Made by a program: the position numbers and the translations under genes | Shown here: in pieces, positions 1-64,000 of the stretch | Layout of the letters: each line of letters starts with the position of its first letter | How positions within the stretch are numbered: the first letter of the stretch is position 1 | The notes under the pieces: model-generated | What the model was told of the DNA's origin: nothing | Databases searched by the model: none | What the model saw: the letters and a program-made list of their open reading frames with translations, nothing else | Source: Mya arenaria | Taxonomy: Eukaryota; Mollusca; Bivalvia; Myida; Myidae | Assembly (NCBI RefSeq): GCF_026914265.1 | Contig: NC_069131.1 | Coordinates: forward strand, 4,623,501-4,687,500 | Direction of reading: 5' to 3' | Length of the DNA stretch: 64,000 bases

Positions 1-720
1 AAAAGAAATAGATGAATATTCATACAAATAACATAACAAGTATCGATAACGCCCTTTTTTAAAACAAATAGATGAATATTCAAAGAAATAACACGCGAAA
101 TACCGGTTACGCTCCCTTTTTTAACAAATAGATGAATATTCAAACAAATAACATAACAAATATCGATTACGCCCTTTTTTAAAACAAATAGATGAATATT
201 CAAACAAATAACATAACAAATATCGATAACGCCCTTTTTTAAAACAAACAGATGAATATTCAAAGAAATAACACGCGAAATACTGGTTTCGCTCCTTTTT
301 CAAACAAACAGATGAATATTCAAACAAATAACATAACAAATATCGATAACGCCGTTTTTTAAAACAAATAGATGAATATTCATACAAATAACATAACAAA
401 TATCGAAAACGCCCTTTTTTAAAACAAATAGATGAATATTCATAGAAATAACACGCGAAATACCGGGTACGCCCTCTTTTCAAACAAATAGATGAATAAT
501 TGAAACAAATAACATAACAAATATCGATAACGCCCTTTTTTTAAACAAATAGATGAATATTCAAAGAAATAACACGAGAAATACCGGTTACGCCCTCTTT
601 AAAACACATAGATAAATATTCAAACAAATAACATGAGAAATACCGGCTACGCCCTCTTTTACAAACAAATAAATAAATATTGAAACAAATAACATAAGAA
701 ATATCGATTACGCCTCTTTT
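1..720. repeat. 60-bp minisatellite, 12 units, open at left edge
   Basis: Twelve units of about 60 bp, each with an AGATGAATATTCAAA core and ending in a T-run. Two unit types alternate: one with ATAACAAATATCGATAACGCC, one with ACGCGAAATACCGGTTACGC. The order is roughly a-b-a-a-b-a-a-b-a-b-b-a, suggesting a 180-bp higher-order unit in part of the array. Because 60 bp is 20 codons, the minus strand stays open for over 100 residues with a Tyr/Phe/Cys-rich 20-residue repeat. I read this as a by-product of the period, not a gene. The array begins outside the window. Confidence 0.95.
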
Positions 721-2127
721 TGCTGTTGTATAGTTTCCCCGAGGCATGCCTCTGACATTTTTGACCATTTATAAGTGTAAATATACTCATGACAACTTCA
801 GATAACGCTGTTAGTGTTCGTTTAGTAGGGACAGTTAACTTATCGTTTTAAGGAACGGAATAACCCACGATCTTAAACAAAATACAGCAAGATTTATTTA
901 CAAATATTTAGAATCATTTTCGGCTGGGTGTGAGCTGTATAGGAATGCGTCAGACACCTTTTAAACCCGTTTTCTAACATTTGTCTTTTCTTTAAATATT
1001 TGAAAAATCTATTTCCTTATATTTTTCGCGTGTATGTTAATCATTTATTATTCATTTATACAAAGACGATAGTAACATTGTTCAAACTGTTGTCCATCCA
1101 AATTGCCCACTATCTCTGCTTAAACGAATGGGCAGAGTTCAGATTTAAAATCAGATCGCAGATTTTAATATTTCCGTTCGAAAAGTAATGTGTTATTTTG
1201 CTTAAACCGCTACTAACGGTTTAAGAAAAATGCATAAAACATCAAATTTTGAACTTAAATACATGTATTAAAATCTGCGATCTGATTTTTTGTCAGCAGT
1301 CTTGTATAACTGATTGTCATGGATTTTCACAAAAATTGGCTCGTTTCAAGACAAAAAATAAAATAGTTGTCAAAACGTTAAATCTGTGTGAGTGCAGCTT
1401 TAAAGTGGACAAAACGTAATTGTCAATAATAGATAGGCTAAAAGTGGTCGCCCGGCGGTCACGGGCATGACAACGTTTCACAAACACATTCATATAATTA
1501 TATTTTAAAGTCATTTATTGTTATTACAATTTGTATTAAACAATATTTGTATATAATATATATTATAGTAGAATTATAAAAAAAAACATTTCTAAACGAC
1601 TCTCGCCGACCTTTAAATGGTCCTCCAATACCTGTATGTACACATATTGGGCGTATTAAACGAGAGATTTATAAAAAATAAAAAAAAGCACTTAAAGACA
1701 AGCATCATTCACCAGGCGTCTTTAAAACGTCTTCTTACTCTACCGCCTGATAGCGAAAAGACTAGACAATAACGATATGTTTGATGTATGATTATTCGAG
1801 CCTTGTTTCCATGGAAAATTGTTGTTCAGTGAAAGATCGTATTTTATTTCACGAGTGTAATAGAAAATATTGTTTTTTCAATGACCACGAGTGAATTTAA
1901 ATACGAACTCACACTGAAATCAACAAATTTCCTGCCTATATTAGAAGCTTTGTTGTTGTTGTTGTTTTTTAATTTATTAAAAAATAGATAAAGGAAAAGT
2001 GTTTTTCCTACGCCTCTACTTGATGGAGGATTTATACGCAAGGTTTTGCGCTGTTGACGTTACTGTCATTCGTGGAAAATCTGTTTTCCAAGTGTGTTTT
2101 TTTCTTATAGTTTATTATTAACTCATT
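721..2127. other. gene-free stretch
   Basis: AT-rich DNA with only short open frames and no exon-like stretch with credible splice sites on either strand. The one structured object is the small foldback at 1147-1290, listed separately. Confidence 0.6.
1147..1290. repeat. small foldback repeat
   Basis: Two arms of about 23 bp (AAATCAGATCGCAGATTTTA on the left and its reverse complement near 1266-1290) enclose about 95 bp of AT-rich DNA. It could form a cruciform or be a short MITE. No other copy was noticed in the window. Confidence 0.7.
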
Positions 2128-2233
2128 CTTGAACAGCAATTTGTCCCCACTGGGCGGAGATTTTACCTGGGATTGGCTTGACCGAAAGTCCCCGTTATTG
2201 GGGTGAGGAGGCGTGTTTACAATTGACTGGTGT
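2128..2233. mobile_element. fragment of GC-rich MITE family (CACCAGTCAATTGTAAC ends)
   Basis: The right-hand third of the family seen whole at 17889-18178 and 55121-55436. It shares the blocks GGGCGGAGATTTTACCTGG and GACCGAAAGTCCCCG, and the right end TACAATTGACTGGTG. The left end is missing. Confidence 0.75.
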
Positions 2234-3433
2234 ATAACAGTTTATGCAGGAAAGCATTTTTAAATTGAACACTGGGCACGAAGACATGACCAAATTACTA
2301 TACTATTAACATAATCTTCATCTATTTTTAGAATAGTCAGAATAGATTGTAAACCATCATTATTATCATTGACATCAACGTTCTGTAGTTTCTATAAGTA
2401 AGTAAATATTTTATAGCGGATAAGTGAATCTAGTGTTAAATATAAAATGTAAGCTGTTAAAATAAGTATTTAAAAGTTGATAAAACCATCCAGTTTAATT
2501 ATGAAAGTTACGTATATGATACGAAATTTATACTCATGGGTAAATCGAATAGAATACACCAATGTAGTGTTGTTTATATATAGTAATTTTGTCTTTGACC
2601 TTCAATATCAACAGAAAGCGGTATAAACCCACTTTTACCATTGAGTACACCGTTTAATCTTTAAAAATAATTCTTAAGGAATCGTAGTTGAAGTCTTTCT
2701 TCTTAAACATCGTTTTTTTCTGTAGCCCGCAATTGGTATCAAAGTTTTATCAAAAAGTTCAATTGGATAGTCTATAAGCAAAGATAGGCGATTTGTGTCC
2801 CGTAATATACCGTACATCACTCGTGCAGCCTGGTATGCAATATCTTATATACAAAAGTATTTTAAAGTGACACTCTTATTCAAAATCAATATATACACAT
2901 GCAAAGCAAACATCAATTTTGACTGATAAACCTTTAACTTAAGTAACTTACTAGTGCACCAATCATCGCGCAATGTTTCGCTTTAAGATTGGCACATTTT
3001 GGTCTAGACTTAGATTTGTGGCTACAATCAATGTTGTTGCTTTTATAATATTAACCATATTGTATTGTTATTTTCTGTCAACAGTATAAATTACGTACAA
3101 TTTAAACATACACATACAATCAAACTAAAGGTCCACGAGTAATCGAAGGTATTGTGTGACCTCGGCTTTAAGTTGCAATTGCCTTTCATTCGCGGTTTTT
3201 GTGTGCGTGTGTGCGTCTGTCCTGAATTGAAGCTTACTGATTTTGTGCTTATTGTGTGTGTTTGTTATGTAACGTTTAGTATTAAAGCATTTTATCGCGT
3301 ATGGCATTAAGGTCGTCTTTGCAAGCTCCTGGAAGGTGGCCTTTCCGGTTCGTTTTATTAAGGCTTACTGATTATCCCATTAAAGCAAACGATGCGTTGT
3401 CTTGTCAGGTACTTCGTCTGAAACGGTAACAAT
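2234..3433. other. gene-free stretch with MITE fragment
   Basis: No supported exon. From 2862 to about 2960 it matches the left part of the 375-bp MITE found whole at 5483-5857 and 49927-50302 (TTAAAGTGACACTCTTATTC start). The remainder is AT-rich DNA with nothing recognised. Confidence 0.6.
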
Positions 3434-3507
3434 ATATATGCAGTAGGGCAAGCGACCAAATGACCAAGAAATATATGCAGTAGGGCAAGCGACCAAATGA
3501 CCAAGAA
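3434..3507. repeat. 37-bp tandem duplication
   Basis: Two consecutive identical 37-bp units starting ATATATGCAGTAGGGCAAGC. Identity of the copies suggests a very recent duplication or an assembly slip. Confidence 0.9.
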
Positions 3508-3528
3508 GAGCTAGCGCCCTTCATGGAT

Positions 3529-3615
3529 TTTGCTCGCGTGCCGTACTGCGTTGATACAGCATAAACGCAAGAAAAAATGCGATCAATCCTTAAATAAATG
3601 CGTACCTTGTACTTT
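3529..3615. repeat. dispersed repeat shared with 17013-17100
   Basis: The stretch containing TTTGCTCGCGTGCC and ATACAGCATAAACG recurs at about 17013-17100 inside the insertion in intron 3 of gene copy A. It is an unclassified dispersed repeat. The second copy sits in DNA absent from copy B, so it is mobile or was carried by a mobile element. Confidence 0.65.
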
Positions 3616-3738
3616 GTTTTGATTGCTTTTGGGAAAGAAACACGGATAGCAACTTATTGTTAAATCGTCCTGGTGAAAAAATGTCAATTCTTTGCAGTAT
3701 TATTTTTTAATAAAGTAGTCTGCCTGTTACCATAACAA

Positions 3739-5372
3739 AATGTCAACGCAATGGTGTCGATCTCGATGTTTCTATGGTGTCGACCTCGATGTTTCTATGG
3801 TGTCGACCTCGGATGTTTCTATGGTGTCAACTTCGAATGTTTCTATGTTGTCGACCTCGATGTTTATATGGTGTCGACCTCGATGTTTATATGTTGTCGA
3901 CCTCGGATGTTTCTATGGTGTCGACCTCGGATGTTTCAATGGCGACCTCGGATGTTTCTATGGTGTCGCCCTCGGATATTTTTATGGTGTCGACCTCGGA
4001 TGTTTCTATGGTGTCGACCTCGGATGTTTCTATGGTGTCGACCTCGGATGTTTCTGTGTTTTCGACCTCGGATATTTCTATGGTGTCGATCTCGATGTTT
4101 CTATGGTGTCGACCTCGGATATTTCTATGGTGTCGACCTCGGATGTTTCTATGGTGTCGACCTCGGATGTAGCTATGGTGTCAACCTTGGATGTTTCTAT
4201 TGTGTCGACCTCGGATGTTTCTTTGGTGTCGACCTCGGATATTTTTATGGTGTCGACCTCGGACGTTTCTATTGTGTCGACCTCGATGTTTCTATGGTGT
4301 CGAACTCGACGTTTCTATGGTGTCGACCTCGGATGTTTCTATGGTGTCGACCTCGGATGTTTCTATGGTGTCGAACTCGATGTTTCTATGGTGTCGACCT
4401 CGGATGTTTCTATGGTGTCGACCTCGGATGTTTCTATGGTGTCGACCTCGGTTGTTTCTATGGTGTCGACCTCGGATATTTCTATGGTGTCGACCTCGAA
4501 TGTTTCTATGGTATTGACCTCGGATGTTTCTATGGTGTCGACCTCGGATGTTTCTATGGTGTCTACCTCGATGATTCTGTGTTGTCGACCTCGGATATTT
4601 CTATGTTGTCGACCTCGATGTTTCTATGGTGTCGACCTCGGATATTTCTATGGTGTCGACCTCGGATGTTTCTTTTGTGTCGACCTCGGATGTATCTATG
4701 GTGTCGACCTTGGATGTTTCTATTGTGTCGACCTCGGATGTTTCTTTGGTGTCGACCTCAGATATTCTTATGGTGTCGACCTCGGACGTTTCAATTGTGT
4801 CGATCTCGATGTTTCTATGGTGTCGAACTCGATGTTTCTATGGTGTCGACCTCGGATGTTTCCATGGTGTCGACCTCGGATGCTTCTATGGTGTCGAACT
4901 CGATGTTTCTATGGTGTCGACCTCGGATGTTTCTATGGTGTCGACCTCGGATGTCTATATGGTGTCGACCTCGGTTGTTTCTGTGTCGACCTCGGATATT
5001 TCTATGGTGTCGACCTCGGATGTTTCTATGGTATCGACCTCGGATGTTTCTATGGTGTCGACCTCGGATGTTTCTGTTGTGTCTACCTCGATGTTTCTAT
5101 GTTGTCGACCTCGGATATTTCTATGGTGTCGACCTCGATGTTTCTATGGTGTCGACCTCGGATATTTCTATGGTGTCGACCTCGGATGTTTCTATGGTGT
5201 CGTCCTCGGATGTTCCTATGGTGTCGACCTCAGATGTATCTATGGTGCCGACCACGGATGTTTCTATTGTGTCGACCTCGGATGTTTCTTTGGTGTCGAC
5301 CTCGGTTTGTTCTATGGTGTCCACCTCGGATGTTTCTATGGTGTCCACCTCGGATGTTTCTATGGTGTCCAC
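3739..5372. repeat. 24-bp GTCGAC-containing minisatellite, about 68 units
   Basis: Tandem units of ATGGTGTCGACCTCGGATGT plus TTCT (24 bp) with many 23-bp variants lacking one G. Two CpG dinucleotides per unit make this a CpG-dense island in AT-rich DNA. Since 24 bp is 8 codons, all three forward frames run open for hundreds of residues (MVSTSDVS, WCRPRMFL or GVDLGCFY in phase), and the minus strand gives an acidic Thr/Ser repeat. The 23-bp units change frame. Three rival open frames, no splice context and no signal peptide argue against coding. MITE copies lie on both sides (2862 and 5483). Confidence 0.95.
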
Positions 5373-5482
5373 CTCGATCAAACCTTTACTTAAATTTGTC
5401 TTTCTGCTAACATTGACATTACCTTACGTTGTAGCAAATCCCATCGCTTTAACTACGTATAAGTTGTAACTCTTTGATTGAC

Positions 5483-5857
5483 TTAAAGTGACACTCTTAT
5501 TCAAAATCAATACATACACACGTATAACAAAAATACATGTTGAGTGATAAACCTTTAACTACTTACCAAATAATGCATTTAAAATACTAATAACTGATAA
5601 TACGATTGTAACCGTGTAATTAATAGCTGAACACGCCAAAATATTAAATGATTGGTGAGTGTTAATTTTTAAATATTTACTGTGATCTACTATCGTCTCC
5701 TAAGGTTGAAATACCATATTTTCTGCACATTTCTTTTAAATTTAACTCGGTATCCTTCATAAGAACTATTGTTTTGGACATTTATTCATCTTTTTTGGTA
5801 TATCAAAACATTTGTATTAATTGTGATAAATATTTGGGAGTAAGAGTGCATCTTTAA
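5483..5857. mobile_element. 375-bp MITE with TTAAAGTGACACTCTTA ends
   Basis: The element begins TTAAAGTGACACTCTTATTC and ends GAGTAAGAGTGCATCTTTAA, an imperfect terminal inverted repeat. A second full copy of almost the same length is at 49927-50302, and a left fragment starts at 2862. It has no coding capacity, so it is a non-autonomous DNA transposon. The superfamily is not assigned. Confidence 0.8.
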
Positions 5858-7787
5858 TTTGCCATCAATCTCATTATATCGGTACATACCGATTAAGCGC
5901 ACTATCGACTGATTTAATAGCATTTATCACTCTTTCCATTAACTTTTGATGTTTACGTTTTACATTGCCGTAAAGTAAGATGCAACCAACCAGCTCAGTC
6001 AAACCAAAAACTAACTTTAAGTAGATGTGAAAGAGCATGTTTATAGTAGGTTTTTTTTTTTCAATTAGCCAGCACATTGCCAACTTTGGAGAAATCCGAT
6101 GTAGCTATAGAGTTATATAGGGAAAATATGGTTAAACAGTTCTCACGAATTAGTCTTTCAATAGATCAACTTACTTCCTACATATATGTTAGGATAATTC
6201 TTGCCCTTCAAGATGATGTTTTTGTTTTAATTCTATGAGTTTTACATTTTGGTCCTTTTTTAGGGTTTTGTTGATCACCCAAAGTTACATTGAATTAAGA
6301 AGGAGCTGAAATTTGTTTTGTTATTTAAAGTTATTTATAGACATCCGATCGCTTAGCTTCCAATGGATTACGATGCCCTAAACATATGTCACTCGTGGAC
6401 AAAATGAGTTTATATCTGTTGTGTTTTTAAATACGCATATGCATTATGCTACCTGCTCAAGATATTGGACTGAACTTACTGAGACAAACTAAGAACTATT
6501 CACATACTTTCCGTTTCATTCGGCATAACATGACTATGACAAAAATTGTAGCAGGTCGATAGCTTGTCAACTCTTTACGCGGTTTGATTTGAATTGTAAA
6601 AGTGTATGATATTCATTTAGTAATTGGTTAAAAAGTTGTTCGTATGTAGTTACACAAGATTTTACAAGCACAATTAAAAACTAAAAATCTCAATAAAAAA
6701 AATCAAGTAATAGCCGATTTAGGCAATTTAACACACTTATTATACTTATGAAAAAACTGATTGTAGGATAAAATGAAGTATCATAATTTCATTTAAAACA
6801 TTATGGTTTGATATCTTACGGCTAATTAGTATTTGTAGCATCATAATACGATCCATATTTATCCGTCTTTTAACGACTTCTCAGAGTTAATTTCCGGTGA
6901 ATAAACCTGTCTAAATGCGATGACCCACATTCTATTCTTAACTACAATGTACATGTAGATATTATCGGTCCTCGGCCGAAGCAAAATCTAAACACAGGTT
7001 TACAATACATGTATTTATTTGATTCAGTACGCGTTCATTTTGCTACTATTTGCGGATTCTGCTTTTCTTTATTGCGATCTGTAATTCGCCGATATCAAAA
7101 TATGTATCAATTGCGTTATATTACGCAAAAAGCATCTTTTTCAAACTATATTAACCGCATAATATAGACTGAAGACTCCTTACAGCGCTATTTATAGCAA
7201 GCTTATAAATATGCAGGTCGCAGTCCGTAGCAATTAGAGCAGATTGCTTACTAGGTATTTTCGATGTAAATGTTATTGTCTAGGCCTACAGCCTAAAAAT
7301 TGGTCACTTTTATGACCCCCATAAAATCTGTAGTTCTTATCTGCCTTAATCTAGCCATGCGTCCAATATATTAATAATTGCTAAACTAGCTTATGTCTAC
7401 GCTACTTTTGCACTGAGAGGAGAAATCGATAGAGAACGCCGTTAGCCTGATAAGCTCCAGAGTTGGCAATGTTTTGGGTGCCTCGTGACAGTGTTTGTTT
7501 CGTTATCATCTGCTAGGGTCGATGGTATCTGTCCCTTTTTTATAAGTAATGAACATATTTTACTTTACGTATTTGTATTTTGTATTAGTAATAGATTTAT
7601 GACCGGAAGAAAAATCTTAATGATTAAGGTTAGTCGTACTGAATGTAGCGAACGAGTCCTTTTTAATCATTATGATATTACTTTAGGCCATCAAACTTAC
7701 TACAAATAGCGAAATCTGACACGGGAAGTGTGTATCGAATGTATGGCAATAGGCGGACCTTTAAATTCCAGCGAATATGCACACTAA
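5858..7787. other. gene-free stretch
   Basis: About 1.9 kb of AT-rich DNA with short open frames only (longest about 75 codons). No tandem repeat, splice-flanked exon or element terminus was recognised. Confidence 0.55.
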
Positions 7788-8015
7788 TGCTTCAGTCAAT
7801 TGTACTCCCCCCCCCCCCCCCCCCCCCCCCCCAGGTCCGGGGGTATACCTGGGAAACGGGCCGTGTTTTAACTTTCTAGGTGGCACCGCAGCGGAGGTGC
7901 GGGGGCATTTTGCCGGGGTTTAACCATCGGTTTAACCTTTACCCCGGGTTGGCTGGCCTGAGAGTCAAAGTCCCGGCTATTCTCCGGACCTGGCGTGGTT
8001 ACAATTGACTAGTGC
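7788..8015. mobile_element. GC-rich MITE, poly-C expanded copy
   Basis: Same family as 17889-18178. Left remnant CAGTCAATTGTAC runs into a C homopolymer of about 27 bases, then AGGTCCGGGGGTATACC and the family body, ending GGTTACAATTGACTAGTGCA. The body is shortened compared with the other copies. The C-run stands where the others have a short C/G-rich junction. Confidence 0.85.
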
Positions 8016-8094
8016 AAAAATAAAACATCATTCTGCATCAAATGTGTAGTAAGTGTTGATTAATTGCTTACAGAATTTGCAATAAATGTAATGT

Positions 8095-8450
8095 TTGCTT
8101 AAAAGAGCAAACAAAATGTGCGATTAGATGCACAATACAGACCAAAGACTAATACAAGTCAGCAGTTTCATTAGAAAATAATATTATCATAAAAGCCGCA
8201 CCAGAAATGATTGACAAACAACATGAAAGAAATTCATTTAGGAATGGAACAAACAGTATCAATGGGCTTATATGACCAAACTTACTCACTTTATACTTCA
8301 GTTTGGATACAATTTTCCATTATATGATCTTGATGTGCTAACAAATTTTAACATGTCGGCATGTTTGCATACACCAAGTACTGCTCGGCGGGGTGGCAGG
8401 CAGGTCTGTATTGTGCATCTAATCGCACATTTTGTTTGCTCTTTTAAGTA
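8095..8450. mobile_element. foldback element with 47-bp perfect arms
   Basis: The left arm (8095-8142, containing AAAAGAGCAAACAAAATGTG) is repeated as an essentially perfect reverse complement at 8403-8450. The roughly 260-bp centre is AT-rich and non-coding. The perfect arms suggest a young MITE or gene conversion between arms. Confidence 0.85.
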
Positions 8451-9480
8451 ATTCATATAGACTGTGTTTTAAGAACAAATTGAGAAGAAAATGTTTCTCG
8501 ACCATATCCTATCTCAAGTCGAAACAGCTGTTAGGAAGAGTAAATTGCAAACTGCATGAAGAAAAATCACTGATCTACAAGCAATTGTTAAAAACTTCTG
8601 AAAAATATTGCAAAAACCGCCACTTTTTTGTGCTGAACTGATAACCCCGCATTTTCTGATTATATGCAGGAGAAAAAAGGTATCATAAACATTGCTTGTC
8701 GTGAGGGAAAACCCCTCCCGAGTCCACCCCATTTAAAATATTAATTACTTAAATGTCATTTTTTACTTTGTAGGAAAGAGTTTTTCTATACATGCCTTCA
8801 GCTGAATAATTTTGAAAAGAGGTTAACTTAAAGAAATTCTGTGCGGAAATATGTGCCAGTTTAAGCGAGACATGTCAAAACATTTCATCTTGCCTAAAGA
8901 AAACCTTGTTAAAAAATCACCGGTAAGACGCTGTAAGCTCTAGTGTTATCATGTAATTCTGCCAGAAAGAAACACTGCCTTTTATGCTTAAACCTCCCCC
9001 GGGTTCATAATCTATAATACTCACATTATAATGCTTGTTGAAACCAGGTCAAACATGCCAAATTTGATGGTTGTCGGGAGGGGAAACCCCAGCCGAACCT
9101 TCCCCTGTAAATCAAATTATGAATTACTAAACATTTGATTTCATTGTTTGTGCTGAAGTGTTTTTTCTGTAATTTCATTCATACATCTTTATCGCTGAAA
9201 GTTTTCGCGAGTTATCTGCCCCACTCCGCCATGACAAAAAAATATTAATTCAATAAACATTTTTAATTTTTAAACTGGGCATAATTACACTCAGGTTACC
9301 CACACTCGTGGCAGCAGTAAAAGAGCAGGAGTGCCTACATGTCGGCCTAAATGGTTAAAGGGACTGTGTCACAGATCGATGCCAAATTTATGATATTTTT
9401 CGACAATTTTCTCTTTTTTTTTCGCTATTTTATCATCTGTGAGACAGCCCTTTTAATGGACGGACGAGTCTAGTCTGTGT
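8451..9480. other. gene-free stretch
   Basis: No supported exon. Near 9360-9460 a short imperfect inverted pair (AGGGACTGTGTCACAG and CTGTGAGACAGCCCTT) marks a probable small repeat next to the tRNA-like unit at 9487. Confidence 0.5.
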
Positions 9481-9486
9481 GAGTTG

Positions 9487-9575
9487 GAACCAGCTACCTG
9501 TTTAACTCAGTTGGCAAGAGCGCCGTGCTAGTGTTCCTGTGGTCATGAGTCTGAGCCCCACACCAGGCTCACTTT
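9487..9575 (+). repeat. tRNA-derived SINE-like head
   Basis: Contains a box A-like TAACTCAGTTGGCAAGAGC and, about 35 bp on, a box B-like GGTCATGAGTCTGAGCC, spaced as in a pol III tRNA promoter. The arms do not fold into a clean tRNA and there is no obvious anticodon stem. A SINE head or tRNA relic is likelier than a working tRNA gene. Confidence 0.5.
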
Positions 9576-9599
9576 TCTTCTCAGGTTTACCATAATCAT

Positions 9600-10618
9600 G
9601 CACAATGATTTTCAATGAAAAACGAATGTTTTTTTAGATTTAGTTTTCACTACTTAAGTTTTAACATTTTTAATCAATACTTTAATTTAACAATACAATA
9701 AACAAAGTACACAATAGCACAGTTAACAGTTAGTTTGGCATCTATAGTGATGAGTCATAACTGACTTGAAGGTCATATCGATTGATGATGTGGATATCGA
9801 TTGCATCAACTTAGCTTGTTCATTACGTAAAAACCAACGTTATGTCATTATGGTGTCCAAACAACAACGTATGAACGATTGAATTTACAATAACCAGTAT
9901 AATTCTTAGTTCAACTCACCGTGAAAACAACGTTAAATCCGTGTTATTTCATCATGGTATTGATATATGCAAATCATTGTTTACATATACTGTCTTAAAA
10001 TGCGCATAAATACATTTATCTTAATTATTTAGATATCCGGTTTAGACGGTATTTTTTAAGATGTGGGGTAAAAAAAATAATTGTTATGACAAACCCTGTT
10101 CGTTTTGTATTATTATTGCAGAGTTATGAAATATAATTTCCGGTCAAAAGAAGTACTCTTTAGACGTGTATTCATAATATGTGTTCTCCACTCCTTTTAT
10201 GGAAGTGCCGAAGATGGATTGTACATGTACCTCGGGTATTTCCGTATTGATTTTCATTGGTTAACGGAGGTCAAACCCCGTCCTAAACATGTACAATTTG
10301 CTTGCCGGCATGCACGCGCTTTATATGAACAATGTATGACGAGCTTTTCTGGTTCTCATTTTAACGGTTCAGTGGTGCCCAAATTTTTTAATGCCTATCA
10401 CTCCGGCAAAAAAAGAAGTAGTCCCTTGCATACACGTACAAACCGTAAGAGGGCTTGTACAGACATTCGCGATTGTCTTCAAGCCCGTATAAAAGATACT
10501 GTGCTGATTATAATTCATAGTAAGTAAGTGAACTATACTTATGTAGAAAGGAATCAAGCACTCTTAAGATCTAATGACATCCAATTAAGATACTTGGTTA
10601 CACGTGTAACTATTATTT
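9600..10618. other. gene-free stretch
   Basis: Holds one 140-codon open frame (10105-10527, plus) with no recognisable domain and no clear splice or promoter context, which I do not call. Otherwise AT-rich DNA leading into the left boundary repeat of duplicon A. Confidence 0.45.
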
Positions 10619-10619
10619 T

Positions 10620-10955
10620 ACGTGTGTGTGTGCGTTAGTGTGTTTGTGTGTGTGCGTGCGTGTGTGACCGTGCGTTCGTGTGGGTGCGTGAGTGTGGTGA
10701 TGCGTACATCTGGGTACGTGGGTGCTTGGGTGCGAGCGTGTGTGCGTACGTGCGTGTGTGTGACCGTGCGTGCGTGTGGGTACGTGTGTGCTTGGGTGCG
10801 AGCGTGTGTGCGTACGTGCGTGTGTGTGACCGTGCGTACATCTGGGTACGTGTGTGCTTGGGTGCGAGCGTGTGTGCGTACGTGTGTGTGTGTGTGTGTG
10901 ACCGTGCGTGCGTGTGGGTACGTGTGTGCTTGGATGCGAGCGTGTGTGCGTACGT
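10620..10955. repeat. TG/CG-rich compound satellite at duplicon A boundary
   Basis: TGTG/CGTG-rich repeat with an internal unit of roughly 65 bp (GGTACGTGTGTGCTTGGGTG, GCGAGCGTGTGTGCGTACGT, then TGTGTGACCGTGCG) present about four times. It occupies the place of the CA-rich tracts at 30512-30620 and 36735-36812 in copies C and B, as seen from the orientation. Open frames on both strands are period artefacts. Confidence 0.85.
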
Positions 10956-11464
10956 GCCATCAGATTAACATCAATTACACGGAGTTATATTAAAGGCGTT
11001 CTGTTTTTCTTTCATTTATTACTGATTACACTGGTTATATAGCTTAATTTGAAAATTCAAACATTTGTCTTAATGATGTTGGCGTGACTCTACGACTTTG
11101 GTTATAAGAAGTGCATAATGTTGCAAATAGTTTCTTATGTATGATGGCATTTCAAAATCGCACCGTCCTCGGCATGGCACTCTAAGAGCAAACCGAATTA
11201 TATAGGTGGGCTTGTCAATACCAAGACTACGTGTCGCGTGCAAGGCCCGTGCCCCTACCTCTAAGGTCAAGGTCACACTATGTGTTTGTTAACAATGGAA
11301 TGCTGCATAAAAGTACATAAGAGTGTACTTTGTCAAATATGGATGGTATTGTTTTATGTTTAAAGCAATTTGAAATAACTTGCCGTATGTATTTGACAAG
11401 TAAAGGCAATGTTGCACTTGCAAGATCAACGCTGTATTGTTGTCAAGCATAGAGGAGTTTCAAT

Positions 11465-11943
11465 CCTATGGCACAAACATAATGCCATGTGGTCTTGCAA
11501 ATGTGCCAGCCATGTTGGTTAGACATAATGACATATAGTCTTGCAAGGCCACCAGCTATATTGGTTAGACATAACGACATATGGTATAGAAAATACACCA
11601 GCCATGTTGGTTAGACATAATGCCATGTGGTTTTGCAAATGCGCCAGCCATGTTGGTTAGACATATTACAATGTGGTCTTGCAAATGCACCAGCCATGTT
11701 GGTTCATCACAATGCCGCGCGGTCTTGCAAATGCGCCAGCCATGTTGGTTAGACATAATGCTGTGCGGTCTTGCAAATTCGCCAGCCATGCTGGTTAGAC
11801 ATAAGGCTGTGCGGTCTTGCAAATGCACCAGCCATGTTGGTTAATCATAATGCCGCGCGGTCTTGCAAATTCGCCAGTCATGTTGGTTAGACATAAGGCT
11901 GTGCGGTCTTGCAAATGCACCAGCCATGTTGGTTAGACATAAT
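11465..11943. repeat. 46-bp minisatellite, about 10 units
   Basis: Units of 46 bp of the form CAGCCATGTTGGTTAGACAT followed by AATGCCATGTGGTCTTGCAAATGCGC. The array lies in a 0.9-kb stretch of copy A that copies B and C lack at the same point, so it arose or was inserted after the duplication. Confidence 0.95.
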
Positions 11944-12762
11944 GGACATTTCATTGCTATTATCTCCCCTTTTTTGTTTGGCGTTGTGCAAAAGGTCAAT
12001 GTCACATTCGTGGGCATTCGTCACATATTTGTTCTAAAGGGTGATGACATTCAGTGTGATCAAAAATATAGTGTATAGGGCAAGATCTAAACAATCTAAA
12101 TTAACTTTGTGACCTCATGAGCCAACAAATAATCTTTCTAAATTACATGACGGAATGTTTCCTTCAATTGAAAATATAAATTCAACGATTATTCTTTTTT
12201 ATTCAGTACAACATCCTAGCTATAATCATACGCTACAACAGACAAACAAATTCGTTTTCTCACGGCAATTTGAAACTATGAAAGATCAAAAAGATGAACA
12301 GGCACTAAAATTAACAGAAGCCGGATACAATTATACTTTGATTACCATTAAAAGAAGCCCGGTAAACAAATAAATACGTATACTTAATAGACCTTTTTGG
12401 AGATAAAAGGTAATGGCCCAAATGACTCGTAAAGAGTGACACCCGGATACACCAAGAACCGATTTGATTTTAATGTGGATTATTTCCTTTGGCGTATTAC
12501 TAAACCGACCAATTGTATGCATTCGAGTTGTTGCTTAGCTTATATATGTACCAAGCACGAGCTCAGACCGCACTATACTCTGATAGTATCATGCGTATAT
12601 CATCACTTCAGTAAGTTGGACCGTTTGTTTTATAGCTATTTCATTGTGTCCATCACATATAAGTCATATATTCGAAACAAATGTTTTCTAATAGTATTTC
12701 ATTAAATGCAGATACATCATCACAAAAAAGTATATATATCATGAATAAAAAGATTTGCCTTT

Positions 12763-12990
12763 AAAGGGACTGTTCACCAGATTTGCACCAAAAAAAGTTT
12801 TTTTTCTGTAACAAATCTCAGGACAATTATTTGATAAAATGTTTTACTCTTTGATATCCTAATTGTAAAAGAAAATTTTATTTTTTTTAAAAAATCGAGT
12901 GGGAGAACGGGTTCGAACAGGTGTCGCCAAAATTGCAGTCAAGTGTTGTATCCACTATCCACTGTGCTACAAAGGCCCTGAACCTCTGGA
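12763..12990 (-). repeat. tRNA-derived SINE, minus strand
   Basis: Read on the minus strand it has a box A-like TAGCACAGTGGATAG and a box B-like CTGTTCGAACCCG at tRNA-like spacing, then a T/A-rich body ending in TAAAGGGACTGTTCACCAG as read on the plus strand. The neighbouring DNA in copies B and C has no such unit, so insertion in copy A after duplication is likely. Confidence 0.6.
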
Positions 12991-13196
12991 ATATTTATGC
13001 TATATACCTAGCTTGGTAATATCATGTGATAACATCGACTAGCCAATAACGCATAAGGAATGAATTCTACCAGGTAGAAGAACCTAGTAATCTTTTTTAA
13101 TGGAAAAATACGAAAAAAACTGCAAAAAATAAATTAATTGTAAACTATGTGGTACTTCAGTTAGTAAGTTTCAATGCATTGTACACATCAATACAA

Positions 13197-13345
13197 AGCT
13201 TCTATAAGTCAAGCTTAGAATAACTTACATCAATGTTTTTAAAGCTTTTATAAGTCATGCTTAGAATAACTTACATCAATGTTTTAAAGCTTCTATAAGT
13301 CAAGCTTAGAATAACTTACATTAATGTTTTTAAAACCTCTATAAG
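13197..13345. repeat. 46-bp tandem repeat, about 3 units
   Basis: AAGCTTCTATAAGTCAAGCT followed by TAGAATAACTTACATCAATG, repeated at about 46-bp steps. The inverse sequence occurs about twice in copy B (34970-35050) and once in copy C (28305-28340), showing copy-number change since duplication. Confidence 0.85.
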
Positions 13346-14819
13346 TAAACCACTACTTTATTAATTTGGACATCTGAAATCATCTGGGAGCCAGTTAGTA
13401 TGGTTCACTCTGAGATCACAGTTAAGTTGGTTTGTCCCAAAAGGCTGCAAGAACAAAAAGAATGTTTGTTTTTTGGGGGTGGGACAATATTTCTTTACGA
13501 TCTTTTAGTTTCACATTTTATCGTACTTTGAATCTCAGTGTGTACACAAACAACAGCCATAAAGCAAAATAATACTTCTTCTTTCAAGCTTTTCGATGAT
13601 ATATATTGAGTTTTATCAGTGAAATAACAACAGTGAAATATCAATTTGATTTTTTCACTGAAAAATAAGGAGTGAAAATATCAACTTTTGGAACGTACTT
13701 ATACATCCACTGTAGTTACTTTCCATTGATCAAAACAAAATACTTCACTTTGAAATAGAAAATGTTGGCCAAAAAGAAATTCAAATAGGGTAACATAAGT
13801 TTAAATAAAGACATACATGAATTTGGAAATAAACAACTAAGTGTTTTTTAACAAAAATGGTTATCCCGTTTTTCAAACGTTTTCTTGATCTTGAAGCCGA
13901 ATTCATACCAATCAAATTACAGACGAAAACAATTGCTCGAACATAGATAGAATGTTATATCATTGTTTGAATGTATCTTAAACTGTTTGTCGTTGTTATA
14001 AGTAATACGAACTTCCCGGAAGATTCTCAAAACAATTTTAACTGATTCACTGATATCTTTATTACCCCACCCACGCCTCAAAATTTGTCAACATCCTGGC
14101 GTGGTCTCGACTGGCAAATGACCTGTCTTCAAGCGAAACAGACTGGTCTCTGACAGTGAGATGACTGAATATCAATGTAATATGAATCACACCCTCAAAC
14201 CAAGACACATGTTATATATCCAATGATTATCCGCAATTGTTTTGCTAACACGTCCGACCGTTCAAATTTTCATTCACTAAATGGCGGCGTAGTAACTTGG
14301 TTATGTATTCTTGCCCGTTTAAACTGACAGTGTTTTCGTTATTTTTTGGAACATAGATACACTAATAAAACTTCATTGATTACTGTTCATTAAATCTTTG
14401 CACTTAATTACGAGCGAATAATAAACCATAAAAAATAATATCAGAGAACATTTTCTCATCAAACCGGAAATAGAAAATTGACAGTGAGGGGCGTCCTACG
14501 GGTAGTGGCGTAAATAACACCCTTTAAAAAAAAATCTATAAAACTCGGAAAAAACGCATTAAACAAACAAAAATTTGATTATTTCAGTGTCATATTTCAC
14601 ACGGGGTCATAGAAACACTATAGTTTCCCTTGTAGCTTCGCCACTCGTGAATTTATATGAAATAAATTCTTAAACTGAAATAAACAAATATTCTCTATTT
14701 ATTTGACAATTAACAAACGCCTATAACAATAAGCACATGTGTTTGTATCCGCTTTCTTTCTTCTTTATCTTAATGTCATCTACCACAATTTCCATTAGCG
14801 TTCAGACTTCACTTACTCC

Positions 14820-14919
14820 TAGAGGATGAAATGCACCCAGCCAGATCGGTCTTCCCGAAAATATTGCATATAAGGCCATGTGAGTGAGCTCTTGGCTCAT
14901 TCATCCGGATTAGTCAAAA
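14820..14919 (+). promoter_or_regulatory. proximal promoter of precursor gene A
   Basis: A block starting GAGGATGAAATGCACCCAGC, then CAGATCGGTC, then a TATA box (CATATAAGG, TATAAGG at 14869-14875), ends about 45 bp before the ATG. The same order and spacing recur upstream of copies B and C, with copy B almost identical. Conservation through the short leader (CATTCATCCGGATTAG before the ATG) suggests a shared transcription start about 20 bp before the start codon. Confidence 0.65.
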
Positions 14920-17900
14920 TGCTTCGTTTTCTACTGTTGGGGCTAGTGGTATCGGTGTTTTTATCGTTTCCTTCAGTGAGGGCCGACGGTATGTTTCACT
15001 TTTTCTTCCTTTATATCAAAAATAAAAAATATTTCTTGATTGTTTAATAATAATAATAATAACAATAATAATATAATGATAATATTAATTATAATAATAA
15101 GTATAACTTTAAGTATAATTATTAATATTTGTTAATAATACTTATAATAATATGCGTTTCATTGTTTATGTCTAAATGGTGTTTTGAAAATAAAAATACC
15201 GCTCACATTGCGTTGACATTTTTACATATTTCATAAGTGTCAATTTATAATTCAATGGAAACTAGAGGGACAAGCCCAGTAGTGAAGAATTCAGAAATAG
15301 CCCCTGTTAAGAGGCACACGGCAAATGCCCTAACGAAAAAGCATTGAACTAGCGAAACAAATGAATAACTACAACAAATACATTCAATTGAATTGTCATT
15401 CAAAAGTAAACCGAAATTGCTTTTTCATAGTTGTAAATTTAATGCATCAAAATATTTCAAAAGTATGCATACATGTATTTAATGAAAAAGTAAAAGATTT
15501 ATAAACAGACGTTTCCTTGTTGCTAAACCAGCATTTGGAACTCTCGTGCACCTTTTCCAAACAGCTACAAGCCCGCGTTCGAATCTATCCTTTGTTAATT
15601 CTACAGTACCAGTGGATGTTCGAAGTTGTATATTAACAGTTTGACTGGTTGCAATAACTTTTATTGGTTTAACTACGAACTGTATTGTCTAAAATATGTC
15701 CTTGGTACAAAGCCACTCGTAGGGCTCTTGATGAAACGTTTCCCTTGACCTTGGTATGTTGTCTGTGCTGTCTTATTGGCATTTACCGTTTTTGTTCAAT
15801 TATGATTATATATGATCGAACAAAACTTGATTATGTCAGTCCATTGAAACTAAAGGAATCAACCTACGACATAGAAATATTTTTATATTTATTTATTGAA
15901 ACCAAAAGTTAAAAGTAGCAACATCTTCCCAACGTTGAACGGTGAATCAGTATGAAATAAGATCAGTCTCTCACGCCGGAATTATAAACTTGACATTGAT
16001 CGGAAAAGGATCAAAGATGTAAATGATTCTATTGCAGATGAACTGACCGAACAAGAGGTACTAGAAGCGGTTGAAAGAGCGCTAGATGGTCAACTCAGGG
16101 ATACAGAGGTAAGAAAGGAACACGACTTGCTAATAGTTTGCATCCAGTTTCAATCGGTTTCGATATCGTAAAAATGCGTCAAAGATATTTTCAATTACGA
16201 TGATGGGTTAATCGCAACCTGTTGAAAACATTTGTTGTTGTATTGCAACTGGTTCTGTTTCTATACCACTTTTAAGGTCCGGGGAGCTGGTGATAGCGAT
16301 AGCGAAGAATTCGACTGTGAAGGAAATCCAGAATGCGAGAACTGTTTTGCCAACTGCGAGAGTGAAGAGGATTGTGCAGTGCTATGCGCTGTGCTCTTTG
16401 GTCAAAATAATGAAGACAAACGTGGAAGGTCAATAATTATACGTCATTATATTTTGTTTTGCTCTCAGCTGGTTATGGTTGCCAGTGTGTGTATACCACG
16501 TGATAAATTACGTCATATATGCTACGTCAGAAGGCAATATTTTGCTTAAAATGAAGACTTATAACAAAGATAACTTTGACAAAATGTTTGTCGAAGTGTT
16601 TTCAGAAACTACCCTTTCAATCAACCTCTGGTACAAGAAGGCGGGGCTCTGTTTGCGAGGTCGACTGCGTTATGTTTCATTTAAAATGATGAAGAAATAG
16701 TAAAGTTATCTTTGTTTAAAGCAAAAAAAAATTGCCTTCCGACGTAACATTTATGACACAATTTATCACGTGGTATACAAACACTGGTTGCAGTCATTAT
16801 CGATTTTATTTCCAACAAAATGATGAGATTGCATAGGGATTCATCGGTGAAATATAGACTAATGTTTATCATTTTTATATATGTCACTGTTTGACAGTTT
16901 AGACCATTTTTAAGTTAGACTCAAATGTCAACGCGCACAGGGAATATAATTATATATGATTTCAACGATATAATTTCTGCAATAACAATTGCACACGTTT
17001 TTCTTTATGGAATTTGCTCGCGTGCCCAACTGTGCGTTCATACAGCATAAACGAAAGAGAAAATGCGGCCAATCCTGAAACAAAATAATGATGACGTGTT
17101 TAATGGCAATGAACATATATGAGCCACATTCTTCGGAATAAAAAGATACCAAAATGTAATCATTGATATTAAAATATCAGACCAAAAATGCTGAAAATAG
17201 TGATTTTTTAAATGCTCTTTTACACTTCTTTATTTTAAAAAGAATGTCATTGATGCAACATTTTATAGACGATAAATGATCATTGTATTATCTCATGGTT
17301 CATAACAACGACGGTTTTGGTCCCGATTCATTTCAAAAACATACTTAGTGACTGTTTCAAGCGACCTGATTGTTCAAAAGTATTATATAATTCATATAAG
17401 TTTTCTTATTCTTTGTTCCATAAAGGTTCTAAGTAATGATACATAAGGGCTATTTATAATGACAAGACGCTTTTCTGAAGTCCCGTATCACGTCCAGTTC
17501 GCTGTGTAAACGCATTTTATACACCGAACAAGACGTGATACAGGTCGTCAGAAATAGCGCTATCGTTATTTTCATTTTATTATATGCCTCGTTCCATGTT
17601 TAAACACTCCGCTTTCAGTTTAAGCTAATGAAACTGCTATTCGATTTATACATGATACTTTGCGGAATTTAAGTGACGGAAATGACGTCACAAATCAATC
17701 ACAATAATGATTATGTACATAACTACTATGCTGATGCTATGCTGATACGGGTTTTCAATTCAAAATTTTAAATACGGCATGCTGTAGTTAAACTGATGGA
17801 TATGGGAAAAGAAAATAATAGGCATATTAAAAAAAAACTAGAAATGTACGCTTTCTTTGGTATGGATGTGTTAGATATGCCTGTCATGCACCAGTCAGTT

Positions 17901-18590
17901 GTAACCACGGCCCCAAGGTCTGGGGTATACCGGGGATAGCAGGGGAAATGGGCCGTATTTTTACCTTCCAGGTTGTCCCGCAGTGCCGGGTGAATGCAGT
18001 GGTTTTGTCTTCACGCCAAATATAGCGGGAAATAGAGTCCCTTGGGTGCGGGGGCATTTGGCGGGGGTTTCACGAGCCATTCGTCCCAGGCGAGGACTTT
18101 GCCCGGGCTTGGCTGGACCGAAAGTCAAAGTCCCTGCCGGACCTGGGGGGGGGGGCGTGGTTACAATTGACTGGTGCATTATTAATATAGTTTTGTTTTG
18201 ACTTAGTATGTGACGTCACAGTTCGAATTCAATATGCGTTATGCGTGTTCTTACTTGTTATAACGTATTTTACTTATTTCTATGGATATCATCATAACAT
18301 TTTCCGTTCTGCTCTCTCAAATTTATTTTAACAGAATACCCAATAAATGTATCCATGATTTGCCAATTATATTTTTAAAATTCGAATAAGCAGTAAAACA
18401 CACCTGTAGTAGGAAATGATATGCAGACTCAACAGAGTAAATTTTAAAACAATGTTTGCGTTCTCTATTAATTTTCAGTGTAATGACGCGAGGATGGATA
18501 CGACGAGTCAGGAACCCTTTCCGCAATATTCGCTGGCCACGAATTCCACGAATTCCACACATTCCGATTCGGCTTGGCAGAATTAAATAG
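14920..18590 (+). CDS. secreted cationic-tail peptide precursor, copy A (four exons)
   Basis: Exons: 14920-14988 (signal peptide, MLRFLL start), 16038-16108 (acidic propiece), 16277-16428 (six-cysteine acidic module ending EDKRG), 18479-18590 (cationic tail and stop). Exons 2-4 have good GT/AG sites and matching phases. Exon 3 has cysteines spaced C-x5-C-x2-C-x3-C-x5-C-x3-C among many Glu and Asp. Exon 4 encodes four residues, then a 32-residue tail starting GWIRRVRNPF and containing RWPRIPRIPHIPIR, with nine Arg, one Lys, five Pro, two Trp and no acidic residue. A basic cleavage site (TR before GW) and an acidic pro-part with a basic tail resemble antimicrobial peptide precursors. I recognise no named family. 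A neuropeptide or matrix peptide is possible. The signal-peptide exon is one base shorter than in copies B and C, so its frame closes early as assembled: either a non-functional copy or a sequence error. AATAAA lies at 18640-18645. Confidence 0.65.
15044..15165. repeat. imperfect AAT-rich microsatellite in intron 1 of A
   Basis: AATAATAATAATAACAATAA and similar. Purer triplet tracts occupy the same intron in copy C (27487-27532) and copy B (34135-34182), so the ancestral intron already carried it. Confidence 0.8.
16458..17293. mobile_element. insertion in intron 3 of copy A, containing a foldback
   Basis: Copy B reads straight from GTCATTATATT to CATAACAACGACGG, while copy A has about 840 bp between these points. 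The insert holds a foldback with arms of about 95 bp (16487-16582 and 16697-16790, sharing GTATACCACGTGATAAATT) and, at 17013-17100, the repeat also seen at 3529. It may be one composite element or two nested ones. The exact ends are not resolved. Confidence 0.7.
17889..18178. mobile_element. GC-rich MITE, intact copy in intron 3 of A
   Basis: Starts TGCACCAGTCAGTTGTAACC and ends GGTTACAATTGACTGGTGCA, an inverted repeat of about 20 bp. The body is about 290 bp and markedly GC-rich (GGGGTATACCGGGGATAGC, GCGGGGGCATTTGGCGGGGG). Copy B has an unoccupied site (ATATGCCTATAAATAACATA near 32175), so insertion followed the duplication. A G-run of about 9 sits near the right end. Confidence 0.9.
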
Positions 18591-18965
18591 CCATAGACGT
18601 GTCATCAGATCGTGCTTTAACGGAACAGAAATGCTATCAAATAAACAAAAATACTTAGGGGAGTAAAAATTGCGAAAAACAGTGCTTACACACAGTGTTT
18701 ATTAATTGCCTGTAAAATATAGCATTAGCTGTAATTATTGTTTAGAGAAACAGGAAAACAAAATATCAGTTCAAATTTGTTAAAGATACGATTGTGCACA
18801 TTTTGATAAAGGTTTCGCACATAAGAATATAATGGAATGCATGTTAACAAAATAAGTGTCACGTCCGGCTATGTATATCATGACTGCCTGCAGTTTTTCT
18901 CTAATTTAAATTTAATGATATGTGCTCGTAGTGAAAGAATTAACTCGCGATGAGCATGGTTTAGT

Positions 18966-20225
18966 TAAAGCGACAGTCCGCAAAAGTAACCGTATTTCAA
19001 AAGTTTTTAATAAGTTCCACATTGTTTCAGACCGACTGAACCGCAATTATTTTTTAAAAAATCGCTTTAATAACTTAGATTTAACAAATTGAAAATTGCC
19101 GAAAGTTGCTATTTTTAGACGGCAAAAGAGAAAGTAGGTCTACGGTTTTTCCGACTACTCTTGGGGGCGATACTATTTCCCGGTCCCGGTCTCATCCGGT
19201 CTCCTCCGGTCTCTGTTTTATAGTAGCTATCGGGCGTGATCAAAAAGGTGTTAATGACCGCGGGGGGTAATAGGATTACAAAAGATTACAGTTGATTAAA
19301 ACATTAGATATTTGATGATAATTATGTCACTATTTATTTCAAATTTTATATCAATAAAACATAAAATAAATTTAGGCAAAGATAAAAACATGAAATATGC
19401 ACATGTACTGAAATTAATGTCATGAATAACAAACACATTGAGTGTGTGTTTTTTTCATATTAAATTCAGTTATAAGTATACTATTGATAATAGTAATACA
19501 AAAAATAACAATGCTTGACTACATGTAAATCAGATATGAGTCGGATATGCAAACATGGAATTTTTCAATTGTAATCATTTATGCTTATTTTTTTTTATGT
19601 CGGGGGGGGGGGGGGGGTAAACATAAAAGGAAGAACAATAACATAACATAACATAATTTAAAAGGTGCAATTCTAAGTTACTTCATACTCTAGCCGTCCT
19701 CAATCTTTTATGCAAAAAACATGAGCATTTGTACTGCATCGCATCTTTCTCTACACCTTTAACACGAATTGCATAAATAGTGTATACCTATAACAAATTG
19801 CATAAATTAAGACATAATGTTTATATATTTTATACCATTTTGTTACATATAAAAACAAATAAGATTGTCAAAATCGTGTTATAAACATCAGCAACACAAT
19901 CCGTTGCCTGGGGCCATAAGTTATGAACCGGGAATTATGAGACCGGATGAGACCGGATTTTACGAGGAGAGACCGGGAAATAGTATCGCCCTGCGCATGC
20001 GCAAGAACTTTGGAATCCCACTGTTTTTTCTATTTATATAACCGTTAACTCTCGGGGGCCGATAGTTAAGAAGAGATATTGAAAATGACACGAAAAACTC
20101 ATTTCTAGGTCGATTTGAACCAAATTTTTTTTGGATTCGTCAGTCAGGAATGCTTATCAACACATAGATGATTTTTTTTTTTTTTTTCATGGCTAATTTG
20201 CCCGATTTGCGGACTGTCGCTTTAA
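18966..20225. mobile_element. 1.26-kb non-autonomous DNA transposon with TTAAAGCGACAGTCC ends
   Basis: Left end TTAAAGCGACAGTCCGCAAA; right end TTTGCGGACTGTCGCTTTAA. Further inside, a second inverted pair (CGATACTATTTCCCGGTC near 19170 and GACCGGGAAATAGTATCG near 19973) extends the symmetry. Copy B has the empty site GAGCATTGTTTAGTTACAATC at about 31495-31515, consistent with TA-type target use, though the exact edge is ambiguous by two bases. A G-run of 14 at about 19603 and AT-rich non-coding DNA fill the centre. Confidence 0.85.
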
Positions 20226-20419
20226 TACAATCTACAAGATCGTATCTTTAATTAAAGAAAGCAACACCCACTTTTAAATTAGTACATGCAATATGTATAT
20301 TCATAATTCTATTTCTAACCCTGTTCCTGTCTTGTAAAGTAAATTCTGAAATCTAAGTGAATTGTTTGTTTGTTTCCGCTTATGAACATGTATGTTAACT
20401 CGTATTAAAGGAAAAGGCC

Positions 20420-21173
20420 ATTCGGAACTTCTCGGTCATTTTTATCGAAAACAATCGGCGGTTTACAATGTCAGAAATCGGTACACTTTAACTACGCAGC
20501 AAGTAGTAATTTCAATTAATTTAGCAGTTTACTGAACAAATACAAGCTAAATCACTTCATTTAATTAATAATATGATTCAAAGTTTTACGAACTACTTCT
20601 ACTGATGTACCGGCATACATCCGAGGTTGTGTCCGTAGAAAATGGCCGAGGTGTTCCGAATGAGGAAAGGTTTTTGACATCTCGTTCAAGGTCGCATCGT
20701 TTAAAGGGCACCAAATCGTCCCACTAATTGAAAGTTTGGTAGTGTCATTCGAAACACTCGGCCATTTTTAACCGAAGACAACATCGGATGTTCTCGTTCA
20801 AGGTCGCATCGTTTAAAGGGCACCAAATCGTCCCACTAATTGAAAGTTTGGTAGTGTCATTCGAAACACTCGGCCATTTTTAACCGAAGACAACATCGGA
20901 TGTATGCCGTAGAAATAGTTCGTATTTTTTTAATAATATTAAAATGTAGTATTTTAACATGTGTTTGTATATCTAAGTTTAAATTGATTGTCAGTGAAGT
21001 GTATTATTGCATATATAATAAAGGTTCCAAAGAGTTAAGTCATTAAGTTAAACTGCTAAATTGAAATTACTACGCCATCTTCTTGCAGCGTAGTTAAAGT
21101 TTAAAGATTTCTGATATCGTAAACCGTCCATATAGGTTGTTTTCGATAGAAAATGGCCGAGCAGTTCCGAATG
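20420..21173. mobile_element. foldback element (CCATTCGGAACTTCTCGGTC ends), expanded copy
   Basis: The left arm begins CCATTCGGAACTTCTCGGTC and the right arm ends GGCCGAGCAGTTCCGAATGG. The shorter sister at 30911-31247 has the same ends (CCATTCGGAACCCCTCGGTC and GGCCGAAGAGTTCCGAATG). The extra length here comes from the internal tandem duplication at 20681-20902 and nested arm copies. It sits exactly between gene 3' flank and duplicon end in both A and B/C, so the insertion predates the duplication. Confidence 0.75.
20681..20902. repeat. 112-bp tandem duplication, two units
   Basis: CTCGTTCAAGGTCGCATCGT is repeated at 20681 and 20793 with the intervening sequence essentially identical. The unit contains an arm-like AACACTCGGCCATTTTTAAC. 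Confidence 0.9.
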
Positions 21174-21408
21174 GCTTAGTGTCACATCGTGCAGTATTTT
21201 TAGGCGGTTACGGCGATATGTTAACGCGCCAATTTTTGCCTCAAAAGTGAAAATATTAAAGTAAAGGTTCAAACATTAAATCAAGTGTTTCATGAGTTAT
21301 AATTGCGGTTCTTAGACATTCAGAGAAAAGGTGTTGTATTTATTTGCCATTGTGAAAATGCTGGTGAATTAATTGAGTTTGACAAGACAAGAGTATAAGT
21401 GAGTTACA

Positions 21409-23068
21409 GATTTGTGTCCTAGACTAGAAGAAATGTTGTTCTTTTAATGGATGACTCTTGTTTTAGGCCGGTTATTTATAAGTGTTATGAAGTAAATGAT
21501 ACTTTCAGATACTTAAAGAAAAAGGGGGTGTGTTGTTTTGTAAAATATTGAGTACGCCGTTACATATAAAGTTACAAATCGAGGTCTTAATCGGAATGCC
21601 ATCGAAGCTACGTGATTTCATTGGTTACAATGAGTTCAAATGTATTTCTGATAATTTCATGAACAATGTATTTAGTTTGATCTACTATAATATGAGTATA
21701 ATAATTACATTGCTCAATTCAGATTGAAAATTTTCTAGTTGCAAAGTTGTCCTGATGTAACGTCGATTAGTGCATTCAGTCTGCATTGTGTACAGGGCGA
21801 CGTCAAAATGCTTCATTTACGTTTTATGACGTAATGGACCGAAAACAAAATGGTTAAGAAGACATATATCTAAGCGACCATACTATCATTGAGTACTAGG
21901 CACTAACACATCCAACCTATAAGATCTTTGGCTACCACTTACAATTTTTATTATAGGTTTTATTATAAAACAAATGGGCTTTCTCATGATAATGTCATAG
22001 ATAAAACTGACAGAAGTCGGATGCAAACCCGGATATATGCAAACAATAATGTATTTTTATGTTGAGTATTACTTAAGCATGCATTAAAACCGCCAATTAT
22101 TTACTCTTCGTTTAACTTTTTACTCATAAATCAAAATCACTTAAGTAAAATGTAAACGTCATCCAACATTTCTATTTCATAATGCTTCATATATTTCATA
22201 GCCACCCTAATTTGATTGCTGATAACCAGTTGATAAAATATGTATTTATAAGTCGAAAACTATATATAAAATATATATCTAAGTCGAAAAATAGCGTTTA
22301 CATATCGAGGGGTGAAAGCGAAAAGGTTCTATCTGCTTCTTTATTTAATGTCACTTAGAACATTTCCGCATTCACCCCTCGATATGGGAAACACATTTTA
22401 GTAGGTAACAACTATTTGAATCTTTGCAATTTGAATTATCGCTTCGATGACAATTTTTATGTTCATTGTTTGTACTTGTGTTTGTACATGCTATAGGTAA
22501 ATAAGTACCTGAACGTATAATTGAAGTAAATGGTAAAATTTTGCTCTAGTTTAGTTCTCAGTATTATATATCAACAGGCTGGCCTAAATTTCACGAAACT
22601 TCTTAAGCTTAACAGGTTTAAGTAGCTTATTTCAATTAGCCAAAATACATACTTAAATTGAATTTTGATAAATGAAAAATGGTTTAATGTAATTAATATA
22701 TAGATTATTCCTATCTAAAGTATAAAAACTCCAAAATAAATAAATATGACGCAATTTATTGAAAAACAAATATAGTGAGCTTAGTTTAAATCTGTTATCA
22801 GGGGCTAAGAAGATTCGATAAATTGGGACCAGTACATTTGCTATTTTAATACAGTCTTACTCCGTTCGTAAATATCTCATAACTAGAGTAATTACCAATC
22901 ATAGTCCCGCCAACACATTTATTACTCTGTATAAACATTATGAGTGCGATTATTCAAGTTAACTTATTTGTAATATTGGGCGAGTCATGACTTGTTCTGT
23001 GTACAACACTGTGTTTTGCGTTTTAAGTTAATTTTGACAACATTTTCAAAACAAATGGCTACCGGGAA
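21409..23068. other. gene-free stretch with one foldback
   Basis: AT-rich DNA with no supported exon. At 22299-22392 the arms ACATATCGAGGGGTGAAAGCG and CGCATTCACCCCTCGATATG form a perfect-looking inverted pair around about 45 bp. Confidence 0.6.
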
Positions 23069-25440
23069 CGGTGTAACACTCAACTGTGTAGGACGATAGA
23101 ACACTCAACTGTGGAGGACGGTAAAATACTCAACTGTGGAGGACGGTAAAACACTCAACTGTGGAGGACGGTAAAACACTCAACTGAGGAGGACGGTAGG
23201 ACACTCAACTTTCGAGGACGGTTGAACACTCAACTGTGTAGGACGGTAGAACACTCAACTGTGTAAGACGGTAGAACACTCAACTGTGGAGGACGGTAGA
23301 ACACTCAACTGTGTAGGACGGTAGAACACTCAACTGTGTATGACGGTAGAACACTCAACTGTGTAGGACGGTAGAACACTCAACTGTGTAGAACGGTAAA
23401 ACACTCAACTGTGGAGGACGGTAGAACACTTAACTGTGGAGGACGGTGTAACAGGAGGACGGTAGAACACTCAACTGTGTAGGACGGTAGAATACTCAAC
23501 TGTGGAGGACGGTAGAACACTCAACTGTTGAGGACAGTAGAACATTCAACTGTGGAGGACGGTAGAACACTCAACTGTGTAGGACGGTAGAATACTCAAC
23601 TGTGGAGGACAGTAGAACACTCAACTGTGTAGGACGGTAGAATACTCAACTGTGCAGGACGGTAGAACACTCAACTGTGTAGGACGGTAGAACACTCAAC
23701 TGTGGAGGGCGGTAGAACACTCAACTGTGTAGGACGGTAGAACACTCAACTGTGGAGGACGGTAGAACACTCAACTGTGCGGGACGGAAGAACACTCAAC
23801 TGTGTAGGACGGTAGAACACTCAACTGTGTATGACGGTAGAACACTCAACTGTGTAGGACGGTAGAACACTCAACTGTGTAGGACGGTAGAACACTCAAC
23901 TGTGGAGGACGGTAGAACACTGAACTGTGGAGGACGGTAAAACACTCAACTGTGGAGGACGGTAAAACACTCAACTGAGGAGGACGGTAGGACACTCAAC
24001 TTTCGAGGACGGTTGAACACTCAACTGTGTAGGACGGTAGAACACTCAACTGTGTAAGACGGTAGAACACTCAACTGTGCAGGACGGTAGAACACTCAAC
24101 TGTGTAGGACGGTAGAACACTCAACTGTGTATGACGGTAGAACACTCAACTGTGTAGGACGGTAGAACACTCAACTGTGTAGAACGGTAAAACACTCAAC
24201 TGTGGAGGACGGTAGAACACTTAACTGTGGAGGACGGTGTAACATTCAACTGTGGGGGACGGTAGAATACTCAACTGTGGAGGACGGTAGAATACTCAAC
24301 TGTGTAGAACGGTAGAACACTCACATGTGGAGGACGGTAGAACACTCAACTGTGTAGGACGGTAGAATACTCAACTGTGGAGGACGGTAGAACACTCAAC
24401 TGTTGAGGACAGTAGAACATTCAACTGTGGAGGACGGTAGAACATTCAACTGTGAAGGACGGTAGAATACTCAACTGTGGAGGACAGTAGAACACTCAAC
24501 TGTGTAGGACGGTAGAATACTCAACTGTGCAGGACGGTAGAACACTCAACTGTGTAGGACGGTAGAACACTCAACTGTGGAGGACGGTAGAACACTCAAC
24601 TGTGTAGGACGGTAGAACACTCAACTGTGGAGGACGGTAGAACACTCAACTGTGCGGGACGGAAGAACACTCAACTGTGTAGGACGGTAGAACACTCAAC
24701 TGTGTAGGACGGTAGAACACTCAACTGTGTAGGACGGTAGAACACTCAACTGTGTAGGACGGTAGAACACTTCACTGTGGAGGACGGTAGAACACTTAAC
24801 TGTGGAGGACGGTGTAACATTCAACTGTGGGGGACGGTAGAATACTCAACTGTGGAGGACGGTAGAATACTCAACTGTGTAGAACGGTAGAACACTCACA
24901 TGTGGAGGACGGTAGAACACTCAACTGTGTAGGACGGTAGAATACTCAACTGTGGAGGACGGTAGAACACTCAACTGTTGAGGACAGTAGAACATTCAAC
25001 TGTGGAGGACGGTAGAACATTCAACTGTGTAGGACGGTAGAATACTCAACTGTGGAGGACAGTAGAACACTCAACTGTGTAGGACGGTAGAATACTCAAC
25101 TGTGCAGGACGGTAGAACACTCAACTGTGTAGGACGGTAGAACACTCAACTGTGGAGGACGGTAGAACACTCAACTGTGTAGGACGGTAGAACACTCAAC
25201 TGTGGAGGACGGTAGAACACTCAACTGTGCGGGACGGAAGAACACTCAACTGTGTAGGACGGTAGAACACTCAACTGTGTAGGACGGTAGAACACTCAAC
25301 TGTGTAGGACGGTAGAACACTCAACTGTGTAGGACGGTAGAACACTTCACTGTGCGGGACGGTAGAACACTCACAATTGTTTGATGATAGAACACTCAGC
25401 TGTATGGGACTGTAGAGCACTCAACTGTGGGGGACTCGCT
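23069..25440. repeat. 25-bp satellite, about 95 units, with higher-order repeats
   Basis: Unit GGTAGAACACTCAACTGTGT plus AGGAC (25 bp) with variant positions (GTGGAGG, GTGTAGG, GTGCAGG, AATACTC). Marked variants recur at fixed distance. TCACATGTGG lies at 24321 and 24896, and the GTAACATTCAACTGTGGGGG variant repeats with the same 575-bp shift (23 units). An earlier block (ACTGAGGAGGACGGTAGGAC, TTTCGAGGACGG) recurs at a 791-bp shift. The array therefore grew by duplicating long blocks. It sits between the inverted copies A and C. Confidence 0.95.
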
Positions 25441-25949
25441 GTATGAGAACCTGACATGCTCGTGAATTGAATCGTACGAGCAACATTTGAACCGTTATTT
25501 TAATCATCAATTTTCTTCTATTAAAATGCAGTTAGACATGTCGATAAATATATGGGAAACACTCAAAACAACATGAACAATGTTATAACATGCAGATGTT
25601 CACATGCTTCAATGACCATCGTTTTTAAGTTGTCAATTTCCTTTCAGTATATTCGTTATTCAAATTTTCTCAAAACGAACGGAACTCATACATGTATATA
25701 TACATGATTACAGTGCATAATCTTGCAGATAATCCCGCCACTGCAGTTACATCCTGGCAGTTGCAATAGAATAAAGTATAGTACATTACGTATCGCGTGG
25801 ACTCTCTCTTTATTTTACTCCAAATATAACAATAATTATTTAAATTTATTAATTGTTAATGGTTTTTTTTCATACAACGATAACAGATTAGCTACATCGA
25901 ACTTAGATAAAAAAAAATCTTAGGTCTATAGACACGTGCTAGGTACCTA
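25441..25949. other. gene-free stretch
   Basis: AT-rich DNA beyond the satellite. Nothing recognised. Confidence 0.55.
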
Positions 25950-26262
25950 TCAAGGGCGGGTACAGGAATTGACGTTAGATGGGGTTTTACTTAGGGGCAC
26001 AATCTTTTGACATTCGCCCTCCCTCAGAGCCGAAATTGTAATACTAGTAGTAGTTAGCAGGGAAGGTGGGCAAACCCCCACGAAAAGTTTAACAATTTCT
26101 TGTCCGAAATGGTGCATTTTAGCGTATTTCATTACATTATTCTCATATATTGACATAAAAAAGTAACCTTGGAAGATTTGAGGCGGGGGCGGGGGGCGGG
26201 GGGCGTTGATGGAAGGGGGACGCCGAGAGACCCACAACCAACCCCAGCCTGGAGCCATATTT
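25950..26262 (-). CDS. possible tail exon of precursor gene C
   Basis: An open stretch on the minus strand follows an AG (GTTAATCGACAG, end at 26263). Joined in the phase left by exon 3, it would encode a split Arg codon, N-M-A-P, then GWGWLWVSRRPPS and a Pro-rich run (APRPPPPPQ). In A and B the Gly-Trp also comes exactly four codons after the split codon (VMTR-GW, ESKR-GW). Against it: there is no pyrimidine tract, no homology to the A/B intron just upstream, and the frame then runs on for some 80 ordinary residues with acidic ones included. It may be the decayed or recombined tail exon, or chance. Confidence 0.3.
26182..26208. repeat. G-rich tract
   Basis: GGCGGGGGCGGGGGGCGGGG followed by GGCG, three long G-runs close together, with possible G-quadruplex potential on the plus strand. 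On the minus strand it is the Pro-coding run of the candidate tail exon C. Confidence 0.7.
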
Positions 26263-26470
26263 CTGTCGATTAACATTCTGGTTCGTAAGTTATATTTTGT
26301 TAATAAACTGTATGCCACAAGCTAGATTTGTTATGTTTTTTTGCAAATTCGAAACAGGTAAAGGGGTAAAATCGCTTGAAACAGCACTAAGTTTGTTGTT
26401 GAAATAAGTCGATACCAAAACAGTCCTTGTTCTGCACCATAAGTTAATATAATGACGTATAATTATTGAC

Positions 26471-27482
26471 CTTCCACGTTTGTCTTCATTCTTCTGACCG
26501 ACGAGCAGCGCACAGAGCATTGCACAATTCTCTTCATTCTCGCAAGTGGCAAAACAGTTCTCGCATTCTGGATTTCCTTCACAATCGAATTCTTCGTTAT
26601 CTCTACCACCAGCTCCCCGGACCTAAAAAGTGGAAAAGAAACAGAACCAGTTGCAATACAACAACAAATTTTTATCAACAGGTTGCGATTAACCTACCAT
26701 CATATTTGAAAATATCTTTGACACGTTTTTACGATATCGAAACCGATTGAAACTGGATGCAAACTATTAGCCAGCCGTGTTCCTTTCTTACCTCTGTATC
26801 CCTGAGTTGACCATCTAGCGCTCTTTCAACCGCTTCTAGTACCTCTTGTTCGGTCAGTTCATCTGCAATAGAATCATTTACATCTTCGATCCTTTTCCGA
26901 CAAATGTAAAGTTTGTAAGTTCGGCGAGAGACAATAATCTTATTTCATATCGTGTCAACGTTCAACGTTGCTTGTAGCTGTTTGGAATAGGTGCACAAGA
27001 GTTCCAAATGTTGTTTTAACATGGTTTAGCAACAAGGAAACGTCTGTTTATAAATATTTATTTTTTTACAAAAACATGTACGCATACTTTTGAAATATAT
27101 TTAATCATGGACGTTACAAACTCTTTTAACTATGAAAATGCAATTTCGGTTTACTTTTGAATGGCAATTCAATTAAATGGAAGGCATGATTGGTCCGTTG
27201 AAGTGTTGTATTTGTAGTAGTTATTCATTTTTTTTCGCTAGTTCAATGCTTTCCCGTTTGGGCATTTGCCTTGTACACGTACCTTTTCACAGAGGCTACT
27301 TTTGAAGTTTTAACTGCTGGGCTTGTCCCTGTAGTTTCCACTGAATGATTAATAAGAACTGTGAAACACGTATCATTATCATTTTTTTATCATTATTATT
27401 ATTTATTTATGTTTTATCATCATCATTGTGTGTAATTACTTTTTTATAAGAATGATGATGATTATTATTGTTATTTCATTTA

Positions 27483-27533
<51 letters not shown>

Positions 27534-27862
27534 GAAGTTGAAAAGTTGTATATGATCTTTATGCATACATCGCACAATACATATTTCAAATATCAATAAT
27601 GTCTACGTTACAAATAAACAACAAACTTTAAACAAATTATGTACATAAAGCATTCCTAGTTGAAATCGTAACACATTTATTTATACAGGCATTTATAAAC
27701 GATCTGGACAGATCGTCGCTGGCGTAGTATTATGATAAAATCAAGAAATATTTTTCAGTATTAATAAAAAAGAAGAAAAAAGACAAACATACCGTCGGCC
27801 CTCACAGAAGGAAACGATAAAAGCACCGATACCAAAAGACCCAACACAAGAAAACGAAGCAT
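26471..27862 (-). CDS. secreted cationic-tail peptide precursor, copy C (exons 1-3)
   Basis: Minus-strand exons: 27793-27862 (signal peptide MLRFLVLGLLVSVLLSFPSV, then RAD), 26792-26862 (DELTEQEVLEAVERALDGQL, identical in codons to copy A), 26471-26622 (six-cysteine module, same spacing as A, with GGRDNEEF at its start and NEDKRG at its end). Splice sites GT/AG and phases 1, 0 and 2 agree with A and B. Frames are open in all three exons. The expected last exon is not found by homology; the candidate at 25950-26262 is weak. The copy may therefore lack its mature peptide, or may have acquired a different one. Confidence 0.65.
27487..27532. repeat. (ATT)n microsatellite in intron 1 of C
   Basis: About fifteen uninterrupted ATT triplets, at the position matching the triplet tracts in introns 1 of A and B. 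Confidence 0.95.
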
Positions 27863-27965
27863 TTTGACTAATCCGGATGAATGAGCAAAGAGCTCACTCA
27901 CATCGCCTTATATTTAGTATTTGTGGACAGACCAATCTGGGTGGGTGCGTTTCATCCTCTGGCGG
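27863..27965 (-). promoter_or_regulatory. proximal promoter of precursor gene C
   Basis: On the minus strand: GAGGATGAAACGCACCCACC, AGATTGGTC, then AAATATAAGGCGATGTGAGTG and the leader TTCATCCGGATTAGTCAAA before the ATG. It is the most divergent of the three promoters but keeps the TATA box and spacing. Confidence 0.6.
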
Positions 27966-27969
27966 GTAA

Positions 27970-28867
27970 GTACAATCTGAAAGTTAATGGAAAAAGTGGA
28001 AGATGTCATTAGGATAAAGAATGAGGCAAACGGGGGCAATTGAGATGGGGGGGGGGGTGCTAAATGACTGTTGTTTATAGTTATTTTACACTGATCGGAC
28101 ATGCGAAATATGGTAAAAGTGTGAAAGTAAAATACGAACTCCCAAGATAATCTGTGAAATACTAAATATATTTAAATATTGATCGTAAGGAAAACCAACT
28201 TGTTTTACAAAAATAAATAAACCTTTTTTAGGTTGATCTCTGAGTTGCCAATACTATAACTGGCTTCCAGATGAAATTAATACAGTACATTGGTTTACTG
28301 GTAGAAGCTTTAAAACATTGATATTAGCTATTTTGATTTACACGCTCGTCTAAGGACTCTAGACAAAGCAACTGATGGTGCAAATTGGATGTGTAATGAT
28401 TTGATTGTGGAATGTTGCAAAAAAGATTCCATCAAGTTAAACACTTAAAGACATATAAAAAATACACGAGTTACTGATCTTAAATGGAAACAAATGAAGC
28501 ATTGTTTCTGAATGGTGTTAGTGGTTTTTATTCCAAAACTCTTTTGGCAACTTTCTGTAAATTAGTATTAACTTTTGTGTGAAAACAGTACACTAATAAT
28601 CACTTAACTAATTCATAATAAAATTTATGTGGAACGTCTTAAACAGAAATAGCCATAAACACTTCAAGTGACAGGGTTTTTGCAAACTTCAGGGTTTTAA
28701 CAAAGTACATATTGATACGCAGACGTTTGTCTCATTCCTGATATAAAATACAAGAATCCTTATTTTCAAGACGGGGTATATACTAACAAGAAACATTATC
28801 TCAATGAGCTATTTCCCGACTTTCTCGTAAAAGGCTTGTTAAATTCGTACCTATATGCAATTAAAAG
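27970..28867. other. 5' flank of gene C, no further gene
   Basis: Shared almost throughout with copy B (34563-35576) and partly with A. No exon was recognised. Confidence 0.55.
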
Positions 28868-29698
28868 TAGGGCTGCAACAATATGCCAAATTCCTTATTG
28901 CAATATAATGCAACCTCCAAAACCCATATTGTAATATATTGCATTAAATTGCAAGATCTTATGAATTCAAATAAGATAGGTCTTCTGTTACTTAAACGTG
29001 TAATTTAATAGTACATCAGTAAAAAAATTGGGAACATTTATTGTCAATTTAATCTTTTGCACTGATCAATCATTGAAACATTCAAAACTATAGAAACAGT
29101 TGAGGTAAAACATTGACCAAAACTGTCTTTGGAAAAATGTTCCCATACAACGCTTTTTCCCTTTGGATTTCGAACGAATTCACTCTCACTCCAAACGTCT
29201 GCCATTGTTATGAAATTATTGAGAGTTCGATATAATTCGAGGTGTACCAAATTCGATGGCCGTACTAAAGTGCAAATTTTGATTTAAATAAACAAAAATA
29301 TAACTCTAACGTGCGGAAGAATCCATACGTGAAATCAATTTATATAAGTGTTGGTCATAATAATTGAATTGTTTGCAACTAAAAACTTATAAGCTGTTTA
29401 TTATTTAGAACTTCTTAAAAATTAAATCGATTCTGTGTTTTTGTGTAGGATAAAAACATCTTAATTTGAAACCATTTTGCCATTTAAGAGAGCACATGTG
29501 CCTTTTCCTTACTTAATGACGACTGCGTTTTCTGTGTTTCGTTGTTCAAAGTGTTGACGTTTGCTATTCACGTATTGTTTACATTTTTGAAAACATTTAC
29601 ATCAACCATAGATGATTTAAAGATTAACGTATTGCAATACAATATTTTAAACAGTATACCGGTATATATCGGTATATCGATATATTGTTGCAGCCCTT
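28868..29698 (-). mobile_element. hAT-type DNA transposon remnant with 8-bp target duplication
   Basis: Ends TAGGGCTGCAACAATATGCC and GATATATTGTTGCAGCCCTT, flanked on both sides by ATTAAAAG (28860-28867 and 29699-29706), the 8-bp duplication typical of hAT. On the minus strand near 29060-29210 it encodes MADVWSESEFVRNPKGKSVV followed by WEHFSKDSFG, resembling the start of a BED zinc finger, as in hAT transposases. Only this N-terminal piece of about 60 codons remains, so it is non-autonomous. Copy B holds the same element with its far end missing (35577-36039). Confidence 0.85.
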
Positions 29699-29706
29699 AT
29701 TAAAAG

Positions 29707-30511
29707 CCAATCGTTTTCATTTTATATATGTACTTTCATTTGATGATGTATCTACGTTTAATGAAATACTTTTAGAAAAAAAATTGTTTCGAATATATGA
29801 CTTATATGTGATGGACACAAATAAAAATAAAAATAAAAAATTGTAAATTGTATTTATTGCAGTGATACACATAAATTAGTTAAGCGACAAATCAAATGCA
29901 TACAATTGGTCGGTATATGCAATACGCCCAATGAAATAATCCACATTAAAATTAATTCGGTTCTAGGTGTATTCGGGTGTCACTCGTTACGAGATATTTG
30001 GGCAATAGCCTTTTATCTCCAAAAAGGTTTATACTTATTGGTATGATTACCGGGCTTGTCCGTATGGTGTTCAATGTAAAATGTATCCGACTTCTGTTCA
30101 TTCAAGTCCCTGTTTATCTTGTTGATCTTTCACAGTTTCAAAATGTCGTGGAAAAGCTCATTTGTTTGTCTGTTGTAGCGTTTATAGCTGGGGTGTAAGG
30201 ATTTAAAATACAAAAAAAGAATCATCGCTGAACTTCAAATGAAGGAATCATTCCGTCATTTTATTGATAAAGGTTATTTGTCGGCCAGTGAGGTCACAAA
30301 GTTACTTCAGTTTTTCTTTATGACGCCCTATACACAAAATATGATCACACTAAATGATATCAACCTTAAGAAAAAAAGCTAATTGCAACATTATGCACTT
30401 CATGTAACCGAAGTCGTAGATTAACGCCAACGTCATTAAGACGAATGTTTAAATTTTGAAAATTTAGCTATATAGCCAGTGTTAACGCAGTGTAACCGAT
30501 GTAAATCTGCT
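29707..30511. other. 5' flank of duplicon C, no gene
   Basis: Matches 36040-36730 of copy B and 11067-12690 of copy A in blocks. No conserved open frame across the three copies, so I see no gene. Confidence 0.6.

Positions 30512-30557
<46 letters not shown>
30512..30557. repeat. (CA)n microsatellite at the C/B junction
   Basis: About 23 CA dinucleotides followed by degenerate CACG-rich sequence to about 30625. It marks the 5' limit of duplicon C. Confidence 0.95.
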
Positions 30558-30560
<3 letters not shown>

Positions 30561-30910
30561 AACCACGCACGAACTCACACACGCAAGCACGCGCGTGCGC
30601 ACGTACGCATTCACTCATATACGCACGCACGAACACTCCCCCCACACGTTTTTTTCCTAATAGTATAATAACAGTCATAACAACTCATTTTTACTCTTGT
30701 CTTGTAAAACTCAATAAATTCACCAGCATTTTCACAATGACAAATAACTACAACACCTTTTCTCTGAATGTCTAAGAACCGCACTTATAAGTCATGGAAC
30801 ATTTGATTTAATGTTTAAACCTTAACTTACTGTCACTTTTGAGGCAAAAATTGGCGCATTAACATATCACTGTAACCACCTAAAAAAATATGTAGGAGGT
30901 TACACTAATC

Positions 30911-31247
30911 CATTCGGAACCCCTCGGTCAGTTTCTATCGAAAACAACCTCGTATGTATATGGAAGGTTGCAATGTCAGAAATCTTTATAATTTAACTAT
31001 GCTGCATGTAGATCGCGTAGTAATTTTAATTTAGCAGTTAACTTTATGGCTTAACTCGTCGGAATCTTAATTATGTATGCAAGTATACACTTCACTGACA
31101 ATCATTTTAACTTAGATATACAAATACAAGTCAAATTATACATTTCAGTAATAATATTATTCAAAATTTTACGAGCTACTTCAACTGATATACCGGCATA
31201 CATCCGATATTGTTTTCGATAGAAAATGGCCGAAGAGTTCCGAATGA
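30911..31247. mobile_element. foldback element (CCATTCGGAAC ends), short copy
   Basis: About 337 bp with ends CCATTCGGAACCCCTCGGTC and GGCCGAAGAGTTCCGAATG. Arms include TCTATCGAAAACAA and TTGTTTTCGATAGA. It is the same family and the same position relative to the gene as 20420-21173. Confidence 0.8.
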
Positions 31248-31888
31248 CACTTATCCAAACATTCATTTTGTGGGAAGATTCGGCGAGCTTTAACTAGTGA
31301 GACCTTAAAACGAGATATCAAATACCTTTTCCTTTAATAAGAGTGAACATACAGGTGTATAAGCGGAAACAAACAAACAATTCACGTAGATTTCAGAATT
31401 TATTTTACAAGACAGGAAGAGGGTTAGTAAGGGAATTATGAATATACATATTACATGTACTAAAGTGGGTGTTGCTTTCTTTGATTTAAGATACGATCTT
31501 GTAGATTGTAACTAAACAATGCTCATCGCGAGTTAATTATTTCACTACGAGCACATATTATCAAGTTTAACTTAGAGAAAAACTGCAGGCAATCATGATA
31601 TGCATGTCCGTATGTTACACTTATTTTGTTAACATGCATTCCATTAAAAAGTTATGCTCGAAAACTTACCATTATCAAAATCTGCACAAACGCATCTTTA
31701 ACAAATTCGTGCTAAAATAATGTTCCAAATTTTGTTTTGATGTTTCTCTTAACAGTAATTACAACTAACACCATATATTACAGCCAATTAATAAACACTG
31801 TTGTTTGTAAGCACTTTCTTCGCAATTTAAACTCCTAAGTCATTTTTTTTCATAGCATGCTGTTCAGTTAAGACCCGCTCTGGTGTTC

Positions 31889-34135
31889 TTATCTGGGATA
31901 AAAAGATTGACGTCGGCGCCACCACCATCCTCGCTTACTTTCCCTGAAAAGTGATAGAGAAAGAGATAGAGAAGACAAAGGTTGTTAAAATATTACTCTG
32001 TTGAGTCTGAATATCATTTCCTACTACACGGATAAATTGATTGGGTATTCTTTTAAAACAGATTTAAGGAACCAAAACGGAAAATGTCATGATGATAGCT
32101 CTAGAAATACGTTTTATACGTTATAACAAGTAAGAACACGAATTACGTTGTCAAAACAAAAGTATGTTATTTATAGGCATATCTAAAACATCCGTACCAA
32201 CGAAAGCATACAATTTTAGATCTTATGCGACTGTCGCATTCCCATATCCATCAGTAAAAAATTACAGCGTGCCGTATTTAAGAATACACATCACGCTACT
32301 GTCGTGTGTTTTTTTCAAAGCCGTATCTGCATAGTAGTATTTGTTAAATGCTACATTTTACAAATCTATGATTTTTCAAGATTTTACTAACATTAACTTA
32401 CCATTCAGTAATACATTTTCTAAGGAAGAAACGATTTTGAATATATTCAGTTGCTGAATAGTGTTTATATTCAAGACAATGCTCCAAATCATTAATGCGA
32501 TTGATTTGTGACGTCATTACCGAAACTATTATCCGATGAAATGTCGTGAAAAATCTCATTGCAGTTTCAAAGCTTAAATTTGAAACGGAGTGTTTAAGCA
32601 TGGAAATAATCAAACGAGGCATATAATAAAAGAAACATAACGATATAGTTCTTTCTGACGACCTGCATCACGTCTTGTTTGGTGTATAAACATGCGAACT
32701 GGACGTGATACGGGACTTCAGAAAAGCGTCCTGTCATAATAGCCCTTATATATTATAACATAGAACCTCTAATATGAAAAAAAGAACTTTTATGAATTAA
32801 ATAATACTTTTTAACAATCAGGTCGCTTGAAACAGACACTAAGTATGTTGTTGAAATGGGACTCACACCGTCGTTGTTATAAACCATAAGTTAATATAAT
32901 GACGTATAATTATTGACCTTCCACGTTTGTCTTCATCCTCCTGACGGAAGAGCAGCGCACAGAGCATTGCACAATTCTCTTCATTCTCGCAGTTGGCAAA
33001 ACAGTTCTCGCATTCTGGATTTCCTTCACAGTCGAATTCTTCGCTATCGCTATCACCAGCCGCCCGGACCTTAAAAGTGGTATAGAAACAGAACCAGTTG
33101 TAATACAACAACAAATGTTTATCAACAGGTTGCGATTAACCTAACATCATAATTGAAAATATCTTTGACGCATTGTTTGCGATATCGAAACGGATCGAAA
33201 CTAGATGCAAACTATTAGCCAGCCGTGTTCCTTTCTTACCTCTGTATCTCTGAGTTGACCATCTAGCGCTCTTTCAACCGCTTCTATGATCTCTTGTTCG
33301 GTCAGTTCATCTGCAATATAATCATTTACATCTTTGATCCTTTTCCGACAAATGTCAAGTTTGTAATTTCGGCGAGAGGCAATAATCTTATTTCATATCG
33401 TGTCACCGTTCAACGTTGGGAATAGCTTGCTATGTTTAACTTCTATTTCCGATAACTTAATATCAAAATATTTGTTTGTCGAAGGTTGTTTTCTTTGGTT
33501 TCATTGGATTAACATAATGGAGTTTCATTGAATTATCATAATGGGACAAAAACGGAGCCAATAAGACAGCACAGACACCATGCCAAGGTCAACGGAACCA
33601 TTTCATCAAGAGCCCTACGAGCGGCTTTGTACCAAGGCGATTTTGTCGACAATACAGTTCGTAGTTAAACGAATAATTGTTTTTGAAACTAGTCAAACTT
33701 TTATCATACAACTTCGAACATCCACTGGTACTGTAGAATTAACATAGGATAGATTCGAACGCTGGCTTGTAGCTGTTTGGAATAGGCGCACGAGAGTTCC
33801 AAATGCTGTTTTTAACATGGTTTAGCAATAGCAAGGAAACGTCTGTTTATACTTATTTTACTTTTCCATTAAACTCATGTATGCATACTTTTGAAATATT
33901 TTGATACATGGACTTTACAAACCTTTTCAACTATGAAAAAGCAATTCGGTTTACTTTTGATTGACAATTCAATTGAATGAATGTATGATTGGTCTGTTGT
34001 TGTGTTTGTATTTGTTGTAATTATTCATTTGTTCCGCTAGTCCAATGCTTTCTCGTTTGAGCAGTTGCCGTGTGCCTCTAAACAGATGCTACTTTTGAAG
34101 TTTTCACTACTGGGCTTGTCCCTGCAGTAGTAGTA

Positions 34136-34182
<47 letters not shown>

Positions 34183-34463
34183 GTAACATTATTATTATTT
34201 TATTTTTATTTTATCAAATATACAACAAACATAAAAGACATCATGCACATATAGCATTCCTCTTTGAAATCGTATTATTATTAATAAGTCATTTGATAAC
34301 GATCTTGATGCATCGTCGCTGGTGTTAAAATTATGATACAATCAAGAATTATTTTTCATTTTTGATAAAAAAAGAAGAAAGAGTCAAACAAACCGTCGGC
34401 CCTCACAGAAGGAAACGATAAAAAAACCGACACGAATAGTCCAAATACAAGAAAACGAAGCAT
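31889..34463 (-). CDS. secreted cationic-tail peptide precursor, copy B (four exons, open throughout)
   Basis: Minus-strand exons: 34394-34463, 33240-33310, 32918-33069, 31889-31943. Phases 1, 0 and 2 agree and all frames are open, giving about 115 residues. Exon 1 encodes signal peptide MLRFLVFGLFVSVFLSFPSV, then RAD. Exon 2 encodes a short acidic helix-like piece (DELTEQEIIEAVERALDG). Exon 3 encodes an acidic module with six cysteines (C-x5-C-x2-C-x3-C-x5-C-x3-C) ending EDEDKRG. Exon 4 encodes ESKR, a dibasic site, then a 13-residue tail GWWWRRRQSFYPR and stop. The tail has four Arg, three Trp and no acidic residue, like short Trp/Arg-rich antimicrobial peptides. The donor of exon 1 is GTTTGT rather than the GTATGT of A and C. 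No canonical AATAAA lies close after the stop. Family not recognised. Secretion and processing are inferred, and the cysteine module could itself be a functional product. Confidence 0.75.
34135..34182. repeat. (TTA)n microsatellite in intron 1 of B
   Basis: About fifteen TTA triplets, orthologous in position to those in A and C. Confidence 0.95.
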
Positions 34464-34562
34464 TTTGTCTAATCCGGATGAATGAGCCAAGAGATCATTC
34501 ACGCCGCCTTATATGCAATATTTTCGGTTAGACCGATCTGGCTGGGTGCATTTCATCCTCAA
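34464..34562 (-). promoter_or_regulatory. proximal promoter of precursor gene B
   Basis: Minus strand: GAGGATGAAATGCACCCAGC, CAGATCGGTC, ATATTGCATATAAGG, then CATTCATCCGGATTAGACAAA before the ATG. Apart from a few bases around the TATA box it matches promoter A. Confidence 0.65.
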
Positions 34563-35576
34563 GCAGGTAAGTGAAATCTAAACGCTAATGGAAAATGTGG
34601 TAGATGACATTAAGATAAAGAAGGAGGCAAGCGGGGGCAGGTAAGTGTGCTTTTTCTGAAAGGCGCTTGTGAATTTCCAAATGAGATGTTTTATTTTTGC
34701 TTAATGACTGTTGTTTATAGTTGTTTTACACTGATCGGACGTGCGAAATATGATAAATTGTTAAAGTTAAAAACGAACTCTCAAGGTTATCTGTGAAATA
34801 TTTGAAATATTGATCTTTTCCTCAAGCCAACTTGTTTCACCAAAACAATAAACCTTTTTATCCTTGTAGCCTTTTTGGAAAATCATTCAACTTAACTGTG
34901 ATCTTAGAGTGGATCATGCTATAACTGGCTTCCAGATTAATAAAGTACAGAGGTTTACTAATAGAAGCTTTAAAAACATTGATGTAAGTTATTCTTAGCA
35001 TGACTTATAGAACTTAAAAACATTTATGTAAGTGATTTTAAGCATGACTTTCTCTCTCGTCTAAGGACTCTAGACCAAGCAACTGATGGTGCAAATTGGA
35101 TGTGTAATGATTTTATTGTGGAATGTTGCAAACAAAGATTCCCTCCAGTTAAACAATTAAAGAAATATCAAAAAATATAGGCGTTACTGTTCTTAAATGG
35201 AAACAAATGAAGCAATATTTTCTGAATGGTGTTAATGGTTTTTATTCCAAAACTCTCAACTTTCTGTAAATTAATATCTACTTTTGTGTGAAAACAGAAC
35301 ACTAATAATCACTTAACTAATTCATATTAAAATTTATGTGGAACGTCTTAAACAGAAATAGCCATAAACACTTCAAGTGACAGGGTTATTGCAAAATTCA
35401 GGGCTTTAACAAAATACATATTGATACGCAGACGTTTGTGTCATTCCTGATATAAGATAAGAGAATCCTTATTTTCAAGACGGGTAAATGCTTACAAGAA
35501 GCATTAGCTCAATGAGCTTTTTCCCGACATTCTCGTGAATGGACTTGTTAAATTCGTACCTATATGCAATTAAAAG

Positions 35577-36039
35577 TAGGTCTGCCACAATATGCCAAAT
35601 ACCGTATTGCAATATATTGCAATATCCAAAACCCATATTGAAATTTATTGCATGATATGGCAAGATCTTATGAATTGAAATAAAATAGGTCTTCTGTTAC
35701 TTAAAAGTGCATTTTGATAGTACATATAAAATAAAGGCATCAGTACATAAAATGGGAACATTTATTTTCAATTTAATCTTTTGCACTGATCTGTCATTGA
35801 AACATTCAAATGATTATAGAAACAGTTGAGGTAAAACATTGACCAAAACTATCTTTGGAAAAATGTTCCCATTCAACGCTTTTTTCGTTGGGATTTCGAA
35901 CGAATTCACTCTCACGGACGTCTGCCATTGTTATGAAATTATTGATAGTACGATATAATTCGAGGTGTACCAAATTTGCTGGCCGTACTAAAGTGCAAAA
36001 TTTGATTTAAATAAACAAAAAATATAACTCTAACGTGCG
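35577..36039 (-). mobile_element. truncated hAT-type remnant, copy B
   Basis: Begins TAGGTCTGCCACAATATGCC after the same ATTAAAAG flank as the copy in C and carries the same BED-like start (ESEFVRNP and EWEHFSKDSFG on the minus strand). The right part is absent; sequence passes after AACGTGCG directly into duplicon flank. It was therefore present before B and C separated and shortened later. Confidence 0.8.
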
Positions 36040-36734
36040 TATTTATGTACTTTTATGTGAGGGTTTATCTACATTTAATGAAATACTATTAGAAAACATT
36101 TGTTTCGAATATATGACTTATATATGACTTATATATATAAACACACATTGTTTTATTAACTAAAGTGATACACATATATAAGTTAAACGACAACTCAAGT
36201 GCATACAATTGGTCGGTATATGCAATACGCCAAATGAAATAATCCACATTAAAATCAAATCGGTTTTTGGTGTATCCGGGTGTCACTCATTACGAGTAAT
36301 TTGGACAATAACCTTTTATCTCCAAAAAGGTTTATACTATTGGTTTGTTTACTGGGCTTGTTCGTGTGATATTCTATGTATAATTGTATCCGGCTTTTGT
36401 TATTTTAAGTGCTTGTTCATCTTGTTGATCTTTGATAGTTTCAAAATGCTGTGAGAAAACTCATTTGTTTGTCTGTTGTAGCGTATGATTATAACTAGGA
36501 TATTGTACTGAATAAAAAAGAATCGTCGTTTAACTTATATATTCAATTAAAACGCCAAAATCATTGAGACGAATGTTTGAACGTTGAAATTGAAACGTAG
36601 CTATTAAACCAGTGTAATAAGCAATAAATGAAAGAAAAACAAACAACTTTAAACTCAATATTACCGATGTTAATTTGACAAATGAAAGAAAAACAAAAAA
36701 CTTTAAACTCAATGTTACCGATGTCAATTTGACG

Positions 36735-36812
36735 GTACACACACGCACGCACCCACGCACACACGCAAGCACGCACGCGCGCACCTACGCACGCACGCAC
36801 ACACACACACGT
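36735..36812. repeat. CA/CACG-rich tract at duplicon B boundary
   Basis: ACACACACGCACGCACCCAC and similar, matching in position the CA tract at 30512-30620. A nearby 63-bp sequence (AAATGAAAGAAAAACAAA to GATGTTAATTTGAC) occurs twice in tandem at about 36625-36735. Confidence 0.85.
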
Positions 36813-37044
36813 TTTTTTTTCTTGTAGTATCATAACAGTCAATTTCAACTACTCTGTTGAACATCTCGCCTTAAATCCTTATTCAATCTAATAACCACAA
36901 TTGTAACTCATAGTCACACTTGCCATATACAACTCTTAGCCGTCATTTTCACACTGACAAATAGATACAACATTTCCCCCAAAGTCTAAGAACGACAGGT
37001 ATACATACGTATGGTAATAAGTCCTTTTATTTTATAAATGCTGT

Positions 37045-38548
37045 ATTTAACAGGGCCATGCGGGTTTTCCATGGTGAGGGTAAATATAGTACCAATGCTG
37101 CATTAATAGGGGAAATGGGGTGGTTGCCAATTGAAGTCCGACAGTGGAAATCTATTTGTACGTACTGGTCGACCCTTTCCACGGCTCAATAAATGTATTG
37201 CACTCTGGGCTGTTGCAAATGGGAGTAACTCATGTCGTAACTGGTTTTATTTATTGAAGCAGAAACTATGCTCTCTGAACCTGGATAATTATGGCAGTAA
37301 TAACACCGCTATACCTAAACATGTTATTTTAAGTAAAGTAGAGGAGTTGTTGCTGCATCAGTTTGAGCAGGGTTGGTTGGCTCAGACTAATAGAAGAATT
37401 GGTACAGGTAGAGCGCGCAACAAATTGCGTACATACTAGGGATGGCAACGAGTACCCGAGTACTCGAGTACTCGATCGAACGTCCGAGTACTCGAGTACC
37501 AAATCACTACTCGAGTACTCGGAAAAAAAAATCTATAAAAATCACCAAATACACGATTTACAGACAAAATATCAGATCTGGTTAGTTGCCAAGAGGACAA
37601 TTTACGGTCCCTCTAATCCCCGCTGTGTACACAATTGACCTCAATCAATTAGTTGACAGTTGCTATGATAGTTGCAAACTGTCAACAAAGGACCCCTATT
37701 TCAAATTAAAACTGATGTCAATTAGCGAAGTTTTGATAGCGGTACTTTCACCTACACAATTCGACCGTTACGAGAATTGATTTTTTAATGGGCGCATTTT
37801 AACTATTTTTGCAATGATTATCACAATTGATTGGTTGATATTAAATCAAGAATTATGAATATTAATGAGGTAAACAACAATTACACAGTACGAAAAACTA
37901 TAATTTAAAAAAAAATATTGTAGAGTAAACAACTCAACAACTGAACTTCGTATTGAATATTTTTATGTATGCTATTAATTTTCGTTCATTGTAATTCTGA
38001 TTGTTGTTCATTTCTGCAGTGCATTCTTGTATAAAATGAAACGAATAAGACAAATTAAAAGCCTGAAACAACATTTGTTTTCTTTTTATATCATTTTTTG
38101 TTAAAATAGTGAAAATACGTAATGAAAGTTTACTTTAAAGGTGAAAATGACCAATAATACGACCAACGCACAATATACGTCATTAACGATACATGAATAC
38201 ACAATCTTGTCTTTGCGAACACATATTCATTTTTTCCGAGTAATCGAGTACCCGAGTACTCGATCGAACGACCGTCCGAGTACTCGAGTATTAATTTTAC
38301 TACTCGTTGCCATCCCTAGTACATACTGTTTGTTGAAAACTGAATTTGGTACAGAAAAATATTGTAAAATAATCATGCCGCTGCAGCATAGGTCGACGTT
38401 GAGTAAATGTAAATGTGGTGTAGCTCCTCTGCGAATTGAAACTGGCAGATATGAGAACCTACCTGTTGAAGCTAGAAAATGCCCTTTTTGTGATACTGTA
38501 GAAAATGAGTCTCATGTTAGCCTTGATTGTAGTGCATATGATGATTAA
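37045..38548 (+). mobile_element. 3' end of a non-LTR retrotransposon (LINE), interrupted by a hAT element
   Basis: The part before 37131 reads in another frame (FHGEGKYSTNAALIGEMGWL), followed from 37131 by LNKCIALWAVANGS and SCRNWFYLLKQKLCSLNL. After the inserted element (37437-38318), the sequence continues with RYENLPVEARKCPFCDTVEN and ESHVSLDCSAYDD. These are typical of the C-terminal, post-reverse-transcriptase region of LINEs, ending in a CxxC...H...C knuckle. Only the 3' end is present and the frame shifts at least once, so it is dead. Confidence 0.75.
37437..38318. mobile_element. 882-bp non-autonomous hAT-type transposon inside the LINE
   Basis: Ends TAGGGATGGCAACGAGTACC and its inverse ACTCGTTGCCATCCCTA, flanked by an exact 8-bp duplication GTACATAC (37429-37436 and 38319-38326). 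Subterminal CGAGTACTCGAGTA palindromes recur at both ends (37450-37520 and 38240-38300), a likely transposase-binding array. No transposase frame. Outside the element the LINE reads on without loss, so this is a clean insertion younger than the LINE. Confidence 0.9.
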
Positions 38549-39190
38549 GGGACAATGCAGGAAAAAGTGAGTGCTGCTTTCAACTTCCCCACATTCGCAT
38601 AGAGCAGAAATTATAATGTTTTTACAAAACAGGTGATAGTTAAGGGCACTACAACGAGTTTGGAGTACCTGCAAGCGACGGCTACCGTTGTAATAGTATG
38701 GAGGGCAGACTGAAGATTGATTAGAAATAGATTTCTTGAAAGAAGCAATAGAAGGGCTGTCCCGCACACCCCGAGAAAGTTCATTCCATGCACGTACAGA
38801 AGAAGGAAGGGAAGAGGAAAAGTAAGAACTGGTACGTGACATAACCGTTCTTGTATTAGATGCATTGCGTAGTGGATAATTCCGAGAACCAACAGTTTGG
38901 GGTGTAAGGGATGATAAATACTCAGGTACAAGGCCGTTGTTCATTTTATAGAAGAGCCATAGTTTGTGATTGAGTCGTCTTTCTGAAAGAGTAGGCCAGC
39001 ACAGTTCCTTATGAAGAACATAAATAGATATTAGCTTTGTAGCCCCACACACGATTCTACCGGCCTCATTTTGGATCTTTCGAAGTTCATTTTTTTCGTA
39101 GTCTGTACAATTATCCCAGACTGTATCAGCATATTCAAGAATTGGGCGAATGTATGAAAAAAAGATATTTTCTGTCCAAACGGAATTTTA
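38549..39190 (-). mobile_element. 3' end of a second LINE, minus strand
   Basis: Minus-strand frame with IRPILEYADTVWDNCTDYEK, NELRKIQNEAGRIV, RRLNHKLWLFYKMNNGLVPE and, near its end, CECGEVESSTHFFLHCP. These are recognisable C-terminal reverse transcriptase and zinc-knuckle motifs of a CR1/Jockey-like LINE. The first part (39053-39190) is in a different frame from the rest. It abuts the end of the plus-strand LINE, so the two lie tail to tail. Confidence 0.75.
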
Positions 39191-39424
39191 TCTTTCGCAT
39201 GATGCATATGCGTTTGAGAGCTTTACTTCTAGTGCTGCCATTTTATAAATAACGCCAATAAACACATTAAATACAAAATCGGACATATGAATACTCGTGT
39301 ATTTCAAAACAACCACGCCATTACACGCATCAATACTCGATGTTAAAATTTCATAAGATAAATGGGGTTATAGATATGTCATATTATATGTTGTGTGCCT
39401 TTTAACTTATTTCAACAGGTAAAG

Positions 39425-39872
39425 TTTCTCATAAAAGTCCCTCACACAAGGGTATACAACCAAAGAATTATGTTTCCTCGGTTGTAAGGTTGGAGTAGAT
39501 TTCGCAGTCCCTCACACAATGTTATACAACCAAAGAATTATGTATAGTCGGTTAAAGGGTTAATGAAGATTTCGCGGTCCCTCACAGAACGGAAAGCAAC
39601 CATAGAATTATGTATAGACGGTTAAAGTGTTAAAGTAGATTTCGCGGTCCCACACAGAAGGGTTTCAAAGAAGTATGAATCTTCGGGTAAAAGGTTAAAG
39701 TAGATTTCGAGGTCCGTCACACAAGGGTATACAACCAAAGAATTATGAATCCTCGGTTAAAGGGTTAAAATAGATTTTGCGGTCCCTCACAGAAGGGTAT
39801 ACAACAAAAGAATTATGAATCCTCGGTTAAAGGGACAGTGTAGATTTCTCACACAAGGGTATACAAGCAAAT
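39425..39872. repeat. 70-bp minisatellite, left block (about 6-7 units)
   Basis: Units centred on GGTCCCTCACACAAGGGTAT, ACAACCAAAGAATTATG, TCCTCGGTTAAAGGGTTAAA and GTAGATTTCGC. Successive GTCC positions at 39440, 39510, 39580 and 39650 give a 70-bp period, with one 65-bp unit. Confidence 0.9.
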
Positions 39873-40469
39873 AAATATGCTTCTCCCTACTCAGATAAGT
39901 AGATCCAAATATTTGACCATATTAGAAATTCTTATCTTGCCCACGGGCAAAGATAAAACAAGTACCCGTATGGAACTTTTTTTAAATGATCATCACGTTG
40001 TAATTACCTCCCTTGTTGAAGACTGTCGTCTGTAACATCATAGAAACCTTGTCTTATGGCAATATTTAGAATGCTAATTAATTATTTCTCGCTTCAAATG
40101 TCACCATAAAAATGTGTTCACGCAACTTTCAAGAAATAAGGCTAAACTCCCTCTGGACTATTTAAAAACCGATTTGATAATTAACAATCTAAATCACTGC
40201 GCGCATATCCATGACAACCACGAAATATCGCATATACATACGCGTGTATTTTCACTGCGCATAAAAGAGTTCCGGCAAACATACTTTTTTACTTAATTTT
40301 GTATAACTGAGGTGGGACAAAAAGCATCTTCCAAAGTCGCTCGGGTAAGATAGGTTCATCCCAACCCTCGCGCATGGTGTTTTACGGTAACTCAGTAGAC
40401 CTCGTTTCCGCAAAACACCCTACGCTCGGGTCGGTATGAACCTTTCGTAGACTCTCGGCCATGGAAGAT
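39873..40469. mobile_element. insertion splitting the 70-bp minisatellite
   Basis: About 0.6 kb of unrelated sequence between two blocks of the same minisatellite. Its right part has inverted motifs (GCATCTTCCAAAGTCGCTCG near 40325; CTCTCGGCCATGGAAGATAC near 40452; GGTGTTTTACGG against GCAAAACACC), as in a foldback DNA element terminus. Family and exact ends unresolved. Confidence 0.5.
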
Positions 40470-41020
40470 ACTTATAATCCTCGGATAAAGGGACAATGTA
40501 AATTGCGGGTCCCTCACACAAGGGTATATACACAAAGAAGTATGTATCCCCCGTTAAAGGGTCAATGTAGATTTCGGATCCCTCACACAAAAGGTTTACA
40601 ACCTAAGAATTATATATCTTCGGGTAAAGGGTCAATGTAGATATAGGATCCCTTACATAATGGTGTATAATCTAAGAATCATGTATCCTCGGTTAAAGGG
40701 ATAAAATAGATTTCGCGGTCCCTCCCATAACGAAAGAATTATGTATGTATGTATGTAGATTTTGCGGTCTGCCACAGAAGGGTATACAACCATTGAATTA
40801 TGTATCCTAGGTTAAAAGGTTAAAGTAGATTTCGCGATCCCTCACACAATGATGTACAACCAAAGAATAATGCATCCTCGGTTTAAGGGTTAAACAATAT
40901 ATCGCGGTCTTCCACATAAGGGTATAATAACCAGAGAATCATGTATGCCCTGTTAAATGGTAAAGGTAGATTTCACAGTCTCTCACTCAAGGTTATACAA
41001 CCAAAAAATTATGTATACTT
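40470..41020. repeat. 70-bp minisatellite, right block (about 8 units)
   Basis: Continues the unit of 39425-39872 in more degenerate form (AATCCTCGGATAAAGGGACA, GTCCCTCACACAAGGGTATA). Confidence 0.85.
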
Positions 41021-42028
41021 GCGGAAAGTATGGAAAAGGTAAGAGTAAACAAAATATAACATGCAAATAATAATATGTTAAAGTGTCTTCCTGCAGATTT
41101 ACACAGAAAGAAGAGAAACGTTTCATTAAGTTTACTTGGTTTAGGTTTTTAGGCATATATAGAAAGTAATCTTTTCATTGCATCATAGATTTTTCTTTTG
41201 TTTCACTGTGTTGACCGTTGTTCTACTATCGTAGAAGGACTATAAATGATATCACGATAATATAAAAGTATTTTAGGTATGAACAAATTTGGAAACTTTA
41301 TATACAAAAACACCTATTAACCTGAACATTCTGAGACATGTTTTGTTTTCATAACGAGCATTTATTTCTGCGTCTGTTTTCTTTTGTGAATCTTATTTAC
41401 AAAAAAAAAAAAACTAAAAAAGGGAATTGTAATTGCTCTTTTATGCAAGAATATTGTTTTCTTTAAATGCACACAATGGCAGGAATGGATAAATTTGCTA
41501 TTTGATAAATCAGTTTGTTGATTTGCTGTCTTAAAGGCAAGAAAAAACAAGTATTTGATTAAAATTATCGCCACTTTTGCTAAACTTCTGTTGAAACTTG
41601 GCAGACATAACAACATTTGCATTTTTTAAATATGTAACCTCTCTATAAAGAGGATTTTATAGAACGCGTTCATATTGTTTTAGTATAATATGTGTAATAT
41701 TTACATTCTTAAGAGCTTTTGGGTTGATAGAAAATATCTGTAAGGGAATCACATTAAACCCATTTTAATTTAGTAAAATCAAGATTAAATAAGAAAATCG
41801 GCTTAATAAAATAAGTTACTAAGGTGTGTTACGCTTAAAACCCTTCGGGAAATTGGGGCCTGAATAAAGGAATACAAAGAGTCGACGGCGACTAACAATC
41901 CAAGCCTGTACAATGCACATAAGTTAATTAATCAAATAAAAGAAACGCCAATACCACATGTATCAATACAAGAGGATATTCATTTCCATTTATATTTGCA
42001 AACTTTGACATTGAATCAAAGGGCATTG
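41021..42028. other. gene-free stretch downstream of the FReD gene
   Basis: AT-rich, containing the 3' flank of the minus-strand fibrinogen-related gene. No clear polyadenylation signal stands out immediately after the stop. Confidence 0.5.
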
Positions 42029-46989
<4,961 letters not shown>

Positions 46990-47429
46990 AGCTGTTGTCC
47001 CTTGCAAGTTCGTTTAGAAACTGAATATTTAGCTGTGCATATCTGCTCCGTTATTGGCATATTTGGTCTCATCTCAGATAAGAGTTTTGAACTACATTTT
47101 GTAACCTTAGTGAGTAAAACCACTATTATCATGACAATTAATTATATCATGTCTTCTATAACGGGCTCACACCTTCGGTAATAATTAGACTACATTTAGT
47201 TTGTTTTTACTTCAGGTCATCTTAGTGACTTAATGTACAAACTCATTGGCTAACACATTGTGGACGAAATATCTGACGTCAGGAATGTGTATCGGATGAG
47301 TGGCAGAAGGCGGATCTTTAAACACCCACGAAAGTTGAACTTCTTAACAATTAAGCCTAGAACTGAATAATTGCCTATCTGTTATTTCATTGGCTGAAAA
47401 TGAAGATAAGTCTTATAACCCGGGCCTTC
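46990..47429. other. upstream region of the FReD gene
   Basis: No recognised promoter motif stands out. A stretch at about 47265-47345 (GTGTATCGGATGAGTGGCAG to GCGGATCTTTAAA) resembles one at 7720-7765, a dispersed repeat. Confidence 0.4.
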
Positions 47430-49225
47430 TTTTTGCAGACTTTAAAAAGCCCTTGATAGTATTGATCATTCAATTCATGTTTAAAACTCTAAAGTATTTA
47501 AATTTTGGTAACTCTTTCAATAAATGGATATTTTTATTACGATATGCAAGCTTGAATAACTAACAACAGTCATTTACCAGATTTATTTACGATAGAACGA
47601 GCAGTAAGGCAATGCTGTCCCCTAATCCCTTATCTAACATAATATGTATTGAAATGCTTTCCATAACAATTAGAAACAATTTTATATAAAGGGAATAATA
47701 AATTAAAAGATAATGAAGAATTCAAAAACACTTTATTTGCAGACGATGCAACATTTTTTGTCAATAGTACTGAATTTTCTATTTACGCCCTTTGTAACAC
47801 AATTAACAATTTTAGCAATAGTTCAGGTTTAAAATTGAATATGAATAAGTCTACAGTATTGAGGGCTGGTTCACTACGCTTCACTGGTGTGATTTTTTTT
47901 TGCCAATTAAGCAATTTAAGTGGACATCGAATCAAGCGACGACGTATTGTATTTACAAATGATAGAAACAAACGAATTAGAATTTAAACTACAAATTTAA
48001 AATTTAAAAAAGCGTTTATTCAACATTGAAAAGATGGAAAAACAGGGTTTGTAAAACACCCTTATATTTTTTTATTGGATGGAAAGCCAAAAAAGATAGC
48101 AAGAAACATTCATAACACAGGAATATTAAAAACGGATGGATTAAAAATGATCGATTTTAATATTTTCATACTGATCAACAATGAAAACAAGCTGGATTAA
48201 AAGAATACATGACGATTCCAACAATGGTAGTTAGAAAGTTCCATATCTAAAGGAATAAAGAATATAATAAATATGGTGGTAAAATATTACGTAGGGGAAA
48301 ATTTTCATCAAAATATATCCTACCTAATACAATCTATACGCAGTACAGAATAAATTTCTAAAAGATATACTAACAAGTTGGACAAAGTTAAACTTAACTT
48401 AGGAAATACGTAGAACATATTTCAACGCCAGTCTCACAAATAAATTGGTATAATGAATATATAAACACATGAAAACATCTGCTATTTACAAACAATGGTA
48501 CATACATACATTAACCATTTATTTAATAACACGACAAAATAATTTTACACATTTGAATAACTTAGAATGCAGTACAATATACCAAACACAGATTCACTAA
48601 TTTCAAGCATACCAGATAAATGGAAACGTACGTTAATAAACAACTATACAAACATGAGTCAAAAAATAAGTTAATTGGCAAAATATAAGGAACCAAATAT
48701 GAATATAAAAAATATATGAAACAAACCAATAAAGGAGTGGTAAATAAACCTCAAAATAAATGGGATAATATATTTAAAGACCTCGACTGGAAATCAATAT
48801 ATTTAAATCCAATTAAATGTACTATAGACTCAGAGCTTAGAGCGTTTCAATATAAGTATATCAATAGATGAATGCCGACTAACACATATTTATTCAATTG
48901 CAGGATCCAATCTAACCTTTGCGATATGTGTAGCATTCATATCGAAACAATAAAGAACTTGTTCTTGTAGTGCCGGCATAGTCAAGTGTTTTAGTCAAAT
49001 ATAAAAAAAAAACAATCAGTAAAAATGATATCCCGGAACTTTGATTATAAAACAATATAATGTGGTGTACAGCCCAAAACAGATCATTCCGTAATAACTA
49101 ACTTCAGTAAATTGATAGCAAAATACTATATTTACAAATGTAGGGTGAAACAATCTCAACTAAAATACGAAAATTTTATTAAATTCGTTAAAGAAAGAAA
49201 AGAAATGGAAGCACATAAAGCCTAA
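47430..49225 (+). mobile_element. decayed L1/Tx1-like LINE
   Basis: Plus-strand remnants of reverse transcriptase: LLFADFKKPLDSIDHS, then FADDATFFVNSTEFSIYALC and NNFSNSSGLKLNMNKS (the FADD catalytic box and following motif), and downstream LRAFQYKYINR, MPTNTYLFNCRIQSNLCDMC of the C-terminal region. Many stops and frame changes occur and the N-terminal half is missing. Very AT-rich, so it looks old. Confidence 0.8.
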
Positions 49226-49515
49226 AAGGCCTAGTTTAAGCCTTATATAAGTGACCCCCACCCCCACCCCAATCTGTGTACAGTACACAACCCCTGTGTA
49301 TTGATCTACTTGCCTTGATCCCTCTTATCAGATCTCTGATCTGAATATCAAGCTGTGCAGTTTTGGAGGTTTTATAATAGAAATGGACCCGAAATGTACC
49401 TGAGCCAATAAACGAATACACGGGAAATTGGCCCCTACTGTGACACCAGTGCAATTAGCAAAAGATGCACAGCAGGGGATTATCATGCCAAACATTCCTT
49501 AAACTAGGCCTTTTT
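49226..49515. mobile_element. 290-bp MITE with AAAAGGCCTAGTTTAAG ends
   Basis: Left arm AAAAGGCCTAGTTTAAG, right arm CTTAAACTAGGCCTTTTT. Non-coding body with a C-rich stretch (ACCCCCACCCCCACCCC). It abuts the LINE remnant. Confidence 0.8.
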
Positions 49516-49926
49516 ACTAAATTCAAACTCGGAATCAAATGGAATCGATTGGTCTTATTATGTATATTTAAGTCACAAGGATATATCAGTAAATAGAAGC
49601 CGGCGTGTCTAAATTTAAAATTTCGCATATATCTAAGTGAACAAGCTGCAAACGTGCGTTCGTAACTTCGGTTTTCTATCGGTTAAAAATATGTTAGACT
49701 AAGATCTTAATATAAATAGGCCCAAGCGGATTTAAATGTAACCTTAATTTGGTTGGAAGGGCAAAACGTCGTAAAACAACAAACATTGAACAATTATTAA
49801 AATGACGTCATGCGTGATTGTTGGGGTAGGCGCCAAGGCGTAGAGAATATAGAATTGTTCTCAGCTCCTAGGCTACAGTAACAGCGAAAGGGTTTGAGCC
49901 TTGATTTCATGTCAGCTTATAATATT

Positions 49927-50302
49927 TTAAAGTGACACTCTTATTCAAAATTAATACATATACATGTTTAACAAAAATATTTTTTAGTGATAAACCATTA
50001 CCTTCTTACTAAATAATGCATTTATGGAAAATATTAGTTACTGCTAACAAGATTGTAACCGTGTATTTAATAACTGTAAACGCATTAATATTAAATGATT
50101 GGTGAGTGTTAAAAGATGAACTGTGATCTACTATCGTCTCACGAGGTAGAAAAACAGTGTTTTCTGCATCTTTCTTTCAATTTAAACACAGTATCCTTCG
50201 TTATAACCACTGGTTTCGACATTTTTTCATCATTTTCGGTAAATTAAATCATTTGTATTAATTGTTGTAAATCTTATTTGGGAGTAAGAGTGCATATTTT
50301 AA
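49927..50302. mobile_element. 376-bp MITE, second full copy
   Basis: Same family as 5483-5857, with TTAAAGTGACACTCTTATTC start and GGAGTAAGAGTGCATATTTTAA end. Similar along its whole length, including GATTGGTGAGTGTTAA and GTGATCTACTATCGTCTC. Confidence 0.85.
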
Positions 50303-52968
50303 CTCTTGAAAGATTTCATTAAATATGTGTATCATATCCTACGCACCCAGAGACAAAGTTGGAACCAATCTGTTATTTACATTAACTGATATCTATGTGT
50401 TTTTTTTTTGATAACTCGCATGTAAGAGAATGATTACATGAATTAAACTTTTCATCCTTTAAATTTAATGTTAAGTCATATAACTGACGTAGAATGCAAC
50501 CTCATTGGCTGATATATTGTCAATGCCAAGTCGGGCGCATGGAGTGTGTTTCGGGTGAGGGGGCTGTAGGTGAATTGAATTTCTTTATGAGTGCCTTTCT
50601 GCAATTGCATTGCCTGATAATGTATGTTGTATTCTAAATAGGCTTGGAGATTTAACGGTCGTTATAACATCCCTGTTTGAATTGAAATGACTTTAAACTT
50701 AGATAGCTATGTAATATTTAATGAAATGTTTGTTTCCACTTCCCATATCTGGTGGATTGGTGGATGGTCAAACGAAGCCACATGAAGAGATTATTTATAA
50801 AATATTAAGTCCAATCAAGCGTTTGTATACAGCATGTGATTGGTCAAAGATCTAGGTCAAAATCTATCTTATATAGCTACGCCGAAATAAATATTTCATA
50901 TGCTTAGATCTGATTATTGCACGATTTATTCGTTACAAATTATATTTCAATAAAATACATTAATTTGCAATTTTTCATATACGAATCATGTCTTATATGT
51001 TTATATATTTGTACCGAGTTTATTTATCCCTTAACTAGAATGTAATCGTAAATGGGCGGTGAACGGCGACCCGGCGTTCTATGTTGTTATATTGATATTT
51101 TATAAAATACCCTGTATTGGATTACCAGGGATTACTCGTAAGCTTCATTGTGATTGAAATATCGCGTAAATTTAATTTGAACAACAAACCTAATAAAAAT
51201 GAAGTTTTTTTGTCTTTTGATCATTCAAAACATTAGAAGTACGTTTTTCTTTATTTATGTTTTCAAATATATCAAAATAAGTTGAAATCATGACATCGTA
51301 GCAAATATATCAGTGGAAGAAGACCAGTATAAATTGTGTAAGTCTTTCTTTTTACCACCCTAAGATTGACAATCTTATTTCATTTTTAAAATATAAGTTT
51401 CAAGTGTTTTCTTCAAATAGGGATTCAAGGTATTTTTGTATTTTTAAAAACGTCTCTAAGTAAAATAATATATTATACTTAATACTTATATTGCTGAAAT
51501 GCATTCACTACGACCAAGAGAATGAACTCTTAAGGAGCACATCAATTTTCTTTGACTGAAATTGAAATACATGACCATAAAAGCCTATATTCCGTGTGTA
51601 TGCTGTCCACATTCGTAACAACACATATTTGTATTGTCGTTTTGTCTATTCCATGTATCATCCACATGCGCATCCAATCTGCATTCGCTCAGAATAAGAA
51701 CAATGCGATATGAACCAACACTAGACAGGGTTTGGATTGAACAATATATAGAACTAAAAACACGAAACTGCAATGATTTAAAATGTCGAAAATCATTATC
51801 GTAAAACAAAGAATGCGGAGAATTAAACTTTGATTCTGCCTCTGTTCACTTTGATCTTTAATTCTACATGACCCATTATAAAAATAATTTATATTACATA
51901 TCAAATATTTATAAGTGTAATTGTGGGAAGTATTACTGATAATGCAATACAATCAGATAAGAAGTACATGCGGACACATAGAATACGGTTTCCGTTTAGA
52001 AATGCGGATGCGTAACACAGGTGCCGATTACAGATGTGGAAAGGGTATGCATGGAACACCAACCTTGCATTCTAATGCGAAAATCAGTGATTTTATCAGT
52101 ACTTTCAGCGCTTTGATTCATGTATAGTATTGAAGAGTGGTTTGACGATAAACTTTCAATATAAATGTTAGCGAAAGGCAACTCTTGAGAAAGTCGTTAA
52201 TAGTGTTACAACGACTTAACCCCCTTATATTATGTATCCTTCAATCAATTGAAATGCACTAGTCTAAATTGCAGGAAATAAAACTAAATGCAACGTTTTT
52301 GTTATGAACACTACTAAGTACATCATGTTTGTAAATTGTGATTATTTTTAGACTGATTCGATAGAATTTGATATTATTTACTCAACGGAACAGGTAACGG
52401 AGGGCAATGGCATTTTCCTCGAGGAAATGGCCTACTGACCGTCAAAATGCACTTAATTGCACAATATTTATATTTTATATTATCATTAAACATAAAATAC
52501 ATCATTTTAGTAATGTTTGTACATTTTATTAATTAATTAATTACTCTTTGAATGAATTCATGTTTTAATGGCCATACAATAATGTCATATTTAAGTATTA
52601 TTAAATATATTTTGCTGAACGAGAAGCGCATTTTGTTAATGGGAAAGACCTACAAAAGGCACATTTTTATTTTATAAATTTGCGTATGTTTTGTAATTAG
52701 TATTGTTCTAAATTATTAGGATGTATTACTTGGGTAACTCTTATATACATCTATTACCATTTTGCTATTCGAAATGCAATGATTTACCGTAGGTTTGATG
52801 CGCAGTTTAATATGGTAAAGCCGATTCGGTTTATAAAGATATTATACTTGTTTATATTCAGTCGGCAAAAGATTCATGAGTGTCTCTATCTGAAACTCTG
52901 TTATTTGCTTTTGCTTGTTAAAGGGAGTAGCTCACAGATTTAATATTAGCGAACATGTTCATGTAAAT
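50303..52968. other. gene-free stretch
   Basis: About 2.7 kb of AT-rich DNA with open frames below 90 codons and no exon I can support. Near 52925 there is a short match (AAAGGGAGTAGCTCACAGAT) to the SINE end at 12765. Confidence 0.55.
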
Positions 52969-52969
52969 T

Positions 52970-53562
52970 ATGTAAGGCCGCTAGGCGGCAAGACCGACAA
53001 CTTAACGCCGCTAGACCGCTTGGCCGCTAACTTCACACCGCTAGGCCGCTAACTACACGCCGCTAGGCCGCTAACTACACGCCGCTAGGCAGCTAACGTC
53101 ACGCCCCTAGGACGCTAACTTAACGCCGCTGGGCCGTTAACTTCACACCGCTAGGCTGCTAACTTCACGCCGCTATATCGGTAACTTCACGCCGCTAGGC
53201 CGCTAACTTCACGCCTCCAGGCTGCAAAATTCACGCCGCTAGGCTGCTAATTTCACACCGCTAGCACGCTAACTTCACGCCGCTAGGCCGCTAACTTTAC
53301 GCCGCAATGCTGCTTACTTCACGCCACTAGGCCGCCATGCCGCCAACATCACGTACGCCGCTAGGCCGCTAACTTCACGCCGCTAGGCCGCCAACTTCAC
53401 GCAACTAGGCCACTAACTTTACGCCGCAATGCTGCTTACTTCACGCCGCTAGGACGCTTACTTCACGCCACTAGGCCGCCATGCCGCTAACATCACGTAC
53501 GCCGCTAGGCCGCTATCTTCACACCGCAAGGCCGCTTTCTTCACGCTGCAAGGCCGCCACTG
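52970..53562. repeat. 22-bp CpG-rich minisatellite, about 27 units
   Basis: Unit CGCTAGGCCGCTAACTTCAC plus GC (22 bp), with several CpG per unit, embedded in AT-rich DNA. Some units carry a GTACGCCGC insertion (near 53350 and 53500), and the neighbouring AACTTTACGCCGCAATGCTG block recurs near 53295 and 53415, showing duplication of multi-unit blocks. Confidence 0.95.
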
Positions 53563-54775
53563 TTTATTATATGTTAACAGCTACTTGATTTTTCATGTCT
53601 GGTTCTTCAAAACATGAACGATAATAAGTAAAGAATCAAACAAGCTCTGTGTATTCAGGCTTCATGGGAGAACATGTTTTTATGAGACAAGGAGTGGAAC
53701 CAAGCCTAACACAAAGGAGCTTGAATTGAACATAGTTTACAAATGATCGTTCGTGGATACCCTTGACATTGAGCTGTTGAGGTTAAGAAATGGGTTCAAA
53801 AGCCGTATTGAAAGGACATGTGACTCAAGTTTCATTCATTCTTCAATCGATTAACGGGATTTAGAGTATACAGCAACTGTTGCGCACAAACCGTGTGTTG
53901 TGACCTTGACATTGTACTTACCTAATAAATATATAATACGTATATGTTCCATCATGAGATAAAAAAAGTATTATTAGTGACAATTCATTACCGTCACATT
54001 AATACGAGTACATGTTGGACATAGGTGAGTCGCTACCTTGATCATGAGCAGTACAATTCAATTGATGCGCCCAACGTGTTGAATTGGTGAGAAAAAACAC
54101 GTGACAAAAGTCTTGATGTTTAGTTCGAGCGATCCAAATTACATCAATAATGTCCACTAGATGGGAATGTAGGAGGTTTGAAGCATATACACCTTCGAGG
54201 TGTCTAACCTAGAATTGGAGTTTCGTCTTTGGGTGGGTCGAAGTGGTTCCAACATGAATTCGGCCAGATGGGTAGAACATGTGACCAAAGGTTCACTTAG
54301 GCCTTCTAAGCGATCTGGATCGGACCCGAAACACAATCTCAACCTCTTAGCGTAATGATGTGTGGGATAATTAACATACAAATGATACTGATTGACTGGC
54401 GGGCGAATATGTAAACACTCCCTATGTTCCTTTCTCAATGATTCAAGACGTTTATAACATTCGGAACAACATATCTAACATAATTTAGTGACCTCCTCAT
54501 CAAGTGGCAACGACACTGTAGTGTAAGGGAGGTAACCACTGCATTGCATTATGGTAGTTGTATGGCCCGTTTGTAACAAACCGGTTTGTCTTAATCTGTG
54601 TACATTACGGTTGTTACTGAAAATGAAAGTAAAAGCAGCTAATTAAATTTCAATAAAATTTCCTAATTAGATGTGCTGATAAGAAACAGGTACTTTTTAA
54701 TAAAGATTAACCATATTTGTTCATGGAACGTGTTCAAAATTTACAGCCGTTAATAGTTTAGATATTGTTTATTGT
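53563..54775. other. gene-free stretch
   Basis: No supported exon. An open frame at 54157-54438 (minus, 93 codons) has no recognisable domain. Confidence 0.5.
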
Positions 54776-55135
54776 TTAATAAATTTCGTGTTTAAACCTA
54801 AACTGGTTAAAGCTACCACAGAGACTGTTCTTATACCCAGCGTACTCTGCACTACAAGAGTAATGAAATGGTAAGGGCAGGTAGCCCAAGCTATCACAGA
54901 GACTTGAATGTATGATGCAGACCCAACAGCTGCCCCTGGCTTTCTTTAAATAGTTGCCTGTGGCCTCTGAGCTGGGCAAAATCAGTATTGATCCTGAAAA
55001 TGAAAAAAATACAGCATTTTATGTGCTGCTTATCACGTCATGGGACACAATACAACTATAAATCATGATTTGTCAAAGATATTTCAACTTTCTATAAAAT
55101 CATAAAATCCACTAGGGTAATGCACCAGTCAACTG

Positions 55136-55166
<31 letters not shown>

Positions 55167-55652
55167 GAGGTCCGGAGGTATACCGGGGATAGCCGGGGAA
55201 ATGGGCCTTTTTTACCTTTCAGGTGGCCCCGCAGTGCTGGGTGAATGCCGTGGTTTTGTCTTCACACCAAATATAGCAGGAAATTAGCCTTATCTAGGGT
55301 GCGGGGGAATTCGGCGGGGGTTTTACCAGCAGATCGTCCCCGCAGGGCGGAGATTTTGCCTGACTTGAATGGACCGAAAGTCAAAGTCCCCGCTATTCCC
55401 CAGACCTGGGGGGCCGTGGTTACAATTAACTGGTGCTTTATATTGACAAGAGAAGAAACTCTCCAAAACACAATTCGTCATGAAAACTGTAAACGTCCAG
55501 ACATGAATTTATTAGCTAATATACCAATCCTAAGCATATCACTGCGTTCTGCGCAAAGAATAATCATTTTTACATCAATATGAAACAACAGTCTTACCGG
55601 TTATTCCAAATTGTAGCAGGAATCCGATTAAAAATATACACACTATTGCCAT
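54776..55652 (-). CDS. 90-residue secreted cysteine-containing peptide, two exons
   Basis: Exon 1 (55598-55652) encodes a signal peptide, MAIVCIFLIGFLLQFGIT, and ends at a GTAAGA donor in phase 1. Exon 2 (54776-54993) follows a good acceptor (TTTTCATTTTCAG) in matching phase and encodes SILILPSSEATGNYLKKARG, SCWVCIIHSSLCDSLGYLPL, PFHYSCSAEYAGYKNSLCGS and FNQFRFKHEIY, then stop. AATAAA lies a few bases past the stop. The likely mature part has five cysteines (an odd number, so dimerisation or a free thiol is possible) and a basic C-terminus. The DNA for SLCDS and SLCGS sits in a short direct repeat. The intron holds a GC-rich MITE. I recognise no family. The reading rests on signal, splice phase and polyadenylation signal agreeing. 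Confidence 0.55.
55121..55436. mobile_element. GC-rich MITE with poly-C, in the intron of the 90-residue peptide gene
   Basis: Starts TGCACCAGTCAACTGTAACC followed by about 26 C, then GAGGTCCGGAGGTATACCGG and the family body, ending GGTTACAATTAACTGGTGC. It is full-length, with the longest body of the copies here. Confidence 0.9.
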
Positions 55653-57012
55653 ACACAGGTCTTTTCGACTAATTATACTACTGTTATGAGCGCCTGTAAT
55701 GATCCCAATGATACTTTCAGAATCATTTTCCTATAATGTCAATGCCATATGGGTAAACATGTCTGTGAAGCATGAAAAAAAACAGCATTGTCTATCAGTT
55801 ATTTTAATGTCATTCTGTACCGAATAATTAACTGTCACCTTTTAATTATTAATTCTTTTGTTTAAACTGACAAATGTTTTTAACAATGTGAATCATTCTT
55901 AACATATTTTTTTCTGTCTGATTGGAACAAAAGTATAGTTCAACCTTTCATTTGACCAGTCTATTTGAGACTTGTTACACAATTTCTGTCAGTTTCAATA
56001 AAAAAAAATGCAACACATGTGCCTTGCTGGTTGATTAAGTGTTATTTATACACACCATCAGTTGATAATCCAATTAAGCTTCAGAGCAGGAAGGGCAAAC
56101 AACTGTATTACTGTAAACTTGCTGATAAAAGTCAAGCCTGTGATAAAATTTGTGTAAATGAAAACAATATTTTTTTTAATTACGGGGGATGTTCGTTTCC
56201 CGGCTCGGAGACTGAGGAATGGATTGAAATTCCTTGCTGGTAATTTCAATATACGGCAAGCATTTCCTAAAAAAATATGATTAAAGCCAAAAACTTTCAT
56301 AAAATCAAATTAAACATGTATGTTTTAAAGGATAGTTTTAACATATGTCAACTATATATATATATCAGTTTTGTCCTTAATATATGACATTGACTGTGAC
56401 CTTTTGACCTACTTTCTTATTTTTGAAGCTACAGCAATGATATTTGGACCATGTGTACAGTTTTGAAAACAAATATCAATATAGTGCTTGAATGACCTTA
56501 ACCATTACGACATTTGACAATACTCTATCATAGTATTTTATCCCAAGTTGCATTGAAATAATCCAACAAAATCATTCATTCTCATAAAAAACAAAGGTTT
56601 TAAACTTTCACTCAAGTAAGCGATTTAAGGTCATCATGTCAGTCTTGTTTAAAAGCTCAATCAATTACTTTTACATTAACATTCCAAAACCCTAGAAGCG
56701 ACACTTCTAAAGGGAGGGGAATCAAACCCTTTGGTAAAAAATATGTTGTTGTTCATAGGTGCCATTGATATTTCACCCACTCTAAATAAATCACAGCATA
56801 ATGGTAAAATAAAAAAATCATAGCATTTGTACTCAAACATAACCATAACTTTACAAATTACACATCATTTGAATGGTAATATAAACTGTTGGTGTTAGCG
56901 TATAGAATTGTATAAATTTAGTATCTCTTTTTCATCAAATTTAATTCATGTATTTACAAATTACACAATGAAATATTGCTTAAAGTTCTTATATATCCAA
57001 ATTCAATTTCTC
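55653..57012. other. mostly gene-free stretch
   Basis: A plus-strand frame ending at 56243 (GKQLYYCKLADKSQACDKIC, then VNENNIFFNYGGCSFPG and EIPCW) follows an AG at about 56085 and has five cysteines. It could be a terminal exon of a secreted domain, but no partner exon is visible. A TA tract (ATATATATATAT) sits near 56355. Confidence 0.35.
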
Positions 57013-57173
57013 AGGGTTCTCAATAAGTTTCGGTTAAACCGTCTCAAATAGTAAAGTAAACGACCAGCTTCTACTTATTCTACTGAAAATTCATTTAGTT
57101 TTCCAAATTTGAACCGGCTTATTGCCATTTGAACCGTCCATTTTGGCCGGCAGCCGGTTCTTATTGAGAACAC
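57013..57173. repeat. small foldback (GGGTTCTCAATAAG ends)
   Basis: GGGTTCTCAATAAGTTTCGG near the left and CCGGTTCTTATTGAGAACAC near the right form an inverted pair about 160 bp apart overall. Confidence 0.6.
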
Positions 57174-57386
57174 TGATTTCTATGCCATTTTTACTTCTGT
57201 ACAACATATGTCCCATTTTGTAGAGTTCTGCCACTGTCATGTTGGTGTCTATAACTGTTAGACTATCTTTAACTTGCCGTAACACTCCAACTAGTGTTAT
57301 ATCAGTTTTATTTTATACCACTAGAAAGCAAATTTCTTGCCTTTGAAAGGATGTTTAATGTTCATATATACATTTTAATTAATATT

Positions 57387-57760
57387 CAGGGCTTTTTCAC
57401 CTTCTTTGATAGGGGCCGAAATAAGGCTACTTCACAATTGGGAAAAATGGCATTTTTTCCAAATTTCCAGATATTTTTTTCACAAATCACAGATATTTTT
57501 CCCAAAAAGGAAGATCTTACTTCAAAAATTTATTCTGCTTGAGCAAATTATTCTTTTTTATCTTTTAAGTTGACATAAGAAGAAAGCTGAATAATTTAAA
57601 CGTTATTCGAGGACCAATTACTCCATAGAATTATGTTGCTATCAATTCCCCATTTTGAGACGTTAACGCATTTTAATTTCCCAATTTGCAGAATTTCACG
57701 CGTTTAAATTGAAAAATGAAAAGGCTAGGCCTCTTCACAATTTTTGGTGAAAAAGCCCTG
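57387..57760. mobile_element. 374-bp hAT-like MITE (CAGGGCTTTTTCACC ends)
   Basis: Ends CAGGGCTTTTTCACC and GGTGAAAAAGCCCTG are a perfect inverted repeat. Flanks share ATATT (57382-57386 and 57761-57765). A CAGGG...CCCTG terminus is common in hAT MITEs, although only five bases of target duplication are clear. Internal copies of TTCACAATT (57430 and 57733) extend the symmetry. Confidence 0.8.
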
Positions 57761-58219
57761 ATATTACAGTTATGGTTTTTTTATGAAAGGTATGTTAAAT
57801 GTAAATGTTAAAGGTATTTATAAGAATAGGTTCATCAAATTTCTTGGCCATTTGACGGGCGGATTTTCCAATCAAATTTGATAAATTGTGAATCATAATC
57901 ATAACTTCGATCATTTATGGAAAAAATAAAATAAGAAAAGATTTGCTAACAAAAGATCTAGATATATATATATTACAGTGTTGCAAACAGTTATCCCTGT
58001 TCATATTTTTACAAATTTCTATATAAATTAATTCATAAAGTACAAACAAAAATAAAAATTGTGTTGAAGATGCTTTCCTACAATTCAATAATTGTGAAAT
58101 ATTCAGTATTTGAATATGTGCACTTTAGTTTTGTTTTTTAAAAATCGAATGATTATGGTAATATTTGTTTGTTTTCTTCCTTCATAATTACTTTTTATTT
58201 GAAATAATGTTTTATTCAG

Positions 58220-58333
58220 ATGTTCTTTGACTTTATTTACTTAAGAGGCGAGAAAGCCATTGCCTTTATGACCCCTATGTTTGCAGAAGTGTTAGAGGAA
58301 TTAATGCCATTTAGAAATAGGGCTGAAAAGTAA
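58220..58333 (+). CDS. possible terminal exon of an unidentified gene
   Basis: After TTTTATTCAG the 114 bp read MFFDFIYLRGEKAIAFMTPM, FAEVLEELMPFRNRAEK and stop, with AATAAA at 58364-58369. Codon choice looks protein-like against AT-rich surroundings. An internal donor (AA then GTAAAT at 58330) would instead make it an internal exon. Upstream partners are not found and the protein is not recognised. Confidence 0.35.
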   Translation: MFFDFIYLRGEKAIAFMTPMFAEVLEELMPFRNRAEK

Positions 58334-60207
58334 ATATTTGAGATACATGGAATGTTGGAACACAATAAAGAAGAAAATGAAAATTAGGGGTTGTTGTATT
58401 TTGGGTGTGAACAAGGTCTGTGTACTTTTATAAATTTAATGATAAATAACTTTTTGAAGCCTTTCTCATGATAATAAAAAAAATAATTGAAAGGATATTC
58501 AAAGCTGTGCCTTTTGCAAGTAAGTGAAATATGTTTTGTTTTGATTTTAAATGATAGTTTTTGAAGACATTTTACTAGGGTGTGGCATAATTAATAATAA
58601 AATACCATGCCTGATATGAATTCAAAAGCAATCCAAGGGGACGGATTTTGGCGAGTTTCATGAAAACGCTCCTTTCACCTTGGTTATATAGATCTGAATT
58701 GAATGTCCTGTGGGTTATAACTTATGCAGCAACTTCATTCAGCTTGATTACTTATTCAGACATATAGAAATTGGGTTGGTTGTCTTTGATAAAATATTGT
58801 TGGTTATGCCACGGACCTATGAAGACATAATGGTTTATAGGTCCGTGGTAATGCTAATGTTCGTAATGGGTTTGTTGATGTTTCATTCCTCCCTAATGAT
58901 ACCACTTATACATTGTATATCGGAGATATTTTCTTATTATACAGTCTTCTATTCTATTCTGCAGTCTTTTATCATGTCGTTCATTTTGTGGCAGCCTCAT
59001 TTTGAAATTTGTATTCACTCCATCAAGATTCTTTTCCCTGAAGAAATCTCATATTCACGAAGTGTCATTTCCTTGGGAATTTCCGAGATTCCAATTTTGG
59101 AAATCTCGGCTTTTTAACAAAAAAAGTTCTTGATGAGAATTGCTTTAAGTAACTTCTAGAACGACCCATAAGAGTACTTCGAGATCGTCTCTTGAGATGA
59201 CAGTACGACCTGAAAAAACACTTCTGGTTTGGTCGACCAGACCCTACTTTTAAAAGGTGCCAACCTTACATGATGATTTTTATAGTTTAAAAAATGTTCT
59301 GAGAAAAATTATGTGTGCAATTAAATATGTAGTTTTGAAAGCTTTAGAGTGAAACAGTGATGATAACTTTAACACCATTCCCCAATGTTCACAGTTACGC
59401 TCCTACCATTAAAGTCTAATAAAAAAGAGAGAAAAAAGCCTACATACCCTACCCTTTTTTTAAGCACTTTCAGGGTGTATACATGGAAGGCTAGCTCTGC
59501 ATTTTGCTGTACTTTCAAACATGTTGAATGGCCTGCGATAAAATGTCTGATTAACTGATAACCCATGAAATGGGAATCTTTTTTTAAGATATTGCATCAT
59601 TATTATTATGTTGTTAAAAAACATGTGAGTTCCGAATTCCAACTTATTATCTATGGAAATTTGTATACTGGCTTCGTTTTCTTTAACATTGATATAATTA
59701 TGTGGCCATGACCTTCAAAGTCTATGACTTTACAGGCTTCTGTGTTTGTATGGGATAGGGAAGAGGATTGATTTTGCATAAAAAACAAACATTGCTTTGT
59801 TTGAAGTTAACAGGAGACAGTTTTATAGTATCTGTGAGTGTTTTCATGGCCATACTTCAGTTGTTTAATTAAGAGACAGAACATAAAAGGGACAAACATT
59901 TTTTTTCCTCTTGGAAAGCTGTCATACAATTTCCTATTGCTTTTTATGTCAGCGGTCAAAATTAGCACAAGACCGCTAGCCCTAGCCTTGTTTTCGTTGC
60001 ATGACTTACGGGGCTTATATTTATACTGATGGAAGATGCAAGTAGTTTAATGTTGCTGTTGCAGGTGCATCTCATTTTTAGGCAAGGTCTGATATTTAGA
60101 AAATTTGGTTGTTAGGGTTTTTAAAGAGCCTGGAAAATAAAATAATTGAAACAATGACAAACATTAAAAGAACAGAGATATTAATTAAAATTAAATCTGT
60201 GTTTCAG
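58334..60207. other. gene-free stretch with one hairpin
   Basis: AT-rich. Contains the perfect 12-bp-stem hairpin CCACGGACCTAT ... ATAGGTCCGTGG at 58809-58848. Nothing else recognised. Confidence 0.5.
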
Positions 60208-60330
60208 GTGCTAACCTTAGGACTGTTTGTCAGTCTGTTGGGCTGTTTGACTGTCTGGTCTAGAACACCAGTCACCATACTGACATGGAATGAACAGCCA
60301 GCAGGCTTATCATATGGAATGGGGATACAG
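60208..60330 (+). CDS. possible internal exon encoding a membrane segment
   Basis: A 123-bp stretch between TGTGTTTCAG and GTAACA, open in phase 0 at both ends, encodes VLTLGLFVSLLGCLTVWSRT (a hydrophobic segment), then PVTILTWNEQPAGLSYGMGI and Gln. It is locally less AT-rich than its surroundings. Neighbouring exons were not found. It may be part of a multi-pass membrane protein extending beyond what I can trace. Confidence 0.35.
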
Positions 60331-61557
60331 GTAACAGGAATATTCAGCATACATGTAGGACTGAAAAGTACCTTGAAATGGATTTAAATAGCTTTAAAAA
60401 TAATTTCAACAGCGCCCTTAGCCTCTTAACCCTGCTTGGAGTCCTTCATACTCAAACTAAAACTTTATTGGGGTTTTCAAACCATTATCTTCCCTAACTT
60501 ACAAGTATTACCGTATATGTTTAAAACAGAGCCATCTTTAAATATTATGGAAGCCTAATGAATGTTGCTGAAGTTAGCCATGAATATAGTACAAACTTAA
60601 CACTTTTTAATTTAAAAAGAAGTGGACCAAAAACAGAATAAAGCCAACAAGTGAACCTGCCTTCTTTATTTCAATTTCTGGTATGAGAATTTGATTAACA
60701 TGTTATCAGTAAATCCCTGTGAGTATATCTTTAACCCATCTTTTCTACTCTTGACATGTTCATGTGTTAATAAATCTCCAATTCCCACCCCATTTATTAA
60801 AATCTACAGGAGTAAACATCATTTTAAAGCCTTTATTAGCATTAACCCCAGGTTCATTCATAAAAAGTCTCCTGTCAACCAGTGTGTTAATAAAATAAAT
60901 GTGGTCGGAGAAGTGGTTTGTAGTTTTATCTTAAAAAAAGAGACCTCAAACGAAGACAAATGCACTTGTATGTGTCAATGTTTGAGTTTTGACCCATGAG
61001 TCACACCCTTTAAAGGAGCAGTTTTTCGAGTGTTTTGTTTCATTGTGTAAAATGATAGCGACAGTCTGCACTAAACTGGTTAGATACGGAGGCTGAGTGC
61101 TATACTGATCAGTTTAGTTATCGCATGAGTAGTGGCTATAACTATAAGATGTATCACGCTGTTTATCTGTTTTATGTAATAGAAAAATATATAATAAATA
61201 TAGACAGGCTGATCATGACATACGATTATTTTCAGAAACATTTATAATATTGTTGGTGTGACATAAGCATAATTGATTGTGAAGAAAACATATTTATTGG
61301 TTAATTTTATTCTGATGCATGATTTGAGTGGCATATTTGAGTGTGTATATGATATTAAGACTGGAATACCTGCTGTGACAGTGTTAAGGACATGTGATTC
61401 CAAGCTGCAAGCTTACAGGTACTTAAAAACTATTTTAAGTTAAATGATGTCAGATTTTTAAAGCTCAAAATCATATTGTTATAATATTTTTAATATTAAA
61501 TATAGAAGAAAAAGATTCTCAATAGAAATGTTAATTAAGACAACTATGCACTATTCA
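60331..61557. other. gene-free stretch
   Basis: AT-rich DNA before the terminal minisatellite. No supported exon. Confidence 0.5.
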
Positions 61558-63295
61558 AGTGGAAAGATCATATATTTGTCAATCTGTGTGTCTACCTGTC
61601 TTTTTGTCAATTTGTGTATCTATCTGTCAGTCTGTATGTCTTTCTGTCAGAATATATGTCTATCTTTCAGTCTGTGTGTCTATTTTTTGGTCTCTATGTC
61701 TTACTATACATCTGTCAGTCTGTTTGTCTACCTGGCTATTTGTCGGCCTGTATGTCTACCTGTCAGTCTGTGTGTCTACCTGTCTATTTGTTGGTCTGTG
61801 TGTCTATCTGTCAGTCTGTGAATCTACCTGTCTATTTGTTGGTCTGTGTTTCTACCTGTCTATCTGTTGGTCTGTGTGTCTACTTGTTTATTTGTCAGTC
61901 CGTGTGTCTAACTGTCTATTTGTTGGTCTGTGTGTCTACCTGCCTACCTGTCGGTCTGTGTGTCTACCTGACTATTTGTTGGTCTGTGTGTCTACCTGTA
62001 TATCTGTCGGTCTGTGTGTCTACCTATCTATTTGTTGGTCTGTGTGTCTATCTGTCAGTCTGTGTGTCTACCTGTCTTTTTGTCAGTCTGTGTGTCTATT
62101 TGTCTATTTGTCGATCTGTGTGTCTACCTGTCTATCTGTCGGTCTGTGTGTCTACCTGTTTATTTATTGGTCTGTGTGTCTTCAAGTCTATCTGTCTATC
62201 TGTGTGCCTACCTGTCTATTTGTCAGTCTGTGTGCCTACCTGTGTATTTGTCAGTCTAAATGTCTACCTGTCTAATTTTCATTCTAAGTGTATACCTGTG
62301 TATTTGTCAGCCTGTGTGTCTACCTGTCTATCTGTCAGTCTGTGTGCCTACTTGTCTTTATGTCAGTCTGTGTGTCTACCTGTCTATTTGTCAGTCTGTG
62401 TGCCTACCTGTCTATATGTCAGTCTGTATGCCTACCTGTTTGTTTGTCAGTGTGTGTGCCTACCTGTCTATTTTTCAGTCTAAGTGTCTACCTGTCTGTT
62501 TGTCAGTCTAAGTTTCTACCTGTCTATTTGTCAGTCTGTGTGCCTACCTGTCTATCTGTCAGTCTGTGTGCCTACCTGTCTATCTGTCAATCTGTAAGCC
62601 TACCTGTCTATTTGTCAGTCTGTGTGTCTACCTGTCTATCTCTCAGTCTGTGTGCATACCTGTCCATCTGTCAGTCTGTGTGTCTTCCTGTCTATCTGTT
62701 TGTCTGTGTGTCTACCTTTTTATTTATCAGTCTGCATGTCTACCTGTCTATTTGTCAGTCTCTATGTCTTTCTATCTATCTGTCAGAATGAGTGTCTTTC
62801 TGTCTATTCATCGGTCTGTATGTCTACTTGTCTTTTTGTCAGTCGTTATGTATACCTGTCGATCTGTCAGTCTGTGTGTATTCGTGTCTATCTGTCAGTC
62901 TGTGTGTCTATCTGTCTATTTGTCAGTCTTAATGTCTTAATATCTATCTGTCAGTCTGTGTGTCTACCTGTCTTTTTGTCAGTCTGTAAGTCTACCTGTC
63001 TATCTGTATGTTTACCTGTCTATTTGTATGTCTACCTGTCTTTTTGCCAGTCTGTATATATACCTGTCTATCTGTTGGTCTTTATGTCTACCTGTCTATT
63101 TGTCTGTCTGTATGTCTACCTGTTTATTTGTCAGTCTGAATGTCTACCTGTCTATTTGTCAGTCTGTATGTCTATCTGTCTGTCTACCTGCCTATCTGTC
63201 AGTCTGTGTGTCTACCTGTCTTTTTGTCTGTCTGTATTTCTACCTGTCTATCTGTCAGTCTGTATTTCTACCTGTCTGTCAATCAGTCTGTTTGT
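61558..63295. repeat. 28-bp TCTG-rich minisatellite, about 62 units
   Basis: Unit TCTACCTGTCTATTTGTCAG plus TCTGTGTG (28 bp). Three units equal 28 codons, so each forward frame cycles through the same three peptides (YLSVC, VSTCLFVSL and CLPVYLSVC types) and stays open for hundreds of residues. No start context, splice site or domain supports coding. Confidence 0.95.
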
Positions 63296-64000
63296 GTGTG
63301 CCTGTCTGTCAGCCTTTCCAAGTGTTGTTGGCCTGTCAGTCAGTCTTTCCATGTGTTGTTGGTCTATCAGTCAGTCTTTCCATGTGTTGTGGGTCTGTCA
63401 GAAAGTCTTTCCATGTGTTGTTGGTCTGTCAGTCAGTCTTTCCATGTGTTGTCTGTCTGTCTGCCTGTCAGTCTTTCCATGTGTTGTGGGTCTGTCAGTC
63501 AGTCTTTCCAAGTGTTGTTGGTCTGTCAGTCAGTCTTTCCATGTGTTGTGGGTCTGTCAGACAATCTTTCCATTTGTTGTGGGTCATATGTCAGTCAGTC
63601 TTTCCATGTGTTGCGGGTCATGTGTTAGTCAGCCTTTCCATGTGTTGTTGGTCTGTCTGTCAGTCTGTCCATGTGTTGTGAGTCTGTCAGTCAGTCTTTC
63701 CATGTGTTGTTGGTCTGTCTGTCAGTCTTTCCATGTGTTGTCTGTCTGTCTGCCTGTCAGTCTTTCCATGTGTTGTGGGTCTGTCAGTCAGTCTTTCCAA
63801 GTGTTGTTGGTCTGTCAGTCAGTCTTTCCATGTGTTGTGGGTCTGTCAGACAATCTTTCCATTTGTTGTGGGTCATATGTCAGTCAGTCTTTCCATGTGT
63901 TGCGGGTCATGTGTTAGTCAGCCTTTCCATGTGTTGTTGGTCTGTCTGTCAGTCTGTCCATGTGTTGCGGGTCATGTGTCAGTCAGTCTGTCCATGTGTT
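63296..64000. repeat. 31-bp minisatellite with 289-bp higher-order repeat, runs off right edge
   Basis: Unit TCTGTCAGTCAGTCTTTCCA plus TGTGTTGTTGG (31 bp). The diagnostic string GTCTGTCTGTCTGCCTGTCA occurs at 63451 and 63740, with the following 220 bp repeated in order, so blocks of about nine units have been duplicated. It is continuous with the 28-bp array and probably derived from a related TCTG-rich unit. Confidence 0.95.

Follow-up and report, generated by a model that had tools for sequence, protein, structure and literature searches.

The vertebrate cathelicidins are encoded by four exons, exon 1 carrying the signal, exons 2 and 3 a conserved pro-domain and exon 4 a highly variable mature peptide, and according to the same source their tails include Trp-rich and Pro/Arg-rich types (PMC3487008). 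Among bivalves, the mussel CRP-I precursors are described as a multigene family with conserved signal and pro regions and a basic cleavage site, the final one of their four exons encoding a hypervariable mature peptide (PMC10138031). The myticalins and modiocalins are linear, cationic and hypervariable bivalve peptides with a dibasic site and an anionic companion part (PMC12294457, PMC5577615). In the BRICHOS-related peptides of polychaetes (nicomicin, arenicin, capitellacin), the source gives a signal, an acidic pro-region with a Cys-containing domain, a dibasic site and a C-terminal cationic peptide (PMC6265681), while echinoid centrocins are reported to have a prosequence followed by a chain whose first residue is Gly or Trp, the pro-region being more conserved than the variable mature chains (PMC4805251). 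The genes analyzed here share features with all of these systems. Three copies, A, B and C, lie in the window, a stretch of 64,000 nucleotides of the Mya arenaria genome to which all coordinates refer.

Copies A and C are complete genes of four exons with phases 1-0-2, encoding a putative signal peptide, an acidic piece, an acidic six-Cys module, a basic site and a cationic Trp-containing tail. In A, B and C alike, exon 1 covers the signal peptide and ends in phase 1 at a donor GTATGT or GTTTGT, exon 2 encodes the acidic segment ELTEQE..EAVERALDGQLRD, and exon 3, also acidic, shows the spacing C-x5-C-x2-C-x3-C-x5-C-x3-C reported by the first-pass annotation, with DKRG at its end and phase 2. 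Copy A is located on the plus strand. Its exon 1 (14919..14988; signal peptide MLRFLLLGLVVSVFLSFPSVRA, judged by eye; phase-1 donor GTATGT) begins with the ATG at 14919, not at 14920 as previously given, and a TATA-like box (14869..14874) is positioned 50 bp upstream of this codon. Exon 2 (16038..16108) encodes the acidic ELTEQEVLEAVERALDGQLRDTE, exon 3 (16277..16428) the acidic six-Cys module with a C-terminal DKRG, and exon 4 (18479..18590) a tail reading SVMTR/GWIRRVRNPFRNIRWPRIPRIPHIPIRLGRIK followed by a stop. The exon 4 product, SVMTRGWIRRVRNPFRNIRWPRIPRIPHIPIRLGRIK, is devoid of acidic residues and has a net charge of +11, which upholds the Arg-rich tail first described; the GenBank protein MAR_030498 (P0001) equals the copy A protein over its whole length including this tail. 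The C-terminus of the tail, LGRIK, contains a Gly-Arg pair.

Copy C resides on the minus strand (exon 1, 34394..34463; exon 2, 33240..33310; exon 3 with the six-Cys module, 32918..33069). Only three of its exons had been recovered initially; the overlooked exon 4 (31889..31943) encodes RESKR/GWWWRRRQSFYPR and a stop. Its acceptor reads ..tctatcacttttcag and the encoded tail is RESKRGWWWRRRQSFYPR, with GWWWRRRQSFYPR following KR. A near twin of this copy, C2, corresponds to the NCBI model LOC128206845, and none of the NCBI models compared was identical to copy C itself. The GenBank protein P0004 (MAR_030499) was discarded as copy C, as its exon 4 is in another phase and its N-terminus resembles an open frame further upstream.

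For copy B, also on the minus strand, exons 1 (27793..27862), 2 (26792..26862) and 3 (26471..26622; six-Cys module) were identified, and no supported exon 4 was found downstream of exon 3. The first-pass annotation had assigned to this copy an Arg-rich tail starting with GW. The reading presumably meant (RNMAPGWGWLWVSRRPP.., exon from 26262 downwards) was found by eye, the annotation giving no coordinates for this exon, and its acceptor lacks a pyrimidine tract. Similarity to C2 stops at 26372, 99 bp past exon 3, and that to A2 at 26446. Moreover, the sequence from 26379 downwards recurs in cluster 2, away from any family gene copy, where the GW reading runs into a 17-base gap and further differences. 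Due to the poor acceptor, the end of family similarity and the differences in cluster 2, this tail was rejected. Matches to exon 4 flanks in the lane of copy B turned out to be copy A's own region. Thus, exons 1 to 3 of all three copies and exon 4 of copy A were retained from the initial exon plan, while the tails of B and C were not.

The family is larger than the three copies originally proposed, since the Mya arenaria genome holds at least 16 exon-3 loci, with three further matches (E 1.6 to 6.3) excluded as chance. Eleven loci are intact across four exons, and five of the 16 are defective or incomplete (B, L032, in which exon 4 was not found, L035, L036 and L037). Rate and selection tests were performed with nine distinct intact copies, leaving aside these five loci as well as A2 and L034, whose proteins are the same as those of A and L033, respectively. 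All nine have the same exon boundaries and phases, so that the plan exceeds chance. NCBI models matched seven of the nine proteins letter for letter, and five of the seven (A, L013, L014, L015, L033) had been read from the DNA before this comparison. The precursors comprise 108 to 134 residues with a pro-part of 70 to 78 residues. It is conceivable that most copies are silent relics of recent duplication whose gene models rest on similarity, as might be suggested by the defective or incomplete loci and the near-identical duplicates. This explanation is extremely improbable given the 11 intact loci with their splice sites kept, a TATA-like box at -49 to -52 in 11 of the 14 copies listed, and reading frames that are open at 48-83% protein identity to A, since decay would not leave such proteins. 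A simple-pattern search for Rel/NF-kB-like sites, on one strand within 400 bp upstream of the 14 copies, gave no match.

Searches of Pfam, NCBIfam and PDB revealed no convincing relative of the family proteins; the best matches (Pfam E 0.015, NCBIfam E 0.03, PDB E 2.2) were dismissed as weak. Protein searches returned Mya arenaria matches only, and open-access PMC yielded 0 papers for six RefSeq gene ids and, among the titles listed by other searches, none on these genes, subscription journals lying outside its coverage. All of this is consistent with the earlier remark that no family with this layout has been described. The clam genes share with cathelicidins the four exons and the variable peptide in exon 4 (PMC3487008). 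By contrast, no Pfam match to a cathelin domain was detected in A, C or eight family members, the pro-part is shorter (70-78 versus 99-114 residues), the release site is basic instead of an elastase site and the host is a mollusc. With mussel CRP-I the overall plan is the same (PMC10138031), but there the mature part is a knottin-like C-C-CC-C-C module that the last exon encodes downstream of the basic site, whereas exon 4 of the nine clam copies harbors no Cys array and the clam module, encoded by exon 3, precedes the predicted cleavage site. The myticalins and modiocalins, as far as described in these sources, are restricted to Mytiloida, have three exons, no Cys in the mature peptide and no Cys module, and follow the order signal, cationic peptide, basic site, anionic C-terminal extension, while in the clam precursors the anionic part comes after the signal, ahead of the basic site and the tail. 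As to the polychaete peptides, no BRICHOS match was found by Pfam in A, C or eight family members, and the clam precursors, at 108 to 134 residues, are shorter than nicomicin, for which the source gives 239. Centrocins, as portrayed in their source, consist of a heavy chain, an interchain and a light chain; the clam precursors carry a single tail behind a Cys-containing pro-part.

The tails exhibit a net charge of +5 to +11 in eight of the nine copies, the exception being L038, whose tail of 12 residues is neutral (net charge 0). In all nine, a basic residue is followed by W or F within two residues, as judged by eye and without a null model. The basic site in exon 4 is KR in C, C2, L013, L015 and L016, RR in L014, KK in L038 and a single R in A and L033; hence, seven of the nine have two basic residues. 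A frame control supported the spliced reading: it is the richest in Trp of the three frames in 9/9 copies and the most positive in 7/9, with L015 tied with another frame (+5) and L038 having a more basic alternative (+5 versus 0). The pro-parts carry a net charge of -6 to -20, and tail charge runs opposite to pro-part charge (r -0.80 for eight values, with C and C2 pooled), a correlation that ignores kinship and leans on L038. The anatomy taken here as typical of an animal antimicrobial precursor (predicted secretion, an acidic pro-part, a basic site and a cationic peptide) is present, with the signal peptide judged by eye and the L038 tail not cationic. The opposite charges of the two parts in 8/9 copies, together with two basic sites each in C (DKRG, SKR) and C2 (EKRG, RKR), might also point to a tail and a Cys module acting jointly, as an associated or two-chain effector comparable to the heavy and light chains of centrocins. 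This is quite unlikely, as eight of the nine tails lack a cysteine for covalent linkage and only that of L013 has one, at its C-terminus.

No other coding part of the genes is as poorly conserved as the tail. Among L013, L015 and L016, intron 3 can be aligned along 98% of its length with 84-85% identity (91-99% over the first 139-148 bp), while exon 4 reaches only 45-63% over alignable sites. In five of six pairs, the coding part of exon 4 shows greater divergence than intron 2 combined with the 100 bp that precede exon 4 (Fisher 8e-5 to 6e-14); the six were drawn from 36 possible pairs and share copies. For the very recent pair C/C2 the exon 4 excess gave p 0.61, and the excess over the 3′ UTR was clear in only three of the six pairs. 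The alignment of the tails is unstable, L013/L016 giving 70% identity for 66 sites in one version and 43 identities in 73 sites in another. In poor tail alignments near saturation, pN averages 0.52 and pS 0.75, and no excess of pN over pS could be demonstrated among the nine copies; the data therefore demonstrate fast change, not positive selection. The start of intron 3 offered nothing alignable in its first 150 bp for L016/L033, and only 25 bp for A/C. A value of 58% identity for its first 80 bp, about as low as exon 4, was set aside as mostly an effect of fixed windows with insertions. Neuropeptide precursors also possess dibasic sites and signal peptides, and their mature part is normally conserved. 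A neuropeptide, mucus, adhesive or mineral-related secreted family, basic by coincidence, would agree with these two features and with the Gly-Arg in the LGRIK end of copy A, but is very unlikely in view of the weak conservation of the clam tail.

Within the pro-part, all nine proteins retain the six cysteines, which may form disulphides, and the five other loci have them in exon 3 as well; the spacing is altered in L014 only, and its exon 3 is the only one with a CC pair. In L013, L015 and L016 the pro-part diverges roughly as fast as intron sequence, and synonymous differences are scarce (21 to 0 in L013/L016), so the Cys module itself may be under diversifying pressure. An AlphaFold model of the precursor (mean pLDDT 51.6, pTM 0.24), which hinted at two short helices spanning the CxxxC pairs (residues 65-73 and 78-89, pLDDT about 66) and at no secondary structure in the tail, was set aside as too weak to serve as structural evidence, and for none of six segments did the helical moment differ significantly from that of shuffled sequences (0.08 to 0.84). 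The conserved cysteines and the brisk amino-acid change of the pro-part in these three copies, as for an interacting surface, as well as a basic site ahead of the tail that permits two products, would also suit a precursor whose main active product is the acidic module, acting as a small disulphide-rich ligand, as an inhibitor or by binding metal, and whose basic tail is an extension that can be removed or provides an anchor. This arrangement is unlikely, since the tail retains an aromatic residue after a basic one (9/9) and its positive charge (8/9) despite sequence turnover, which is unexpected for a dispensable extension.

Taken together, we assume with a probability of roughly 0.7 that these genes, encountered to date in Mya arenaria only, make up a multigene family encoding secreted precursors of antimicrobial type. 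The conserved pro-part, the hypervariable cationic tail and the multigene organization make this the best fit. Of the first-pass interpretation, the predicted secreted precursor, with its acidic pro-part and a cationic, Trp-containing tail behind a basic site, is borne out by gene models and by the 16 loci of the genome, while the antimicrobial part is a best fit from anatomy and evolution only. Exon 1 would supply the signal peptide, and exons 2 and 3 the strongly acidic pro-part composed of a short acidic segment and the six-Cys module, which might fold in the secretory pathway and use its charge to mask or escort the basic tail. A proprotein convertase would then cleave the precursor at the basic residues encoded early in exon 4, setting free a short, usually cationic peptide with an aromatic residue at or adjacent to its first position, which may target microbial membranes or act inside microbes.

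A more far-reaching and tentative proposal, to which we assign somewhat less than even odds, is that the family represents an independently arisen invertebrate counterpart of the cathelicidins, in which a dedicated acidic six-Cys pro-domain carries interchangeable, fast-evolving tails (Trp-rich, Ser-repeat and Pro/Arg types in a single species), each in its own last exon, with pro-domain charge co-evolving with the tail, and that it is restricted to one clam lineage. If so, the cathelicidin gene plan would have been reached with an unrelated pro-domain. Mya arenaria is known for its transmissible cancer, and the family, if correctly interpreted, would bring a new, apparently lineage-restricted group of effector precursors into the immune repertoire of bivalves. 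With nine distinct tails attached to one pro-part, the genome offers a natural series for studying how an acidic pro-domain tolerates and controls very different peptides.

Strand reading of 14500-24000 (+) and 34700-23990 (-), with exons placed by script, recovered two four-exon genes in the window, whose encoded proteins are filed under Mya arenaria, the soft-shell clam, in the protein search. Copy A comprises exons at 14919-14988, 16038-16108, 16277-16428 and 18479-18590 (+), copy C at 34463-34394, 33310-33240, 33069-32918 and 31943-31889 (-). Intron phases are 1, 0 and 2 in both, and the products measure 134 (A) and 115 (C) residues. Each begins with a putative signal peptide that, judged by eye, closes with SVRA, followed by a short acidic stretch (in A, DELTEQEVLEAVERALDGQLRDTE), a likewise acidic module with the spacing C-x5-C-x2-C-x3-C-x5-C-x3-C, the sequence DKRG and a tail. 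The precursor plan proposed in the first-pass annotation (putative signal, acidic piece, six-cysteine module, KRG site) was recovered in A and C together with its exons and phases. The cationic tail claimed for A (SVMTRGWIRRVRNPFRNIRWPRIPRIPHIPIRLGRIK, net +11, no acidic residues) was also upheld, while exon 4 of C, which encodes RESKRGWWWRRRQSFYPR (net +6, a single acidic residue upstream of the cut), had been overlooked. The A product is identical to GenBank MAR_030498, and that of C2, the twin of C in a second cluster on the same chromosome, to LOC128206845; for C itself, no identical NCBI model was found among the models retrieved. Duplicated MADV..SEFVRNP.. open frames lie upstream of B and C at 29044-29283 (-) and 35806-36006 (-). 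GenBank MAR_030499 appears to fuse the latter frame with exon 2 of C and is probably chimeric.

Copy B possesses sound exons 1 to 3 (27862-27793, 26862-26792 and 26622-26471, -). The Gly-Trp tail previously assigned to it, with no coordinates attached, was not supported. An in-phase GW reading is discernible by eye from 26262 downwards, but its acceptor lacks a pyrimidine tract, similarity to the family is over by 26372 (compared to C2) or 26446 (compared to A2, the twin of A), and the same sequence occurs in cluster 2 away from any gene copy, with a 17-base gap and other differences. On sequence grounds, B is therefore treated as a copy without exon 4.

Between A and B, a 25-base minisatellite (unit ACGGTAGAACACTCAACTGTGGAGG, ~95 units) spans 23068-25435 and is longer in cluster 2. 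The region around A (13185-22078) recurs in inverted orientation 4.3 Mb away at C10:8960-8968 kb (stretches L011 and L012), blocks of 99.6-100% identity lying beside blocks of ~89-97%; this could reflect a segment duplicated recently, gene conversion or a duplicate introduced during assembly. An open frame of 242 residues at 38459-39187 (-) resembles by eye a retrotransposon reverse-transcriptase protein end, and no Pfam match was found for it at E 0.001. Large tandem repeats at 3751-5376 and 61713-64000 (24-base unit in ~69 copies; 28- and 31-base units) contain long open frames, probably artefacts of the repeats themselves.

Instead of three copies, as first supposed, the host genome (18 contigs, 1.216 Gb), in which the window occupies C10:4623501-4687500, contains at least 16 exon-3 loci, 15 from one search and the same plus the C15 locus, previously matched at the DNA level, from another, these counts being lower bounds. 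Besides A, B and C on C10 and A2 and C2 4.3 Mb distant, the loci lie on C10 at 23.26 Mb (L016), on C14 (L013, L038), C15 (L014), chromosome C2 (L015), C7 (L032-L035, four copies in ~2.1 Mb at 43.78-45.89 Mb) and C9 (L036, L037). Eleven loci have four intact exons and encode nine distinct proteins; L033 and L034, 1.2 Mb apart, encode identical proteins, the intron preceding exon 4 differing by ~2.9 kb between the two. B is incomplete, its exon 4 being unsupported, L035 has a shortened exon 3 with loss of frame, and L036 and L037 contain TAA in the exon 3 frame despite a kept acceptor, their exon 4 being out of frame. No exon 1 of the latter two was found in the stretch examined around each, nor an exon 4 of L032 within 12 kb on scanning TTTCAG/TTTTAG acceptors ahead of a basic tail. 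Exon 3 mostly follows ..taag or ..tag, starts with GTC and nearly always ends at (A/G)AAG/GTCA; the exon 4 acceptor is tttcag in all 12 copies compared. Of 14 copies, 11 have a TATA-like box at -49 to -52 relative to the ATG, the strict pattern being absent from L013, L016 and L032.

The tails of A, L013, L014, L015 and L033, and the full proteins of the last four, were read ahead of retrieval of the NCBI models; these (P0001, P0006, P0009, P0007 and P0008, respectively) were then identical. P0002 equals C2 and P0003 L016. The L038 model (P0011) agrees in pro-part (acidic piece and module) and tail, its N-terminus differing where three tandem exon 1 copies occur in 72-base steps (L038:2475-2684).

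The remaining tails are RERKRGWWWRPRQSFYPR (C2), SERKRWFWRRSSSSSSSSRNTGRFISRGIWRRYVFGN (L016), SERKRWWGWRTLRRSITPSPKQTSC (L013), SGRKRWFGGIAVRLAYHLGASFWRSYWRDH (L015), SKKETRRRWWHYNHKNGNPVG (L014), SERMRFGRFRNRPVLQAVPGGWRRSYRHKP (L033) and SDDTQKKGWWYT (L038). Tail net charge is +5 to +11 in eight of nine and 0 in L038; that of the nine distinct pro-parts is -6 to -20. By eye, an aromatic residue stands at most two places from the basic residue at the proposed cut in all nine tails. In a frame control of exon 4, the spliced frame had the most Trp in 9/9 and the top charge in 7/9, L015 being tied and L038 having a more basic alternative frame. Repeats resembling CGAATTCCA in tail A and a run of AGC in L016 suggest short-repeat slippage as one source of tail change.

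Averaged across the 36 pairings that nine copies allow, identity was 74% in the 5' flank, 83% in exon 1, 85% in exon 2, 77% in intron 2, 74% in exon 3, 79% in the 100 bp before exon 4 and 61% in the 3' UTR; the 58% for the first 80 bp of intron 3 is largely a fixed-window artefact. The exon 4 coding part reached 53%, with just 65% alignable. Local alignment of intron 3 gave 84-85% over 98% of its length for the three L013/L015/L016 pairs, 71% over 71% for L016/L033, 80% over 37% for A/C and 94% for C/C2. In exon 4, the trio differed at 30/73, 29/79 and 36/66 sites (29 to 39 gap positions), L016/L033 at 39/88, A/C at 27/52 and C/C2 at 2/52. Relative to intron 2 combined with the 100 bp upstream of exon 4, the excess was significant in five of these six pairs, a non-independent subset of the 36. 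Because exon 4 exceeded the 3' UTR in just three (L013/L016, L016/L033, A/C), part of its excess may be a local effect. Tail codon counts are near saturation (mean pN 0.52, pS 0.75) and thus do not demonstrate positive selection. Values for the pro-part are lower (mean pN 0.213, pS 0.269). The rate of exon 3 differed significantly from that of intron 2 in none of the six pairs, and its six cysteines are conserved.

Searches of Pfam, NCBIfam and PDB yielded no match of weight. Among 5.77 billion proteins, a single-sequence query retrieved five and two profiles 11 each, all from Mya arenaria; as this search relies on shared 5-residue words, distant kin may exist in other bivalves. Cathelicidins (PMC3487008) and mussel CRP-I (PMC10138031) have the same plan, and myticalins (PMC12294457, PMC5577615) are mirrored in opposite order. 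Neither a cathelin domain, a BRICHOS domain, a CRP-I array nor the myticalin order was found, hence the family lies outside these groups. The structure model was too weak to use, save for a hint of two short helices across the CxxxC pairs. With a probability of roughly 0.7, the pro-part would carry the tail and act as a charge mask, with the tail, released at the basic site, as the effector. This estimate was left unchanged because the frame control and pN/pS weakened the case and intron 3 strengthened it. Of the antimicrobial-type family originally proposed, the family itself stands: it is real, unnamed and apparently restricted to one lineage. Its antimicrobial function, though unproven, is likely.
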